A stretch of 64,000 nucleotides of DNA, from positions 62,001 to 126,000 of the forward strand of contig JAGOAJ010000005.1 in the NCBI GenBank assembly GCA_017983955.1. Direction: 5' to 3'. Origin of the DNA: Burkholderiaceae bacterium (GTDB lineage: Bacteria; Pseudomonadota; Gammaproteobacteria; Burkholderiales; Burkholderiaceae_B). The notes under the pieces were generated by a model. The model did no database searches, was not told the origin of the DNA, and worked only from the letters and a program-made list of their open reading frames with translations. Shown here one piece after another: positions 1 to 64,000 of this stretch; positions within the stretch are counted from its first letter, which is position 1, and each line of letters starts with the position of its first letter. The position numbers and the translations under genes were made by a program.

Positions 1-78
1 TCCTTTAGGTTTAAAGTACCTTACCGCAATTTACAAATTATTGTTATCAGAATTAACCATAATTACTACGACCACAGC

Positions 79-1089
79 CTAGGAAAGGCTAAAAAAATCG
101 ATAGCATTGCCAGCCAACAACTGGCCACGCTGTGTATCTGATAGAAAGTCTGCCTGATTAATCAAATACCCAGGCTGCTGCTCACCCAAGGGGAAGGGGT
201 AATCCGAACCCAGCATGATGCGATCTGTGCCCATAACATCGGCAAGCAGGCGCAAAGCGCCCTGATCAAACACCGCACTATCCACAAAAAACCGTCGGGT
301 ATAGCTGGAAGGTAACTGAGGGCAGTCCTGACGCACGATGTCGCGATGAGTCCAGGCATTATCGACACGCCCCAACAAAAATGCGAACGATCCGCCGCCA
401 TGAGCGAAGCACAGTTTTAGCGATGACGGTATGCGCTCGAACGCACCGGACAATATCAATGACAAGATACTGAGCTGGGTTTCGGCCGGCATGGCCACCA
501 GCCAGGGCAACATCCATTTTTGCATGCGCTGATTGCCACCCATCATGTCCCAAGGGTGCACTAGCAGCGGGATATTGTCATTAGCGCAATGGATCAGGAA
601 GTCCACCAATTCGGGGTGATCCATATCATGGTCGCCCCTATGATTACCTATCTGCACGCCTACATGACCGCTAGCCATAGCACGACTGGCTTCAGCACAG
701 GCCAGGTCAATATCCTGCAAAGGCACTTGAGCCATCACTTTCAAACGCGACGGATTCACCTGCGTGAACTCCAGGGCGTGATCGTTCATGCGTCTGGCCC
801 AGTCGGCAGCGACGGCTGCCTGTGCACTGTAGGAAAACAAAATAGGGGTGGCACAGCTAATTTGCACATCCACACCTAACTCATCCATTTCCTGTAGGCG
901 CGCGCTGGCATCCCAAAGGACACGATTGACCGGCCTGAACGGCTGGCTACCCGCCATGATTTGCCCAGTATCGCCACCGCTATCTATCCGTAGCCAAGGA
1001 CCAGACTGCGCATCCAGCAACGCTGCCTCGGCCTGAGTAACACGCGGGAAATGATGGGCGTGCATATCTACTTTGTTTATTTTCTGCAT
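79..1089 (-). CDS. nbaD: 2-amino-3-carboxymuconate-6-semialdehyde decarboxylase (ACMSD)
   Basis: Amidohydrolase-superfamily metal enzyme that decarboxylates ACMS, the ring-cleavage product of 3-hydroxyanthranilate, steering tryptophan carbon to 2-aminomuconate. Seen: an N-terminal metal-binding HAHHFP motif, [15 protein letters not shown] in the C-terminal half and [11 protein letters not shown] near the end, all typical of ACMSD. I chose the ATG at 1089, giving 336 residues beginning [16 protein letters not shown] longer reading frame to 1173 only adds sequence unlike the family. It lies 41 bp behind the gene for the preceding enzyme, 3-hydroxyanthranilate dioxygenase, on the same strand, which supports the assignment. 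The rest of the pathway must lie outside the window. Confidence 0.9.
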
Positions 1090-1130
1090 TAGACTTTCCG
1101 ACCTGGCGCAACCACCAGTAGTTAAAGGAT

Positions 1131-1724
<594 letters not shown>

Positions 1725-2597
1725 TTAAACAATACCAGCCTGCGTCAAAATAGCCAACGGCCCCATCTGCCGCACAGGCTCTACTTGTTCTGGGTGCCTG
1801 ACATACAACGTTCCGCCATAAGATAGGGCATTGACCGATACGTCACCCACATGCTCGCGTAGGCGTGGTACCAGCAACAACCAACCCTGCTCTACCAACA
1901 AGTTACATGGCGGCAACAAGCCTTGATCATTCGTCACCAACCCCAGGCTAGCGCAGGCCAGTTGAAACGCCCTGTGCATGCTAGCGGCGGATGTAGCAGT
2001 GGTAACACCCAGGCCACATTGGGTTTTCACGAACGCGTGCTGGAAAGCCAACAAAGGATGGCTAAGCACGCCGTGTTCTGGCGTATCGCTGGGAAAACCT
2101 GCCACCAAAAATTGCAAACTGGCATTCCCTTTAGCGGTCGGCAGCCATTGCACGTGCTTATGCCGCTGACTAGCACCCGCTTCAGTACCACCGTTATAAA
2201 AACCCAAACCACCATCTTCTGACATTACAGTCGCCAAGGCAGAGAAGTCATCCAGCGCCAAAGGCGAAAGCTGTTCCTGAAACTCGCGGCAAGCCAGCAC
2301 GACGTGGTTGGCACACACAGGGAATTTATTGAGTATGGCCACATGGCGGTCGCCTACCGGGCCGATAAGCAGCTCGGGGTCGGGATTCAGGAAGGGATTG
2401 AAGTTGGGGTCACGCGGGCCACCTGGCATGGCAACTTTGGTCTCGTCTTTAGCAGCCAGGGTTGAAACCCAACGCACCAAAAAGCGTAAGCCTTGATCCA
2501 GCACATCGGTTTGTTCGGTAGTAATAGGCAATAGGTCGCCACTGGCCAAGGCTGCAACACTGCGCTGTTCTACGACCTGCATGAACGCGGTTGTCAT
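1725..2597 (-). CDS. Ap4A phosphorylase / ATP adenylyltransferase family protein
   Basis: Resembles the yeast APA1/APA2 type of diadenosine tetraphosphate phosphorylase, which splits Ap4A with phosphate into ATP and ADP. The HIT-like catalytic motif is clear: YNGGTEAGASQRHKHVQ ends at residue 150, with H146, H148 and Q150 as the HxHxQ set. Length is 290 residues, close to the family. The start at 2597 has an AGGGG ribosome site a few bases upstream. It appears to be the first gene of a short unit with nbaC and nbaD, an unexpected pairing. The family is well supported, but the true substrate in this organism is not known. Confidence 0.82.
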   Translation of the reverse strand: MTTAFMQVVEQRSVAALASGDLLPITTEQTDVLDQGLRFLVRWVSTLAAKDETKVAMPGGPRDPNFNPFLNPDPELLIGPVGDRHVAILNKFPVCANHVVLACREFQEQLSPLALDDFSALATVMSEDGGLGFYNGGTEAGASQRHKHVQWLPTAKGNASLQFLVAGFPSDTPEHGVLSHPLLAFQHAFVKTQCGLGVTTATSAASMHRAFQLACASLGLVTNDQGLLPPCNLLVEQGWLLLVPRLREHVGDVSVNALSYGGTLYVRHPEQVEPVRQMGPLAILTQAGIV

Positions 2598-3038
2598 ATG
2601 TCCCCTTTATAGATTGATATTGTTGTGACTATTGTAGGGGGTAGTTAGGTGGGATCGGCGGTCAAGCGTTACATGATTTCGTTTCTTGAGTAGCATCGGC
2701 CGTCAACCGCTGTATTCACTCTGCGCCCCCGCTACGCAAAGGGCGCTGCCGTGAACACAACGTTTGTCCGCCTAACGGGCTGCAGAAAGACATCACAGGT
2801 GATGCTTCAGTATTAATCCAGCGGGTGTTAGCAAACCATTCTGAATTCGCGACTAGCCCGTAGTGGTGGACCTTACGGCAGTCGCTTCGCGTAGCGGGCG
2901 ACCGAGTAAGGTGCCCGCCCAAACGCAAACAACCACCCCTAAGGGTGGTTGTTTGTTTGCAGGCTTACGCCTGCTACAGTTCTGTTGCTACCCGGCGAGC
3001 CGGGCAGCTTAGACGCATAGACTAGCTATGCTATCCAA
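2598..3038. other. intergenic region, rich in short inverted repeats
   Basis: No convincing gene in about 440 bp. It contains several G+C-rich hairpins: a GTCGC...GCGAC arm near 2880-2902, the strong terminator at 2927-2954, a GCAGGC-TTAC-GCCTGC hairpin at about 2960-2975, and CCCGGC-GA-GCCGGG at about 2991-3004. A 70-codon open frame on the minus strand (2716-2928) overlaps these repeats and has no clear ribosome site, so I do not call it. The block could be a decayed repeat element or hold a small RNA. I could not match it to a known RNA family by eye. Confidence 0.5.
2927..2954 (-). terminator. intrinsic terminator after the porin gene
   Basis: A perfect 12-bp inverted repeat (AAACAACCACCC and its complement) encloses a 4-base loop, CTAA on the plus strand. 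The A/T-rich arm ends supply a short U stretch in either direction. It lies 85 bp beyond the porin stop codon and is the likely end of that transcript. Confidence 0.8.
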
Positions 3039-4211
3039 TTAGAACTGGTGACGGATACCGACACCAAGAACTGTCGATTTTGCATCAGGCAAGAATGCAG
3101 CATTTTTGGCGTAAGAACCAATTGCGTACACGTTGGTGCGCTTGGACAGGCCGTAGGTGTAGCCCAGGCTGTATGTCTGCTGCTTTTTCAGTTCACGGTC
3201 TGGTGTACCAACAGCATCCCATGAATCAGGAGCGCTACGGGCGTCAGCCATTTGCCAGCTAGCCATCAAGTTACCGTTACCGATAGGGGCACTTAGGCCA
3301 ACCAGGTAGGAGTTAACTTTTAGACCGTCAGCATTTAAACTATTCAATGGCGTGCCAAGAACACCAAAGCTTTCACCGGCGAAGAGGCCATTGCGAGTCT
3401 GGCCGTAGGCCAGGTAAGCTTTAACAACTTCAAAGTCATAGCTACCGCCAATGTTCCATGACTTAACAGTCACGCTATCAGTACCAGTACCGGGCAAACC
3501 AGGTATATCGTTAGTACCTGGGTTCTTGACCTGGTCATATGTCAGAGCGACACCGATAGGGCCGTTAGCGTAACGCAGACCGGTAGTGATGCCACGTGTG
3601 TTCGGATCTTGCTGGTCGTTGAGTTTGAACTGTTGGGCGCCGCTAGTGTTAAACGAGTAACCAGCACCAAACTGGAAGCCCGAGAAGTTAGGCGTTTGGT
3701 ACATGATCATGTTGTCGTAACGAACGGTGTTAGCAGCTGTGAAAGCAGCACCGATGTTAGCTTGACCGAAGCTGGCGCCGAAAGGATCAGCTACGCCTGG
3801 CAGGTACTTGGAAGCGATGTTGGTTTGACGACCAATATCCAACTGACCCCAGCTGTCGCCAGCCAGACCAACAGTTGCTTGACGACCGAACAGACGACCG
3901 CTTTGACCCGAGAATCCTGTGCCCAGATCAAAGCCGCTTTCCAATTGGAAAACAACGCGCAGGCCATCGCCCAAATCTTCAACGCCTTTCAGGCCCCAAC
4001 GGTTGCCGGACTGAACACCGTTGATCATGCCAGTTTTGGTGGCTTTGAAATTTGTAAGATCAGTACGGTTGGTGTCGTAGCTGGAGTTACCTTTAATTTG
4101 CTGGTAACCAATACCGCCGTCCAGGATACCGTAAAGGGTAACCGACGTTTCTGCCTGGGCTACGCCAGCGAAGCCGAGCGTAAGAGCAGCAGCGAGCAGA
4201 GTCTTTTTCAT
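3039..4211 (-). CDS. general outer-membrane porin (beta-proteobacterial Porin_4 family)
   Basis: Trimeric beta-barrel porin for passive diffusion of small solutes across the outer membrane. The 390-residue product begins with a signal peptide MKKTLLAAALTLGFAGVAQA followed by ETSVTLYGILDGG. It has the alternating strand pattern typical of the family, and it ends in a terminal phenylalanine (GIRHQF), the outer-membrane assembly signal. A GGAG ribosome site precedes the ATG at 4211. Monocistronic: a terminator follows and about 420 bp of untranslated DNA precede it. Closely similar proteins are abundant porins in Bordetella and relatives. The substrate cannot be read from the sequence. Confidence 0.93.
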   Translation of the reverse strand: MKKTLLAAALTLGFAGVAQAETSVTLYGILDGGIGYQQIKGNSSYDTNRTDLTNFKATKTGMINGVQSGNRWGLKGVEDLGDGLRVVFQLESGFDLGTGFSGQSGRLFGRQATVGLAGDSWGQLDIGRQTNIASKYLPGVADPFGASFGQANIGAAFTAANTVRYDNMIMYQTPNFSGFQFGAGYSFNTSGAQQFKLNDQQDPNTRGITTGLRYANGPIGVALTYDQVKNPGTNDIPGLPGTGTDSVTVKSWNIGGSYDFEVVKAYLAYGQTRNGLFAGESFGVLGTPLNSLNADGLKVNSYLVGLSAPIGNGNLMASWQMADARSAPDSWDAVGTPDRELKKQQTYSLGYTYGLSKRTNVYAIGSYAKNAAFLPDAKSTVLGVGIRHQF

Positions 4212-4630
4212 GTAAGAATTCTCCGTAGATTTGAGTAAACAGAGCAGCCACTACTGAATATGTGTGCTGCTGCTCTTTCTAACTCCGCGATGGGAAGTTG
4301 AAGCTATTGCATCAAAATTCGGGCTGGCTGGCTATTATCCCGTGACTAAACCGCTAGATTTTCCGGTTTGGTGTGGGGTTATAGCAACAAACCCCTGTTT
4401 TAAGCCAAAAGTCGTCAGGGTTTACCCTTGGTTTGCTGTTGCTTCAAAACCACATCATATCCAGCCTTTTCTCAAAATCGATTTATCCGCTTATTTTCCG
4501 TAGCTTATTGTTTTTTCGACAGTTTTTGATAGTCTATTGTAGTCGGCATAGCACTTGCTTGCCTGCGCCTTACCTCTAATCCCGGTGACGGTAGTTTCGC
4601 CATCATGTCCATTAACTCCCAGGAGGCACC
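4212..4630. other. intergenic region between divergent porin and FMN reductase genes
   Basis: About 420 bp that must hold the promoters of both divergent genes. It is more AT-rich than its flanks, and AT tracts lie at about 4480-4540. I could not pick a convincing -35/-10 pair. An open frame on the plus strand (4264-4503) lacks recognisable features and is not called. Confidence 0.4.
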
Positions 4631-5182
4631 ATGGACCACTATCAGATAGCGCTTGTCGTGGGCAGTTTGCGCCGCGACTCCCATAACAAGAAGCTAGCCC
4701 ACGCATTAACGCGGCTAGGCCCCGCAGACTTCACCTTCAAGTTTTTGGATATCAGCAAGCTGCCGCTTTACAACCAGGACGACGATGCGCATCAAGCACC
4801 TGCAGTATTACAGCTGAAGCAAGAAATTGCAGCCTCGCAGGGTTTGCTATTTGTAACGCCGGAATACAATCGGTCAATGCCTGGGGTCTTAAAAAATGCG
4901 ATAGACCACGCGTCCCGACCTTATGGCCAAAACGCCTGGTCCGGCAAGCCTGCGGGCGTGCTGGGCATATCTATAGGGGCCATAGGCACGGCGCTGGCGC
5001 AACAGCACTTACGAAATACCTTGGCTTATCTGGATTGCCCCACCCTGGGTCAGCCTGAAGTCTTCCTGCAGACCAAAGACGGCTTGTTTGATGACGACGG
5101 CAAGATAGGTGCAGCCAGCAAAGACTTCCTGCAGGGCTGGATGGATAAGTACGCCGCCTGGGTAAGGCATCACCACCAGTAA
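4631..5182 (+). CDS. NADPH-dependent FMN reductase family quinone/chromate reductase
   Basis: Flavodoxin-fold cytoplasmic reductase that uses NAD(P)H and FMN to reduce quinones, azo dyes or chromate (ChrR/YieF type). The 183-residue protein carries the FMN-phosphate loop GSLRRDSHNKKLAHAL near the N-terminus and the family motif TPEYNRSMPGVLKNAIDHAS at about residue 77. An AGGAGG ribosome site at 4621-4626 fixes the start. It is followed after 40 bp by an MFS transporter and then a LysR regulator and pirin on the same strand, which suggests a small redox or stress unit. The physiological substrate is unknown. Confidence 0.88.
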   Translation: MDHYQIALVVGSLRRDSHNKKLAHALTRLGPADFTFKFLDISKLPLYNQDDDAHQAPAVLQLKQEIAASQGLLFVTPEYNRSMPGVLKNAIDHASRPYGQNAWSGKPAGVLGISIGAIGTALAQQHLRNTLAYLDCPTLGQPEVFLQTKDGLFDDDGKIGAASKDFLQGWMDKYAAWVRHHHQ

Positions 5183-5222
5183 ATCAGAGTATCGTATTGC
5201 CTTACCCATATGGACAGTCGGC

Positions 5223-6482
5223 ATGAGCGAACGCGATTTTAGTTGGAAAAGAATCATCATCCCTGCGTTTGGCCCATCCGCTCTTATGGGCATAGGCAAA
5301 GGGGCCATACTGCCCGTCATAGCGCTTAGCGCCATGGACCTGAACGCATCGCTTGCAGAATCCGGGCTGATTGTGGCCTTGATTGGTTTTGGGTCCTTGA
5401 TCTGCAATATACCGGCTGCCATGATTACCTCCCGGTATGGGGAACGGCTATCACTAGTCGGTGCATCGGTGTTTTTCGTACTAGCGCTATTGCTGTGCCT
5501 GATAGCCAGCCATCCTCTGATGTTGGCGGCGGGCGTGCTTTTGATAGGCATGGCGACCTCGGTGTTCTATCTAGCCAGGCAAAGCTACTTAATCGATGCA
5601 GTCCCTAAGCATATGCATGCCAGAGCCTTTTCCACGCTGGGCGGCACCCAGCGCATGGGCATGTTTATAGGGCCATTTGCCGCCGCAGGCCTGATGCATT
5701 TTATAGGGTTGGCCGGGGCTTATTGGGTCGCTGTCGTCGCGCTAATAGCCGCAGGCCTGCTGTCCTGGAAGCTACCAGAGCTGGAACTGCCGCCATCAGA
5801 AGCCGACACTACTGCTGCTAAGGCGCCCATCCCGGGTGCCATACCCACCCAGCCTCGTATGATGGATGTTGCGCTGGCACATAAAAACAGTCTGCTGACC
5901 CTGGGCCTGGGTGTCTTGCTGATAGGTGCTATGCGGTCCACACGCCAAATTGCCATTCCCTTATGGGCAGCCCACATCGGCCTAAGCCCAACCGCCACGG
6001 CGATTATTTTTGGGCTGGTCTCAGCCATGGACATGTTGGTTTTCTATCCCGCCGGCAAAGTCATGGATCAGTTTGGCCGTTTATGGGTCGCCCTACCCTG
6101 CGCGTTGCTGTTGGGCATGTCACTAGCCGCCATCCCCTTGACCCAAAGCATAGGCAGCTTCGTGATAGTGTGCCTGCTAATGGGACTGGGTAATGGCATA
6201 GGCTCAGGGATAGTCATGACACTGGGGGCGGATAGCGCACCACGGGTTGGTCGTACCCAATTCCTGGGCCTATGGCGCTTAATTGCCGATATCGGCAACT
6301 GTGCCGGCCCCTTCATACTGTCGGGCGTGACTGCGGCGGTCTCGTTAGGCAGCGGCATTGCAACAATAGGTGTGTTTGGCTTTGCAGCGGCAGCTATCTT
6401 TTGGCGCACCCTGCCTTTGCGCCCCAGCCTAAGCAAACCGGCGCCAGTCAAACAGCCTGACGCATTGCCTGACCAGCAGTAA
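5223..6482 (+). CDS. MFS transporter
   Basis: Twelve-segment inner-membrane carrier of the major facilitator superfamily, 419 residues. Hydrophobic segments run through the protein with a polar central loop around residues 190-215 (ELPPSEADTTAAKAPIPG), dividing two six-helix halves. The second half contains a PAGKVMDQFGRLW loop resembling the conserved GxxxDRxGR motif. It sits between an FMN reductase and a LysR regulator, so export of a toxic quinone- or drug-like compound is plausible, but this is inference only. Confidence 0.88.
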   Translation: MSERDFSWKRIIIPAFGPSALMGIGKGAILPVIALSAMDLNASLAESGLIVALIGFGSLICNIPAAMITSRYGERLSLVGASVFFVLALLLCLIASHPLMLAAGVLLIGMATSVFYLARQSYLIDAVPKHMHARAFSTLGGTQRMGMFIGPFAAAGLMHFIGLAGAYWVAVVALIAAGLLSWKLPELELPPSEADTTAAKAPIPGAIPTQPRMMDVALAHKNSLLTLGLGVLLIGAMRSTRQIAIPLWAAHIGLSPTATAIIFGLVSAMDMLVFYPAGKVMDQFGRLWVALPCALLLGMSLAAIPLTQSIGSFVIVCLLMGLGNGIGSGIVMTLGADSAPRVGRTQFLGLWRLIADIGNCAGPFILSGVTAAVSLGSGIATIGVFGFAAAAIFWRTLPLRPSLSKPAPVKQPDALPDQQ

Positions 6483-6498
6483 GCTTTTACTATGGCGT

Positions 6499-7404
6499 AT
6501 GCAGGATTTAAACGACCTTTATTACTATGTACAGGTAGTGGACTACGCAGGCTTTGCCCCTGCAGGACGCGCCCTGGGTGTACCCAAGTCCAAACTTAGC
6601 CGCAGAATAGCCCTGCTGGAAGAGCGCTTGGGCGTGCGCCTGATCCAACGTTCCACCCGGCGCTTTTCAGTGACTGAAATCGGGCTGACCTACTACACCC
6701 ACTGCAAGGCCATGCTGGTCGAAGCCGCCGCCGCCCAAGAAGCCATAGATATCACCCGCTCGGATCCCCAAGGCACGGTACGCATTACGTGTCCGGTGGC
6801 ACTGCTACATGCCAACGTAGAAATCATGCTGGCCGACTTCATGAGCGACAATCCACGTGTCACCGTACATCTGGAAGCCACCAACCGGCGTGTCGACCCT
6901 ATCAGTGAGGCCATAGACGTCGCCTTGCGCGTACGCCCTCCGCCCATAGAAAACAGCGATCTGGTAATGCGCGTGCTGGCCAACCGTCGTCAATGCCTAG
7001 TCGCCAGCCCACTGCTGGTTGAACAGCACGGCTTGCCCAAGGTTCCCGCCGACTTATCTGAATGGCCCAGTTTGGCCCTGGGCCGACCACAATCCAATCA
7101 CGTCTGGACCCTGCTAGGCCCCGAAGGGGAACAGGCCGCCCTGCACCACACGCCGCGCTTTGTCACAGACGACATGGCAGCCTTGCGCACAATGGCCGTA
7201 GCTGGCATTGGTATAGCCCAACTGCCTTTAATGATGATACGCGAACAGTTATCCAAGGGAACCCTATTGCCATTACTTTCCGGCTGGGCCCCACGACCGG
7301 ATATTGTCCACGCCGTATTTCCATCACGACGCGGCCTGTTGCCCGCAGTACGTTCTTTGGTCAATTACCTGGCCGACCGATTTCAAGAGCTGGAAGAGGA
7401 CTGA
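6499..7404 (+). CDS. LysR-family transcriptional regulator
   Basis: DNA-binding regulator of 301 residues. The N-terminal winged helix-turn-helix reads FAPAGRALGVPKSKLSRRIALLEERLG, followed by the typical LIQRSTRRFSVTEIG segment and a periplasmic-binding-protein-like effector domain. The family usually controls adjacent genes in response to a small molecule. The gene lies only 16 bp after the MFS gene and 71 bp before pirin, all on the plus strand. It may therefore be cotranscribed with them and act on the group or on pirin. Effector unknown. Confidence 0.92.
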   Translation: MQDLNDLYYYVQVVDYAGFAPAGRALGVPKSKLSRRIALLEERLGVRLIQRSTRRFSVTEIGLTYYTHCKAMLVEAAAAQEAIDITRSDPQGTVRITCPVALLHANVEIMLADFMSDNPRVTVHLEATNRRVDPISEAIDVALRVRPPPIENSDLVMRVLANRRQCLVASPLLVEQHGLPKVPADLSEWPSLALGRPQSNHVWTLLGPEGEQAALHHTPRFVTDDMAALRTMAVAGIGIAQLPLMMIREQLSKGTLLPLLSGWAPRPDIVHAVFPSRRGLLPAVRSLVNYLADRFQELEED

Positions 7405-7475
7405 CAGCAGACCGCACGTATCCAGCGCGGTTCGTGCCTCAATATATACCTATGCCGATCTTTGGAGTACACATC

Positions 7476-8420
7476 ATGACGACAGTAGACACACAGCTCT
7501 CTTCATCGCTGGACTGCCCCTTGCAGGAGAATGGCGAGCGCAGCATACAACGCATAGCATCGCGCCCAGCTGAAGTTGGCGGCATACCCATACATCGCCT
7601 GATGCCATCGCGACAACGACGCATGATAGGTGCCTGGTGCTTTCTGGACCACGCTGGGCCAGCCACCTTTGACCCAGGCGCGGGCATGCGTGTAGGGCCA
7701 CACCCTCATATTGGGCTGCAGACCTTCACCTGGATGATCAAAGGCGAAGTCTTGCACCGCGACAGCCTGGGTAACGAACAAATCATACGACCTGGTCAGG
7801 TCAACTTAATGACGGCAGGCCGTGGCATAGCGCACACCGAAGAATCACTGCCCAGCGAAGATACCCTACACGCCACCCAGCTATGGATAGCCCTACCGCC
7901 CCAGGACAGCCATTGCGCGCCTGCCTTTGATCACCACCCTGATTTGCCGCAATGGACCGAGCACGGCTGCCACCTCACCTTGTTGGCAGGCAGCTATGGC
8001 GGCCATGAAGCACCCGCCAAACTGTATTCCCCGTTAGTGGGGGTAGACTTGGATAGCCCTGATGGCGGCAGCCTTACGCTACCGCTGAACCCTGAATTTG
8101 AATACGGCGTGCTGACCCTGGAAGGCCAGGCCACCATCAATAGCCAGCAATTTTCTGTGGATGAACTGGCTTACCTGGGCCGCGGCAACAGCGAGCTGAA
8201 CCTGCAACTGACCCCAAGCAGTCGCGCCATACTACTGGGCGGCCTACCCTGCCAGGACGAAGTTTTGATTTGGTGGAATTTTGTTGGGCATAGCAAAGCT
8301 GATATCGCACTAGCCCAGCACGAATGGGAAACAGGCAGCGAACGCTTTGGCCCTATACACGGCTACGACGGGCCGCCGTTAACAGCCCCGCCCCTGCCCC
8401 CTGGATGGGCCATTAAATAA
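7476..8420 (+). CDS. pirin family protein
   Basis: Bicupin iron-binding protein. Bacterial pirins include quercetinase-like enzymes and redox-responsive regulators. The 314-residue product has the metal-binding signatures PHPHIGLQTFTWMIKG (about residues 73-88) and GRGIAHTEES (about 114-123), and a C-terminal pirin_C domain (GGLPCQDEVLIWWNFVG). The start is the ATG at 7476, with GGAG 8 bp upstream. The same frame is open to 7062, but that part overlaps lysR and is not pirin-like. The LysR-pirin pairing is common in proteobacteria, and function here is likely stress- or redox-related. Confidence 0.9.
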   Translation: MTTVDTQLSSSLDCPLQENGERSIQRIASRPAEVGGIPIHRLMPSRQRRMIGAWCFLDHAGPATFDPGAGMRVGPHPHIGLQTFTWMIKGEVLHRDSLGNEQIIRPGQVNLMTAGRGIAHTEESLPSEDTLHATQLWIALPPQDSHCAPAFDHHPDLPQWTEHGCHLTLLAGSYGGHEAPAKLYSPLVGVDLDSPDGGSLTLPLNPEFEYGVLTLEGQATINSQQFSVDELAYLGRGNSELNLQLTPSSRAILLGGLPCQDEVLIWWNFVGHSKADIALAQHEWETGSERFGPIHGYDGPPLTAPPLPPGWAIK

Positions 8421-8458
8421 CGCCAGGCCAGCCACTTAACGCAAGCCTGACCTGGATT

Positions 8459-8495
8459 TGATGCAGCCCGACTATTTCGGCTGCATCATTTTTTT
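8459..8495 (+). terminator. intrinsic terminator after pirin
   Basis: A 10-bp perfect inverted repeat (TGATGCAGCC at 8459-8468 and its complement at 8479-8488) with a 10-base loop, followed by seven T residues on the plus strand. It overlaps the last codons of the convergent phasin gene. Confidence 0.85.
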
Positions 8496-8900
8496 CATTT
8501 CCGCCATATGCTGGGCAGCACGCTGCGTAATGCTGGTCATGGCATCTGCCTGCGACTTGCGCGCAATTTCAGCCAAGTCGGTCATATCAGACACCGTTTT
8601 CTCGTAAGCCTTGCGTACCAATTCAGTCTGCTTGGCGGCATCAGTACCGCCCGTAGACGCCGCGCCTTGTATGTCGTGGACCGCCTGCTGCAACATTTCA
8701 GTCTGCTTGTTGGCCAGGGCCTGCATACCCTCATAGACCGCCTGATTCGCCCGTACCAATGCTGCAATGTCCTGACGCCGCGCCTCGGCCATGGCCGCCA
8801 TATCAACCCCGGGCACATTGAACTGGTCAAACATTTTGGTCAGCTCAGCAAAGGGATTAGCACCCGCAGCACCACTACCACCCGTTGTATTGTTCGACAT
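8472..8900 (-). CDS. phasin family protein
   Basis: Amphipathic protein expected to coat polyhydroxyalkanoate granules. The 142 residues contain no membrane segment. They are dominated by long Ala/Gln/Glu-rich helices with heptad character, for example NQAVYEGMQALANKQTEMLQ, as in the short phasins of Burkholderiales, with a Met/Lys-rich tail. An AAGGAG ribosome site precedes the ATG at 8900. It stands alone, and the polymer genes are not nearby, but the 3-hydroxybutyrate dehydrogenase at 54.7 kb agrees with a PHB-storing organism. Exact granule role is inferred from the family. Confidence 0.82.
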   Translation of the reverse strand: MSNNTTGGSGAAGANPFAELTKMFDQFNVPGVDMAAMAEARRQDIAALVRANQAVYEGMQALANKQTEMLQQAVHDIQGAASTGGTDAAKQTELVRKAYEKTVSDMTDLAEIARKSQADAMTSITQRAAQHMAEMKKMMQPK

Positions 8901-8952
8901 AGCATCACTCCTTGTTAGTGTAGTTTGACTCTATACGGTGGGCGTTGGGGCG

Positions 8953-9918
8953 TCAACTGTAATACCCCATGCTTTCCAAGGCTTTTCGCAAAAGCTCTAC
9001 TTGATTTTGCACGGACCCTGCACGGTAAATAAGTGCGACGGGACGACTGGGAATCTCTATTGAAATACGAAGCACCTTAACTATTTCCGCCTGCATCCCA
9101 CTTAACGTTGCATGGGGAACAAAGGCCAGCCCATGCCCTGAAGCAACCAAATGAATATTAGTAAAGGGATTGTTAGATTCGATGGTGGGACGTGGAGGGG
9201 TCAATCCAGATCGCTGAAAGGCATCGTCAATATCGCGCCTAAGAATTGATGTATAGCTTGGCAACACCCAAGAAGAGTCAAGCAAGTTATTTAGATCTGG
9301 TTTCTTTTGACGTGCAGCCGGATGGTCAGGGTGACAAATTGGCACGTAATTAGACATAAAAAGCTTTTCATACTTCAGCCTTACGGCATTTGGTTCATGT
9401 GTACTGGCTATATAGGTAGTGATTAGCGCATCAAGATCTCCGCGATCAAGAGCAGCCTGCAGTTCTTTAACTGGCGCTTCCATAAGGTGAACGTGTACTG
9501 CCTTACCACCCTCTTGAAGCGTGCTTACCAACCCAGGAAGCATACTGTAGGCAACGAAATGAGGAACGCCCAGTCGTATCACAGCTGCCGCTCTAGAACC
9601 AAGATCCACTTCCTTTTGCACACGCCCTAGTTCGGCCAATAATTGTCGGGCCCCTCTCATTGCGACAGCCCCCTCTGCTGTAGGCTCCAACCCTTTAGGG
9701 GACCGATGAAACAAGACATGCCCAAACGCGCCCTCCACCTGCTGCAAGGTTCTCGTGACAGCAGGTTGGGTCACGCTCAGTAGCTGTGCTGCCCGCCTAA
9801 GGCTATAGCCGCTGTCTAGTGCCACTAACAGCTGGAGATCACGAAAGCTAAGCCTAGCAGCAAGTCTGCGGGACTCTATTTCGTGCAACAAAGGAGATGT
9901 TTGCAAGTTATCACCCAA
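8953..9918 (-). CDS. LysR-family transcriptional regulator of the adjacent catabolic module
   Basis: Regulator of 321 residues with an N-terminal helix-turn-helix SLRRAAQLLSVTQPAVTRTL at about residues 38-57 and a ligand-binding domain. The sequence resembles the GbpR/CbbR-like branch that controls aromatic or sugar-acid catabolism. No ATG is available. The start shown is TTG at 9918, and a second TTG lies 12 bp downstream. It is divergent from the CaiB-type CoA-transferase gene across an AT-rich 83-bp gap, the usual layout for a LysR gene and its target. It therefore probably controls the CoA-transferase, ABC transporter, asparaginase and nitrilase genes. Confidence 0.9.
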   Translation of the reverse strand: MGDNLQTSPLLHEIESRRLAARLSFRDLQLLVALDSGYSLRRAAQLLSVTQPAVTRTLQQVEGAFGHVLFHRSPKGLEPTAEGAVAMRGARQLLAELGRVQKEVDLGSRAAAVIRLGVPHFVAYSMLPGLVSTLQEGGKAVHVHLMEAPVKELQAALDRGDLDALITTYIASTHEPNAVRLKYEKLFMSNYVPICHPDHPAARQKKPDLNNLLDSSWVLPSYTSILRRDIDDAFQRSGLTPPRPTIESNNPFTNIHLVASGHGLAFVPHATLSGMQAEIVKVLRISIEIPSRPVALIYRAGSVQNQVELLRKALESMGYYS

Positions 9919-10001
9919 TCAAAACATATCAGTATCAATTATATAGTGATCTTTTTAGAATGACTTCATGCATCTGACCCGATAGGTGCGGAAGGGATAG
10001 T
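9919..10001. promoter_or_regulatory. divergent promoter region of lysR and the CoA-transferase gene
   Basis: This 83-bp AT-rich spacer must carry both promoters. The imperfect dyad ATCA-N-ATCAATTATATAGTGAT at about 9927-9950 is a candidate LysR-type site. The assignment is by position and symmetry only. Confidence 0.35.
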
Positions 10002-11261
10002 ATGAATAAACCTCTAGAAGGAGTAAGAGTCATTGACATGTCCCATGTCATAGCAGGACCACTTGCATCCTTTTTTCTTGCTCAGCTTGGTGCTGAAGTC
10101 ATTAAAATTGAAAGCCTGAATGGCGGTGACGCGTGGCGGGCTAGTAAACGAGCAGTAAGTGACGGCGATACCTCTCATGGATTCGTCTCAATAAATTCAG
10201 GCAAAAAGTCATTCGCGGTAGATATTCGACAACCTGAGGGGGCAGAGGTCGTTCGGGAACTTGCGAAGACCGCTGATGTTTTTATCGAGAACTTTAGGCC
10301 TGGAGTAGTAGCTAAATATGGTCTGGACGAGGCAAGCATCAGGAAATTGCGCTCGGATATTGTCTATTGCTCTATATCAGGATATGGGCAACGTGGCCCA
10401 TGGGCCAAACGAGCCGCCTACGATAACGTCATGCAGGCATTGACCGGAATGATGTTGATGAGTGGGGCAACAAACTCACCTCCGATGAAAGTCGGCTTTC
10501 CAGTAATAGACGTTGCCGCTGGCATGCTGGGTGCTATGTCAGTACTGTCTTCTCTCATCAACCGCAACAATGGTGGTGGGGGGCAGTATATAGACGCCTC
10601 AATGTTACAGGCTTCCTTAATGCTGATGTACCCCCAGGTTAGCCAGTGTTTGACTCATAGCACAGAGCCAGAGCGAACCGGTAATCGAGGTTTTGGTGGA
10701 AGCCCCCTTTCGGATACCTTCCAATGCGCTGATGGTTGGCTTGCGGTTGCAGCCAATACACCAGCGCAAGTCAAACGAGTGCTTACACTGATCGGCCTGC
10801 TTGATCTTTGTGAGGACACCCAAGCCTTTGACCCCCAGATATTTTCGGCTGAAGGGGGAGGCTTTGTCGCCCCACGTGATCTGAACTATGTACAAGACAA
10901 AATCTCAGCTGCATTCCAAAATCGATCAGCTAATGAGCTTGAGCACAGTTTGAATGAAATTGGAGTGCCTGCTGCAAAAGTTCGCAGCCTGAACGAGTTT
11001 TTATCAGAAGCCAAAGAAATACCCGAACTATCCAGCGCTTTCAGATCCTACCCACATGGTTCTAACCAAGTGATTACGTCGGGACTTGGTTTCTCGGTTC
11101 GTGAAAATAATAACCACATAAATCGTGGAGCCCCCGAGCTTGGCGAAGATACGATAGAAATCCTGGTGGGTCTTGGATTAGATTCACAAAATCTAAAAGA
11201 GCTGGTTCGTAAAGGCATCATTAAAGTGGACCACCAAGTTCAAGAGGAGCTTAGCGCATGA
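10002..11261 (+). CDS. CaiB/BaiF (family III) CoA-transferase
   Basis: Transfers CoA between carboxylic acids through an aspartyl-CoA thioester intermediate. The 419-residue protein has the family N-terminus RVIDMSHVIAGPLASFFLAQLGAEVIKIE, the GYGQRGPWAKRAAYDNVMQALTGMM block with the expected catalytic Asp in AYDN, and NRGFGGSPLSDTFQCADGW. It is the first plus-strand gene of a module that continues with an ABC importer, an asparaginase and a nitrilase. A role in activating the carboxylic acid released by the nitrilase is a reasonable inference. The acid itself is unknown. Confidence 0.9.
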   Translation: MNKPLEGVRVIDMSHVIAGPLASFFLAQLGAEVIKIESLNGGDAWRASKRAVSDGDTSHGFVSINSGKKSFAVDIRQPEGAEVVRELAKTADVFIENFRPGVVAKYGLDEASIRKLRSDIVYCSISGYGQRGPWAKRAAYDNVMQALTGMMLMSGATNSPPMKVGFPVIDVAAGMLGAMSVLSSLINRNNGGGGQYIDASMLQASLMLMYPQVSQCLTHSTEPERTGNRGFGGSPLSDTFQCADGWLAVAANTPAQVKRVLTLIGLLDLCEDTQAFDPQIFSAEGGGFVAPRDLNYVQDKISAAFQNRSANELEHSLNEIGVPAAKVRSLNEFLSEAKEIPELSSAFRSYPHGSNQVITSGLGFSVRENNNHINRGAPELGEDTIEILVGLGLDSQNLKELVRKGIIKVDHQVQEELSA

Positions 11262-11563
11262 GAATTAATAAGCCCCAAAGATATTGGTAATTGCTTTCAT
11301 ACTTAAAATATAAAAAATTCAATAGGAGACAATCATGACGTTTACAAAGTTCTTGTCGATGCGGTTTAGAAGCGATATGCAACGATGGGAAGCCTCTTGA
11401 CTTGATGGCCAATTCTAATCAACTGAACCTTCCCTTCACAAGCGTGGAGCGCGGCACGACTCTCTTCAAAAAAGTGTAGTCCGTTTCCACCAAAGTACGA
11501 GAATACATGCGGCTTAGCCAAAGTACATTTTCGTCAACCATAGCTATTTAAGAGGCAATCGCA
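11262..11563. other. 300-bp gap with one small open frame
   Basis: Between the CoA-transferase and ABC transporter genes. The only candidate is a 21-codon frame (11335-11400, MTFTKFLSMRFRSDMQRWEAS) behind a good AGGAGA ribosome site. It ends abruptly, and the following 160 bp hold no frame. This looks like the start of a gene lost by deletion, or a short leader peptide. The region just before 11564 should also hold the ABC operon promoter if it has its own. Confidence 0.4.
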
Positions 11564-12610
11564 ATGGATATCACTAAATTGGTCTTTAGGGCTCGCGGCA
11601 CTACGCTTGGAGTACTCGCAGCAATGCTGTTAAGCGTACCGGCTCCATCCCTTGCTCAAGATACTATTAAGGCAACGGTCGGCTACTACCCAGGAGCCAT
11701 GCTTTCATTTCCTGCCTTTATCGCAAAAGATAAAGGTTTCTTTGAAAAGAACGGTCTGGACGTTACGCTGATCCCTGTTCCTAACGGCGCTGCTATGACG
11801 GCTGCTTTGGCAAGCGGCAGCATAGACTTCGCCAACAACTCCTACGATAACCTTACGACTGCCGTGTCTAAAGGACTACCAATAAGAACGATTGCAGGCG
11901 CTGCAATACGTGCGCCTCTATCACTCATCGTAAGAAAAGGCATTGACTTACCGAACAAGGAGGCTGGCTATCCTGCCGCCATGGCCGACCTGAAAGGCGC
12001 GAAATTAGGCGTTATCGCGCTTGGAGTGTCCGTACATTACATGACCGAGATGCTGGCTGTCGGGGCAGGACTAAAGCCCGAAGATAATACGATTACCGCA
12101 GTAGGCCTGCCGAATTCGGCCCGACCGGCACTGAAGAATAAGAGTATCGACGCTTACCTTAGCCTATGGCCCTTGCCTGCAATTGTAGAGGCGACCGGCG
12201 AAGGTACGATTCTCCTGGATCTAATTCAAGACCAAGGCCCGAAAGATCTGCAAGGACTCGCTTACCAAGCTTGGTGGGCCACGGAAAAGAGCATCAAAAC
12301 CAAGCCTAATATGATCACCCGTTTTGTAACCACTGCCCACGAGGCCTATTGCTGGTATCAGAAGCCGGAAAATCTTGATGAGGTGGTGGCGATCCTCAAG
12401 AAAAACGTGCCAGTTCCTGAGCTGAACGACGAGCAGTATGCACGCATGGTAAAAACCATGCTGCCAGCCTATAACGTGAATATTCCTGCAGGATCAATCG
12501 AAACATGGCAAAAAATCCTTATGGATAAGAAAGTCATCTCCTCACCACTTAGCGTAGAACAACTGGTGCTCCCCTCCGCTATGCGCAAGTTCGATTGCCC
12601 AGCCACATAA
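11564..12610 (+). CDS. NitT/TauT-type ABC transporter substrate-binding protein
   Basis: Periplasmic binding protein of the SsuA/TauA/THI5-like family, 348 residues. A signal peptide of about 31 residues ends in SVPAPSLAQ. It is followed by ATVGYYPGAMLSFPAFIAKDKGFFEKNGLDV and the typical ALASGSIDFANNSYDN stretch. It has the usual position ahead of its ATPase and permease. Family members bind sulfonates, nitrate, pyrimidine precursors or aromatic acids. With an asparaginase and a nitrilase downstream, a nitrile- or amide-bearing ligand is suggested but not proven. Confidence 0.9.
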   Translation: MDITKLVFRARGTTLGVLAAMLLSVPAPSLAQDTIKATVGYYPGAMLSFPAFIAKDKGFFEKNGLDVTLIPVPNGAAMTAALASGSIDFANNSYDNLTTAVSKGLPIRTIAGAAIRAPLSLIVRKGIDLPNKEAGYPAAMADLKGAKLGVIALGVSVHYMTEMLAVGAGLKPEDNTITAVGLPNSARPALKNKSIDAYLSLWPLPAIVEATGEGTILLDLIQDQGPKDLQGLAYQAWWATEKSIKTKPNMITRFVTTAHEAYCWYQKPENLDEVVAILKKNVPVPELNDEQYARMVKTMLPAYNVNIPAGSIETWQKILMDKKVISSPLSVEQLVLPSAMRKFDCPAT

Positions 12611-12623
12611 AGAGGGGGAGAAG

Positions 12624-13409
12624 ATGAATCAACCTTCAAGCAGACACGACTCAGAAACAGGAATAACGGTCTCCAATCTTGCGATCAGCTTTGGCGAGAT
12701 GCCGCCAATATTCAGCAATCTGAGCATGCGAATAGAGCCTGGTGAGTTTGTCGCACTGGTCGGCGCAAGCGGCTGCGGCAAAACGACACTCATGAACGCG
12801 ATAGCGGGTCTCGTCCCCGCTAGCGAAGGCGACGTCGAAGTCAACAACTTGCGGCCAATGGCCGGCAGGTCTGACATCGCCTATGTACTTGCAAGGGACG
12901 CTTTGCTTCCATGGCGTACGGTCCGTGGCAACGTGGAGTACGCATTAATGCTTTCGGGCTTTCCTAAGGATGAACGTAAGCCAATCGCGCTCGATTATCT
13001 TCAGCGCGTCGGGCTCGGCGTGCACACCGAGTCACTGCCCGCCCGCCTTTCGCATGGCCAACGACAGCGCGTTGCGCTGGCGCGCGCGTTTGCCGTCAAC
13101 CGCTCCGTCTACATGCTTGATGAGCCATTCAGTGCCCTTGATGCGCAAACTAAACTCGTTCTTCACGATCAACTGCTGTCTCTCTGGGAGCAAAGCCGGA
13201 AAACCGTCATCTTCGTCACTCATGACATTGGCGAAGCCGTCACACTGGCGGACCGCGTCATTGTCATGGGGACCCACGGAAGAGGTATTGTGGACGAAAT
13301 ACAAGTGCCATTACCAAGGCCCCGTTCCGCCAGTGAACTACAAGAGAACGAGCAGTATCACCATATTTACCGCCAGGCTTGGCACGCACTCAGAAAGGGG
13401 ATGTCATGA
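12624..13409 (+). CDS. NitT/TauT-type ABC transporter ATP-binding protein
   Basis: Cytoplasmic ATPase of the importer, 261 residues. Walker A is GASGCGKTTL (about residues 49-58), the signature is LSHGQRQRVALARA, with His in place of the first Gly of LSGGQ, and Walker B is VYMLDEPFSALD. A switch His follows in VTHD. An AGGGGGAG ribosome site precedes the ATG. The stop overlaps the permease start in ATGA, so translation of the two is probably coupled. Confidence 0.93.
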   Translation: MNQPSSRHDSETGITVSNLAISFGEMPPIFSNLSMRIEPGEFVALVGASGCGKTTLMNAIAGLVPASEGDVEVNNLRPMAGRSDIAYVLARDALLPWRTVRGNVEYALMLSGFPKDERKPIALDYLQRVGLGVHTESLPARLSHGQRQRVALARAFAVNRSVYMLDEPFSALDAQTKLVLHDQLLSLWEQSRKTVIFVTHDIGEAVTLADRVIVMGTHGRGIVDEIQVPLPRPRSASELQENEQYHHIYRQAWHALRKGMS

Positions 13410-14272
13410 GTCAATCCATAGCGCAATCGCTACCTGAAACTTCCAGCGTAGCCCCATCGGCCACTAAGGCTCGTGCCTCTAGTACAAGCAGTAAAAGAAA
13501 GGCGAAATCGGTACTTTTTATCAAGCGCTTCATGGTGCTCGTAGGCTTTCTTGGCATATGGTCTATTGCTGTACAAGTGGGCTTGGCCGATGCCGCATTC
13601 ATCAGCACTCCTGGGCAGGTTTATACCGCCTTCATGAAACTCCTCACCGATGGAACCGTCTGGCCTCACCTATATACCACCTTCATCGAAGTCGGTGCGG
13701 CATTCGCGCTATCAGTTGCATTCGGGATACTTGCAGCCATCATTCTTGATCGCAACGAAGGCTTCCATGACGTTATATCGCCTTATCTGGCGGCCTTCAA
13801 TAGCATGCCCCGAATAGCCCTTGGTCCAATATTTATACTCTGGTTTGGCATCGGCATCAGTTCCAAGGTAGTCCTGGCTACATCCCTAGGCTTCTTCATC
13901 ATTCTTATGAGCACCCTGGGCGGCTTGCGAAATGTCGATCGCGATATGCTCATGATGTCCCGGCTGTACGGTGCTTCAAACCTAAAGCTTTTCTGGTTCG
14001 TCAGATTACCCTGGGCACTTCCAAGTGTCTTCGCTGGCCTGAAGCTCACCCTGATCTACTGCATGTCAGGGGCGGTGATCGGAGAAATGATAGCGGCGCA
14101 AAGCGGACTGGGTCTGCTGCTGCAAACATACAGCGGACAGTTCGACATAGCAAGTGTCCTGGCGGTTATGCTGACGCTGATTCTCGTCGTCGTCGCGCTC
14201 ACTTCAATAATCGATGCCATCGAACGCAAGCTTCTTGGCTGGTCGAAAGGCAGCACCAACATTCCAGAATGA
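13406..14272 (+). CDS. NitT/TauT-type ABC transporter permease
   Basis: Membrane component of the importer, 288 residues, with about six hydrophobic segments. The EAA-type coupling loop is visible as SRLYGASNLKLFWFVRLPWALPSVFAGLKL. I place the start at the ATG at 13406, which overlaps the ATPase stop codon by four bases. An in-frame upstream start at 13379 would overlap the ATPase more deeply and adds nothing family-like. The N-terminal 40 residues are polar and Ser/Lys-rich, somewhat longer than usual. The stop codon overlaps the next gene. Confidence 0.92.
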   Translation: MSQSIAQSLPETSSVAPSATKARASSTSSKRKAKSVLFIKRFMVLVGFLGIWSIAVQVGLADAAFISTPGQVYTAFMKLLTDGTVWPHLYTTFIEVGAAFALSVAFGILAAIILDRNEGFHDVISPYLAAFNSMPRIALGPIFILWFGIGISSKVVLATSLGFFIILMSTLGGLRNVDRDMLMMSRLYGASNLKLFWFVRLPWALPSVFAGLKLTLIYCMSGAVIGEMIAAQSGLGLLLQTYSGQFDIASVLAVMLTLILVVVALTSIIDAIERKLLGWSKGSTNIPE

Positions 14273-15276
14273 GCATGCCCATGCCTTCAACTCTAAAAAG
14301 GATTGTCGTTCTAGCAACCAGTGGCACGATTTCAATGAAAGTCGACGCCTCTGGCGCCGCTTTCAAGGCCTTGAACGCGGCCGATTTAGTCGCCCTATTG
14401 CCACCGATTGAAGACGTTGCTATTGAAGCCGTGGATTTCGAACATAACATTGGCTACAGTGTCACTAACGACATGATGCTGGCCTTGGCCACGCAGGTCA
14501 CCCGTCTTTGTTCTCGTCAAGACGTTGATGCTGTTGTGGTCACACACGGCACCGACGTTATGGAGGAAGTCGCCACGCTTGTGGACCTTATGGTAAAGAG
14601 CCATAAGCCCATAGTGTTCACTGGGGCAATGCGTAATGCATCGATGCTGGGAAGTGACGGTCCTCATAATCTACTCTCTGCAATGCGAATCGCCGCGTTT
14701 CCTGGCTCCGCAGGACGCGGCGTACTCATCTGCATGAATGACAGCATTCATGCAGCCCGCGCAGTCACCAAGACGCACACGTCGCTCGTATCGACATTCG
14801 ACAGTCCAAATCTCGGTGCTATCGGCTACATCGATAACAACGTCCCTCACTACAAGGATCTGCGGCTTTCTTGGCCACATTATGGACTCCCAAAAGTGTT
14901 GATGGACGTTCCTCTGATCTGGGTATACGCGGGACAAAGCACAGCGCTTTTCGAATTGGCAGTGTCCCAGACTCGCGGCGTCGTCATTGCTGCTAAGGGT
15001 ATTGGTCACGTGCCCGCTTGGTGGATGCCTCACATTCGTCAGGCAGTCGACAACGGCGTTGTGATCGTCGTCGCCTCGCAGTGCGGCTCGGGCTCCACGG
15101 GTCTGCAATACGGCGGCCCCGGAAGCGACCGAGACCTACTTGACGCAGGAGCGATTTTCGCAGGATACCGCCGTCCACTTCAAGCACGCCTTGAACTAAT
15201 GTGCGCGATCTCGTCCGGACTCTCTACGGATGGTATTCGCGACGCGTTCGCTACATCCTCTTTGGGGGCAGTTTGA
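14269..15276 (+). CDS. L-asparaginase family amidohydrolase
   Basis: Bacterial type I/II asparaginase fold, 335 residues, hydrolysing asparagine-like side-chain amides to acid plus ammonia. The first catalytic Thr lies in LATSGTIS (T20), where most members have TGGTI. The second motif is VVTHGTDVMEEVATL, followed by VFTGAMRNASMLGSDGPHNL. A later Lys-Thr pair is in VTKTHTSLVSTF. No signal peptide is visible, so it is probably cytoplasmic. It overlaps the permease stop by four bases and is therefore part of the import operon. The substrate may be a compound other than asparagine, given the transporter and nitrilase. Confidence 0.88.
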   Translation: MSMPMPSTLKRIVVLATSGTISMKVDASGAAFKALNAADLVALLPPIEDVAIEAVDFEHNIGYSVTNDMMLALATQVTRLCSRQDVDAVVVTHGTDVMEEVATLVDLMVKSHKPIVFTGAMRNASMLGSDGPHNLLSAMRIAAFPGSAGRGVLICMNDSIHAARAVTKTHTSLVSTFDSPNLGAIGYIDNNVPHYKDLRLSWPHYGLPKVLMDVPLIWVYAGQSTALFELAVSQTRGVVIAAKGIGHVPAWWMPHIRQAVDNGVVIVVASQCGSGSTGLQYGGPGSDRDLLDAGAIFAGYRRPLQARLELMCAISSGLSTDGIRDAFATSSLGAV

Positions 15277-15427
15277 TACTGCCAGCAGGCTAATAAACAC
15301 ATTGTGTAATCGCAATAAATTGACAATATCACTGAGCGTGCATAGACACCACTTTGGTTTAAATAAATAACTAAGCCGACTAAAAGAATGAACCTTACCA
15401 GTCGGCAATATACTTTGGAGCACATTA
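15277..15427. promoter_or_regulatory. AT-rich gap ahead of the nitrilase gene
   Basis: This 151-bp, AT-rich spacer separates the asparaginase and nitrilase genes. It is long enough for a separate nitrilase promoter. No clear terminator or consensus promoter was recognised. Confidence 0.3.
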
Positions 15428-16453
15428 ATGGCACAAATAGTAAAGGTAGCAGCGGCACAGTTAGCGCCCAGTTATATGGATCTGAATGGCTGTCTGGAAA
15501 TTGCGGAATCGGCAATCTTAGAAGCTGGTCGCAATGGGGCGCAACTGATTGCCTTTCCAGAGACCTGGCTACCAGGTTTTCCATTCTGGATCTTTAAGGA
15601 GGCTGGATGGCGTGACGAGAATCACAAGCAAGCCTATGCTCACCTATTAGCCAACTCTGTACAAATCGGCGACCAAGCAATCACACGGCTTTGCCGCGCC
15701 GCCCGGAAAGCCGGAATCACAGTAGTAATGGGCGCAAACGAACGAGACGGTCGTGCCTCACGTGAAACGCTTTATAACTCTTTGCTTTATATTTCTTCCG
15801 ACGGAGAGCTTCTAGGCGTTCGCCGTAAGCTCAAACCGACTCATGCCGAGCGCATTATTTGGGGTGAAGGTGACGGCAGTGGCATTCGTGTATTCGAAAC
15901 AACTGCAGGGCGTGTTGGTGGCTCAATTTGTTGGGAACATTGGATGCCACTTAATCGGTTTGCCATGCACGCCCTTGGTGAGCAGGTTCACGTTGGCGTG
16001 TGGCCAGATGTCGCCGAGCATAACGCCCTAGCCGCACTGCATTATGCATTTGAGGGGCGTTGCTTTGTTATTGCCATGGGCACCATACTGAAACGCTCTG
16101 CGATCACTATGGACTTTGGTTTACCCATTGATCTGCTCCAAGGCACCTCGGGCATGAGCCAGAACGATGACTATATTCTTGCAGGTGGTTCAGGCATCAT
16201 AGGGCCAAATGGAAAATGGATTGTGGGACCCGTGATGTACGAAGAAAAGATAATCTATGCTGATATAGACCTTGACGAAATAACACGGGAAAAACTATCC
16301 CTTGACACGGCTGGCCATTACAACCGCCCAGATATCTTCCAGCTGACTGTTGACGACCGTCCAAAGGAACAAGTTAATTGGCTTTCGGCGGGCACATTGA
16401 AGTCCGACAGCAACGAGAAACGGCTCCATGAAACAGTAATCTTCCCTGATTAA
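15428..16453 (+). CDS. nitrilase
   Basis: Cytoplasmic carbon-nitrogen hydrolase converting a nitrile to the carboxylic acid and ammonia. The 341-residue protein has the complete Glu-Lys-Cys triad: E45 in IAFPETWLPGFP, K134 in VRRKLKPTHAER, and C168 in GGSICWEHWMPLNR. The CWEH context separates true nitrilases from amidases and cyanide dihydratases are close relatives. A GGAG ribosome site lies ahead of the ATG. The gene follows the asparaginase and NitT/TauT genes, with its own downstream terminator. Aliphatic, arylaceto- or beta-cyano-alanine substrates are all possible. Confidence 0.92.
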   Translation: MAQIVKVAAAQLAPSYMDLNGCLEIAESAILEAGRNGAQLIAFPETWLPGFPFWIFKEAGWRDENHKQAYAHLLANSVQIGDQAITRLCRAARKAGITVVMGANERDGRASRETLYNSLLYISSDGELLGVRRKLKPTHAERIIWGEGDGSGIRVFETTAGRVGGSICWEHWMPLNRFAMHALGEQVHVGVWPDVAEHNALAALHYAFEGRCFVIAMGTILKRSAITMDFGLPIDLLQGTSGMSQNDDYILAGGSGIIGPNGKWIVGPVMYEEKIIYADIDLDEITREKLSLDTAGHYNRPDIFQLTVDDRPKEQVNWLSAGTLKSDSNEKRLHETVIFPD

Positions 16454-16476
16454 TCAACACACAAATACCAGAGAAC

Positions 16477-16513
16477 AAAAAACCCGCAGTTCCAAATGGA
16501 ATGCGGGTTTTTT
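16477..16513 (+). terminator. intrinsic terminator after nitrilase
   Basis: A stem of CCCGCA-G-TTCC paired with GGAA-TGCGGG, with flanking A and T runs (AAAAAA before, TTTTTT after). It lies 25 bp beyond the nitrilase stop and can act in both directions. Confidence 0.9.
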
Positions 16514-16542
16514 GCTTCCCAAGCTAGGCTTGGGAAAAATCT

Positions 16543-16627
16543 TGGTGCCGACGGCGAGACTCGAACTCGCACAGCTTTCGCCACTACCCCCTCAAGATAG
16601 CGTGTCTACCAATTCCACCACGTCGGC
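16543..16627 (-). tRNA. tRNA-Leu(GAG)
   Basis: A complete 85-base tRNA with encoded CCA. The acceptor stem GCCGACG/CGUCGGC pairs fully. The anticodon stem CUAUC/GGUAG encloses the loop UUGAGGG, giving anticodon GAG. The T arm is GCGAGUUCGAGUCUCGC, and the long variable arm is typical of leucine tRNAs. The 3' end faces the nitrilase module. Confidence 0.96.
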
Positions 16628-16654
16628 TTGTAAAGAGCGGTATCTTAGCACAAA

Positions 16655-17119
16655 TTATTGTGCTGCCGGTGCTGCCGGAACAGCGGCCGGCGAATTCTGA
16701 GCCGAAGCAGCAGGCGCTGCTGGTACAGCTGATTCGGTAGTCACCGCATTTGGTGTTGCAGGCACGACAGAGCCAGTGGCTGCACCCGGTACTACAGGTA
16801 CGGCATCACCCGTCACCGACGGGGTAACTGGCGCGGGCTGGAAACCTTGCATAATGCCGCCTTCCAGGATGGATGTACCTGGATGGTGAGCCACATAGGC
16901 CAAACCTGCTGTCGAGACGAAAAAGATAATCGCAGCCCATTTAGTGACACGCGACAGGAAGTTTGCTGCGCCCGTGGCGCCAAACAAACTACCAGCCGAA
17001 CCACCGCCAAATGAAGAGCCCATGTCGGCGCCCTTACCTTGCTGCAATAACACAAGCACGATAATACTTAGCGACGATATAACCTGAATTGACAACAGGA
17101 TGGGGGACAACCATTGCAT
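16655..17119 (-). CDS. secG: preprotein translocase subunit SecG
   Basis: Small inner-membrane subunit of the SecYEG channel, 154 residues. Two hydrophobic segments (SIQVISSLSIIVLVLLQQGKG and WAAIIFFVSTAGLAYVA) flank the conserved loop MGSSFGGGSAGSLFGATGAANFL. The C-terminal 70 residues form a long Ala/Pro/Val-rich tail, longer than in E. coli but usual in Burkholderiales. It sits 16 bp after tpiA and is followed by tRNA-Leu(GAG), the standard beta-proteobacterial order. An AGGAG-like site (CGGAGC) precedes the ATG. Confidence 0.96.
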   Translation of the reverse strand: MQWLSPILLSIQVISSLSIIVLVLLQQGKGADMGSSFGGGSAGSLFGATGAANFLSRVTKWAAIIFFVSTAGLAYVAHHPGTSILEGGIMQGFQPAPVTPSVTGDAVPVVPGAATGSVVPATPNAVTTESAVPAAPAASAQNSPAAVPAAPAAQ

Positions 17120-17135
17120 GAAAGAGCTCCGAGGC

Positions 17136-17885
17136 CTAAGCGGCCGCTATACGTAAAAATTCTTCTGCCACCAGCGACGCACCGCCAACCAGGGCACCGT
17201 TAATATCAGACATGGAAAACAAACTGGCCGCATTGGATGCGGTAACACTGCCGCCATACAAAATGCGGACCTGTGGGACGCCTAACTGCACCAAGCTGGC
17301 GCGTATGCTGGCGTGGATCTCCTGGGCTTGCTGCGGCGTGGCTGTGTGGCCCGTGCCTATGGCCCATACGGGTTCATAGGCAATCACCATTTTCGCCACT
17401 GCCTGCGCGCCTAAAGCCAGTACCGGCTGAAGTTGCGCTGCAATCACGGCTTGCGCCTGACCAGCTTCGTGTTCCGACAGGGTTTCACCAACACAGACAA
17501 CTGGCGTCAAACCAGCATCCAGAGCTGCCTGCGCCTTGTCAGCCACCAACTGGCTGGTTTCACCGTGCCTGCTGCGCCGTTCCGAATGGCCCACCAGCAC
17601 CCAAGCAGCGCCCACATCAGCCAACATAGCCGCTGCGACTTCACCGGTATACGCACCGGAAGACTGGCTGCTGACGTCCTGGGCACCCAGCGCAATACGC
17701 CCTGCGGGTAAAGCGGTGGCTGCCTGAGCCAGATAAGGAAATGGCACGCACACCACCAGATCGCAAGCAGCAACTGCGCTTACGCCATCAACTAACCCAG
17801 CCAGCAATGTCGCATTGCTGGTAAGGGTACCGTTCATTTTCCAGTTGCCTATAACTAGGCGAGTGTGGGTTTCAGAGGAACTCAT
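17136..17885 (-). CDS. tpiA: triose-phosphate isomerase
   Basis: Glycolytic TIM-barrel enzyme interconverting dihydroxyacetone phosphate and glyceraldehyde 3-phosphate. Visible are the substrate Lys in IGNWKMNG, the catalytic His in WVLVGHSERRSRHGE, the catalytic Glu in VIAYEPVWAIGTGHTATP, and the phosphate-binding ILYGGSV and GALVGGASL. I chose the ATG at 17885 (249 residues) over a TTG two codons upstream. It is likely cotranscribed with secG. Confidence 0.97.
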   Translation of the reverse strand: MSSSETHTRLVIGNWKMNGTLTSNATLLAGLVDGVSAVAACDLVVCVPFPYLAQAATALPAGRIALGAQDVSSQSSGAYTGEVAAAMLADVGAAWVLVGHSERRSRHGETSQLVADKAQAALDAGLTPVVCVGETLSEHEAGQAQAVIAAQLQPVLALGAQAVAKMVIAYEPVWAIGTGHTATPQQAQEIHASIRASLVQLGVPQVRILYGGSVTASNAASLFSMSDINGALVGGASLVAEEFLRIAAA

Positions 17886-17966
17886 GGCCAAGCCCGCCTA
17901 GCGGGCATAGAAAATCGAATAACCCGGTATTGTAGCGTGTTAGCGGCCTGGCCGGTAGACTTGGCC

Positions 17967-18944
17967 TTACATGGTCAGGATAATTTTACCTATCTGATCC
18001 CCGGCATCCATCATTGCATGGGCATCACAAGCCTGCGCCATCGGAAAAGTAGCATGCACTATCGGACGTATCGTGCCTGCCGCCAGCAAAGGCCAAACGT
18101 GTTCCTGCAGCGAACGGGCAATGTCTGCCTTGAAAGCAACAGGACGCGGACGCAGTGTAGAACCTGTGACTTGCAGACGACGACGCAATATCTGACCGCA
18201 ATCAATTGTGGCTTTAGCGCCTCCTAGCAGGGCAATGATCACGATACGACCATCGTCGGCCAGGCAGCTAATGTTGCGGTTGATGTATTCGCCTGCCACC
18301 ATATCCAACACCACATCCACACCCTTGCCACCTGTGGCCGCCTTGATTTCTTCCACGAAGTCCTGGCTGCGGTAATTAATGCCACGCACCGCGCCCAAGG
18401 CCTGTACTGCCTGTACGCGCGCATCGCTACCCACAGTGGCATACACCGCATGCCCCATGGCTGTTGCCAATTGCACTGCCGTCGTCCCTATACCGCTGGC
18501 ACCACCGTGCACTAACAAGGTTTCTTCGCCGGACAACTGACCGCGATCAAACACATTGCTCCAGACGGTAAAGTACGTTTCTGGCAAACCAGCCGCTTCG
18601 ACCTCGGTCAAACCCGCCGGTATCGGCAAACATAAGCTGGCATCCGCCACGCAATATTCAGCATAGCCGCCACCCGGAAGCAAAGCGCACACCTTGTCGC
18701 CTATGGAAAAACCGCCAGCGGCGGCATCGCCACCGACGATCTCGCCCGCCACTTCCAGGCCAGGCAAATCGGATGCGCCAGGAGGCGCAGGATAAAGGCC
18801 CTTGCGCTGAAAAACGTCAGGGCGGTTGATGCCCGCAGCCGCTACTTTAATCAGTACCTCGCCCGCCTTGGGTTCCGGCATAGGTCGATCAACCAGCACC
18901 AGGACTTCCGGACCACCAGGTTGAGAGATTTCTATGGCTTTCAT
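17967..18944 (-). CDS. NAD(P)H quinone oxidoreductase, zinc-independent MDR family (PIG3-like)
   Basis: Medium-chain dehydrogenase/reductase, 325 residues. It has the N-terminal GroES-like domain (AAAGINRPDVFQRKGLYPAPPG) and a Rossmann domain with LVHGGASGIGTTAVQLA. It lacks the Cys/His zinc ligands, as quinone oxidoreductases do. Start is the ATG at 18944, with AAGGAG 8 bp upstream. Located upstream of tpiA-secG on the same strand, a conserved neighbourhood in Burkholderiales. It probably reduces quinones with NADPH, but the natural acceptor is unknown. Confidence 0.9.
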   Translation of the reverse strand: MKAIEISQPGGPEVLVLVDRPMPEPKAGEVLIKVAAAGINRPDVFQRKGLYPAPPGASDLPGLEVAGEIVGGDAAAGGFSIGDKVCALLPGGGYAEYCVADASLCLPIPAGLTEVEAAGLPETYFTVWSNVFDRGQLSGEETLLVHGGASGIGTTAVQLATAMGHAVYATVGSDARVQAVQALGAVRGINYRSQDFVEEIKAATGGKGVDVVLDMVAGEYINRNISCLADDGRIVIIALLGGAKATIDCGQILRRRLQVTGSTLRPRPVAFKADIARSLQEHVWPLLAAGTIRPIVHATFPMAQACDAHAMMDAGDQIGKIILTM

Positions 18945-19067
18945 CAACAGCTCCTTCAGACATCAATAAAAGGGTATTATCGCCGCTGTGATAATTTTTT
19001 GTAGGAATAGCCTGACGGCTGTCCACAAATGACCCGACTTAGGCTAAACTAGCGGGCTTCACAGAAA

Positions 19068-19157
19068 GGAAGCGTGCCAGAGTGGTTGAATGGACTGGTC
19101 TTGAAAACCAGCGACGGGGTAACTCGTCCGTGAGTTCGAATCTCACCGCTTCCGCCA
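19068..19157 (+). tRNA. tRNA-Ser(UGA)
   Basis: A 90-base tRNA with encoded CCA. The acceptor stem GGAAGCG pairs with CGCTTCC. The anticodon arm CTGGT-CTTGAAA-ACCAG gives anticodon TGA, and a long variable arm follows (GACGGGGTAACTCGTC). The T loop is GTTCGAATC. Confidence 0.96.
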
Positions 19158-19203
19158 ATTACCCGTTACGGCTTGCGCCACGCAAGCTGCAATGTATTTC
19201 CCC

Positions 19204-19289
19204 GCACCCATGGCGGAATAGGTAGACGCAAGAGACTTAAAATCTCTCGGCCACAGGCCGTCCCGGTTCGATTCCGGGTGGGTGCACCA
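19204..19289 (+). tRNA. tRNA-Leu(UAA)
   Basis: An 86-base tRNA with encoded CCA. The acceptor stem GCACCCA pairs with TGGGTGC. The anticodon arm AGAGA-CTTAAAA-TCTCT gives anticodon TAA. A long variable arm is present (CGGCCACAGGCCG). It lies 46 bp after tRNA-Ser and is probably cotranscribed with it. Confidence 0.96.
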
Positions 19290-19443
19290 CGAATACGTGC
19301 GGGTTACAGGGCGACCGCCAAAATAAAAAACACACCTGTTCCACATCATGTTCCTCGTTCCTTCGAACTAGCCCGACCATGCGGACTTTTGTCGTTTAGT
19401 TTTAGCTAACAACACAAGACGCAATAAAATCGACACTTGCAAA

Positions 19444-19460
19444 AGTCCCATAATGGGACT
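19444..19460. promoter_or_regulatory. putative HigA operator
   Basis: Perfect 7-bp inverted repeat AGTCCCA-TAA-TGGGACT, 11 bp ahead of the higB start. Its position fits an autoregulatory site for the HigA antitoxin. Function is inferred. Confidence 0.6.
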
Positions 19461-19471
19461 AAGATCAGTTT

Positions 19472-19774
19472 ATGCGAGTGATAGCGATCAGCACCTTACG
19501 TCGATTCTGGGAGATTCACCCACCCGCCGAGCAGCCGATTAAAGCCTGGGTAGATGAAGCCAATCAAGCCATCTGGACTCAACCATCAGATATAAAGGCA
19601 CACTATCGAAGCGCCAGCGTCCTAAAAAACCGACGCATAGTGTTTAACATCAAGGGCAATGACTATCGTCTGATCGTTGCTATTGCCTATCGCCTTGGCA
19701 TCGTCTATGTAAAGTTTATCGGCACCCACGCCGAGTACGACAAGATCGACGCCGAAACTGTAGAAACGGAGTAA
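19472..19774 (+). CDS. higB: HigB-type toxin (type II toxin-antitoxin)
   Basis: Ribosome-dependent mRNA interferase of the HigB/RelE fold, 100 residues. The segment KNRRIVFNIKGNDYRLIVAI and the following VYVKFIGTHAEYDKID match the HigB_toxin family. The conserved basic residues and the terminal GTHAEYD are intact, so it is probably active. The toxin gene comes first and the antitoxin follows after 3 bp, the higBA order. Confidence 0.92.
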   Translation: MRVIAISTLRRFWEIHPPAEQPIKAWVDEANQAIWTQPSDIKAHYRSASVLKNRRIVFNIKGNDYRLIVAIAYRLGIVYVKFIGTHAEYDKIDAETVETE

Positions 19775-19777
19775 CTC

Positions 19778-20149
19778 ATGGAAATCCGCCCAATCCGTAC
19801 CACGGCTGACTACAAGGCCACACTGAAACAGGTTGCTCAACTCATGGAGCAAGACCCCGAACTTGGCACACCCGAAGGTGATTGTCTTGACGTACTTGTC
19901 ACCTTGGTCCAGTCTTATGAGGCACGACATTACCCAATTGATCTGCCCGATCCCATTGAAGCAATCAAGTTCAGAATGGAACAAGCGGGCCTGACTGCGA
20001 AAGACCTGGAGCCAATGATAGGCCAACGCAACCGCGTTTACGAAATCCTAAATCGCAAGCGCTCGTTAACGTTACCTATGATCTGGAAGTTGCATCAACA
20101 ACTGGGAATTTCAGCAGAAAGCCTGATAAAGCCACCAGCGCACGCTTAA
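19778..20149 (+). CDS. higA: HigA-type antitoxin, XRE-family
   Basis: Antitoxin of 123 residues that binds HigB and represses its own promoter. The N-terminal part (TTADYKATLKQVAQLMEQDPELGTPEGD) is typical of HigA. The C-terminal half carries the helix-turn-helix AGLTAKDLEPMIGQRNRVYEILNRKRSLTL. It is coupled to higB by a 3-bp gap. The transcript runs into the hairpin at 20172-20249, shared with the convergent pnp gene. Confidence 0.93.
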   Translation: MEIRPIRTTADYKATLKQVAQLMEQDPELGTPEGDCLDVLVTLVQSYEARHYPIDLPDPIEAIKFRMEQAGLTAKDLEPMIGQRNRVYEILNRKRSLTLPMIWKLHQQLGISAESLIKPPAHA

Positions 20150-20171
20150 AAAACAACCACCTAACCACAAA

Positions 20172-20249
20172 AAAGCCACCCTAATGAACTGACCCCCAAA
20201 GGTTGGATGGGTGTCCAACTTTTGGGGGTCAGTTCACTAAGGTGGCTTT
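20172..20249. terminator. bidirectional terminator of higA and pnp, split by an inserted palindrome
   Basis: The outer arms AAAGCCACC (20172-20180) and GGTGGCTTT (20241-20249) pair perfectly over 9 bp. Removing the inserted 52-bp element and one CTAA copy restores a compact hairpin with a CTAA loop, flanked by A and T runs. With the insert the stem continues into a much longer hairpin. It lies 22 bp after higA and 45 bp after pnp. Confidence 0.75.
20185..20236. mobile_element. 52-bp palindromic element with IS3-family-like ends
   Basis: Two 23-bp inverted repeats, identical at 22 positions, are separated by only 6 bp (TGGGTG). Each begins TGAACTGACCCCC, resembling the ends of IS3/IS150-type insertion sequences. 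A 4-bp direct repeat CTAA (20181-20184 and 20237-20240) flanks it exactly, as expected for target duplication by that family. It carries no gene, and is either a minimal non-autonomous element or an internally deleted remnant. The link to IS3 is from memory of end sequences. Confidence 0.65.
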
Positions 20250-20293
20250 CTCACTATTAGACCCGCGTAACTACCGCAGGCCTAATTTACGAC

Positions 20294-22453
20294 TTAAGCC
20301 TCAGGAGCAACGGCTGGAGCCGCTTCTGGACCCTGAGGGCCACCCTGGGCTTCAATGCCGCCTATGGCTTTCATAGACAGACGCAAACGACCCTTGTCGT
20401 CGGCTTCTATGACCTTGATGCGCACTACCTGGCCGACTTTCAACACGTCGTTGATGTTGGCGATGCGGTAGTTGGCGATTTCGGAAATGTGCAGCAAGCC
20501 GTCGCGACCAGGCAGAACCTGAACGATGGCGCCGAAGTCCAGCAAGCGCAACACTGGGCCTTCGTATTCCTGACCCACTTCTACATCGGCGGTCAGTTCT
20601 TTGATGCGGCGCTCGGCTTCGCGGGCCTTGTCCAGGTCAGCACTAGAGATGGTGATAAGGCCATCGTCGCCAATGTCGATCTGGGTGCCGGTTTCTTCGG
20701 TCAGGGCGCGTATGGTGGCGCCGCCCTTGCCGATGACATCGCGGATTTTTTCAGGGTTGATCTTGACGGTGATCATGCGTGGAGCGAATTCGGACAGTTC
20801 GGTGCGCGAACCTTCGATAGCTTCCTTCATCTTTTCCAAGATGTGCAGGCGGCCTTCACGGGCTTGTGCCAATGCAACTTGCATGATGTCTTTGGTGATG
20901 CCCTGGATTTTGATGTCCATTTGCAAGGCGGTGATACCATTTTCAGTACCAGCCACTTTGAAGTCCATATCACCCAGGTGATCTTCGTCGCCCAAGATGT
21001 CGGTCAATACGGCGAAACGGCCACCGTCTTTGATCAGGCCCATGGCTACGCCAGCGACGTGGTCTTTAACAGGAACGCCTGCATCCATCATGGCCAGCGA
21101 ACCGCCACATACGGACGCCATCGAGGACGAGCCGTTGGATTCAGTGATTTCCGACACGACACGTATGGTGTATTGGAAGTCTTCAGGTGCGGGCAGCACA
21201 GCAACCAGCGAGCGTTTGGCTAAACGGCCGTGGCCGATTTCGCGACGCTTGGTGAAACCAAAACGGCCGGTTTCGCCGGTGGAGAATGGAGGGAAGTTGT
21301 AATGCAGCAAGAAACGATCACGGTATTCGCCCATGATGGAGTCGATGATTTGCTCGTCTTGCTTGGTGCCCAAAGTAGCTACTACGATGGCCTGAGTTTC
21401 ACCACGGGTGAACAAGGCGCTACCGTGCGCGCGGGGCAGTATCCCTAAACGTACGCTGATGGGACGCACAGTGCGGGTGTCGCGACCGTCGATACGGGGC
21501 TCGCCTGCCAGGATCTGGCTGCGCACAATGTTGGCTTCCAGGTCAAACAGCATGCTGTCAACCAGAACGCCATCAGGAGCGGCTACGCCTTGGGCTTCAG
21601 CTTGCTGGGCAAGCGCAGCTTTGACGCTGGTGTAAACATCACGCACCTGAGTTGTACGGGCTTGCTTTTCACGAGTCTGGTAAGCGGCTTGCAAACCGGT
21701 CAATGCGGCGTCGCTAACGGCAGCTACCAGGGCTTCGTTAACAGGCGCAGGCTGCCAATCCCATTCAGGCTTGCCGGCGTCGGCAACCAGGTCGTGTATG
21801 GCGTTGATAGCGGCTTGCATTTGCTCGTGACCAAAGACCACACCACCGAGCATGATTTCTTCGGACAACTGCTGAGCTTCGGATTCCACCATAAGAACAG
21901 CGGCTTCGGTACCGGCAACCACCAGATTCAACTTCGATTCTGTCAGTTGGCTAGCTGTGGGGTTAAGTACGTATTCATTGTTGATGTAACCGACGCGCGC
22001 TGCGCCGATAGGGCCATCAAAGGGAATACCGGAAATAGCCAGTGCGGCCGACGCGCCTATCATGGCGGGGATATCGGGATCGACTTCGGGGTTAACCGAT
22101 AGTGTGTGTACGATAACCTGCACTTCGTTGTAGAAGCCCTCGGGGAACAGAGGACGAAGTGGGCGGTCGATCAAACGCGATGTCAGGGTCTCTTTTTCGG
22201 AAGGCTTGCCTTCGCGCTTGAAAAAACCACCGGGAATACGACCCGCAGCATAGGTTTTTTCAACGTAGTCTACCGTCAAAGGGAAAAAGTCCTGACCGGC
22301 CTTAGCATTTTTGTTAGCTACAACAGTAGCCAGAATTACGGTGTCGTCAACCGAAACCAACACAGAGCCCGAGGCCTGACGAGCAATCTCGCCAGTTTCC
22401 AGAACCACGGTGTGCTGGCCGTATTGAAACGACTTAGTCACTTTATTAAACAT
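20294..22453 (-). CDS. pnp: polyribonucleotide nucleotidyltransferase (PNPase)
   Basis: 3'-5' phosphorolytic exoribonuclease of the RNA degradosome, 719 residues. Domain order is two RNase PH domains (the first begins about residue 10, the second around 310 with [16 protein letters not shown]), then the KH domain ([21 protein letters not shown]) and the S1 domain ([27 protein letters not shown], split here by residues). It lies downstream of rpsO with a terminator-like hairpin between, the classic arrangement in which RNase III processing and PNPase autoregulation act on the leader. Confidence 0.97.
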
Positions 22454-22472
22454 TGTGGAATATCCTTACAAT

Positions 22473-22515
22473 AAAAAAACCGTGGACACCACGATAATCA
22501 TCGTAGTGTCCACGG
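22473..22515 (-). terminator. rpsO terminator in the rpsO-pnp spacer
   Basis: The arms at 22480-22495 and 22500-22515 match over 15 of 16 bp with a 4-base loop. On the minus strand they are followed by seven U residues. It should terminate most rpsO transcripts, with read-through feeding pnp. The long stem also resembles the RNase III cleavage site known upstream of E. coli pnp. Confidence 0.88.
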
Positions 22516-22542
22516 TTGCATCGCGGGGAGCCAGCCCCAATA

Positions 22543-22812
22543 TCACTTACGTAGACCGAGCTTTTCGATCAGTGCGCGATAAGAGTCAAGATTGCGGCTC
22601 TTTAAGTAGTCAAGCAGTTTGCGGCGACGGCTAACCATACGCAGCAGACCACGACGCGAGTGGTGGTCTTTCATGTGGGCCTTGAAGTGGCCAGTTAATT
22701 CGTTGATGCGTGCAGTAAGCAGTGCGACCTGAACTTCAGGTGAACCAGTGTCACCTTGGGCGCGTTGGAATTCTGCAACGATATCGGATTTTTTGATGTC
22801 AGCGACGGACAT
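22543..22812 (-). CDS. rpsO: 30S ribosomal protein S15
   Basis: Primary 16S rRNA-binding protein of the 30S platform, 89 residues, the normal length. The sequence has the conserved [22 protein letters not shown] and [22 protein letters not shown] regions. It is followed by pnp on the same strand, a near-universal bacterial pairing. Confidence 0.98.
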
Positions 22813-22938
22813 TTGAGCCTCGTAAAAACATGCGACAGGACTGAGGGGTCCTGACGTGATGGGTGGAAAGCCAAGATTATACCGGAATGCAGGGACTGAG
22901 TGTATATTTAGTTAACAACGCGTATTAAAGAGAATGCT

Positions 22939-23463
22939 ATGCAGCTAATAAATCAACTCCCCAAGAGGTTGCTACCCGCGCTGGCCATGCTGGCCTTGGC
23001 AGGCTGCACCACGATGGCCGACCTGCCAGCTGGGACGCCCCTGAACGAGATACAAGCCAAGTATGGCCCACCCAGCACGGTCTGCCCTACCCCTGATGGC
23101 GAACAGCACCTGATCTGGTCTACCCAGCCGAATGGGCAATATGCCTGGGGCACTACGATCAATGCCCAAGGGCAAACTGGCCCTGTCGTGCCGATACTGA
23201 CTGATGCGCATTTTAGATTGCTGGCCCAAGGCACATGGACCGAAGACCAGGTGATTTGCGAATTCGGCCAACCTGCTGAAATTAGTACAGTAGGTTTACC
23301 AGGGTCCAGCCAAAAGGTATTCAGTTATCGCTACCGGCAAAGCGGTGCGTGGAATTCCCTGATGTACGTGTATTTTGACCGGTACAGCGGTCAGGTAACG
23401 CGCTTTCATCCCGGGCCCGACCCGATGTATGACGACAGGGACAGGCTGGGATTTTTCTTTTAA
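22939..23463 (+). CDS. outer-membrane-type lipoprotein of unknown function
   Basis: A 174-residue exported lipoprotein. The signal peptide is LPKRLLPALAMLALAGC with lipobox LAGC and C at residue 22. The mature protein has two copies of a short pattern reminiscent of the SmpA/BamE fold: PLNEIQAKYGPPSTVC and TWTEDQVICEFGQPAE. Each is followed by a strand-rich stretch. It is monocistronic and convergent with pssA, overlapping by four bases. I do not recognise a specific function. A role in envelope integrity would be a guess from the fold. Confidence 0.75.
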   Translation: MQLINQLPKRLLPALAMLALAGCTTMADLPAGTPLNEIQAKYGPPSTVCPTPDGEQHLIWSTQPNGQYAWGTTINAQGQTGPVVPILTDAHFRLLAQGTWTEDQVICEFGQPAEISTVGLPGSSQKVFSYRYRQSGAWNSLMYVYFDRYSGQVTRFHPGPDPMYDDRDRLGFFF

Positions 23464-24245
23464 CTATCTGTGCTGTCGCTAGCGCCTTCATGGCGCTGGC
23501 GGGTAAGTTGCCTGGCACGACGCACGCGCCAAACCAAAACCACCCAACCTGACAGGCCATACACCACAAACAAGCCAAACAAGGCAATAGGCGGGTTGCT
23601 GGATACGAACACGAATACTGCCACTAGAACCAGCATGACCCAAAACGGTACGCTACGGCCTAGAGCAAAACTTTTGCCGCTATAAAACGGCGCATTCGTG
23701 ACCATGGCAATGCCTGCATATACCGTAATGGCAAACGCAGCCCAGGCGATGGTGTCATCGGCCAACACCAGTTTATTATCGACCGCCAGCCAGACAAAAC
23801 CAGCCACCAGCGCCGCTGCTGCCGGACTGGGCAAGCCCTGAAAGAAGCGTTTATCAACCACCGCAATATTGGTGTTGAAGCGCGCCAGGCGCAAGGCAGC
23901 GCCCACCACATAGATAAACGCCGCCAACCAACCCCAACGTCCCAACCCCTGTAGCTGCCAGATATACATGACCAAGGCTGGCGCCATCCCAAAGGAAATC
24001 ATGTCGGACAACGAATCGTATTGTTCGCCAAACGCCGACTGGGTATTGGTCAGCCTAGCCACCCGCCCATCCATGCCATCAAACACCATGGCCAGAAAAA
24101 TAGCGATGGCGGCCATTTCAAAGCGGCCATTCATGGCCTGCACTACCGCGTAGAATCCAGCGAACAGATTGGCGGTGGTAAAGGCGTTGGGCAACAAGTA
24201 TATGCTGCGCCGGCGGTGGTTTTCGTCAGGTGTAAGGTTAGGCAT
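23460..24245 (-). CDS. pssA: CDP-diacylglycerol--serine O-phosphatidyltransferase
   Basis: Inner-membrane enzyme making phosphatidylserine from CDP-diacylglycerol and serine. The 261-residue protein has the CDP-alcohol phosphotransferase signature DGRVARLTNTQSAFGEQYDS, with the Asp/Gly/Ala/Arg and later Asp residues in place. Several hydrophobic segments are present. The gene follows psd by 3 bp, so the two steps to phosphatidylethanolamine are encoded together. Confidence 0.95.
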   Translation of the reverse strand: MPNLTPDENHRRRSIYLLPNAFTTANLFAGFYAVVQAMNGRFEMAAIAIFLAMVFDGMDGRVARLTNTQSAFGEQYDSLSDMISFGMAPALVMYIWQLQGLGRWGWLAAFIYVVGAALRLARFNTNIAVVDKRFFQGLPSPAAAALVAGFVWLAVDNKLVLADDTIAWAAFAITVYAGIAMVTNAPFYSGKSFALGRSVPFWVMLVLVAVFVFVSSNPPIALFGLFVVYGLSGWVVLVWRVRRARQLTRQRHEGASDSTDS

Positions 24246-24248
24246 AAA

Positions 24249-24920
24249 TTAGTTGATTACTTCTGCAGTCGGTTCAGGCAGCTCGGCCAGCACCGTACTG
24301 GTAGCGCTGACCTTATCGCCTATGGCGACCCGCGGACGACTACCCAGAGGCAGGTAGACATCGACCCGCGAACCAAAGCGGATGAATCCATAACGCTGGC
24401 CTTGATACAGCTTATCGCCTTCCTGGATGTAGCAAAGTATCCGTTTAGCGACCAAGCCAGCCACTTGCACCGCCGTCACAACCTGCCCTTCGGGGGTACG
24501 TATAACGGTCGCGTTGCGCTCATTCTGCAACGAAGCCTTGTCCAACGCCGCGTTGAAAAACTTGCCTGGGAAATAGTTGACAGCAAGCACTGTGCCTTTG
24601 ACCGGAACCCGGTTGGAATGCACGTTAAATACGTTCATGAACACGCTGATTTTAATGGCATCGCGATCCGCGTACACATCACGGACTTCTTCGACCGCAA
24701 CAATACGGCCGTCAGCCGGACTAAGCACATTCAATGCGCCATCGGGCGCAACGCGGCCAGGATCGCGGAAAAACTGCAACACAAAAACAGACAGTATCCA
24801 GAACGGTATGGATGCCAGACCGGACCAAAAGCTGACCAACAGCGAAATAAGCACGATGCCAGCCAGGAACGGCCAGCCTTCGCGCGCAATAAGGGGATGA
24901 GGATAAGATGGTTTATGCAT
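24249..24920 (-). CDS. psd: phosphatidylserine decarboxylase proenzyme
   Basis: Pyruvoyl-dependent membrane enzyme converting phosphatidylserine to phosphatidylethanolamine. It has the short form (223 residues), with an N-terminal hydrophobic pair. The conserved central region is [14 protein letters not shown] and [16 protein letters not shown]. The self-cleavage site is within [14 protein letters not shown] near the C-terminus, the Ser becoming the pyruvoyl group. In most Burkholderiales psd-pssA directly follow ilvC. Here a haem operon lies between them. Confidence 0.95.
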
Positions 24921-24984
24921 GATAGGACGAAGAATAACCGAAATGCGTGAAGATGTTTAATCGATTAGACGTCTTAAATGCCCG

Positions 24985-25809
24985 CTAGCCGAACACAACC
25001 AGCGGTTTGTCGGGCTGACGTGGGTGCGCCATGACATGCACATCCACGCCATATACCTGCTTCAGGTTGGCTGACGTCAGGACACGGCTAGGCGTATCGC
25101 AGGCAAATATCTTGCCTTGCGACAGCAAAGCTATGCGATCGCTCCAGCATGCAGCTAAATTAATATCATGCAAAATCACCAGCACACCGACGTCTTGTGT
25201 ACGGGCAAGTTCACGTACGGTTTTCAGCAAACCTTGTTGATGTAGCGGATCCAGGCTAGCAGTAGGCTCATCCAGCAGTAAGTATCGCCCCGAAGGATCT
25301 GCCTGGCGTTCAGCCAAAATCTGCAGGGTCACCCGGGCAAACTGAACTCGCTGTTGTTCGCCCCCTGACAGCTCCAAATAACGACGCTGACCCAGTTCCG
25401 TAATGTCAGCCCGACTCAGCGACACATCCACCAAGCCATCCACCTGCGCAGACGATAGGCCGCCAAATGGATACGCGCCCATCGCCACCACTTCCGACAC
25501 GTGCAAATCAAACGCCAACCCCGGTTTTTGAGGCAGAATGGCGCGCGACCTGGCCTGTTGCGCTGCGCTCAATGCTGACAAGGCGGTGCCATTCAAGACA
25601 ACCGCATCCTGCTCGTGGACGCTGGCATCTAGTTTTAGCTCGGCCCCCAAAACACCCATTAAGGTGGATTTACCGGCGCCATTTGCACCCAGCAAACTAA
25701 GAACCTCACCTACACGTATGTCCAGAGACACGCCGCTGAGCACATCACGATGGCCGCGCTGCACATTGATGTTGCTAGCTGTCAAGCTTTGCCCTACTAA
25801 TGTATCCAT
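24985..25809 (-). CDS. hmuV: haem ABC transporter ATP-binding protein
   Basis: Cytoplasmic ATPase of the haem importer, 274 residues. Walker A is GANGAGKSTL, the signature LSGGEQQRVQFAR, and Walker B YLLLDEPTASLD, with the switch His in ILHDINLA. It is the last gene of the haem operon, 27 bp after hmuU. Length and sequence fit HmuV/BhuV rather than the siderophore FecE type, mainly because of the gene order around it. Confidence 0.93.
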   Translation of the reverse strand: MDTLVGQSLTASNINVQRGHRDVLSGVSLDIRVGEVLSLLGANGAGKSTLMGVLGAELKLDASVHEQDAVVLNGTALSALSAAQQARSRAILPQKPGLAFDLHVSEVVAMGAYPFGGLSSAQVDGLVDVSLSRADITELGQRRYLELSGGEQQRVQFARVTLQILAERQADPSGRYLLLDEPTASLDPLHQQGLLKTVRELARTQDVGVLVILHDINLAACWSDRIALLSQGKIFACDTPSRVLTSANLKQVYGVDVHVMAHPRQPDKPLVVFG

Positions 25810-25836
25810 ACCCCTTCCTTGTAAATCCCAGCCTTA

Positions 25837-26847
25837 TTAGACGGGAACACTACGACCACGGCTAAGCAACCAAAAAAAGAACGGCCCACCAACCAGGCTG
25901 GTCACCAACCCTATGGGCAGCTCTGTAGGGCTGGCCACAATGCGCGCCAGCCAATCGGCCAAGGTAAGCACCAAGGCGCCAGCCAATACAGAAGCAGGCA
26001 ACAGATAGCGATGGTGTGCGCCCAGCAACATGCGTATTAAATGCGGCACCACCAGCCCGATAAAGCCAATGCCACCGGTGACCGCCACCAAAGGTCCGAT
26101 GATTAATGCCGTCACGACGATCAACCTGCGCCGTACTGCAACCAGTTCAAAGCCCAAATGAGCCGCTTCACGCTCACCCAGCAACAGCGCATTCAAAACG
26201 CGCCACTGACTGCATAAGTAGGTCAGCAACACCACTGTCCACGGTGCCAGCGCAAAAAATGCCGGCCAGTCCGCACCCGCCAAACTCCCCATGCTCCAGA
26301 AGGTAAGGTCACGCAACTGTGCGTCGTCAGCCAAATAAGTAAATACGCCTATGGCGCTGCCTGCGACAGTATTGATGGCTATGCCTGCTAATAACAACCC
26401 GGCGACGCCTCGATAACGGCGGCCTATGACGTAGGCCAGGTAGGTGGCCAAGACGCTGCCAAGAAAAGCCGCACTGGCAATCACGAAAAAGCCACCTGCG
26501 GTCAGGACGATGGCGCCCACTGCGCCCAAGGCTGCACCCGACGATATCCCCACCAGCCCAGGCTCGGCCAATGGGTTACGAAACAGCGCCTGCATCGTGA
26601 CACCAGTGACCGCCAATGCGGCGCCGGTGATGGCGCTGAATAAAACGCGCGGCAGACGAATGTCCAATAACACCTTGTGCTGCAACATGTCTTCAGGGGC
26701 CAAATCGCCCCACAACAAATGTGGAAAGCTGCCCCAGGGAATAGACATGGCTCCGCTGGCGCTGGCGGCCAGCGCTGCCAGCGCCAGACCACAGAGCAAT
26801 AAAGCCAGCACAGGCTGAGGGGCCAATTTACCGGAAAGAGTTCGCAT
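25837..26847 (-). CDS. hmuU: haem ABC transporter permease (FecCD family)
   Basis: Polytopic inner-membrane permease of the BtuC/FecCD family, 336 residues with about ten hydrophobic segments. Typical blocks are LRLPRVLFSAITGAALAVTG (seen as DIRLPRVLFSAITG), NPLAEPGLVGISSGAALGA and IGFIGLVVPHLIRMLLG. It lies between hmuT and hmuV, 18 bp after hmuT. It should form a HmuU2V2 complex that passes haem to the cytoplasm. Confidence 0.94.
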   Translation of the reverse strand: MRTLSGKLAPQPVLALLLCGLALAALAASASGAMSIPWGSFPHLLWGDLAPEDMLQHKVLLDIRLPRVLFSAITGAALAVTGVTMQALFRNPLAEPGLVGISSGAALGAVGAIVLTAGGFFVIASAAFLGSVLATYLAYVIGRRYRGVAGLLLAGIAINTVAGSAIGVFTYLADDAQLRDLTFWSMGSLAGADWPAFFALAPWTVVLLTYLCSQWRVLNALLLGEREAAHLGFELVAVRRRLIVVTALIIGPLVAVTGGIGFIGLVVPHLIRMLLGAHHRYLLPASVLAGALVLTLADWLARIVASPTELPIGLVTSLVGGPFFFWLLSRGRSVPV

Positions 26848-26865
26848 ACTTAGGTACCCTGCTGC

Positions 26866-27693
26866 TTATTTAGCGGCTGTTTTCAACTGGCGTACAGACT
26901 GCGCCACCCTGGGACCCAGTCCCAGGATAAGCAAGTCATCCATGGCCACAATACGCCCGGCTTGTGCCGCTGGTGTACTTCCAATGCCGGCGCTGGCCAT
27001 GAAAGCATCCATACCACCACTGGCCTTGGCCGACGCATTCGTAATAATGATGAGTTCGGGCGCCAGCATGGCCAAACCTTCCGCGGACACCGGTTTATAG
27101 CCATTTTGTGTAGACAAGACGTTTTCCAAACCCGCAAGATTCAGCAGTTGAGCGGCGGCGGTATCGTTCCCCGCCCCCAACATCGGACCCGTTCTATTGA
27201 CCAAGACCAAAGCACGCCGTACCGGACTAGCAATGGCCTGCGCGGCATCGAGTTCATCCCTGACGCGTTCGCTCAGTTGCTGACCTGCTTGAGGTACCTG
27301 CAGCGCCTGGGCAATCTGCTGAATACGCTGATATAAGGAATCTAATGATGGCTTATCAGAAACCGTATGCACCACAACACCTAGATCCTTCAGGCGCTGC
27401 ATAGTTTTAGGCGGCCCAGCATTTTCAGAGGCCAGCACCAGATCAGGGCGCTGAGCCACGACCCCTTCCAGGGATACCGAACGGTAATAACCAACACTGG
27501 GTAACAAGGTAGCCGCCTTCGGGTACAGACTAGAGCCATCATCGGCCACCAGGCGTTGGCCTCGGTCCAGGCCATAAATGATCTCTGTCACGCTACCGCC
27601 CAATGACACCACGCGCTGGGCTTCGGGCGGATTTGCGTAGGCCATGCCTGTAGCCAGCAGGCAAAGGGCCATTACATAGCGCACTGTGTTCAT
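26866..27693 (-). CDS. hmuT: periplasmic haem-binding protein
   Basis: Class III periplasmic binding protein delivering haem to HmuUV, 275 residues. I place the start at the ATG at 27693, which overlaps the hmuS stop in ATGA. It gives a normal signal peptide (MNTVRYVMALCLLATGMAYA). The first mature block RVVSLGGSVTEIIYGLDRGQRLVADD is typical of HmuT/BhuT, as is VGYYRSVSLEGVVAQRPDLVLASE. Confidence 0.94.
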   Translation of the reverse strand: MNTVRYVMALCLLATGMAYANPPEAQRVVSLGGSVTEIIYGLDRGQRLVADDGSSLYPKAATLLPSVGYYRSVSLEGVVAQRPDLVLASENAGPPKTMQRLKDLGVVVHTVSDKPSLDSLYQRIQQIAQALQVPQAGQQLSERVRDELDAAQAIASPVRRALVLVNRTGPMLGAGNDTAAAQLLNLAGLENVLSTQNGYKPVSAEGLAMLAPELIIITNASAKASGGMDAFMASAGIGSTPAAQAGRIVAMDDLLILGLGPRVAQSVRQLKTAAK

Positions 27694-28736
27694 GCCGCTA
27701 AGGGCACGGGACAATACCCCACCAACAGATCACGCCAGGCTGACAATTCAGGCACGCCAGGCTTACGCGCGCCGAAGAACTGCACGATTAAATCGCCATT
27801 CTCGGCATAACACTCCATGGAGGTGACCCAGCCATCGTCAGTGGGCTTGTTCACTATCCAGGTAGAGACAATTGCCGTGGTGTCCAGATGCAGGTTGAAA
27901 TGCGGTTCCAGCACGTTAAACCAAGGCCCCATGCGCAATAGCTTTTTGATGGGGCCAGAATGTATTTGTATCATCCCTTGATTACCCACAAAGCACATGA
28001 AGGAAATATCTTGGGCCGCTACATCCTGCAACATGCGCTCGGCCACATCGTTAGGCAGTTCCTGTGCCAGATCAGCCCCTGCATGACGCAAAGCACCCAG
28101 GCGCGACACCTTGTGTCGTTGCAGCAAACCATAGAACTGATGGGTATCTGTCATGGCCAGCCATTCACTACGCAATAGGTCGGGCTGGTCCACCACACTG
28201 CCATCCTGTTTGATGTCTAGCGGCGTAATGGACGGCCATACAGGGGTGTCATCAGCAAACTTTTGAACCAGGGCATGGTAGGCGGACACATTGGTTTCAT
28301 CCGTCACGTACACCTTGTGTATGGCCTGACCCGCGGCGTCAAAGAACTGTATGCTTAAGCGGCCGCCATCATTCACTGCCCAGGTGCTTTTCCACGTACT
28401 AAAAAACATACGCAAGTCTATGTCCGGACCCAACACGATACCCATGGTTTTACCGGCACGTATGTCTTGGTACTCACCATGACGTTCATGTACCGCCCAT
28501 TCGTTGCGTGTCAGTGCCATAACCCGGCCTAACTCCCCCAATGCCTTAAAAATCTCTTGGGCAGGTTCGCGCAATAGCGTGGACTGTATGTCCCCACAAT
28601 TCGCCGCCACAAGTTCCAGTTCGGAAACGCCCATGTCTTGAGCCAGCTTACGTATACGCGCCTTGGGTTGATCGGCCTTTAGCTGGGCATAACGTTGACG
28701 CAAAACTTCAGCACGTTCATTGAATGAGGTGGTCAT
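27690..28736 (-). CDS. hmuS: haemin-degrading factor HmuS
   Basis: Cytoplasmic haem-handling protein of the HemS/HmuS/BhuS family, 348 residues in two repeated halves. In the first half VMALTRNEWAVHERHGEYQD includes the conserved region with the haem-ligand His (HERHG). The second half has the parallel MCFVGNQGMIQIHSGPI. Family members store, transfer or degrade imported haem. The stop overlaps hmuT. A Fur-like site in the upstream spacer suggests its own iron control. Confidence 0.94.
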   Translation of the reverse strand: MTTSFNERAEVLRQRYAQLKADQPKARIRKLAQDMGVSELELVAANCGDIQSTLLREPAQEIFKALGELGRVMALTRNEWAVHERHGEYQDIRAGKTMGIVLGPDIDLRMFFSTWKSTWAVNDGGRLSIQFFDAAGQAIHKVYVTDETNVSAYHALVQKFADDTPVWPSITPLDIKQDGSVVDQPDLLRSEWLAMTDTHQFYGLLQRHKVSRLGALRHAGADLAQELPNDVAERMLQDVAAQDISFMCFVGNQGMIQIHSGPIKKLLRMGPWFNVLEPHFNLHLDTTAIVSTWIVNKPTDDGWVTSMECYAENGDLIVQFFGARKPGVPELSAWRDLLVGYCPVPLAA

Positions 28737-28774
28737 AAAAGTATTCCTTTAATAATAGAAAAACGAATCAAAGT

Positions 28775-28793
28775 GATAACAATAAGTATTCGT
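28775..28793 (-). promoter_or_regulatory. possible Fur site ahead of hmuS
   Basis: The sequence GATAACAATAAGTATTCGT in the 59-bp hmuR-hmuS spacer is a partial match to the 19-bp Fur consensus, strongest in the GATAA half. Weaker than the site ahead of hmuR. Confidence 0.4.
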
Positions 28794-28795
28794 AA

Positions 28796-31042
28796 TTAAT
28801 ATTGATAACTTAACGTTAGTCGTACGCTACGACCCGACTGTGTATAGCTGTCTATAGGGGCGACATCCCGTCCACTGGAACGCGGTACATCCAGAGCATT
28901 CCAGTACTTCTTGTCAAACACGTTATAAAGACCTGCCTGCAAGCGCACACCCTTGACCGCCGGCGGCGTCCACCATCCAGTCAAATCCAGCAAGCCGTAA
29001 CCGGGAGCCTGAAAATCTGGAGTGCTTACCTCGGGGGTTGCTTGTGGGTATTCGACGTGTGAACGGCGCTTGGCCAAGGTGGTTATGGCCTCGGCCCCCC
29101 ACTGATTGGCCCTGTACCCTAAGGCGACCACAGCTTTAAGCGGTGCTACTGAATTCAAATAACGTCCGGTGTCTTGGTCACGTCCATGCGACCACGCCAA
29201 GGAGCCACGTGTATACCAATTTTGATTAATACCCCAATGGCCGGCTAATTCAGCGCCATAAATGCGGACCCGTGAACGGTTCACAAAACCGGATACGCCC
29301 ATGGGATACAGACCTGTCCAAGCGGGATTCCATTCTGGCGAATTTGCCGTCAAAGTAACATCTTGGTCAATGAAATCACGATAACGATTGTCAAATACAC
29401 TAAGGCGGGCCCCTCTGTCATAGTTACCCACTTCCGCACCTAGTTCCCAACCACGGCTGATCTCAGCCTTCAAGGCAGGATTACCTACCCGCAAGTAGGT
29501 GCCCGGCGCACCGTAATTCATGTATAGCTCGGCCGCATTAGGCGCTTTATAGCCGTAACCGTATTTGGCGTAGAACATTAGCGCTTCTTGAGGACGATAG
29601 CTAGCCAATAAGGACGGCGACACACGCTGGCCACTGCTGGACCCCAGCGTAGTGACTGCTGCATTAGGGTTGCTGGTGTAGTCCCCTTCGGCCTGGGGGC
29701 GCTGGCGATATGCATCGAAGCGCACGGCCGGGGTCAACGCATACTTGCCCTGATCCCATGAAATTTCGTCTTGTGCCCATAACGCCCACTGGCTACCTTT
29801 TACAGTAGGCACATCGGCCTGGTTAGTATGGAGCATGCTGCATGGTGGACGGCGGGATGTAATCGACGTGCATGTGTCATACCCCGTGGATGCTTGCAGA
29901 TTACGGTTGCCTACCCATTCCAGCCCAGTCTGCCAGTGCTGTGTCACAACGTCACTAACGATATACCCAGCGCCATTCGCAATTACGCCTATATCGGATT
30001 CCTGGACGGAGTTAGTCCGGCCAAACCCGCCTAGCGGAGCACTGGTCCGAAAGGCGTCCTGGGTACTTTCCAAGCTGGAGCGCTGCCAAAAAACGCTAAG
30101 CCCTGCTGTGCTTAGCGCGCTTTGGGGGGCTATGGCCTGATAGCTGTATGCCAAAGCTACCCGTTCACGTTGATTTTGGCTGAAAGTACTGTTTTCGCCC
30201 AACGCAAAAGTAGGATTCCCCTGTTGACGCTGGTTATCAATATCTCGGTCGCGACGGAAAAATTCGCCGCTTAGGCTAAGCCTGTGTTCTTCGTTCCAAT
30301 CATGCTGCAACTTAAGCATGACGTTGCGCTGCGTATAGTTCTCGGGGTTGGCTTTTTCTCTGGTTGCACCATAGCCGCCCACTTCACCCATATTGCGCAG
30401 CTCGTGGCCTTTACGCTGACCGGCCTGTAGCAACCAGCTACTGCCTTGCCCCATACGCCCGGCCAAGGCAGCATCAGCGCCCCAGCTACGGTCCGCGCTA
30501 TCGTAGCCTGACTTGATCAAGGCCCCTAGATCCTGCCCTGCATCCAATAAGTCATCTGGCAACAAGGTATGCAAATCCAGGTACCCGACCAGTGACCCTG
30601 ATTGGGTTGCGCCAGCCCCACGCACCAAGTCTATGCTGGACAAGCTATTGAAGTTCAAGGAATCAAGGCCGCCTTTCTCACCCCGTGCACCATCATTTAA
30701 CCAGGGCACGCGTATGCCATCGACCCGTGTTACCACGCGATCCTGATCCATACCGCGAATGTTGATACTGTGATTATTTCGGTTGAAGTTCACGCCAGGC
30801 TCACCGCGCTTGGAAAAGTCTTCCCAGTTATCGATGCCACGTTCATCCAAGGCTTCCCGCTGCAGGACGGTTGCCCCCTGGGGCAACCCAGCTTCCGGTG
30901 CCTGGCCCTGAACGCGTAGGGGAGCCAAGGTAGGCACCGCCGTACTGTTTTGCGCAACCACAGTTGCCTGCCCCTGCGCTAGCGACTGGGAAGCCGCAAG
31001 CGCCATCACTACCCCACCCCACCAACATTGCGATTTGATCAT
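28796..31042 (-). CDS. hmuR: TonB-dependent haem receptor
   Basis: Outer-membrane 22-strand receptor importing haem or haemoproteins with TonB energy, 748 residues. A signal peptide ends about residue 22 (ASQSLAQ). The plug follows (TVLQREALDERGIDNWEDFSK and NRNNHSINIRGMDQDRVVTRVDG). In the barrel the haem-receptor features are YGYKAPNAAELYMNYGAPG and VGNPALKAEISRGWELG, corresponding to the FRAP and NPNL regions. The protein ends in an aromatic residue (YQY). It is the first gene of the operon and has a Fur box over its promoter. Confidence 0.94.
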   Translation of the reverse strand: MIKSQCWWGGVVMALAASQSLAQGQATVVAQNSTAVPTLAPLRVQGQAPEAGLPQGATVLQREALDERGIDNWEDFSKRGEPGVNFNRNNHSINIRGMDQDRVVTRVDGIRVPWLNDGARGEKGGLDSLNFNSLSSIDLVRGAGATQSGSLVGYLDLHTLLPDDLLDAGQDLGALIKSGYDSADRSWGADAALAGRMGQGSSWLLQAGQRKGHELRNMGEVGGYGATREKANPENYTQRNVMLKLQHDWNEEHRLSLSGEFFRRDRDIDNQRQQGNPTFALGENSTFSQNQRERVALAYSYQAIAPQSALSTAGLSVFWQRSSLESTQDAFRTSAPLGGFGRTNSVQESDIGVIANGAGYIVSDVVTQHWQTGLEWVGNRNLQASTGYDTCTSITSRRPPCSMLHTNQADVPTVKGSQWALWAQDEISWDQGKYALTPAVRFDAYRQRPQAEGDYTSNPNAAVTTLGSSSGQRVSPSLLASYRPQEALMFYAKYGYGYKAPNAAELYMNYGAPGTYLRVGNPALKAEISRGWELGAEVGNYDRGARLSVFDNRYRDFIDQDVTLTANSPEWNPAWTGLYPMGVSGFVNRSRVRIYGAELAGHWGINQNWYTRGSLAWSHGRDQDTGRYLNSVAPLKAVVALGYRANQWGAEAITTLAKRRSHVEYPQATPEVSTPDFQAPGYGLLDLTGWWTPPAVKGVRLQAGLYNVFDKKYWNALDVPRSSGRDVAPIDSYTQSGRSVRLTLSYQY

Positions 31043-31072
31043 TCTTATTCCAAAGCATCTAAATCAAGGAAC

Positions 31073-31105
31073 GAGAATGATAACGATTCCTATTTACAAA
31101 TGCAA
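31073..31105 (-). promoter_or_regulatory. hmuR promoter with Fur box
   Basis: On the minus strand TTGCAT (31105-31100) and TATCAT (31082-31077) are spaced by 17 bp, a good sigma-70 promoter. The sequence GAGAATGATAACGATTCCT at 31073-31091 matches most of the 19-bp Fur consensus and covers the -10 element. Iron-replete Fur should therefore block transcription of the haem operon. Confidence 0.75.
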
Positions 31106-31160
31106 ATGAAAAATGATCTAAATCAAGTTTTCAAATCATCTTGTCCGTACTCTTGAACGC

Positions 31161-31186
31161 AAAAAACGCCCCTTAGGGCGTTTTCG
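31161..31186 (-). terminator. intrinsic terminator after ilvC
   Basis: AAAACGCCC-CTTA-GGGCGTTTT is a perfect 9-bp stem with a 4-base loop, with further A residues upstream giving a U tract on the minus strand. It ends the ilvIHC transcript and insulates the haem operon. Confidence 0.88.
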
Positions 31187-31235
31187 TCAAAGACACCAGG
31201 TTAGCAAAAGCGGCGCTAACCCGTCTGCAGAAGCT

Positions 31236-32294
<1,059 letters not shown>

Positions 32295-32310
32295 TTACGC
32301 CTGCAGGTCA

Positions 32311-32802
32311 TTACAACTTCAGTACGCGCTCGCCACGGCCTATGCCAGATACGCCTGTACGAACAGTTTCTAAGATGGCAGTACGGTCCAAAGCCCCGAT
32401 AAAGGCTTCGATTTTATCCTGGTCACCGGTCAATTCTATGGTGTAGGCCTTGTCAGTGACGTCTATGATGCGACCACGGAAAATATCCGCCATACGCTTC
32501 ATTTCCTCGCGCTCCTTGCCCACGGCCCTGACCTTAATTAGCATCAGTTCACGCTCGACATGAGGCCCTTCGGACAAATCCACCACCTTGACTACATCGA
32601 CCAGACGGTTCAAATGCTTGGTGATTTGCTCGATGACATCGTCCGACCCTTTGGTGACTATGGTCATGCGCGACAAGGTACTGTCTTCGGTAGGCGCTAC
32701 GGTCAACGTTTCAATGTTATATCCACGTGCAGAAAACAGTCCGACCACCCGTGACAAGGCGCCCGGTTCGTTTTCCAGAAGGATAGAAATTACGTGTTTC
32801 AT
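32311..32802 (-). CDS. ilvH: acetolactate synthase small (regulatory) subunit
   Basis: ACT-domain regulatory subunit, 163 residues, giving valine feedback control to the catalytic subunit. It begins MKHVISILLENEPGALSRVVGLFSARGYNI, a standard N-terminal ACT domain with the ligand-site Asn/Gly residues. The start at 32802 was chosen for this match; upstream in-frame sequence overlaps ilvI and is unlike the family. It lies 11 bp after ilvI. Confidence 0.96.
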   Translation of the reverse strand: MKHVISILLENEPGALSRVVGLFSARGYNIETLTVAPTEDSTLSRMTIVTKGSDDVIEQITKHLNRLVDVVKVVDLSEGPHVERELMLIKVRAVGKEREEMKRMADIFRGRIIDVTDKAYTIELTGDQDKIEAFIGALDRTAILETVRTGVSGIGRGERVLKL

Positions 32803-32813
32803 TTCTTGTGTCC

Positions 32814-34535
32814 TTAAAGGTCTTCGGAACCGAGCAGCATCTCGGTCAGGCCGGCGCCAGCTTTCACCATGGGCCAAACGTTTTCAGTCTGGTCTGTGAT
32901 GAAATCCATGAAGACCAGCCGGTCTTTATACTTGGTGAAAGCCTCGCGTATAGCGGGCTCGACATCGGCTGGCTTGGTAATTTGCATACCAATGTGGCCG
33001 TAGCTCTCCACCAATTTGACGAAGTCCGGTAAGGCATCCACATACGATTCCGAGTAACGCGAACCGTATTCTATTTCCTGCCACTGACGCACCATGCCCA
33101 GGTAGCGGTTATTCAGGCACAGCACCTTGGGTGTCAGACGATATTGGCTGCACGTGGACAGTTCCTGAATATTCATCTGTATGGATGCTTCGCCGGTGAT
33201 GACGGCAATCTGGCTGTCAGGGTTGGCCATTTGCACGCCCATGGCGTAAGGCAAACCTACTCCCATAGTGCCCAGCCCACCAGAGTTAATCCAGCGCCGC
33301 GGTTCGTTAAAACCGTAGTATTGCGCCGCCCACATCTGGTGCTGGCCTACATCGGAAGTAACGAAAGCATCACCGCCTGTGACTTCCCACAGCTTTTGCA
33401 CCACATACTGGGGCTTGATGACGGAATCAGAATTCTGATAGACCAGGCATTCCTTGCCGCGCCAAGTATTGATTTGCTGCCACCAGTTAGCCAGCGATGG
33501 CCGCTTGGTTTTGGTCTCGGCCAAAGCCTGACGATACAGTTCATTCAATTCCTGCAACACGTCCTTGACGTTGCCCACGATGGGGACATCCACGCGCACG
33601 CGCTTAGAAATCGACGAGGGGTCAATATCAATATGAACGATTTTGCGCGGATGGCTGGCAAAATGCTTGGGGTTGCCGATGACACGGTCATCAAAGCGCG
33701 CACCCACGGCGATCAGCACATCACAATGCTGCATGGCCATATTGGCTTCGTAGGTGCCGTGCATGCCGGGCATGCCGACGAATTTATCGTCACTGGCTGG
33801 GAAAGCGCCCAAACCCATCAGGGTGTTGGTGCATGGCGCGCCAGTCAGCTCAACCAATTCGCGCAATTCAGTACTGGCGTTGGACAGCACTACCCCGCCG
33901 CCCGAGTAAATCATGGGGCGTTCAGCAGCCAGCAGCATTTGCATGGCTTTTTTGATCTGCCCCTGATGCCCCTTGACCACCGGGGAATACGAACGCATTT
34001 TCACTTCGCCTTTTTTGGGCGTGAATTTATACGTGTCAACGGTAATGTCTTTGGGGATATCCACCAACACCGGACCGGGACGGCCAGTGGTGGCAATATA
34101 AAAGGCACGACGCATGGTTTCGGCCAGGTCTTTGATGTCGCGCACCAGGAAGTTGTGCTTTACACATGGCCGGGTGATACCGACGGTGTCGCATTCCTGG
34201 AAGGCATCTTCGCCAATAGCGCGGGTAGGCACCTGACCGCTAAGGATGACCATGGGTATGGAATCCATGTATGCCGTTGCAATGCCGGTAACGGCATTCG
34301 TCAGGCCAGGACCACTGGTGACCAAGGCCACGCCAACCTTATTGGACGAGCGCGAATACGCGTCAGCCGCATGCACAGCTGCCTGTTCGTGGCGTACCAG
34401 TATGTGTTTGAAACTGTCTTGTTTGTATATTGCGTCGTAGATGTACAGCACCGCGCCGCCCGGGTAACCAAACACGTGTTCAACACCCTGTTCGGCAAGG
34501 CAGCGCACGACGATATCTGCGCCATTGATTTCCAT
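32814..34535 (-). CDS. ilvI: acetolactate synthase large (catalytic) subunit
   Basis: Thiamine-diphosphate and FAD enzyme condensing pyruvate with pyruvate or 2-oxobutyrate, 573 residues. The catalytic Glu lies in VRHEQAAVHAADAYSR near residue 48. The FAD domain is central, and the ThDP/Mg motif runs from ITGEASIQMNIQEL to NNRYLGMVRQWQE. ITGEAS has Glu-Ala where most members have GDGS, worth noting. The start is the ATG at 34535, as MEINGADIVV is the family N-terminus. The frame happens to stay open upstream to 34907. Confidence 0.95.
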   Translation of the reverse strand: MEINGADIVVRCLAEQGVEHVFGYPGGAVLYIYDAIYKQDSFKHILVRHEQAAVHAADAYSRSSNKVGVALVTSGPGLTNAVTGIATAYMDSIPMVILSGQVPTRAIGEDAFQECDTVGITRPCVKHNFLVRDIKDLAETMRRAFYIATTGRPGPVLVDIPKDITVDTYKFTPKKGEVKMRSYSPVVKGHQGQIKKAMQMLLAAERPMIYSGGGVVLSNASTELRELVELTGAPCTNTLMGLGAFPASDDKFVGMPGMHGTYEANMAMQHCDVLIAVGARFDDRVIGNPKHFASHPRKIVHIDIDPSSISKRVRVDVPIVGNVKDVLQELNELYRQALAETKTKRPSLANWWQQINTWRGKECLVYQNSDSVIKPQYVVQKLWEVTGGDAFVTSDVGQHQMWAAQYYGFNEPRRWINSGGLGTMGVGLPYAMGVQMANPDSQIAVITGEASIQMNIQELSTCSQYRLTPKVLCLNNRYLGMVRQWQEIEYGSRYSESYVDALPDFVKLVESYGHIGMQITKPADVEPAIREAFTKYKDRLVFMDFITDQTENVWPMVKAGAGLTEMLLGSEDL

Positions 34536-34971
34536 AATATATTCCTTTCGTAACCGGTACCGACATTCCAACTGACCACTATGGTCTGGGATTAGGCCGA
34601 TGCCAACAACATGATCCGGCGCTTTATGACTCACGGAGCCACGCCACCCGGACACCTTGCCGACCCGAACCGTACCCGTCGAAACGTAAGCACGAGCGTT
34701 CTGAGAACGCGGGGGAGGTAGAAACGGAAGCTTTGGCAACACACGCTTGTGACGCGGCCAACAGCAAATTACTACAGGCGCAAAAAACCGGGCGGTTGGC
34801 CCGGCAAAAAATGCCTTCTGCACTTTGCCCAGGATAATGAGCAAAGTAAAGGGGTACTTTACCGCGTTGCAGCACGCGACGCAAATCGGCCTTGCGCCTG
34901 CAAGCAATTACCTAAAAAACCACCTGAGCTTCTTCCATAATGTCCTGGAATCCAACAAACGACACCATCAC
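34536..34971 (-). promoter_or_regulatory. long ilvIHC leader with internal terminator
   Basis: A 436-bp region without a gene ahead of ilvI. It contains an intrinsic terminator about 250 bp before the ilvI start. Just upstream of the terminator one frame reads TLLIIL, a run of leucine and isoleucine codons, as in leader peptides. However that frame has no stop codon before ilvI, so a classic leader peptide is not established. Betaproteobacterial ilv genes are reported to carry structured leader RNAs, and this may be one. Confidence 0.45.
34782..34804 (-). terminator. candidate attenuator in the ilv leader
   Basis: CCGGGC and GCCCGG form a 6-bp G+C-only stem with a 5-base loop, followed by six U residues on the minus strand. 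It lies between the probable promoter and ilvI, so it would stop transcription of the operon unless prevented. Confidence 0.65.
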
Positions 34972-35676
34972 TTACGACACCGATAGATAACGATGCTGGA
35001 TTTCGATATTATTGGCAAGGTCTTGGCTGGTTGATTCATGCACTATCGTGCCCTTTTCCAAGATATACGCCCGACTGGCATGTTTGAGCGCGAAATGCAC
35101 GCTTTGATCGGTAAACAAGATAGTGGTGGTTTTTGATAATTGGTCTATCAGCTCGCCAATTTGCTTGACGATAACCGGCGCGAGGCCTTCGTTGGGCTCA
35201 TCGAGTAAAAGCAATAAAGGCTCGCTCATGAGCGACCGGGCAACGGCCAGCATTTGCTGCTGCCCACCCGACAGTGTGCTGCCATCCTGGTTGGCCAGCT
35301 CGGCAAGCATGGGGTATTCGTCGAAAATCCGTTCTATGCTCCAGTGCCGACTGATCCCCGGCCTGGTGTATTGGGCGATTTCAAGGTTTTCCCGAACGCT
35401 AAGGCCAGGGAATATTCGCCGGTCTTCAGGCACCAGCCCTATACCCTGGCGGGCTATGCGGTAAGCCGGCTGGCCAGCAATATCTTGACCGTTAAAGACC
35501 ACGCGGCCCTTGCTGGGCGCAGACCACCCGATAATGCTACGCAAGGTGGTGCTTTTACCCGCACCATTGCGGCCCAGCAAGCACACCACTTCGCCCTTGT
35601 CTAGCTTAAGCGAAACCCCTTGCAAAGCGTGGCTTTCATCATAGTAGGTATGTATATTATCGACTTCAAGCATCAT
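34972..35676 (-). CDS. livF: branched-chain amino acid-type ABC transporter ATPase (system 1)
   Basis: LivF-type ATPase, 234 residues. Walker A GRNGAGKSTT, signature LSGGQQQMLAVARSL and Walker B LLLLDEPNEGLAP are present. It is the last gene of a five-gene importer and overlaps livG by four bases. The family imports leucine-like amino acids but also aromatic acids, urea and amides. The neighbouring acyl-CoA ligase hints at a carboxylic acid. Confidence 0.92.
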   Translation of the reverse strand: MMLEVDNIHTYYDESHALQGVSLKLDKGEVVCLLGRNGAGKSTTLRSIIGWSAPSKGRVVFNGQDIAGQPAYRIARQGIGLVPEDRRIFPGLSVRENLEIAQYTRPGISRHWSIERIFDEYPMLAELANQDGSTLSGGQQQMLAVARSLMSEPLLLLLDEPNEGLAPVIVKQIGELIDQLSKTTTILFTDQSVHFALKHASRAYILEKGTIVHESTSQDLANNIEIQHRYLSVS

Positions 35677-36443
35677 GGCGTGATTTCCTCTGCGGCATCG
35701 CCCAGATAGGCACGTCTGACTTCGGGATTGACCTTGACTTCTTGCGGCGTTCCCAGCACCAACGTCTGACCACGATGCATGACCAGGATGCGGTCGGCCA
35801 CATCAAATACCACTCCCATATCGTGCTCGGTGATCAGGAAAGTGTAGTCGCCGCTGGACGCCAGCGACTTGATTAAGCTGGTGACCCTGTGGGTTTCATC
35901 GGGCGTCATGCCTGCCGTGGGTTCGTCAAGCAAGACCAGATGGGGTCGCGTCGCCAGCACCATGGCAATTTCTACCAGGCGCTTATCGCCATAGCTGATC
36001 ACCCCTGCCCTGCGCCCGGCCAGATCACCCAAGGCAAGGCGTTCAAGCAAGGTGTCGGCTTCTTGCTGAATAGGCCGATTACGCGAAGCGATGTTGGCCC
36101 AGCGCCGGCTTTGGCCATGGTAGGCAGTAAGCGCGACTTCGATATTTTCGCGTACGCTCATTTCGTTGAAGATATTATTGATTTGAAATGAACGCGATAT
36201 TCCCAGCCGGCTGATACGGTGCTGCGGCAAGCCGGTTATGTCGCGCCCTTCAAAAAGGATGTTCCCTTCGGTGGGCACCATGCGCCCCGACAGCAAGTTG
36301 TAAAAAGTGGTTTTACCTGCGCCGTTGGGGCCGATAATAGCCAGCGTTTCGTGTGGCACCACATCGAACGAAATGTTGGATACTGCTGCAACACCGCCAA
36401 AACGTTTACTTAAATTACTTATTTGTAAAATTGGCTGGGTCAT
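35673..36443 (-). CDS. livG: branched-chain amino acid-type ABC transporter ATPase (system 1)
   Basis: LivG-type ATPase, 256 residues, partner of LivF. Walker A is GPNGAGKTTF and Walker B HLVLLDEPTAGM. The signature region is ISYGDKRLVEIAMVLA in place of canonical LSGGQ, as usual for LivG. The C-terminus has the long LivG extension. Both ends overlap neighbouring genes by four bases, indicating translational coupling. Confidence 0.92.
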   Translation of the reverse strand: MTQPILQISNLSKRFGGVAAVSNISFDVVPHETLAIIGPNGAGKTTFYNLLSGRMVPTEGNILFEGRDITGLPQHRISRLGISRSFQINNIFNEMSVRENIEVALTAYHGQSRRWANIASRNRPIQQEADTLLERLALGDLAGRRAGVISYGDKRLVEIAMVLATRPHLVLLDEPTAGMTPDETHRVTSLIKSLASSGDYTFLITEHDMGVVFDVADRILVMHRGQTLVLGTPQEVKVNPEVRRAYLGDAAEEITP

Positions 36444-37384
36444 TTGCGCTCCTGCAGGCGGTCAAGAAACGTGCCCAGCACCCCGCGCCGGAAAAACATC
36501 ACCATCAAGGCCAGAATAATACCCAGCACCAGCATCCAGGAGTGTGTCATGCTGGTAATCCAGGTTTCCAGCAATACAAACATGCCTGCGCCAAAAAAAG
36601 GCCCAAGAAAATACCCGGTACCGCCCAATATGGACATTAATATCGGTTCGGCCGACATGGACCAATGCACTAGCTCGGGGCTGGCGATACGCAGAAACGG
36701 CGCCATCAGCCCACCAGCCAAGCCAGCAAACGCCCCCGAAATGGTAAACGCCGCCAGCCGGTAACTTTTGACGTTCAAGCCACAAAAAGCCACACGTTCA
36801 GGATTTTGCCTGATGGCACGCAAAATAAGGCCAAAAGATGAACGACAGATCAGGTACAAAATGGCGGTAGCAAGCAGCACGATAACCAGCACGACATAAT
36901 AGTAAACACTGGGGTTGCCCAGGACCAGATCAAAGCCCAAGCCCAGCGACCCCATCTGGAAGCCTGCTATGCCGTCGCTACCGTTGGTCACCGAGCGCCA
37001 CTGATGCACCACCGCAAAAACCATCATGCCAAAAGCCAGTGTCAGCATGGAAAAATACACTTCATTTAATCTGACACTGAAAAAGCCGATGATTAGCGCA
37101 AGTACGGCCCCCGCCACAACCGCCACCAACAAGCAGGCCAGCAACGGCCATTGCATGCTGCTTAACAGCATGGCTGTAGCATAGGCCCCGACGCCGTAAA
37201 ACGCCGCATGTCCAAAGCTGAGCATGCCGGTATAGCCAAAAACAAGGTTGAAGCTGGCCGCAAACAGGCCCAGTATCAAGATTTCAGTGGCGATGAAAAT
37301 ATAAAAATACGGCGTGATCCACGGCAAAGCCAACAAAGCGGCCACTATCACCAGCAATGCCAAAGGCGTCAGATAGTTTTTCAT
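36440..37384 (-). CDS. livM: branched-chain amino acid-type ABC transporter permease (system 1)
   Basis: LivM-type inner-membrane permease, 314 residues with 8-10 hydrophobic segments. The family block NLVFGYTGMLSFGHAAFYGVGAY lies near residue 45 and the coupling region RAIRQNPERVAFCGLNVKSYR in the C-terminal half. It overlaps livH and livG by four bases each. Confidence 0.93.
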   Translation of the reverse strand: MKNYLTPLALLVIVAALLALPWITPYFYIFIATEILILGLFAASFNLVFGYTGMLSFGHAAFYGVGAYATAMLLSSMQWPLLACLLVAVVAGAVLALIIGFFSVRLNEVYFSMLTLAFGMMVFAVVHQWRSVTNGSDGIAGFQMGSLGLGFDLVLGNPSVYYYVVLVIVLLATAILYLICRSSFGLILRAIRQNPERVAFCGLNVKSYRLAAFTISGAFAGLAGGLMAPFLRIASPELVHWSMSAEPILMSILGGTGYFLGPFFGAGMFVLLETWITSMTHSWMLVLGIILALMVMFFRRGVLGTFLDRLQERK

Positions 37385-38253
37385 GATGTTGCCTTTTTAC
37401 CCATCAGTCCGTGCGGCTTGATCAGCAACACAATCGCCATGCCCAAAAAAGGCAGAATCAGGTTTACCTCGGGAAAGAAGCGTCCGCCAAAGCCGTAGAT
37501 CAAGCCCAGCACGATGGCGCCCAGAAAAGTGCCAGGAAAGCTGCCCAAGCCGCCTATGACCACGACGATAAAGCTTTCGATAATGATTTTGTCGCCCATA
37601 CCGGGATCTATGGCGCGCATGGGCGCCGCAATCACGCCCCCTACCGCCGCCAGCCACGCCCCAAAGGCAAACACCCCGGTGATGACCAGTTTAGTGTTGA
37701 TACAAAGCGCCTGTGCCATTTCGCGGTCAAGCGCTGCAGCGCGCATAATTTTCCCGACTCGCGTGCGATTGAACAGCAGCCATAGCGCACACACAACGAT
37801 CAAGCCGACAATGACCACAAAGAGACTGTAGATGGGATACGTAATACCCCCAGGCAAGGTGGCCGTGCCTTGCAACAAGACTGGAGGATCTATAACGTAT
37901 ATACCCGTACCCCAGATCAAGCGCACGGATTCATTCAAAATCAGCAATAAGGCGAACGTAAGCAGCAGGCTGTCGGAGATTTCGCGCTGATAAATAAAGC
38001 GCAACATAAGTCGGTCGATAAGTACCGCCAGAGCCGCCACCCCCAAAGGCGCAATCAACAAGGTCAGCCAGAACGACATCCCCAGCATGATCATGCAGGT
38101 ATACGCCAGATACGCACCCAGCATATATAGCGCACCATGGGCGAAGTTAATGACGTTGAGCACGCCAAAGACTATGTTCAGCCCAACGGCAATAATAAAC
38201 AGCAACAGCCCGATATCCAGGCTATTGAGCAACGCCATTCCCAAACTGCTCAT
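37381..38253 (-). CDS. livH: branched-chain amino acid-type ABC transporter permease (system 1)
   Basis: LivH-type permease, 290 residues. I chose the ATG at 38253 (MSSLGMALL) behind a GGGGG ribosome site; a longer frame to 38310 lacks one. Family features are GLNIVFGVLNVINFAHGALYMLGAY near the N-terminus and the RAAALDREMAQALCINTKLV loop. It pairs with LivM to form the channel. Confidence 0.93.
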   Translation of the reverse strand: MSSLGMALLNSLDIGLLLFIIAVGLNIVFGVLNVINFAHGALYMLGAYLAYTCMIMLGMSFWLTLLIAPLGVAALAVLIDRLMLRFIYQREISDSLLLTFALLLILNESVRLIWGTGIYVIDPPVLLQGTATLPGGITYPIYSLFVVIVGLIVVCALWLLFNRTRVGKIMRAAALDREMAQALCINTKLVITGVFAFGAWLAAVGGVIAAPMRAIDPGMGDKIIIESFIVVVIGGLGSFPGTFLGAIVLGLIYGFGGRFFPEVNLILPFLGMAIVLLIKPHGLMGKKATS

Positions 38254-38334
38254 GATGCCCCCTTTATTATTCGTAGTCCCTCTGGCAAGCAGGTGCCAGA
38301 GGGTTACCACATCTTTTCGAAGAACCTGAACCGG

Positions 38335-39555
38335 CTACAGCTTGCAAGCAGGATCAACGGGCGGAGTGATTTTCTCGCCGTCAAAGAACTGCACTTCGGT
38401 TAGCGAGCGAATTTTGTCCTTGGCATTCATGGCCGCTGTTTTTCCCCAGGTGGGGCCTATCAGGGCCTGGTTGTCGCCTGTGCGAAAGGTCAGGGTTCCG
38501 GTGGGCGCGGGAATGCTTAACCCGGAAAGCGCCTTGGCTACTGCCTTGCCATCAGTATTGCCTGCCTTTTCCATGGCTGCCTTGATGGCGTACACAGCCA
38601 CATAGCCCCCTTCGGCGTTATAGCTGGGTGGCGTGCCATAGTTTTTTTCGTAGGACGCAACAAACTTTTTGTTCAGGTCGTTGTCGTGAGCGTCATACCA
38701 GTAACGGGTGCCCAGCCATACGCCTTCGGGCATCTGGTCGCCCAGCGCCGCAAGCACTTCAGTGGCCGCCCCCACAGTTAGCAACACTTCGAAGCCTTGC
38801 TTGAAGAATCCACGGTTATTGGCTTGGCGTATGAAGTTGACCAAGTCGCCGCCCCACAAGGAAATTAGTACGCCATCGGGCTTGGATTCCATAACCCCAT
38901 TAATAAAGGGGGTGAAGTCTTCAGCGCCAAAGCGAGGAAAGGCGGTTTCGGTCATGAGCACGGCATCGGGCGATTTTTCTTTCAGATATTTACTGAAGAA
39001 TTCCCAGGACTGGTGACCGAAGGCGTAGTCCGGACCTATGGTCGTCCACTTCTTGGCGCCGGTTTTGGCTGCGATGGCTGCCGCACCCTCCATGTTCTGA
39101 TGCACATTGACGCTGACCCGATAGGTATACGAGTTGCATAGCTTGCCGGTGACATCGGGCGTAGCCGCGTGGGTGATAATAAAAGGCTTACCCAATTCGG
39201 GCAGCACTGGCACCAAGCCTTGCGCCACACCAGAGCTATCCAGACCCATCAGGACATCGGACTTATCCTGGTAAACCAGCTTACGGGCCGCCTGTATGGC
39301 CACGGCAGCTTTACCCTGACCGTCTTCCAGTGTCAAAGCCAGTTGACGCCCCAAAACGCCGCCTGCGGCATTGATTTCATTCATGGCCAGCTCTATGCCC
39401 TGTTGAGCGAACTTGCCATAAGAGGCCGCGCTGCCCGACATGATGTAGATGGCACCTATGCGTATGGGTTCCTGGGCGGCATGTGCGGGAGCAAGCGTGA
39501 ATGCGCCGGCAATTGCCAATGAAAGTAAAGGCCGTTTAGCGAAGATAGTAAACAT
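38335..39555 (-). CDS. branched-chain amino acid-type ABC transporter substrate-binding protein (system 1)
   Basis: Periplasmic LivK-like binding protein, 406 residues, with a signal peptide ending GAFTLAPAHA. The first mature strand is IRIGAIYIMSGSAASYGKFAQQGIELAMNEINAAGG. It belongs to the longer, amide- or aromatic-acid-binding branch rather than classic leucine-binding LivK. It is the first gene of system 1, with 81 bp to livH. The ligand cannot be deduced from sequence. Confidence 0.92.
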   Translation of the reverse strand: MFTIFAKRPLLSLAIAGAFTLAPAHAAQEPIRIGAIYIMSGSAASYGKFAQQGIELAMNEINAAGGVLGRQLALTLEDGQGKAAVAIQAARKLVYQDKSDVLMGLDSSGVAQGLVPVLPELGKPFIITHAATPDVTGKLCNSYTYRVSVNVHQNMEGAAAIAAKTGAKKWTTIGPDYAFGHQSWEFFSKYLKEKSPDAVLMTETAFPRFGAEDFTPFINGVMESKPDGVLISLWGGDLVNFIRQANNRGFFKQGFEVLLTVGAATEVLAALGDQMPEGVWLGTRYWYDAHDNDLNKKFVASYEKNYGTPPSYNAEGGYVAVYAIKAAMEKAGNTDGKAVAKALSGLSIPAPTGTLTFRTGDNQALIGPTWGKTAAMNAKDKIRSLTEVQFFDGEKITPPVDPACKL

Positions 39556-39685
39556 GGGTGTTTCTCCTTGAGGAACAGTGCGCCGACAGCGTTGTCGGCA
39601 TCGAATCAGGTGTTTCGAGTCTGCATGTTTGCTGCATTGCTTGCCGGATTACCCGCTGCGCGCGTCATCCGATCTAAGAAACGCA

Positions 39686-41317
39686 TCACGGCGGTCGCTC
39701 ACCCGACAAGGTATCCCGCAAAATGTTTTTGCGGATTTTGCCTGTAGACGTTTTAGGCAACTCGCCGAAAACGATATGCTTGGGGGCCTTGAACGACGCC
39801 ATGTGCTTTTTACAGAATGCAATGAACTCTTGTTCGCTGGTCTGTCGCGAACCCTCTTTCAAGGCAATAAACGCACAAGGAACCTCACCCCATTTGTCAT
39901 CCACCATGGCCACTACCGCCGCCTCGAACACCATGGGGTGGCGGTACAAGACCTCTTCGATTTCCTGACTGGAAATATTTTCGCCTCCGGAAATAATGAT
40001 GTCTTTGGAGCGGTCTTTAACTTCAACATAGCCGTCTGGATGCACAACGGCCAGATCACCCGTATGAAACCAACCGTCCTTGAACGCTTCCCGAGTACCT
40101 GCTTCGTTTTTCAAGTAGCCCATCATGAGAGTGTTGCCGCGCAACAGCAATTCGCCCAGGGTAACGCCATCGAAAGGCACATAGCCCTCGCCGTCCAGGC
40201 AGCCCACGCTTACACCATCAATGCCCAACAGGCCCACGCCCTGCCTGGCCATTTTCTGAGCGAGCTCATCGGGCGACAGGTCTTGCCAGCTGTCTTGCCA
40301 TACGCACAAGGCTGATGGTCCGTAGGATTCAGTCAGGCCGTATAAATGCGTAATCTGAAAACCGATTTCTTGTGCACGGCTGATGACCGGACTGGGCGGC
40401 GCTGCCCCACCCAAGGCAAACTGCACTGGCGTCTTCAAGGCCAGCCCCTGTTTATGGAAATCACCCAACAACATATTCAACACAATAGGCGCGCCGCACA
40501 TATGTGTAACCTGGTGCGCGTTGATGCGCTCTAGTACCTGATCGGCCTGGACCTTGCGCAGGCAGACATGGGTTCCGCCCACCGCTGTTACTGCCCAGGG
40601 ATAGCACCAGCCATTACAATGAAACATGGGCAAGGTCCACAAGTAGACCGTATCCGCCGTCATGTTGAAGGCCATGGCGTTGCTAAGCGCAGCCAGGTAG
40701 GCACCGCGATGGTGGTAGACGACGCCCTTGGGATTGCCAGTGGTGCCCGACGTGTAGTTAAGCGCAATGGCGTCCCATTCGTCGGCCACTTTCGTCCAAG
40801 TGTAATTAGGGTCGCCACTGGCCAGCAGGCTTTCATACAGCAAGGTGGAAGACGACTGCGGCGCGTCGCCCAGCCGGGTAATGGCGACTAGCACAGGCGG
40901 CGACGCCATGGCCGCGACTACCTGCCCAACTAGTTCCTCGAATTCGGTGTCGTACAACAAGAGGCGCGATTCACCATGCTCAAGAATAAAAGCCAGCGTG
41001 CCGGCGTCCAAACGCGTGTTCAGGGCATTGAGTACAGCGCCAATCATGGGAACGGAGTAATGGCTTTCCAGCAGTTCATGCGTGTTAAAACACAGCGCTG
41101 ATACCGTATCGCCCGCCCCTATGCCTAATGTATGCAACGCCGAAGCCATGCTGCAGCAGCGACGATACAAATCGCGGTAGCTCAGGACCATGTCGTCGTC
41201 AATGGCGGCGGTCTTGTCTGGAAATATATACGCGGATCGCTGCAACAAACTAACCGGCGTCAAACTAGAGTAATTGGCCGGCTGCTTATCCAGGCCAAGC
41301 TGATACTTACCGCTCAT
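39686..41317 (-). CDS. AMP-dependent acyl-CoA synthetase
   Basis: Adenylate-forming ligase (ANL superfamily) activating a carboxylic acid to its CoA thioester, 543 residues. The AMP-binding P-loop is NYTSGTTGNPKGVVYHHRG, the core YGLTESYGPSA, and the C-terminal hinge HTGDLAVVHPDGYVEVKDRSKD. The catalytic Lys lies in PKTSTGKIRKNILR near residue 530. The sequence is closest to medium-chain or aryl-acyl ligases. It sits between LIV system 1 and the RidA/hydrolase/diiron operon and could serve either. Confidence 0.92.
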   Translation of the reverse strand: MSGKYQLGLDKQPANYSSLTPVSLLQRSAYIFPDKTAAIDDDMVLSYRDLYRRCCSMASALHTLGIGAGDTVSALCFNTHELLESHYSVPMIGAVLNALNTRLDAGTLAFILEHGESRLLLYDTEFEELVGQVVAAMASPPVLVAITRLGDAPQSSSTLLYESLLASGDPNYTWTKVADEWDAIALNYTSGTTGNPKGVVYHHRGAYLAALSNAMAFNMTADTVYLWTLPMFHCNGWCYPWAVTAVGGTHVCLRKVQADQVLERINAHQVTHMCGAPIVLNMLLGDFHKQGLALKTPVQFALGGAAPPSPVISRAQEIGFQITHLYGLTESYGPSALCVWQDSWQDLSPDELAQKMARQGVGLLGIDGVSVGCLDGEGYVPFDGVTLGELLLRGNTLMMGYLKNEAGTREAFKDGWFHTGDLAVVHPDGYVEVKDRSKDIIISGGENISSQEIEEVLYRHPMVFEAAVVAMVDDKWGEVPCAFIALKEGSRQTSEQEFIAFCKKHMASFKAPKHIVFGELPKTSTGKIRKNILRDTLSGERPP

Positions 41318-41414
41318 GCAAATACCTCATTTTTCCAGACATTTCGGGTTGGTAATAGCAAGCTTGACCTGTGTCAGTAACAAAAGCAATCGTGCAAAAC
41401 CCCACAACACGACA

Positions 41415-41807
41415 TTAATTAGCTTTGAACGCTACGGCTTCAACTTCGACCTTCCATTCGGCACGCGCCAAAGCGTTAACAACCACTAACGTGGCCGCCG
41501 GACGCGCGTCCTGAAGGTACTGTAAGCGCACCGGCGCCAGTAAGGGCACATCAGCGGCATCGACTATATAGGTGACGACCTTAACAAGATGCGAGCTATC
41601 CATACCCGCTTCGTTCAGCACATGAATCAGGTTCTGCCAGGCAAGGTCAGCTTGCTCGGAAAAAGACCCGCCCAACAAACCATCCTGGGTCATGCCTATT
41701 TGCCCCGCAATATGCAGCCATGCACCCGAACCCTGGGTCAAAATTCCCTGGCTATAGGGTCCAACAGGCAAACATACTTTTTCAGGGTTCAATATTTTTT
41801 GTGACAT
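41415..41807 (-). CDS. RidA family protein (Rid/YjgF/YER057c)
   Basis: Trimeric enamine/imine hydrolase family, 130 residues. Motifs seen are VGPYSQGIL near residue 15, IAGQIGM, and ARPAATLVVVNALARAEWKVEVEAVAF. The usual catalytic Arg is in DARPAATLV. Eighteen bp separate it from the formamidase-like gene upstream, so it belongs to that operon. Rid proteins in catabolic operons often handle reactive imine intermediates, or hydrolyse aminoacrylate derivatives. It is not the housekeeping RidA by context. Confidence 0.88.
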   Translation of the reverse strand: MSQKILNPEKVCLPVGPYSQGILTQGSGAWLHIAGQIGMTQDGLLGGSFSEQADLAWQNLIHVLNEAGMDSSHLVKVVTYIVDAADVPLLAPVRLQYLQDARPAATLVVVNALARAEWKVEVEAVAFKAN

Positions 41808-41825
41808 TTTTAATTTTCCAATAAT

Positions 41826-42716
41826 TTATTTAGACTGAAGCTTGAATAGCTCTAAGACTTTATTAAACAGATGGTTAGACGGGTCAAACATTGCCGAGAA
41901 ATCAGCCAGCAAATCAAAATGATTTCTTTGTGGAACAGTAATATTTTCTATATTATGACCATATTTTTTCAATGCCAAAAAGAAATCTAAGCTTTGATTT
42001 AAAAACCCTGATGTTTCATTGCCACCAGCGGCTAAAACCATAGGAACCTCAAAAAACTCGTCACTGTGGAAGCCAAGATTTTTAGCTTCATTTTTTGACA
42101 TATTAAGATCTAAATTAATGCTAGTTAAAAGCAACGGCTCAAGATCAAACAAAGAACTCAACCCGACATAGCCAATCACTTTATCCTGTAGTTCTGGCAT
42201 AACATTTCTGCATATCATTTTTGCAGCCATATGACCACCAGCAGAATGGCCTGAGATAATAATTTTATTATCATCATAATTCCAGAAATCACCATTTCTG
42301 GATAGCCAGGAAACAGACTCGGCTACCTCAGTCACTATCTCGCTAACTGTCGCTTTAGGCGCCAAGTTATAGTTCGGAATAGCTACAGCTATGCCTCTTG
42401 ATACGTACTCATCTGCAATAAATGAAAAAATACTTTTATCTAAAGCCCGCCAGTAGCCGCCATGAATAAATATCAACAATGGTGATGGTTCGTTTGATTC
42501 AGGAATAAACAAATCAAGCAAGCTTGTCTCGTTTTTACCATAAGGGACATCTAGTTTCGCATAATTTCTGGCACGCGTAATCACGCTTCTTTCTGCATAA
42601 TCACGATATACTTCTGTGCGCTCTGGGTGCCTAATACGCAGATTATATTCAGCCTCAAAGGATGGATCAATAAAATCATCCTGAATGGCATCTATACTAA
42701 AATCAACATTACTCAT
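41826..42716 (-). CDS. alpha/beta hydrolase, arylformamidase (kynurenine formamidase)-like
   Basis: Serine hydrolase of 296 residues. The oxyanion motif HGGYW (85-89) is the hallmark of the eukaryotic-type N-formylkynurenine formamidase family. The nucleophile is S158 in SGHSAGGHMAAK. Near the C-terminus ETSGFLNQSLDFF and NHFDLLADF resemble the acid and His regions of those enzymes, with Glu where Asp is usual. The start at 42716 follows the livF stop by one base, with GGGAG upstream. AT-rich, unlike genes of LIV system 1. Substrate probably an aromatic N-formyl amide or an ester. Confidence 0.72.
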   Translation of the reverse strand: MSNVDFSIDAIQDDFIDPSFEAEYNLRIRHPERTEVYRDYAERSVITRARNYAKLDVPYGKNETSLLDLFIPESNEPSPLLIFIHGGYWRALDKSIFSFIADEYVSRGIAVAIPNYNLAPKATVSEIVTEVAESVSWLSRNGDFWNYDDNKIIISGHSAGGHMAAKMICRNVMPELQDKVIGYVGLSSLFDLEPLLLTSINLDLNMSKNEAKNLGFHSDEFFEVPMVLAAGGNETSGFLNQSLDFFLALKKYGHNIENITVPQRNHFDLLADFSAMFDPSNHLFNKVLELFKLQSK

Positions 42717-42717
42717 T

Positions 42718-43431
42718 TCAAACTCCCAAATAGGCTGATTTAACACGAGAGTCTGCGCGCAAATAGTCTGCTTCCCCAGAAAACAAAACGGTTCCATCTT
42801 GGATTATGTAGCCATAATCAGCGACATTCAATGTTGACATAGCATTCTGTTCAGCGATCAGTAGCGTCAACCCTTCTTTTTGTAAATTTTTTATTGATGA
42901 GAATATATCCTTTACTACCAGGGGCGCTAAACCCATTGATGGCTCATCCAGCATTAAGAATCTGGGACTGCTCATCAAGGCTCGTCCAATAGCCAACATC
43001 TGCTGCTCTCCGCCGGAAAGCGTACCTGCCGCCTGATTAGAACGCTCGGCCAAACGTGGAAAAAGGTTAAGGACGTGGTCCATGTTGCGCCTGAATTCAG
43101 AGTTGCGACGACTACGCAATAAAGAATACCCGCCCATCTCCAGATTATCCTTAACGGATAAAGGGGAGAAAACCCGCCTGCCCTCGGGAACCTGAACAAT
43201 TCCCCTAGCAACAATCTTATCGGGTGACAACGTAGTAATGGACTCACCCTCGAAACGGATCTCTCCGCGGATGGGACGCAATAAACCATTGACGCTACGC
43301 ATCGTTGTGGACTTGCCGGCGCCATTAGCACCTAATAAACAAATGATTTTCCCTAGAGGTACGCGTAACGACAAGCTACGCAGCACATCACCTGCACCAT
43401 AAGAGGCACACAACCCATCGATTTCAAGCAT
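42718..43431 (-). CDS. branched-chain amino acid-type ABC transporter ATPase, LivF-like (system 2)
   Basis: Second LivF-type ATPase, 237 residues. Walker A GANGAGKSTT, signature LSGGEQQMLAIGRAL and Walker B RFLMLDEPSMGLAP are intact. It overlaps the livG-like gene by eight bases. Part of an importer distinct from system 1, embedded in an operon with two ferritin-like proteins and a formamidase-like hydrolase. Confidence 0.92.
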   Translation of the reverse strand: MLEIDGLCASYGAGDVLRSLSLRVPLGKIICLLGANGAGKSTTMRSVNGLLRPIRGEIRFEGESITTLSPDKIVARGIVQVPEGRRVFSPLSVKDNLEMGGYSLLRSRRNSEFRRNMDHVLNLFPRLAERSNQAAGTLSGGEQQMLAIGRALMSSPRFLMLDEPSMGLAPLVVKDIFSSIKNLQKEGLTLLIAEQNAMSTLNVADYGYIIQDGTVLFSGEADYLRADSRVKSAYLGV

Positions 43432-44200
43432 TTTCCGTGTCCTCGCCTAAGTAAGCCTTCAAGACCTCCGGGTCACTACGCATCGCCTGGGCTGTGCCTT
43501 CTCCAATTTTCTTACCGTAATTCAGCACAACGATATCGTCACATAACTGCATAACAAAATTCATATTGTGTTCAACCAATAGAACGCTGATTCCTTCCCG
43601 ATTGATATCCCTGATGACGTCAGAAACATGAGCCACTTCAGCATGAGGAACCCCTGCTACCGGCTCGTCCAGCAACAGCAAGTCGGGACCAGAAGCTAAT
43701 GCACGTGCTATTTCAAGGATTTTTGCTTCACCAAAGCTCAAGTTTTCTGCAATCGTATATGCCTGCTTTGCCAATCCTAAAAGCTCTAGCTTTTCGTAGG
43801 CAATTGCACGTATTTTCTTTTCTTCAGAGCGTTGCAAGGGCGAAGAAAACATTGCGCCCAAAAAACCAGATCGAAAGCGGGAATGACAACCTACCATGAC
43901 GTTTTCCAGCACTGTCAAATTATTAAATATTTGCAGATTTTGAAATGTACGAGCCAAACCAAGATTTACTCGCTGAAAAGAAGGCAGTTTATGAATTTCA
44001 TGATTATTCAGTTTAATAGTGCCAGTCATGGGGGAAAGCACACCCGCTATGATATTAAACATCGTGCTTTTTCCAGCACCGTTAGGTCCTATCAATCCCT
44101 TTATTTCACCTTTTTTCATGTTAAAAGAAAGATCTGACAATGCTGCCAATCCACCAAAGCTTAAGCCGATATTTTTTACTTCTAATATATTATCAACCAT
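43424..44200 (-). CDS. branched-chain amino acid-type ABC transporter ATPase, LivG-like (system 2)
   Basis: Second LivG-type ATPase, 258 residues. Walker A GPNGAGKSTM, Walker B LLLLDEPVAGV and the LivG-type signature LSFGEAKILEIARAL are visible. It overlaps both neighbours by eight bases, indicating coupled translation. Confidence 0.92.
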   Translation of the reverse strand: MVDNILEVKNIGLSFGGLAALSDLSFNMKKGEIKGLIGPNGAGKSTMFNIIAGVLSPMTGTIKLNNHEIHKLPSFQRVNLGLARTFQNLQIFNNLTVLENVMVGCHSRFRSGFLGAMFSSPLQRSEEKKIRAIAYEKLELLGLAKQAYTIAENLSFGEAKILEIARALASGPDLLLLDEPVAGVPHAEVAHVSDVIRDINREGISVLLVEHNMNFVMQLCDDIVVLNYGKKIGEGTAQAMRSDPEVLKAYLGEDTENA

Positions 44201-45203
44201 TTTTTGCCTCTACTTTTTGCAACAGCTCAGAATGATTATTTTTCTTACTTTTTGGAAACCTTATCTTTTTGAAAATCGCTGCAATACCACCTGGATAAAA
44301 CATTAAAACAATAATCATGCTAAAGCCAAATATGAATAGCTCCAGGTCATGAAATGAGCGCAGCAATTCTGGTACTACAGTAAAAACGATCGCGCCGAAA
44401 AATGGGCCCCAGTAACTACCCCAACCTCCTAGTGCGACCATCATTACCAACATCACTGATGTAAAAAACCCAAAGGTTTCTGGCGAGGCAAATTGATTAT
44501 AGTGAGTATATAAAGCACCGGATAATGCCGCTATCGATGCCGACAAAACAAAAACCTTCACCTTCATCATATAGGTATTAACACCTAAGCTGGCTGCCCC
44601 TATTTCACTAGTGGCCACACTAGTCATAGCACGCCCGACTCTGGAGTTAACCAAGTTGAATATTACCCACATAACCAATAGTGATACTGCCCAGGCAACA
44701 TAAAAAAATGATTTATTACTTTCAAATGACAACCCGAAAAGCGTGATCGGGGGTATACCGGATAACCCGTTAGGACCTCCGGTAATGTCCACTAACTCTA
44801 CAAATAATACAGATAAAATGACACCAAATCCAAGTGTTGCCATCGCCAGGTAATGCCCCCTAAGCCTTAAGGTAGGCAGGGCTACTATTAACGATGAAAG
44901 CGCTGCTATGGCCACCGCACTAAACACACCAAAAACCACTGGAAAGCCATACTTAGCGGATATAACACCACTAACATAAGCACCTAAACCAAAAAACCCA
45001 CCGTGACACAAAGATATTTGGCCACAATATCCCATAACCAGGTTCAAACTAGAAATAAGCATAATATTTATGCAAAACATTATTCCTAGACTTGTAATAT
45101 ACCCATTGGGCGAAACCCATGGAAATATCAAAAAAACCAACCACATAAGAAATAGAAGACGTAGCGTGGATTTGTTACCCATCTGCTGATTCATATCGTT
45201 CAT
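44193..45203 (-). CDS. branched-chain amino acid-type ABC transporter permease, LivM-like (system 2)
   Basis: LivM-type permease, 336 residues. NLVMGYCGQISLCHGGFFGLGAYV and a cluster of 8-10 hydrophobic segments identify it. The C-terminal 25 residues are highly basic (KKIRFPKSKKNNHS) and unusual in length. Base composition is noticeably AT-rich compared with system 1. Confidence 0.92.
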   Translation of the reverse strand: MNDMNQQMGNKSTLRLLFLMWLVFLIFPWVSPNGYITSLGIMFCINIMLISSLNLVMGYCGQISLCHGGFFGLGAYVSGVISAKYGFPVVFGVFSAVAIAALSSLIVALPTLRLRGHYLAMATLGFGVILSVLFVELVDITGGPNGLSGIPPITLFGLSFESNKSFFYVAWAVSLLVMWVIFNLVNSRVGRAMTSVATSEIGAASLGVNTYMMKVKVFVLSASIAALSGALYTHYNQFASPETFGFFTSVMLVMMVALGGWGSYWGPFFGAIVFTVVPELLRSFHDLELFIFGFSMIIVLMFYPGGIAAIFKKIRFPKSKKNNHSELLQKVEAKNG

Positions 45204-45262
45204 CCAGTGAATTTTAAAAAAGCAATTAAAATGAAGAAATAAAAAAACAACATTTAATTACG

Positions 45263-46147
45263 TCAAACCTTCGTAACGTCTGCTTTTCCTAATATTCCTT
45301 TTGGCCGCAAGAACAACACAAGCAACAGCAAGACAAAAGAGACGGCCTCTTTGAAATGGGATGAAATCAAACCTCCGGCAAGCGACTCGACTATCCCTAA
45401 CAACAGCCCCCCCAGAAGTGCACCATGCAAGCTACCCAAGCCGCCTAACATTGCGGCGCTAAACCCCTTGAATCCCAGCAAAGTGCCTTGGTCAAAAGAA
45501 GTTAATGTCAGCGGCGTAATAGCAACACCGGCCAAACCACCCGCCAGAGCGGCAAAAACAAATGCCCACATTACCGTCCGCTTCACATTGATGCCCACCA
45601 ATGCTGCGGCTTCACGGTCAACTGCAGTAGTTCGCATTGCCTTTCCAAGCAGGGTCTTTTCAAAGAAGAATTGCGTAAACAGCATGAACAACAATGCAAT
45701 GCCAAATACCCATATGCTTTGTGGCTGAATGCTTACATCACCGATAGCAACCGAAGCATCCCCGGATAACGCGGGATAGCCCATGGGCGTTTTCCCCAGC
45801 GTCAGCATCACCAGACTTTTCGTACAAATAGCCAACCCGATACTTAACAAAGTAATTAACATCGGCGTAGGCTTTTTCAACGGATTAATGATCAAACGCT
45901 CAGAGAGCCCTCCGACCATACCCACCACTACGATAGCTATCAAACAAGCAGCCCAAACAGGCAAGGCTTCGGCGGCATAAATTGTTGCCGCAACCATACC
46001 CCCCATCATTACCCATTCACCTTGGGCAAAGTTTATTGAGTCTGTACTTTTAAAGATAACGTTAAAACCTACAGCCACAATGGCATACATGCTGCCAGTC
46101 GTAATGCCTGCTATTAGTAGTTGAAGAACCTGCACTGAGACACTCAT
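45263..46147 (-). CDS. branched-chain amino acid-type ABC transporter permease, LivH-like (system 2)
   Basis: LivH-type permease, 294 residues. Family signature GFNVIFKSTDSINFAQGEWVMMGGM near the N-terminus and RTTAVDREAAALVGINVKRT loop. It lies 59 bp ahead of the LivM-like gene and 35 bp after the ligand-poor ferritin-like gene, on the same strand. Confidence 0.92.
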   Translation of the reverse strand: MSVSVQVLQLLIAGITTGSMYAIVAVGFNVIFKSTDSINFAQGEWVMMGGMVAATIYAAEALPVWAACLIAIVVVGMVGGLSERLIINPLKKPTPMLITLLSIGLAICTKSLVMLTLGKTPMGYPALSGDASVAIGDVSIQPQSIWVFGIALLFMLFTQFFFEKTLLGKAMRTTAVDREAAALVGINVKRTVMWAFVFAALAGGLAGVAITPLTLTSFDQGTLLGFKGFSAAMLGGLGSLHGALLGGLLLGIVESLAGGLISSHFKEAVSFVLLLLVLFLRPKGILGKADVTKV

Positions 46148-46182
46148 ACCAACCTCGTCTTTTTGCGCGCATTACACGGCGG

Positions 46183-47088
46183 TTAAAGTGTTCCTAATTC
46201 AGGATGAGTCAACTCAGCCAAGGGGATACCAATATTCCTTAGGTCTTCTCGCAGCTGGGTAATGTAGGTTTTAAAGACCACTGCCTCAGTTGCCTGCGTA
46301 ACAGCACCTAAACCAGCCTTTGCTGTAATGTCAGCAGCTTGCGCTTCCTGCCCCTGAGGATCGCCAAGCCAAGCACAGTGATAGCCATTTAGCTCTATGT
46401 CTTGTAAATAGCTATGCACGCCACTCCCGACCGCCACACATTGCTCTGGGCTCCATTGCGCAGCGCGCTTAGTCATATATAACCAGGCAAAGCTCACATT
46501 TCGTTGCTTTGCTTTGACGCTTTTCGTTAGAATTTGCTTCGCTACTGGTTCAGTAGTGCCAGCCAAATAAGCTTCAAAAAGTGCCAACTCCAGGCCGTCC
46601 TCGGCAACGGAATAAACCGCAAACAAAACATCCACATTCTGTTCTGCGTCTAATACGTGGCGATGACGATATTGATTAAAAATTTTCTCGGTGGCCGCTA
46701 AGGGGGAACTGTCTACGTAACCACCCAGAGCCTGGGCATAGCGGTGATAACAGTCAATTTGCCATGCCTCTTCTGTATTACGAACCGTCAGAAAGTACTT
46801 AGGGTCTGCCTCACGGCCCAACTCTAAACACAACCTAACCAACAGTGCTGGGGTTTCACACAGACCTGCGTACTCGACCCAGGCCCGACGACTCCAGGTC
46901 AACCGGGCAGCCTCTAGTATGTCTGCGTCGTATTTGCCAAGATCCAACGTCTTCCAAAGTATGTCTACCTCTGGATTCCAGCGCTCTTGTTTGCCGCAGT
47001 CATAAAGCTCGCGTATAGGCGTAATAGTCTCTGTCAGGCTGACTGGGAAACGGCGTTCATCTAGTATTTTTGTTGTCGTTGCTTGCAC
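46183..47088 (-). CDS. ferritin-like protein with degenerate diiron site (paralogue of the next gene)
   Basis: A 301-residue all-helical protein clearly homologous to its neighbour at 47102-48031: shared blocks are W-x-P-x-VDI near residue 40, WSRRAWVEYAGL at about 65-76, IELNGYHCAWL and AGLGA near the C-terminus. The metal ligands are mostly replaced. The first ExxH has become EAWQ (His to Gln110), and the second ExxH has become KQRN (Glu to Lys194, His to Asn197). It is therefore probably non-catalytic and may pair with the intact protein. Start is GTG at 47088 behind GGAG. I cannot name the function. Confidence 0.75.
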   Translation of the reverse strand: MQATTTKILDERRFPVSLTETITPIRELYDCGKQERWNPEVDILWKTLDLGKYDADILEAARLTWSRRAWVEYAGLCETPALLVRLCLELGREADPKYFLTVRNTEEAWQIDCYHRYAQALGGYVDSSPLAATEKIFNQYRHRHVLDAEQNVDVLFAVYSVAEDGLELALFEAYLAGTTEPVAKQILTKSVKAKQRNVSFAWLYMTKRAAQWSPEQCVAVGSGVHSYLQDIELNGYHCAWLGDPQGQEAQAADITAKAGLGAVTQATEAVVFKTYITQLREDLRNIGIPLAELTHPELGTL

Positions 47089-47101
47089 GGTTTGCTCCTA
47101 G

Positions 47102-48031
47102 TTAAAACTTACCAATTTTTGGATGAGAAAAAATGGGAAGATTTACGCCCCAAGGTTCCATCTGACGCCTGATCCGCTGAACCGTGCTTACAAATATAGG
47201 CTTCTCCAGTTCCTCTACGGTGGCACCTAATCCTGCCTCCCAGGTAATGCGATCAACATCCATTTCAGCTTGAGATGCAGGATTGCTTGGGGCCAACCAA
47301 GGGCTGTGGTAACCGTTCAACTCAACCTTTTCCATCATTGATATAACGGCATCCTCTACTTGTTGAATTTCCTGCTTCGACATTTGAGGAATACGATAGT
47401 CAAGATAGCGCCAACCGAATGCGCAATGCCTAACCTCGTCGCGCATAATATGAGTACAAATTTGCTTGGCAACAGGATCTGGGGTTATATCAACCAGATG
47501 TCGAAATACATCAAAAGCGATTTCTTCAGCAGCGCACACCAAAGCAGCCAAAATTGCTTCGATGGACATATAGGGGTCTAGCGCCATCTTACGAACACCA
47601 TGCGTGGCAACAGAACCTTGAAAACCGGATTGCACAGGCTGCTCCATATAGCCGCCCAACAACTCAGCCATACGCACGCAAACCTCGGCATGTCGACTTT
47701 CCTCTTGCGTACGAATAGCAAAAAATAGCGGTAAATCAGGTGGGCAATCATCGTGGCAAAAGCGAATTTGAAGGATGGGGCTTTCTGCTAAAGCACCATA
47801 CTCACTCCATGCACGCCGACTCCAGTATTGCCTACCGGCATAACGCTGCTCTTCGGTGTATTTTGAAATATCAAATGCAGCCCAATCAATATCAACCCTT
47901 GGGTCCCACTGTTTGATAGTAGCCAATTGATATAGGTCACGAATTTTTGGTATGCGGACACCCAAATCTAATGGAAAGAAAGGTTTCTCGGTATCTAAAA
48001 TTGTTCTTGGATGCTCAATTACTGCGCTCAT
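47102..48031 (-). CDS. ferritin-like diiron oxygenase-type protein, function unknown
   Basis: A 309-residue protein of the ferritin/ribonucleotide-reductase-R2-like superfamily. A full ligand set is visible: E77 in WSEY, E111 and H114 in EESRH, E170 (or E169) in CAAEE, E199 and H202 in DEVRH. This E, ExxH, E, ExxH order is that of diiron oxygenases and N-oxygenases. No transmembrane or signal segment, so it is cytoplasmic. It sits just after a substrate-binding protein gene and ahead of a degenerate paralogue, importer and hydrolase genes. An oxygenase acting on the imported compound is inferred. The reaction is unknown. Confidence 0.78.
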   Translation of the reverse strand: MSAVIEHPRTILDTEKPFFPLDLGVRIPKIRDLYQLATIKQWDPRVDIDWAAFDISKYTEEQRYAGRQYWSRRAWSEYGALAESPILQIRFCHDDCPPDLPLFFAIRTQEESRHAEVCVRMAELLGGYMEQPVQSGFQGSVATHGVRKMALDPYMSIEAILAALVCAAEEIAFDVFRHLVDITPDPVAKQICTHIMRDEVRHCAFGWRYLDYRIPQMSKQEIQQVEDAVISMMEKVELNGYHSPWLAPSNPASQAEMDVDRITWEAGLGATVEELEKPIFVSTVQRIRRQMEPWGVNLPIFSHPKIGKF

Positions 48032-48078
48032 AAACCACCTCTATTATTTATTAATAAATATCTAAATAAATAGCAAGT

Positions 48079-49251
48079 TTAATAATCTTCCAGGCGAAAC
48101 TCACCATCTTGATATTTCAACATTACGATATCGCTTTTGGATAGTCCAGAATGTCGTTCTTTAGAAAAGTTAAAGACTCCACCCAAGCCTTTATAATTAG
48201 TTAATTGGCTTAGCTCTTGACTAACTTTCGTTTTATTAGCATTGGATTTTTCCACGGCTGTTCGTGCCAACATGATTGCATCATAGGTTTGCGCAACATA
48301 CTGATTAGGCTTACGGCCATACTTCTCTTCAAAACGCGCACTTAGTTTCTGTATTGTTTGCTTAATCGGATCAGCATCCGGCAAGTCATTGGCTACTGGA
48401 AACTTTACACTGACTAAGACCAAATCTTTTACAGAGCTTCCTGCTAACTTCATATATCTATGATCCACAAATCCATAACTATGGATTAGCGTAAGGTCGC
48501 CTAATCCAAGCTGATCTGCCTGCTTTATAAAAACAACACCGGCCGGCGTCACTGTCCAGCAAATAATTGCCTTCGCCCCACTATTTTTTATATTTGTCAG
48601 TTGCGGAGTAAGATCCGTATCTGCAGGGTTGAATGACTCGTATATAAATTCAAAATTTCTTTCTGCAGCCAGTTTTTTTGCTTGCTCTACAGCACTTTGA
48701 CCAAAACCGCTACTATCTGCCAAAAGGGCAACCTTGTTTATTCCTTTTTTCTCTAGATAATCAAGAACCCTATTAATAACTTGGTCGTCATCAACTGTAC
48801 TTTTAAAAACATTCTGTCGGCTTTCAACAGGATTTATTATCTGCATGCTTCCTTCAGTTGAAATAAAAGGAATTTCTGCTCTTTCAATAATTGGTGCCAT
48901 GGCCATAGCAATGCCACTCATATTTCCGCCGCCAACCATTATGTCAACGCCATCTTGAGACAAAAGGCGTCGTGTCGCGTTAATTGCTTTTGCTGTTTGA
49001 CTTTCGGCATCGTAAAATGTCCACTTGACATTCTCACCAAGGATGCCACCCGAGGCATTAATGTCCTCTATGGCCATTTCCATGCCTGCCTTCATATCTT
49101 CGCCTAAAAAGGCACCGGGACCTGTTAATGACAAAATAGATCCTATATGAGTAGGCTTTGCCTGCGCCACCTGGACAGAACCGAACATGACCCCTGCAGA
49201 TACAACACAAGCAGTCATTAAATTTGTATATTTATTTTTTATCCAAAGCAT
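48079..49251 (-). CDS. branched-chain amino acid-type ABC transporter substrate-binding protein (system 2)
   Basis: Periplasmic binding protein, 390 residues. The signal peptide reads MLWIKNKYTNLMTACVVSAG and ends about AQA; then IGSILSLTGPGAFLGEDMKAGMEMAIEDIN. I chose the ATG at 49251 because GGAGA lies at the right distance; a start four codons upstream is possible. It is the first gene of the operon downstream of the GntR gene and belongs to the LIV transport family. AT-rich. Ligand unknown. Confidence 0.9.
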   Translation of the reverse strand: MLWIKNKYTNLMTACVVSAGVMFGSVQVAQAKPTHIGSILSLTGPGAFLGEDMKAGMEMAIEDINASGGILGENVKWTFYDAESQTAKAINATRRLLSQDGVDIMVGGGNMSGIAMAMAPIIERAEIPFISTEGSMQIINPVESRQNVFKSTVDDDQVINRVLDYLEKKGINKVALLADSSGFGQSAVEQAKKLAAERNFEFIYESFNPADTDLTPQLTNIKNSGAKAIICWTVTPAGVVFIKQADQLGLGDLTLIHSYGFVDHRYMKLAGSSVKDLVLVSVKFPVANDLPDADPIKQTIQKLSARFEEKYGRKPNQYVAQTYDAIMLARTAVEKSNANKTKVSQELSQLTNYKGLGGVFNFSKERHSGLSKSDIVMLKYQDGEFRLEDY

Positions 49252-49279
49252 GTTTATCTCCAAATATTAATTTAATTAT

Positions 49280-50122
49280 TTATACAGCACGAATTACTTG
49301 CTTTTTGAATTCCAACTTATCAGTTATTTTATTTTCTGCAACACTATTTTCACTTAACGGAACATGAATCGAGTACCTAACTTGATCAGACCTGTAATAT
49401 GATGTTCCAGACATTACCGGTCTGTTTTCCACATCGTAATAAATCAAACTTCTTCGCAATATAGGATCACCGGTAATAAGGTCAAGATAGTCAGCATGCT
49501 CAACCTGAACAGCAGCAGCCTCTACCGTCAGCTTTCCATAGGACAAATCAATATGATTATTCATCAGCCCAAGCAATGAGCCCGCCGAAACTTGTTTTTT
49601 ACTCAATGAATCTATTATTTTTACTGGGATGAAACGGTAATCTATAGAAATAGGAACTTGTTTTACTTTTCGCAGCCGAATAATGCTCCAGACCAGTTCA
49701 TCGCTTTGCAGTTGCAGCTCTTCGGACACATGCACAGGACAGGGCTGTTTTACACAGGCCAGTACCTTAAGCTTCAGCAATTGACCGGCATCCGCCCACT
49801 GATCAACAAAGTCCTTAGTCAAGCTAAACCGTTCTTCAACTTTCTTTCCGCACACGAAAGTACCCGAGCCGCGGGCACGCCTTAAGTACCCCCCATCCAC
49901 CAACTCCTGAACAGCCTGCCGCACTGTCATGCGGCTGACACCAAAATATTCGCTAAGCTCCTGGTCTGTGTAGAAGCGATCACTCGCGTCTTTCCAATTA
50001 AGCACAACCGAAAGAAGACGGCGCTTTACCTGTTCGTACAAAGGCAAAGGCGATTGACGATCCAACGTAATAATTTGCTTATGCATAGACCCCTCGCCAT
50101 CCATGTGTTTGACTTGATCCAT
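49280..50122 (-). CDS. GntR-family transcriptional regulator (HutC/UTRA subfamily)
   Basis: Regulator of 280 residues at most. The winged helix is TDQELSEYFGVSRMTVRQAVQELVDGGYLRRARGSGTFV (split at residues about 55-95), followed by a UTRA effector domain. The true start may be 50086, where GAGGGG precedes MHKQIITLD, rather than 50122. It lies 28 bp ahead of the binding-protein gene on the same strand and is divergent from the 451-residue gene. It probably represses both units until an operon substrate or product binds. Confidence 0.9.
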   Translation of the reverse strand: MDQVKHMDGEGSMHKQIITLDRQSPLPLYEQVKRRLLSVVLNWKDASDRFYTDQELSEYFGVSRMTVRQAVQELVDGGYLRRARGSGTFVCGKKVEERFSLTKDFVDQWADAGQLLKLKVLACVKQPCPVHVSEELQLQSDELVWSIIRLRKVKQVPISIDYRFIPVKIIDSLSKKQVSAGSLLGLMNNHIDLSYGKLTVEAAAVQVEHADYLDLITGDPILRRSLIYYDVENRPVMSGTSYYRSDQVRYSIHVPLSENSVAENKITDKLEFKKQVIRAV

Positions 50123-50157
50123 CTTGATTTTTCCGTCGCAAAGTTGTCTAATTGTCT

Positions 50158-50174
50158 ATATCTTAAGATATCTT
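50158..50174. promoter_or_regulatory. palindromic candidate operator between gntR and the divergent gene
   Basis: ATATCTTAAGATAT at 50158-50171 is a perfect 14-bp palindrome, overlapping a second, AAGATATCTT at 50165-50174. Two TGTCTA repeats lie just to the left (50144-50158). The location within the divergent promoter fits GntR binding. Inferred. Confidence 0.55.
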
Positions 50175-50200
50175 AAAAATAGCGTCAAGGAGATCCTCAA

Positions 50201-51556
50201 GTGAACATTGCGACCATAGGCTTGGCCCATCACTGCCTAACGCCCCCATCAATTTTGCAGCTTTCGTTCATGGAACCGGCAGAGCTAGGGGATATCGATA
50301 CAGTTGTCTGGAACATAGAGGCCTTACTACCAGCTATTCAAAATGACCTAGAACAAACCAACCCTAAGGTTTTAAGCGTCAAGGGATCCGAACAGCTTTT
50401 AGCCAAGTCACGTCACTGGAGGTATCAGTTTGAAAAGCTGCTGCTAAAAGGCGGCACTATCATTGCTTTTTTGCCTCCTGCTGAAGAAATAGGCATACAT
50501 ACACTGCAAGAAATAATGCCCTACGAGCTGCTGGAACCTTTACCGTCAGTAAGGCTAGAGACCTTCCCTATAGAAGGCGCCTTACTTAGCTGCACCGCCG
50601 GTGAACCCTTTCGCTCACTGTTCGAAAGCATTAGTCCGCTGCTTATGCCTATTGTTGCTTTGAACAATCATCCAGGAACATCCATCCTGCATGACACAGA
50701 AGGACAGGTTCTGGCCTGCTACCACGCACTAACACCAGGGCGAATTATTTTTCTTCCAGCCCTAAACCAATCAATGTGGGCCGAAGGCACGCTCTGCTCC
50801 GAGTTTTTCACCTCTGTGCAGCGCTGCATAGAGCGGTTTGGCCAAACCGTTGGGATAAGCAATGCACGATGGTTAAATGATTACGCTCTTGATGCTGAAC
50901 AAGCTCTTTTTCTTGAACGATCAGCATCCATTCGAAAGCTGGGACTATTACAAGAACAAATACAAAACATAGAAGTAAAGATTAGTCAGCAAAGCTTCTT
51001 TAAGCAGCTTATTGGCGGCGAAGGACCCGGTGTCTACACTGCCGTTGCCGAACTATTTCGTCGCCAAGGGGCATTTGTTCAATCAGACTGGATTTCTGAC
51101 AAGCTATTAATTGTGGAGCTTACTGATAGCTACCTGGCAGTACAAATGCGACTGGCTGACGAACCCATCGACCAGGACTACCTAAAAAACCTAGGCAGCG
51201 CGCAAGCCAGGATCAGCGATTATTTTGGTCGTCCAGTAAAGATACTGGTGGCTGACTTCTCACAAAATGGCCTTGCACTGCCTGATCGCAGGCCCCTAAA
51301 AGACGAATCACAGAAAACTCAACAGCATGGTTTTTTATTTATTGAAGGGTCTCAGCTTTATGGATGGCATCTGGAGCCAGAAAAACAAGGTATTGATCGC
51401 TGGGTAAGTCGCCTTCGCGAACACGACTCAAGCTACACCGAACAGCTATCAGCCATTGTGAAATTCAATTTAGTACCCGCTAAGGTTTTAGCTCCGCACC
51501 TAACAGCCAAGACGAGTCACCACACTATGCCCGCCTACGATACTTTTGAACGATAG
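50201..51556 (+). CDS. protein of unknown function with a degenerate restriction-endonuclease-like C-terminal domain
   Basis: A 451-residue cytoplasmic protein starting at GTG 50201 behind AAGGAG. I do not recognise it as a whole. Residues 1-220 look like an alpha/beta domain of the ThuA or glutamine-amidotransferase type (LLLKGGTIIAFLPP at about 80-93). A short coiled coil follows (240-265). Then LIGGEGPGVYTAVAELFRRQG and SDKLLIVELTDSYLAVQM (299-316) have the shape of a PD-(D/E)xK nuclease fold. There D300 is kept, but the E-x-K positions are Val and Met, so it should be inactive. Divergent from gntR and likely co-regulated with the diiron operon. Confidence 0.6.
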   Translation: MNIATIGLAHHCLTPPSILQLSFMEPAELGDIDTVVWNIEALLPAIQNDLEQTNPKVLSVKGSEQLLAKSRHWRYQFEKLLLKGGTIIAFLPPAEEIGIHTLQEIMPYELLEPLPSVRLETFPIEGALLSCTAGEPFRSLFESISPLLMPIVALNNHPGTSILHDTEGQVLACYHALTPGRIIFLPALNQSMWAEGTLCSEFFTSVQRCIERFGQTVGISNARWLNDYALDAEQALFLERSASIRKLGLLQEQIQNIEVKISQQSFFKQLIGGEGPGVYTAVAELFRRQGAFVQSDWISDKLLIVELTDSYLAVQMRLADEPIDQDYLKNLGSAQARISDYFGRPVKILVADFSQNGLALPDRRPLKDESQKTQQHGFLFIEGSQLYGWHLEPEKQGIDRWVSRLREHDSSYTEQLSAIVKFNLVPAKVLAPHLTAKTSHHTMPAYDTFER

Positions 51557-51620
51557 AAGCAACTTTTTAACCAATTACAGGATACGATGAAGCCTATATT
51601 TATTCTTCTAGCCTATCCTG

Positions 51621-53795
51621 ATGTTGCACGGTTCCCAGTTACAGCGCTTTTTCCATAGCCACTACTTTTTCAGCGGTCTGCGTCAAGCCATAGGCGTGTT
51701 GTTGCCCGCCCTGTCTCTTAGCTGGCTATTCAACCTATACAGCGTAGGCATTATTGCCTCCGTGGGCGCCGCCTGTGTCGCTATCCTGGATCAGCCTGGC
51801 GGGCCGCGACGCTATGGCACCAATGGCATGCTGGGCGCTATATTGCTGGGCTCGGTAACCGCCGCCATCACTGGCCTGGCGTCTTCGCATCACATTGCCA
51901 TCTGGATGCTGGTGCCCCTACTGTGCTTTCTATTTTCTATGTTCACGGTGTTTGGCAAACAAGGCGGCCTGCTGGGCCTAGCCTGTTTGCTGATCATGAC
52001 CCTGACCATGCGCACGCCTCTGACGCCGCATGATGTCTTTCTGCACACCATCTGGTCGTTTCTGGGCGGCCTGTTCTACTTTGGCTACAGCTATTTGCTG
52101 CACCGCCTGTTCTGGCACCGCGAGGAACAACAAGCACTATCTGTCGCCTTGTTCGCCACGGCTGACTACATTGCTACCCGATCCACCTTCTACGACATGG
52201 ACAGCGATCTGGAGGATAGTTATCGTCGTCTGATACCCAGCCAGTCCGCCATGACAGAAAGCCACCAAGCGGCACGGGAGATGATATTACGCGAACTACC
52301 GCGAGGCCAGCAGCGCTGGAAGCGCTTCCAGGTATCGTCCCTGAATGTGTTTATTGACATGGTCGCCCTGATGGACACCATGGTAGCTACACATACAGAC
52401 TACGCCACCCTGCGCCGTGCACTGCCCGACAGCGATGTTCTGATGTTTGCCCGCGATGCCTTGCAAAAAACGGCTGATAACGTCGCCGAGATTGCACTGA
52501 CCATAGCCCGCAACCGGGTCGTTAAACTGCGTAGCGGCGTCAAGGCCGAGCTGCGTGCTATTGAATACGAGCTGGAAAAATACAAACGCAAGGGTCTGGC
52601 CGAAACCGAGCCCGAGGTCTACGCCCTGCTGGTGCAAATACTGCGCCGCCTGCGCAACGCCGCACGCATTGTGGCTCGCATGGCGACCCATACCCATAGC
52701 GCCACAGCCACCACCTTGGTAGACGAGCGGTTGGACAAATCCTTGGGCCGTTTTTTATCGCGTCAGGAATTTCGTCCCGGCCTGCTAACCAGCAACCTGC
52801 GCCTGGATTCACCACACTTTCGCTATGCCCTTAGGGTGGCCTCTGCAGCACTATTGGCCATGACCTTAAGTGCCGTACTGACCCAGCAAGAGGTAGTGCA
52901 AAAATTTGTCCCAGGCATGACCTCGCATAGCTACTGGATCATACTGACCATTATTATCATTATGAAACCGGGCTTTGCGCTGACACGTCAGCGCAATGGC
53001 AAGCGACTGGCAGGCACCCTTATAGGGTGCGGCCTGGCGTTAGTCCTGTTTAACGTCACGGACAACCTGGACATTTATCTACTGGTGCTAGTCGTTACCA
53101 GCATACTGGGCTACAGCCTGATCCAGTTGAACTACATGATTTCCGGGATCTTCAACACCCTGTTTGTCTTGCTGGTGTTTCACTTTTTATCGCCGGGCTC
53201 GAACTTTGTGATTGGCGAGCGTCTGATGGACACGTTTATAGGCTGCATGCTGGCCTTGCTATGCAGCTACATACTGCCATGGTGGGAATATAATTTTATG
53301 GCATCGCTGGCTGCCGCAGCCAAAAAAGCCAATCATGAATTCCTGAAAACCGGCTTGCAGTACGCCGAATTAAGCCGTGAAAAGACACCCTTGGACCCCG
53401 AGCTGCACGAGGCCGACATGCGCTGGCGCGTTGCCCGCAAAAATGCCTACATCGCCTTCAGCAACTTTGCCTCGGCCTTTTATCGCATGATGGACGAGCC
53501 CATACGGCGCCAGCACCATGTCCCCGAACTAAACCATTTGCTTATACAGAATCACGTACTGGCATCCCAAATTAGCGCTGCCGTACCTATCTTGGCCACC
53601 TTGCCCACCGTGCCTGAAGGCATCGCAAAATCCCTGGAAGCCATAGAGCTTTATATGCAGGACCAGGACGCCGATCCGCCAGCCTCCATAGAGACCCAAG
53701 GCGAACTGGCCACCCTGGCCTACCCAATGCGACAAATGGTCAAGGCCGCGCAGTTAATACGTCAGGAAATGCGCGGGCTAGGACAGATGACCTGA
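51621..53795 (+). CDS. FUSC family inner-membrane protein (YccS/fusaric-acid-resistance type)
   Basis: Membrane protein of 724 residues with two hydrophobic blocks (about 20-155 and 400-545), separated by a long helical cytoplasmic region, the YccS architecture. The FUSC-like segment SYWIILTIIIIMKPGFALTRQRNGKRLAGTLIG is clear. Family members are implicated in efflux of aromatic acids or in envelope biogenesis. No ribosome site is visible at this ATG. A 23-codon frame (51587-51658) behind CAGGA overlaps the start and might couple translation. Composition returns to that of the core genes here. Confidence 0.88.
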   Translation: MLHGSQLQRFFHSHYFFSGLRQAIGVLLPALSLSWLFNLYSVGIIASVGAACVAILDQPGGPRRYGTNGMLGAILLGSVTAAITGLASSHHIAIWMLVPLLCFLFSMFTVFGKQGGLLGLACLLIMTLTMRTPLTPHDVFLHTIWSFLGGLFYFGYSYLLHRLFWHREEQQALSVALFATADYIATRSTFYDMDSDLEDSYRRLIPSQSAMTESHQAAREMILRELPRGQQRWKRFQVSSLNVFIDMVALMDTMVATHTDYATLRRALPDSDVLMFARDALQKTADNVAEIALTIARNRVVKLRSGVKAELRAIEYELEKYKRKGLAETEPEVYALLVQILRRLRNAARIVARMATHTHSATATTLVDERLDKSLGRFLSRQEFRPGLLTSNLRLDSPHFRYALRVASAALLAMTLSAVLTQQEVVQKFVPGMTSHSYWIILTIIIIMKPGFALTRQRNGKRLAGTLIGCGLALVLFNVTDNLDIYLLVLVVTSILGYSLIQLNYMISGIFNTLFVLLVFHFLSPGSNFVIGERLMDTFIGCMLALLCSYILPWWEYNFMASLAAAAKKANHEFLKTGLQYAELSREKTPLDPELHEADMRWRVARKNAYIAFSNFASAFYRMMDEPIRRQHHVPELNHLLIQNHVLASQISAAVPILATLPTVPEGIAKSLEAIELYMQDQDADPPASIETQGELATLAYPMRQMVKAAQLIRQEMRGLGQMT

Positions 53796-53830
53796 AAGCC
53801 AGTGCAGCACAAGTCTATGCGGATTCGCAG

Positions 53831-54628
53831 TTAATCCGCAGCCAGCGCCCGGCGAAATACCAATCTATCAGGGGTAGACTGTGATGCCTCCCAGGCATAC
53901 CCTGCACTATCGAAGCCTTGCAGCCCCTTGGGGTCAGTGATTTTGTGATCGATGGCGTAGCGCGCCATCAAGCCACGCGCCCGCTTGGCATGGAAACTGA
54001 TGATTTTCCACACACCATTTTTATAATCCTGAAATACACACTGAACCACGCGCGCCTGTAGCGCCTTCAGGTCTACCGCCTTGAAGTATTCCTCGGAGGC
54101 CAGGTTCAAAACGACGGGCTGAGCAGAGGATGAGCGGCCAGGATTCTGCTGCAAATGCTGATTCAGGTAGTCGGCGATTGTGGTGCCCCACCAGCTATAC
54201 AAACCCACGCCAGCGTCTGTGTGTAGCCGTGTACCCATTTCCAGTCGATAAGGCTGCATCAGATCCAGCGGACGCAATACACCATATAAGCCACTAAGTA
54301 TGGCTAGATGCTGTTGCGCCCACTGCAGCTGCTTGTCAGATAAGCTTGAAGCGTCCAGACCAGCGTACACATCGCCATTAAACGCCAGGATGGCCTGACG
54401 CGAATTCGTTAGATTAAATTCTGGCACCCATGCGGCGTAACGCTGGGCATTGAGTTGCGCCAGCGGCTCGCTAAGCTTCATCAAGCTGGCAATTTCGGAT
54501 GCAGGCTTTTGCTTGAGCACCTTGATTAGCCCTTGCGCCTGTTCAACAAACTGAGGCTGGCTATGCAAAGTGGTACGCACCACCGAGTCGTAGTCCAGTT
54601 TCTTGGCGGGGGATAACAGAATCAACAT
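53831..54628 (-). CDS. yaaA: peroxide stress protein YaaA
   Basis: Cytoplasmic DUF328/UPF0246 protein, 265 residues. It begins MLILLSPAKKLDYDS and has FNGDVYAGLDASSL, ILSGLYGVLRPLDLMQPYRLEMGTRL and ISFHAKRARGLMARY, all conserved. In E. coli it lowers free iron and DNA damage during peroxide stress. Monocistronic, behind the bdhA terminator. Convergent with the FUSC gene. Confidence 0.95.
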   Translation of the reverse strand: MLILLSPAKKLDYDSVVRTTLHSQPQFVEQAQGLIKVLKQKPASEIASLMKLSEPLAQLNAQRYAAWVPEFNLTNSRQAILAFNGDVYAGLDASSLSDKQLQWAQQHLAILSGLYGVLRPLDLMQPYRLEMGTRLHTDAGVGLYSWWGTTIADYLNQHLQQNPGRSSSAQPVVLNLASEEYFKAVDLKALQARVVQCVFQDYKNGVWKIISFHAKRARGLMARYAIDHKITDPKGLQGFDSAGYAWEASQSTPDRLVFRRALAAD

Positions 54629-54658
54629 GCAATACCTTTTAAATCAACACTTAAACAC

Positions 54659-54697
54659 AGCCACGTGGGGCGCAATCTGTTTGTGCCCCACGTGGCT
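54659..54697 (-). terminator. hairpin after bdhA
   Basis: A perfect 13-bp stem (AGCCACGTGGGGC at 54659-54671 and its complement at 54685-54697) with a 13-base loop lies 34 bp after bdhA. There is no strong U tract, so termination efficiency is uncertain. Confidence 0.65.
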
Positions 54698-54730
54698 TAC
54701 CGCGCTTTAGCCTAGGAACCATGACCACGT

Positions 54731-55513
54731 CTAGCGGGCCGTCCAGCCGCCATCTAACGTCAGCGTAGTACCTGTCATCTGATCGGCTACTTCCGAGGCC
54801 AGAAACACCGCTGCGCCACCCAGTTGCCCAGGCGTCACGAACTGCAGCGAAGGCTGTTTTTCAGCCAGCAAGTCACGGGCGGCGGTTTCAATATCTGTGC
54901 CATTCTTTTGGGCCAACGCCTGAATTTGAGCCTCGACCAAAGGTGTACGCACCCAGCCAGGACAAATGGCGTTACAAGTAACGCCATTACCCGCATTTTC
55001 CAAGGCGGTTACCTTGGTCAAGCCCACTACGCCATGTTTGGCTGCCACATAGGCCGACTTGTTGACCGAGGCCACCTGGCCATGCACCGAGGCAATATTG
55101 ATAATGCGTCCCCAACCTTGCTTTTGCATATAGGGCAAAGCGGCGGCCGTACCATGGAATACCGCAGACAAGTTCAAGGCAATAATGGCATCCCAGCGAT
55201 CAACGGGGAAGTCTTCTATGGGGCTAACGTGCTGAATACCTGCATTGTTCACCAGAATATCTATGCTGCCCAAGGCTTTTACAGCATCATCAATAAAGTG
55301 ACGCGTAGCCTCTGGCTGCATCAGGTCGGCATTGATGTAAACCGCCTTCACGGCGAATTCCAGCTCGATGTTGATGCGTTCTTTTTCTATGACCGCCGGA
55401 TCACCAAAGCCATTTAGCACCACGTTGGCTCCGTTGGATGCCAGTTCACGCGCAACGGCCAAGCCAATACCACTGGTTGAGCCTGTAATGACTGCATTCT
55501 TACCTGTAAGCAT
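54731..55513 (-). CDS. bdhA: 3-hydroxybutyrate dehydrogenase
   Basis: Short-chain dehydrogenase oxidising (R)-3-hydroxybutyrate to acetoacetate with NAD, a step of PHB mobilisation. The 260-residue protein has the NAD motif ITGSTSGIGLAVAREL, the family-specific NNAGIQHVSPIEDFP, and the catalytic Ser, Tyr and Lys in IASVHGQ and SAYVAAKHG. The CPGWVRTPLVEAQI segment fits known BDH. Together with the phasin it points to PHB metabolism. Confidence 0.94.
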   Translation of the reverse strand: MLTGKNAVITGSTSGIGLAVARELASNGANVVLNGFGDPAVIEKERINIELEFAVKAVYINADLMQPEATRHFIDDAVKALGSIDILVNNAGIQHVSPIEDFPVDRWDAIIALNLSAVFHGTAAALPYMQKQGWGRIINIASVHGQVASVNKSAYVAAKHGVVGLTKVTALENAGNGVTCNAICPGWVRTPLVEAQIQALAQKNGTDIETAARDLLAEKQPSLQFVTPGQLGGAAVFLASEVADQMTGTTLTLDGGWTAR

Positions 55514-55690
55514 GTTCTTCCTTTCCTATGTGGTCCAAAATAGCGTACACCGTAGTGTACCGCCACCCTGGTTCCAAGTGCCCGGGATATGGATTAGGAG
55601 TTTTTTAGTTTTTTTGCTAGAATTGCGGCCTTACTTGCCCAGCAAGCCACCTTCGACCCGGTGATTTGCATTTGTAGTCAGGCAAGCTTA

Positions 55691-55780
55691 GGACAGGTGG
55701 CAGAGTGGTCGAATGCGCTGGACTCGAAATCCAGTGTACGTTTAGGCGTACCGTGAGTTCGAATCTCACCCTGTCCGCCA
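55691..55780 (+). tRNA. tRNA-Ser(CGA)
   Basis: A 90-base tRNA with encoded CCA. The acceptor stem GGACAGG pairs with CCTGTCC. The anticodon arm CTGGA-CTCGAAA-TCCAG gives anticodon CGA. A long variable arm is present (TGTACGTTTAGGCGTACCG). A TAGAAT box at about 55618-55623 could be its -10 element. Confidence 0.96.
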
Positions 55781-55792
55781 CTCAGATTACGC

Positions 55793-55828
55793 AAAACCCG
55801 CACAGCCAAAGGCTTTGCGGGTTTTTTT
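55793..55828 (+). terminator. terminator after tRNA-Ser
   Basis: AACCCGCA-C-AGCC pairs with GGCT-T-TGCGGGTT around a 3-base AAA loop, followed by seven T residues. It ends the tRNA transcript 13 bp after the gene. Confidence 0.88.
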
Positions 55829-55947
55829 ATGGGCGCCACCGGCTTCACTTTGCATGTAAATAGCGCACATACAGGCCTATCTTTACAACACAACGATCAT
55901 TTTTAATATCAGTAGAAACACCCATATAAATAGGCGGGTGCCGACTG

Positions 55948-55977
55948 TTGACATCAAGAACTGTAGTCCTATATAGT
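55948..55977 (+). promoter_or_regulatory. probable promoter of the TRAP transporter operon
   Basis: TTGACA at 55948-55953 and TATAGT at 55972-55977 with an 18-bp spacer form a near-consensus sigma-70 promoter. They lie about 125 bp before dctP. A GAACT-N12-AGTTC inverted repeat overlaps the spacer and -10, a possible GntR site. Confidence 0.55.
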
Positions 55978-56101
55978 TCTAGCCGTAAGTACTGCAGTTC
56001 GCTAGTCAACACCACAAACAGTGGCACAAACGCCATCTCTACAAACGACGCGACACCACCAAAGCTCATCAAAATAGCCATCCCCACCGGAGGAGAACAC
56101 C

Positions 56102-57112
56102 GTGATTTTGAAGTATCTAGGGAAGAATTTGGCAATCGCAGCAATTAGCTCAGCCTGCTTGCTGTCCGCCACCGCCGGTAGCGCCATCGCCGCCGAATTT
56201 ACCGTGAAAGTAGCAAACGTTATGGCGCCCAGCCATGACACCAGTATCGCGGCCAACCACTTTGCCAAACTTGTAGCGGAAAAGTCTGAAGGCAAAATCA
56301 AAGTTCAGCACTACCCCGGTGGTCAATTGGGCAGTGACAAGGAAACCTTTGAAGCCGCCCAACAAGGCATGCTGCAGATCGCCAGTGGATCATCAGCCAA
56401 CCTAGTCACCATTACCCGTGCTTTTGAAGTACTACACCTGCCTTTTATCTTCGACGATCTAGACCAGGTTCATAATGCTTTGAATTCACAGAAAGTGAAA
56501 GATCACATCAACGCCGAACTGGCCGACGTCGGTTTGCGTTGGCTGTTTACTTTCGATTATGGCTTCCGCGATATCAACACCTCGGAAAAGCAAGTCACCA
56601 TGCCTGCCGACATGGCTGGCCTGAAGATACGCGCCTCGCGTTCTCCTTTGGAGCTGGCCGGTGTTAAGGCCTTTGGTGGCAGCGCCATCACAGTGGACTG
56701 GCCTGAAGTCTATAACGCCCTGCGTTTCAAGGTTGTGGACGGCGAAGCCCAACCATTTGGTACCTTGGTCAGCGCCCGTCACCACGAAATCATCAAGAAA
56801 ACAGTGGACGTAGATTGGCAATATTATGGTTTTGTTGGTGTCATCAGCACCAAGCAATGGGAAAAATACCCAGGGTGGGTAAAAGAAATCCTGGAAAGCG
56901 CAGCTAAAGAATCTGAAGCCTACCATAGACAAATTTGGGCTGAGGAAGATAAAAAAGCCCAGGAAGTTTATCTGAAAGCAGGCGGCGCCATCACCGAACT
57001 TACGCCAGATCAACGCGCAGAATGGATCAAACTGGGCAAAAGCACCTGGGCTGACTCAGGCGTTGCACAGACAACCATAGACTTGGTGCGTGAAGCCGCA
57101 ACCGGCAAGTAG
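56102..57112 (+). CDS. dctP: TRAP transporter substrate-binding protein DctP
   Basis: Periplasmic binding protein of a tripartite ATP-independent transporter, 336 residues. The signal peptide ends TAGSAIAA, followed by FTVKVANVMAPSHDTSIAANHFAKLV and the family YPGGQLGSDKETFEAAQQG. The conserved carboxylate-binding Arg is expected in GLKIRASRSPLE. It starts at GTG 56102 behind GGAGGAG. First of dctP-dctQ-dctM. The family imports C4-dicarboxylates, 2-hydroxy acids and other organic acids; here the nearby glycolate oxidase genes suggest a hydroxy acid. Confidence 0.93.
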   Translation: MILKYLGKNLAIAAISSACLLSATAGSAIAAEFTVKVANVMAPSHDTSIAANHFAKLVAEKSEGKIKVQHYPGGQLGSDKETFEAAQQGMLQIASGSSANLVTITRAFEVLHLPFIFDDLDQVHNALNSQKVKDHINAELADVGLRWLFTFDYGFRDINTSEKQVTMPADMAGLKIRASRSPLELAGVKAFGGSAITVDWPEVYNALRFKVVDGEAQPFGTLVSARHHEIIKKTVDVDWQYYGFVGVISTKQWEKYPGWVKEILESAAKESEAYHRQIWAEEDKKAQEVYLKAGGAITELTPDQRAEWIKLGKSTWADSGVAQTTIDLVREAATGK

Positions 57113-57198
57113 TCTTTTGAAGCAGCAAAGCGGCATAGCACCGCTTTGCTGACTGCGTCCACTGCTACGCACACACTTCCGTCAAGGATATTTAGATT

Positions 57199-57762
57199 AT
57201 GAACGTCAACACCGCAAGCTTACCTGTCGCTCCTGCTGTCGCAGCCATCAGTCTGCCCGAAATCCCCGACTTGGCCATTGAGAAAATCATCACCCGAACA
57301 ACCGGAGCAGCCGTTATTGGCTTAATAGGCGCCATGGTTGTTGTCATTTGGATTTCGGTTTATACCCGTTATGTTTCTTCTGCACCAATCTCCTGGGGCG
57401 AACAGGTCGCCAAATACCTAATGATATGGGCTGCTTTTTTGGGCGCCAGCTTGGGCCTACGGGAAGGCGCCCACATTTCAGTCAATATGCTGGTCGATAT
57501 GCTGCCCGCCAAAGGCAGAAAGTTTTGTGCCGCCTGTGTAGTTCTGCTGAACATGATTTTCCTAAGCGTTTGCCTATATTACGGCACCATCTTCAGCTAC
57601 AACGTCCGTAGCCACACAGACCCTCTGGTATGGGACATCAGCATGAGCCTGCCCTACGCTGCTATTCCCGTAGGCTGCGCATTGATGATCTTGCAACTGC
57701 TGTTTGTCGTCAGAAAAGGCGTAGACAATGCGCTATCCAAAGATACCGCTAGCCTGTCCTGA
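57199..57762 (+). CDS. dctQ: TRAP transporter small permease DctQ
   Basis: Small inner-membrane subunit, 187 residues, with four hydrophobic segments. The characteristic central motif is APISWGEQVAKYLMIWAAFLGASLGLREGAHI. The first 40 residues are a polar extension. It lies between dctP and dctM, 84 bp ahead of dctM, whose AGGAGG ribosome site is strong. Confidence 0.92.
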   Translation: MNVNTASLPVAPAVAAISLPEIPDLAIEKIITRTTGAAVIGLIGAMVVVIWISVYTRYVSSAPISWGEQVAKYLMIWAAFLGASLGLREGAHISVNMLVDMLPAKGRKFCAACVVLLNMIFLSVCLYYGTIFSYNVRSHTDPLVWDISMSLPYAAIPVGCALMILQLLFVVRKGVDNALSKDTASLS

Positions 57763-57846
57763 TTCCAGGCAGGTATTAGCACACACTTATCAACTTCAAT
57801 TCAAGTCGGTATCGCGCCTCAAGGCTGCAATACCCCAGGAGGTATC

Positions 57847-59130
57847 ATGGGCATAGCTCTGATAATCACATTCTTCACCGCATTGTCCCTGGCAGTCCCG
57901 GTCGCATTCGCGTTAGGCCTTGCCACCATTGTGGTCTTCATATTAATCGACCCTGAATTTCTACTGCTGGTGCCTCAGCGCATTTTCACCGGCATCGACA
58001 TGTTCGCACTGGTCGCCATTCCGTTCTTTATTCTGGCTGGCGAGCTGATGGGTGGATCCGGCATACTGGATCGCATCCTGAACTTTGCACGCATGTCGGT
58101 AGGCCGTGTCCGTGGCAGCATGGGCCAGGTCACTGTTCTGGTTAGCATGATCTTTGGCTGGATCAACGGCTCCGGCGTTGCCGGCGCCAGCGCTGTGGGC
58201 TCCATGTTGATCCCCAAAATGGCCAAGGAATATAAAAACCCTGGCTTTGCCTGTGCAGTAACTGCCTGTTCATCCACGGTTGGCCCTATCATTCCACCCA
58301 GCGTGCCGATGATCATTTATGCTCTGGTCGCCCAGAACGTTTCCGTAGGCGCGATGTTTGCCGCTGGCGTGGTTCCAGGCCTGATGATAGGCATAGGTAT
58401 TATGGTTATCGTGTACTTCATTGCACGCAAGCGCGGCTACCCGGCTGATTCTGGCAACTACACCTGGCGTGACAGGTTCGTGATCACCCAACGCTTCATG
58501 GTTGCCGCCTTTCTACCCGTCATCATGGTAGGCGGTATTATCCTAGGGATATTTACGCCGGTTGAGGCAGGCGCCGTAGCCGTGCTGTACGCCATCCTAG
58601 TGGGTCTGTTTGTTACGCGGTCTCTAAATTTTTCCATGATATGTGGGGCACTGCGCCGTACAGGCGTGATCTCGTCAGTCGTGTTCCTGATGATGGGCCT
58701 GGCCAACGTCGCCAGTTGGATATTGACCACAGAGCAAATCCCGCAAGTTGCCGCCGATGCTCTGTCCTCAATTACGTCTAACCCGCTAATTTTTCTGTTG
58801 CTGGTTAACGTGATTCTACTGATTGTCGGCCTATTTTTCGACACCGTAGCAGCGATGGTCATGTTTGGCCCACTGCTTATCCCTATGGCTGAAGCCTACG
58901 GCATAGACCCTCTGCAATTTGGCATGATTTTCACCGTCAACCTGATCATAGGCATGGTGACGCCACCAGTAGGATTGTGCCTGTTCATTGCGGCAGGTAT
59001 AGGTAAGACACCGATAGAGCAAGTTATCAAAGAAAGTCTGCCATTTCTGGCCTGGCTACTGACAGTACTGATGATAGTGACCTATGTACCATCGACTTAT
59101 ATGTGGGTGCCACGCATGCTGGGATACTAA
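57847..59130 (+). CDS. dctM: TRAP transporter large permease DctM
   Basis: Large inner-membrane subunit, 427 residues with about 12 segments, driving solute import with a sodium gradient. Conserved blocks include FFILAGELMGGSGI, GWINGSGVAGASAVGSMLIP and STVGPIIPPSVPMIIYAL. The C-terminal half has VTPPVGLCLFIAAGI. AGGAGG lies at 57837-57842. Ends 25 bp before the terminator. Confidence 0.95.
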   Translation: MGIALIITFFTALSLAVPVAFALGLATIVVFILIDPEFLLLVPQRIFTGIDMFALVAIPFFILAGELMGGSGILDRILNFARMSVGRVRGSMGQVTVLVSMIFGWINGSGVAGASAVGSMLIPKMAKEYKNPGFACAVTACSSTVGPIIPPSVPMIIYALVAQNVSVGAMFAAGVVPGLMIGIGIMVIVYFIARKRGYPADSGNYTWRDRFVITQRFMVAAFLPVIMVGGIILGIFTPVEAGAVAVLYAILVGLFVTRSLNFSMICGALRRTGVISSVVFLMMGLANVASWILTTEQIPQVAADALSSITSNPLIFLLLVNVILLIVGLFFDTVAAMVMFGPLLIPMAEAYGIDPLQFGMIFTVNLIIGMVTPPVGLCLFIAAGIGKTPIEQVIKESLPFLAWLLTVLMIVTYVPSTYMWVPRMLGY

Positions 59131-59154
59131 GCGCCCAACATCAGGTACAAAACT

Positions 59155-59189
59155 AAAAAGCCATGCCGTTTTTGCGGTATGGCTTTTTT
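59155..59189. terminator. bidirectional terminator between dctM and gntR
   Basis: The stem AGCCATGCCG pairs with CGGTATGGCT, with one G-T wobble and a 6-base loop. A5 precedes and T6 follows it. It serves the convergent dctM and GntR genes. Confidence 0.87.
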
Positions 59190-59192
59190 ATA

Positions 59193-59969
59193 CTAATCAG
59201 TCAGTTGACTAGGTATGCTTAATGTTCTTTCTGTGGGGGGAATAAAAAACCGTTGGAAGTAAATGCACTTATCCAAGCCCATATAAGCCGCTACTGTAAG
59301 ACACATGCCCATGGAACCAGGCTGGACACTAGTATGGCGGGCCACATCCTCATCAAAGCCTACCATCCTTATAGAATGGTCCACCCTGGTAATGGGCATA
59401 TTTAGTTCTTTGGTAATTTGTCGTTTGAAATTCAAGCCCTTGAGTTTTTCCAATGGCGTGTCCCATAACAAGGGAAACATATTTTTATGGATATAAAACC
59501 GTGTAAAGACGTTGAATTCGTCGTTGATATTGATTATCCGTTCAATTAGGGCTAATGGCCCATCAGCAGGGTCAAAATAACGGGTTAGCTCGCCCTTATC
59601 TGGCACATAGTCACGGCTAAGAATAGTAGAGTAAACCGGTAAAAAACTGACGCCATCATCGGCAATAAAACGACAATGCCAAGGGTCTTGCACCTGCAGT
59701 TGGCGTCCTGCGACAAAGGTGCCCAGACCGTGTTGCCTGATAACGACGCCCTGATCAACCAGTATGCGCAGCGCACGCTGCACGGTTCCCAGACTAAAAG
59801 GGGTAAGCTGCACTAGCTCGTCTTCGGTAGGCAGTTTATCGCCGGCCTTCCAAAGGCCGGACGTAATGCCTTCCATGATGGCATTCAATACCAGACGGTA
59901 TTTTGGAATCCCTGAATGATTAACCCTGAACAAAGGGCTAAAAACATCAGGTTGCTGGTTTTCAATCAT
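59193..59969 (-). CDS. GntR-family transcriptional regulator (UTRA domain)
   Basis: Regulator of 258 residues. The winged helix is LPTEDELVQLTPFSLGTVQRALRILVDQG followed by VVIRQHGLGTFVAG. A UTRA ligand domain follows. It is convergent with the TRAP operon and 121 bp before glcF on the same strand as glcDEF, so it may control either or both. The ligand is probably a small organic acid, by context. Confidence 0.88.
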   Translation of the reverse strand: MIENQQPDVFSPLFRVNHSGIPKYRLVLNAIMEGITSGLWKAGDKLPTEDELVQLTPFSLGTVQRALRILVDQGVVIRQHGLGTFVAGRQLQVQDPWHCRFIADDGVSFLPVYSTILSRDYVPDKGELTRYFDPADGPLALIERIININDEFNVFTRFYIHKNMFPLLWDTPLEKLKGLNFKRQITKELNMPITRVDHSIRMVGFDEDVARHTSVQPGSMGMCLTVAAYMGLDKCIYFQRFFIPPTERTLSIPSQLTD

Positions 59970-60090
59970 TTTCCACCACGCTATAAAAGTCTGGCTAACC
60001 TACCATCAACCCAATAGTAACAATCGCCACAGAAAGTTATCACATCCTGTGGGTTATTGGGGCTAGGGCATAGCCCAATTGCCAACTGGA

Positions 60091-61326
60091 TCAATTGGCC
60101 AAACGTGTGTCCAACAACTCTATCCAATGCCGAACCGGTGTACTGGTCCCCCCTTGCAAATGAGAAATACACCCTATATTGGCCGACGCTATCATAGCTC
60201 CACCGCCTTGGTGCAAGGCATGCAACTTATTTTGGCGCAGCGTTTTAGACATTTCAGGTTGAAAAATGGAGTAGGTTCCCGCCGACCCACAGCACAAATG
60301 CGCATCTTGGACAGGAGTCAGACGATAGTTCGCCGCCTTAAGCAGGTTTTCAACCGTGCCGGTGATTTTCAAGCCGTGCTGCAACGTACAGGGTGAGTGC
60401 CAGGCGACCGTTATTTCTTCATGCTGACGGGTCTGTAGTAAGTCGAGCAAAGCCGAGGCTTCAGCCGCAACAACCTGGCTGATGTCCAAAGTGAGTTCGC
60501 TAATGCGAGCTGCCTTGGCGGCATAAGCCGGATCATGCTGCAGCAGATGTCCATAGTCCTTAACCTGCACGCCACAGCCTGACGCTGTCATGACCAACGC
60601 TTCTACCTGCTGGCTTTCAATCAATGGCCACCAGGCATCAATATTGCTGCGTGCGTTACCGCGCGCGCCATCATGATCATCCAGGTGAAAGCGCACCGCG
60701 CCGCAACAACCAGCGCCTGCAGCAGTCACCAATGAAACGCCCAGTGCATCAAGTACGCGTGCTGCCGCGGTATTAATACCCGGCTCCATGCTGGGTTGTA
60801 CGCAACCCGCCAGCGCCAGCATCTTGCGAGCATGCCTGGCCTTAGGCCACAATCCAGCATCACGCGCAACAGGCACTTTTTCTTTAAGTGCAGCAGGTAA
60901 AGCGCTGCGGGTTATCCTGCCAGCCTGCATTGCAGCGCCAAACAGCGCCGGACGCGCCACCAACTCACGCACCGCCCAACGCAAAGCACGATCAGGCAAG
61001 GGCCGTTCTACCTGTTGGTCAACCACATGGCGGCCAATATCCGCCAGGCGACTGTAGTGCACACCGGACGGGCATGTGGTTTCACAGGCACGACAGGTCA
61101 GACAACTATCCAGATGGCCTTGGGTGATGCTGGTGACCGCCTCACCTTCCAGCAGTTGTTTAATCAGATAGATACGCCCACGCGGTCCGTCCAGTTCATC
61201 ACCCGTCAACTGATAGGTAGGGCAAGTGGCCATGCAGAATCCGCAGTGCACACATTTATTAATGATTTCTTCCGCCTCGGCGCCTTCAGGCGTATAGCGT
61301 ATAAATTCAGCGAGTTGTGTTTGCAT
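60091..61326 (-). CDS. glcF: glycolate oxidase iron-sulfur subunit
   Basis: Electron-transfer subunit of the glycolate dehydrogenase complex, 411 residues. Two 4Fe-4S motifs are visible: CVHCGFCMATCP at about 26-37 and CLTCRACETTCP at about 76-87. Two CCG domains follow (GAGCCGAVRFHL and HLCCGSAGTYSIF), which bind further clusters and couple to the quinone pool. It lies 2 bp after glcE. Confidence 0.95.
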   Translation of the reverse strand: MQTQLAEFIRYTPEGAEAEEIINKCVHCGFCMATCPTYQLTGDELDGPRGRIYLIKQLLEGEAVTSITQGHLDSCLTCRACETTCPSGVHYSRLADIGRHVVDQQVERPLPDRALRWAVRELVARPALFGAAMQAGRITRSALPAALKEKVPVARDAGLWPKARHARKMLALAGCVQPSMEPGINTAAARVLDALGVSLVTAAGAGCCGAVRFHLDDHDGARGNARSNIDAWWPLIESQQVEALVMTASGCGVQVKDYGHLLQHDPAYAAKAARISELTLDISQVVAAEASALLDLLQTRQHEEITVAWHSPCTLQHGLKITGTVENLLKAANYRLTPVQDAHLCCGSAGTYSIFQPEMSKTLRQNKLHALHQGGGAMIASANIGCISHLQGGTSTPVRHWIELLDTRLAN

Positions 61327-61328
61327 GC

Positions 61329-62435
61329 TTACAGTCCTTGATAAATTCGTCCGGGATTAAACACGCCTGCAGGATCAAACGCCTGCTTAAGCTTACGGTG
61401 CAAAACCAACATACCGGGCTCCAGTGGATGAAAGACATCGCCCGCCCTGTCCTGCCCGCGAAAGCAGGTCGCATGGCCGCCCAGTTGCGTAGCACGCTGA
61501 CGTATGATTTCCAAGTTTTGAGGGCCGGAAACCCAGCGTAAGGCGCCACCCCATTCGATAAGTTGCGAGCCCGGCAAACCCAGGCTGCCAGCAACGCTAG
61601 GCACTGACACCCGCCATATTTCCGTATCAGCATGCTTATTGAACCAGTCATGGCGTTGTTCCCGCACACCACGCCAGAACAGGTCAGCTTCGGTTCTGGC
61701 GATTAGTTCGCCGCCCAGTTGTTCTCGGGCCAGACGGGTAGCGGATTCAGCCCCAGACAACCTTAGCGTCAGTACATCATCGACCCAGACAGACGCTGAA
61801 ATAGGCAAAGGACGACCACCCCAGGTATTCAGGCTGTGTATTGCCTGTTCCTCGGTCATGGCCAACCTCAAGGTCAGTTCAGATACAGGACGCGGCAGCA
61901 CTTTTAGCGACACGTCCAGAACAATGCCCAAAGTTCCCAGGCTGCCCGCGATCAGACGCGAAACGTCATAACCGGCCACGTTTTTCATAACCTGCCCGCC
62001 AAAGGTCTGTACGTCGCCCCTACCGTCCATCAGCTTGACGCCCAGTACAAAATCACGCACGGCGCCCACTGCCATGCGACGCGGACCAGACAGGCCAGCA
62101 GCCAAGCAACCCGCTACCGTGGCATCTTCGCCAAAATGCGGTGGTTCGAAAGCCAAAAACTGATTCTGTCCGGCCAGCACTGCTTCAAGCTCGGCCAGCG
62201 AAGTCCCACCCTTTACCGTGATGACTAGCTCGGAGGGCTCATAGTCTTTGATGCCAGCATGCTGTCTGGTATCCAGAGGCTGTCCTTTCAGACAACGTCC
62301 ATAAAAATCTTTTGTGCCGCCGCCACGCAGGCAGACTGAGCTGCCCTGAGCAGCTGCAGCCTGAACCACGTCAGACCACTGCTGGATAATGTCCATATTT
62401 TTGCTCATGATTTTGCTGGAGGCTGGTTGCCTCAT
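61329..62435 (-). CDS. glcE: glycolate oxidase FAD-binding subunit
   Basis: FAD-linked subunit of the glycolate dehydrogenase complex, at most 368 residues. The FAD/PCMH domain is seen as VCLRGGGTKDFYG, then ELVITVKGGTSLAELEAVLAGQNQFLAFEPPHFG. A VMKNVAGYDVSRLIAGSLGTLG block follows. The start is uncertain: ATG at 62435, 62408 and 62396 are all possible, with no clear ribosome site. It lies between glcD and glcF. Confidence 0.92.
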   Translation of the reverse strand: MRQPASSKIMSKNMDIIQQWSDVVQAAAAQGSSVCLRGGGTKDFYGRCLKGQPLDTRQHAGIKDYEPSELVITVKGGTSLAELEAVLAGQNQFLAFEPPHFGEDATVAGCLAAGLSGPRRMAVGAVRDFVLGVKLMDGRGDVQTFGGQVMKNVAGYDVSRLIAGSLGTLGIVLDVSLKVLPRPVSELTLRLAMTEEQAIHSLNTWGGRPLPISASVWVDDVLTLRLSGAESATRLAREQLGGELIARTEADLFWRGVREQRHDWFNKHADTEIWRVSVPSVAGSLGLPGSQLIEWGGALRWVSGPQNLEIIRQRATQLGGHATCFRGQDRAGDVFHPLEPGMLVLHRKLKQAFDPAGVFNPGRIYQGL

Positions 62436-62480
62436 AAAGTTAGGTATGTCGCGCCATGGCGATACACCACGTGGAAATGC

Positions 62481-63998
62481 TCAGAATCTGGGCAGTTCAG
62501 GGTGGGACAACTGCCCGGCATGCACATGCATGCTGCCAAATTCCGCGCAACGATTCAGGGTAGGAATCAGTTTTCCAGGGTTAAGCAAGCCACGCGCATC
62601 AAATGCCGTCTTGATACGAAAAAATTGCAAGCGTTCTTTTTCGCCAAACTGGGCACACATCTGATTGATCTTTTCGATACCTACTCCATGCTCGCCAGTA
62701 ATGGTGCCGCCCAACTGTACCGACAGCTCAAGAATTTCGCCGCCAAACGCTTCAGCACGCTGCAGCTCATCGCCCTTGCTGGCATCAAACAGTATCAGCG
62801 GATGCATATTCCCATCGCCCGCATGAAATACATTCAGGCAGCGCAGTCCGTATTTCTCTTCCATGGCGTGTATGGCTGTCAGCATGTCACCCAAACGTTT
62901 CCGGGGAATGGTGCCGTCCATGCAGTAATAGTCCGGTGACAACCTACCCGCAGCAGGGAAAGCCGCCTTGCGCCCGGCCCAAAATCTGAGCCGTTCTTCT
63001 TCGCTATTGGACACAGTGAATTTTGTTGCGCCACTGTCTTCCAGAACACGGCAGACTCGAGCAATTTCTTCTTCTACTTCGTCAGGCGTACCATCTGATT
63101 CACACAACAGTATGGCTTTTGCATCTAAAGGATAGCCTGCCTTTACGAATTCCTCGACTGCCACCGTAGCGGCCTGATCCATCATTTCCAGGCCTGCCGG
63201 TATGATGCCGGCCGCAATAATGGACGCAACCGCCTGCCCTGCCTTGACTTCGCTATCGAAGCTGGCCAACACGCAGCGCGCTGCCTGAGGCTTAGGAATC
63301 AGCTTGACGGTAATCTCGGTCATGACTGCCAACATACCTTCTGAACCCGTCATTAGCGCCAGCAAATCATAGCCAGGAGCGTCCAAGGCATGGTTACCCA
63401 CCTCGATGATCTCACCTTCTATGGTGACTGCCCGTACCCGCAACAGATTATGCACAGTCAGCCCATACTTCAGACAATGAACGCCACCGGCATTCTCCGC
63501 TACGTTACCGCCAATGGAACAGGCGATTTGCGACGACGGATCGGGCGCATAATACAGATCATAGGGCGCAGCAGCCTGGGAAATGGCCAAATTACGCACC
63601 CCAGGCTGAACCACTGCTGTGCGTGCATGAGGATCAAGGTGCACTATCTTGTTAAAGCGCGCCATAGACAGCAACACACCATGCGCATGGGGCATGGCTC
63701 CACCTGATAAACCCGTACCCGCACCACGCGCCACCACGGGGACACCCAAGCGCTCACATATCTTAAGCACAGCCACCACCTGAGCCTCGGTTTCAGGGAT
63801 AGCTACCGCCAAGGGCAGCATACGATAAGCCGCAAGGCCGTCACATTCGTAAGGACGCAGCGCCTCGTCATGATGCAACAAGCAGCGTTCGTCCAATACC
63901 GCTGCCAGCTCGCGTATCAGCTCGGCCTTGTTCACATATGAAAAATCGTGCTCTATTTCGCCATTGATGGCGGCCGTGCGCAACTGGCTTGCTTGCAT
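62481..63998 (-). CDS. glcD: glycolate oxidase subunit GlcD
   Basis: Catalytic flavoprotein of glycolate dehydrogenase, oxidising glycolate (and often D-lactate) to glyoxylate, 505 residues, about the usual length. The FAD motif is PVVARGAGTGLSGGAMPHAHG; further signatures are YAPDPSSQIACSIGGNVAENAGG and the C-terminal GGTITGEHGVGIEKI. It starts two bases from the window edge, so its promoter is not visible. It is first in glcDEF. Confidence 0.95.
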   Translation of the reverse strand: MQASQLRTAAINGEIEHDFSYVNKAELIRELAAVLDERCLLHHDEALRPYECDGLAAYRMLPLAVAIPETEAQVVAVLKICERLGVPVVARGAGTGLSGGAMPHAHGVLLSMARFNKIVHLDPHARTAVVQPGVRNLAISQAAAPYDLYYAPDPSSQIACSIGGNVAENAGGVHCLKYGLTVHNLLRVRAVTIEGEIIEVGNHALDAPGYDLLALMTGSEGMLAVMTEITVKLIPKPQAARCVLASFDSEVKAGQAVASIIAAGIIPAGLEMMDQAATVAVEEFVKAGYPLDAKAILLCESDGTPDEVEEEIARVCRVLEDSGATKFTVSNSEEERLRFWAGRKAAFPAAGRLSPDYYCMDGTIPRKRLGDMLTAIHAMEEKYGLRCLNVFHAGDGNMHPLILFDASKGDELQRAEAFGGEILELSVQLGGTITGEHGVGIEKINQMCAQFGEKERLQFFRIKTAFDARGLLNPGKLIPTLNRCAEFGSMHVHAGQLSHPELPRF

Positions 63999-64000
63999 AA

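Follow-up and report, generated by a model that had tools for sequence, protein, structure and literature searches.

FerA and FerB, the names used here for the products of two ferritin-like open reading frames, form in our view, with slightly better than even confidence, one two-subunit R2-like dimetal oxygenase which oxidises an imported nitrogen-containing molecule, with a hydrolase and a RidA protein acting downstream of it. The pair was analysed in the window, that is the whole stretch of 64,000 nucleotides taken from contig JAGOAJ010000005.1 of a Burkholderiaceae bacterium. An earlier note on this DNA had interpreted the two neighbours as a heteromeric oxygenase, and this interpretation is now partly supported; beyond it, the present analysis brings the pairing across genomes, the universal lysine of FerB and the purifying selection acting on FerB. 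With this pair the R2-like superfamily probably gains a catabolic and so far uncharacterised oxygenase having a built-in pseudo-enzyme partner.

The gene pair and its operon

Both open reading frames were found on the minus strand as the tandem ferritin-like paralogues which the earlier note had described, FerB being downstream of FerA with an intergenic gap of 13 bases (Table 1). The two proteins are identical at 97 of 300 positions in BLASTP (32%) with an E-value of 2e-53, hence their resemblance is not a matter of chance. Single-chain structure prediction gave an R2-like fold for both of them, and in FerA the whole chain is predicted to take this fold; the best 50 structural matches listed for FerA are R2, R2lox, VlmB-type and methane monooxygenase proteins.

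Table 1. Features of the FerA-FerB operon and of its divergent neighbour, in window positions
Feature	Position	Strand	Remarks
Divergent conserved protein c8	50201..51556	plus	homologue upstream of FerA in 12/33 pair loci
GntR/UTRA transcriptional regulator	49280..50122	minus	homologue in 26/33 pair loci
Periplasmic binding protein, branched-chain amino acid/amide type (LIV, Peripla_BP_6)	48079..49263	minus	
FerA, R2-like dimetal oxygenase subunit (predicted)	47102..48031	minus	309 aa
FerB, paralogue with degenerate metal site	46183..47088	minus	301 aa, GTG start
LivH-type permease	45263..46147	minus	
LivM-type permease	44193..45203	minus	
LivG-type ATPase	43424..44200	minus	
ABC ATPase, probably LivF by operon place	42718..43431	minus	ABC_tran 98.7 bits; relatives have homologues at the same place
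Alpha/beta hydrolase (BD-FAE/Abhydrolase_3), related in sequence to kynurenine formamidase 4e11	41826..42716	minus	start probably at the internal ATG just after LivF; longest ORF reaches 42797
RidA-family enamine/imine deaminase	41415..41807	minus	

The operon runs in the order GntR, binding protein, FerA, FerB, LivH, LivM, LivG, LivF, hydrolase and RidA, and a single transcript is likely because the gaps between the genes are short or negative. The scan for promoters and terminators was uninformative (20 and 12 found against 20.2 and 12.9 expected). The hydrolase matches kynurenine formamidase 4e11 with an E-value of 1.2e-22, and the unassigned esterase 2pbl and the lipase 9n8r score better.

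The protein c8, which is divergent from GntR, gave no Pfam match, and its homologues range from Alcaligenaceae to alphaproteobacterial bins. Directly downstream of RidA, positions 34972-41317 of the minus strand hold by ORF reading a binding protein, two permeases and two ATPases with an acyl-CoA synthetase at the head, thus two LIV-type transport operons lie in tandem. This acyl-CoA synthetase (39686-41317) was considered as a member of the FerA-FerB operon and dropped, as by ORF reading it heads the second LIV-like run.

Metal ligands of FerA and their replacement in FerB

FerA has a six-ligand set of the form E, ExxH, E, ExxH on four helices. The helices are predicted at residues 60-93, 99-124, 157-182 and 186-216, and every ligand sits inside one of them. 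All 41 FerA-type rows of alignment A4, which takes in the window together with 28 of the 31 pair loci and 9 of the 13 single-gene loci, share the ligands E77, E111, H114, E169, E199 and H202 without exception, and so do all 46 rows of the tree set (27 FerA, 3 second-FerA, 10 single and 6 outgroup rows). Five of these had been named correctly in the earlier note; its sixth, E170, was one residue off and the ligand is E169, while at position 170 three of the 27 FerA rows carry V and the 10 single homologues all carry T, Y or G. Through this set FerA would bind two metal ions, probably iron, and activate O2.

The assignment of FerA to a known family was rejected, as the protein of the window falls below every Pfam and NCBIfam cut-off. 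A rival reading would place FerA with N-oxygenases such as AurF/CmlI or VlmB, converting an amine to a hydroxylamine, nitroso, oxime or azoxy product, and not with the enzymes of C-H or ring oxidation; we consider this unlikely, though more probable than the other rivals discussed below. AurF is matched in Pfam at E ≤0.01 by 39 of 41 FerA-type rows, and VlmB stands among the top structural matches of FerA, tied with R2lox. Two of the 19 FerA relatives looked at pass the curated AurF (PF11583) cut-off of 29.6 bits (L062 with 33.0 and L069 with 30.7, the others being below or unmatched), although FerA of the window reaches 21.2 bits. These borderline scores point toward N-oxygenation and against a preference for C-H or ring chemistry. 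The six ligands of FerA also have a spacing closely similar to that of the AurF/CmlI/Dob3/VlmB ferritin-like oxygenases (FDOs), compared here through the Dob3 ligands E101, E137, H140, E198, E229 and H232 as given in the available part of PMC12154687. The same part of this source describes for the FDO N-oxygenases (AurF, CmlI and Dob3) a seventh histidine, H225 in Dob3, placed four residues before the last Glu; of the 41 FerA-type rows, 34 have I at this position, 7 have V and none has His. Since FerA is without the seventh histidine, oxidation of a C-H bond or a ring is moderately favoured over N-oxygenation. The AurF family search of the organism's own genome gave no match.

FerB of the window gave no match in Pfam or NCBIfam, and one of 28 FerB rows touched AurF in Pfam. 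In this protein Q110, D164, K194 and N197 replace H114, E169, E199 and H202 of FerA, so that four of six ligands are changed; the earlier note had listed the Gln, Lys and Asn and had overlooked the fourth change, D164. Among its three, the Lys is family-wide, the Gln occurs in some relatives and the Asn is private to the window. These counts come from alignment A3 with 28 rows, made of the window plus 27 further pair loci out of 31 (L047, L049 and L063 were left out as near copies, and L072 with its FerB split over two frames). Lys is present at position 194 in 28 of 28 rows and is the sole universal substitution, so in these sequences it is the defining mark of the FerB family. Position 110 has H in 18 rows, Q in 7 and other residues in three; position 164 has D in 24, A in 3 and L in one; position 197 has H in 25 and N, Q and M in one each. 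Glu is kept at the E72 position in 25 and at the E107 position in 26 rows, the two losses of E107 being in Actinomycetota. R196, W65, W70, R85 and Y204 are invariant along with K194 (28 of 28), and a nearly fixed FerB-specific change turns R113 of FerA into W109, beside the position of the His ligand.

In the proposed explanation FerB would be a retired paralogue in which K194, standing at the former Glu ligand of the last helix, should exclude metal, and it would serve as the structural or regulatory half of a heterodimer, in the way of Rnr4 for Rnr2. Against a metal-free FerB it must be said that E72 and E107 are kept, as are the two histidines in most relatives, so FerB may still bind some metal.

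Distribution and evolution of the pair

The scan for FerA relatives, with one genome per species, gave 45 loci, of which 31 belong to the FerA clade (at least 52% identity) and 13 are single-gene relatives (35-40%); L090, too short for either group, ends at a contig edge and covers query residues 19-158 only. The 33 pair loci used here are these 31 together with a Paraburkholderia plasmid (L031) and a locus of genome G041 (L032). Three further stretches (L033, L034 and L035, of G199, G063 and G050) stay outside the 33: to judge by their equal lengths, the contigs of L034 and L035 are already counted under L050 and L051, and L033 is very similar to the counted Achromobacter loci. Going by record titles, the pair loci come from Alpha-, Beta- and Gammaproteobacteria and from Actinomycetota.

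Constant co-occurrence of the two genes, which the earlier note had proposed as a check, holds inside the FerA clade, where FerB accompanies FerA in 33 of 33 loci, and fails outside it, where 20 of 20 homologues have no FerB within 1.5 kb (13 of 13 at 35-40% and 7 of 7 at 23-27% identity). FerB is the next gene after FerA in 32 of 33 loci, and in L059 a second FerA intervenes. The 20 unaccompanied homologues speak against the two-subunit reading insofar as the fold by itself does not call for a partner. The unpaired relatives at 35-40% identity, set against the paired ones, provide a natural series for studying how a metal-less partner controls a diiron site.

Some individual loci deserve mention. 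L059 and L060 carry two FerA copies ahead of one FerB with an EamA transporter downstream, and no Liv genes were found in them. Next to the intact FerA of L072, the FerB match (10982-11864) runs across two reading frames, which may reflect a sequencing error or decay. L077 and L088 are metagenome bins labelled Bordetella parapertussis and yet have FerA singles of environmental type, so the label may be wrong.

A close FerA is present in five of the 200 family genomes scanned, each time with an adjacent second copy. A FerB query matched one of 398 genomes across the phylum, which is the window's own, and 5 of 399 across the order, where two have the pair and three have one distant homologue only. 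The nearest named FerA relatives are in Achromobacter, Candidimonas and Verticiella (Alcaligenaceae). Such a rare and patchy distribution suggests horizontal transfer. The organism's own genome (3.3 Mb) also has a distant FerA homologue at G000:C61:22903-23397 (30% identity, E 7.5e-8); the strength of this match is typical of most rows listed in the family scan, and it may be a DUF455-type protein.

In the careful tree, with rows thinned to 71 and then to 64, FerB forms one clade (100/100) and FerA another (100/99). The two are sisters at 95/87, and the test did not reject a grouping of FerA with the single-gene proteins (p 0.312); thus the trees are compatible with one old FerA/FerB duplication on either side of the single-gene branch. 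The distances of FerA and FerB are correlated over 25 loci (r 0.917; 0 of 2000 permutations as high), and mirror trees of this type are equally expected for two genes co-inherited in one operon and are not a proof of contact. The distances within FerB are larger than those within FerA by a factor of about 2.5. The dN/dS values over 12 close pairs are 0.03-0.20 for FerB and 0.01-0.07 for FerA, and FerB is therefore a gene under constraint and not a decaying copy.

This constraint can also be taken as a sign that FerB is a second enzyme, in which E72, E107, D164 and the histidines bind one metal or K194 takes part in the chemistry (by forming a Schiff base, say, or by acting as a general base), and which performs the step after FerA. 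The six invariant residues and E107 agree with this, and so does class Ie R2, which is active without metal and has Lys among its Glu replacements (available part of PMC11846895). However, the larger FerB distances and the variable positions of H114 and Y78 argue against an active site, and E107 itself is gone in two Actinomycetota rows, hence we regard a second enzyme as rather improbable. We give a similarly low chance to separate homodimers, with FerA as an oxygenase and FerB as a substrate-binding or regulatory protein which is merely co-transcribed: homodimers are the norm among R2-like proteins, but FerA and FerB stay together in all the pair loci while the transporter and hydrolase genes vary.

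The putative pathway and comparison with known systems

Among the 33 pair loci, GntR is found in 26, the binding protein in 25, at least three Liv genes in 25 and RidA in 16; RidA was not found in 17, where some contigs are short. Of the 33 loci, 29 have a hydrolase, which comes from three unrelated families (alpha/beta hydrolase in 23, creatininase in 5 and amidase in 3, with overlap). The match to creatininase is fragmented in L052, the alpha/beta hydrolase of L068 is present though overlooked by the context search, in L073 an amidohydrolase adjoins the pair and a hydantoinase-B gene lies several kb off, and the contigs of L065 and L071 end 5.4 and 3.6 kb after FerA. Because the hydrolase family switches while FerA stays, the FerA product is suggested to carry an amide. 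Enamines and imines are the substrates of RidA proteins, so an N-acyl enamine formed by oxidation of a nitrogen-containing molecule would fit, by analogy with the breakdown of uracil and of pyridoxate.

The proposed sequence of events would then be as follows. The LIV-type ABC transporter would import a small nitrogen-containing molecule, FerA-FerB would oxidise it with an electron donor supplied from outside the operon, the alpha/beta hydrolase would cleave the amide in the product, and RidA would hydrolyse the resulting enamine or imine. The identity of the substrate would define a degradation pathway common to Alpha- and Betaproteobacteria and present in altered form in Actinomycetota.

The surroundings of the single homologues were recorded in the same way. 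A TctC-type receptor is near 11 of 13 (35-40% identity) and 6 of 7 (23-27%), and a hydrolase match of the searched kinds is near 16 of 20 (11 of 13 and 5 of 7). In L098 (7935-9987, a Variovorax RA8 plasmid) and L044 a distant single homologue lies by a 2Fe-2S/FAD reductase, a CoA ligase and a LIV transporter, and these two are likely one-subunit oxygenases of another pathway; L087 has a 2Fe-2S protein.

In all three actinobacterial loci (L072, L074 and L086) a creatininase-type hydrolase, a zinc dehydrogenase and a TenA homologue are beside FerA-FerB, the TenA homologue of L086 being thiaminase II by NCBIfam, and L072 and L086 have an aldehyde dehydrogenase. These neighbours hint at an aminopyrimidine-like substrate in Actinomycetota. 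Extension of a thiamine or aminopyrimidine substrate to the window was dropped, as TenA is within 5 kb in 3 of 33 pair loci only; a fourth match, in L065, is 8 kb from the pair. A conserved protein upstream of the actinobacterial pair (L086:8733-9830; L072:7371 onward) gave no Pfam or NCBIfam match, and by eye it presumably resembles 2,5-dihydroxypyridine dioxygenase or M29 peptidases.

A bolder version of the scheme, which we regard as a long shot, makes the invariant Lys of FerB chemically active, where it would hold a carbonyl substrate or intermediate or would tune a metal-free site as in class Ie R2, and FerA-FerB would be a new two-site ring-opening oxygenase; if true, the molecule that one half oxidises would also be processed by the metal-free half. 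That FerA-FerB is an iron- or peroxide-handling ferritin-like system and not an oxygenase is hardly credible, as the weak Pfam matches of FerA-type rows to rubrerythrin (18 of 41, best E 2.8e-5) and ferritin (3 of 41, best E 0.0026) stand against an operon of uptake and amide/imine hydrolysis genes, the best 50 structural matches listed and the 2Fe-2S reductases adjoining related single proteins.

Returning to the two-subunit oxygenase, its fold and its design of an active and an inactive partner are already known, and the titles and starts of abstracts in the literature searched held no description of the FerA-FerB pair or operon. Dirammox DnfA is a lead from the literature alone, taken from such partial records. 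AurF, CmlI and Dob3 are single proteins of biosynthetic N-oxidation, whereas FerA lies in an operon of uptake and breakdown and lacks their seventh histidine. R2lox is a single protein with a Val-Tyr ether crosslink, whose Val we take to be E69 plus 3; counting in register from the first ligand, this corresponds to position 80 of FerA, where 32 of the 41 rows have A and the other 9 have G, so the crosslink Val is absent. The hydroxylases of soluble methane and toluene monooxygenases and PaaA/PaaC combine an active ferritin-like subunit with a metal-less ferritin-like partner, and their operons also encode a dedicated reductase and additional subunits. FerA-FerB differs from these multicomponent monooxygenases, as no reductase or coupling protein was found among the operon proteins scanned and an MmoC-like reductase match is near one of 33 pair loci.

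The Lys of class Ie R2 presumably stands at the last-helix Glu, as in FerB. According to the available part of PMC11846895, class Ie R2 has its metal-binding Glu replaced, with Lys among the replacements (QSK and VPK variants), is active without metal, and was metal-free in the form first described. It resembles FerB in having Lys for a metal-binding Glu, and it differs in that three Glu are replaced, while FerB keeps E72 and E107 and has Asp for E169, and in being itself the working subunit, unlike the role proposed for FerB. The closest parallel in design is the yeast pair Rnr2/Rnr4, an active and a metal-less R2 paralogue of which the ligand-poor one stabilises the diiron site of the other (available part of PMC2704937); like Rnr4, FerB is a paralogue which has lost several ligands, with FerA-FerB being known here from sequence and single-chain predictions.
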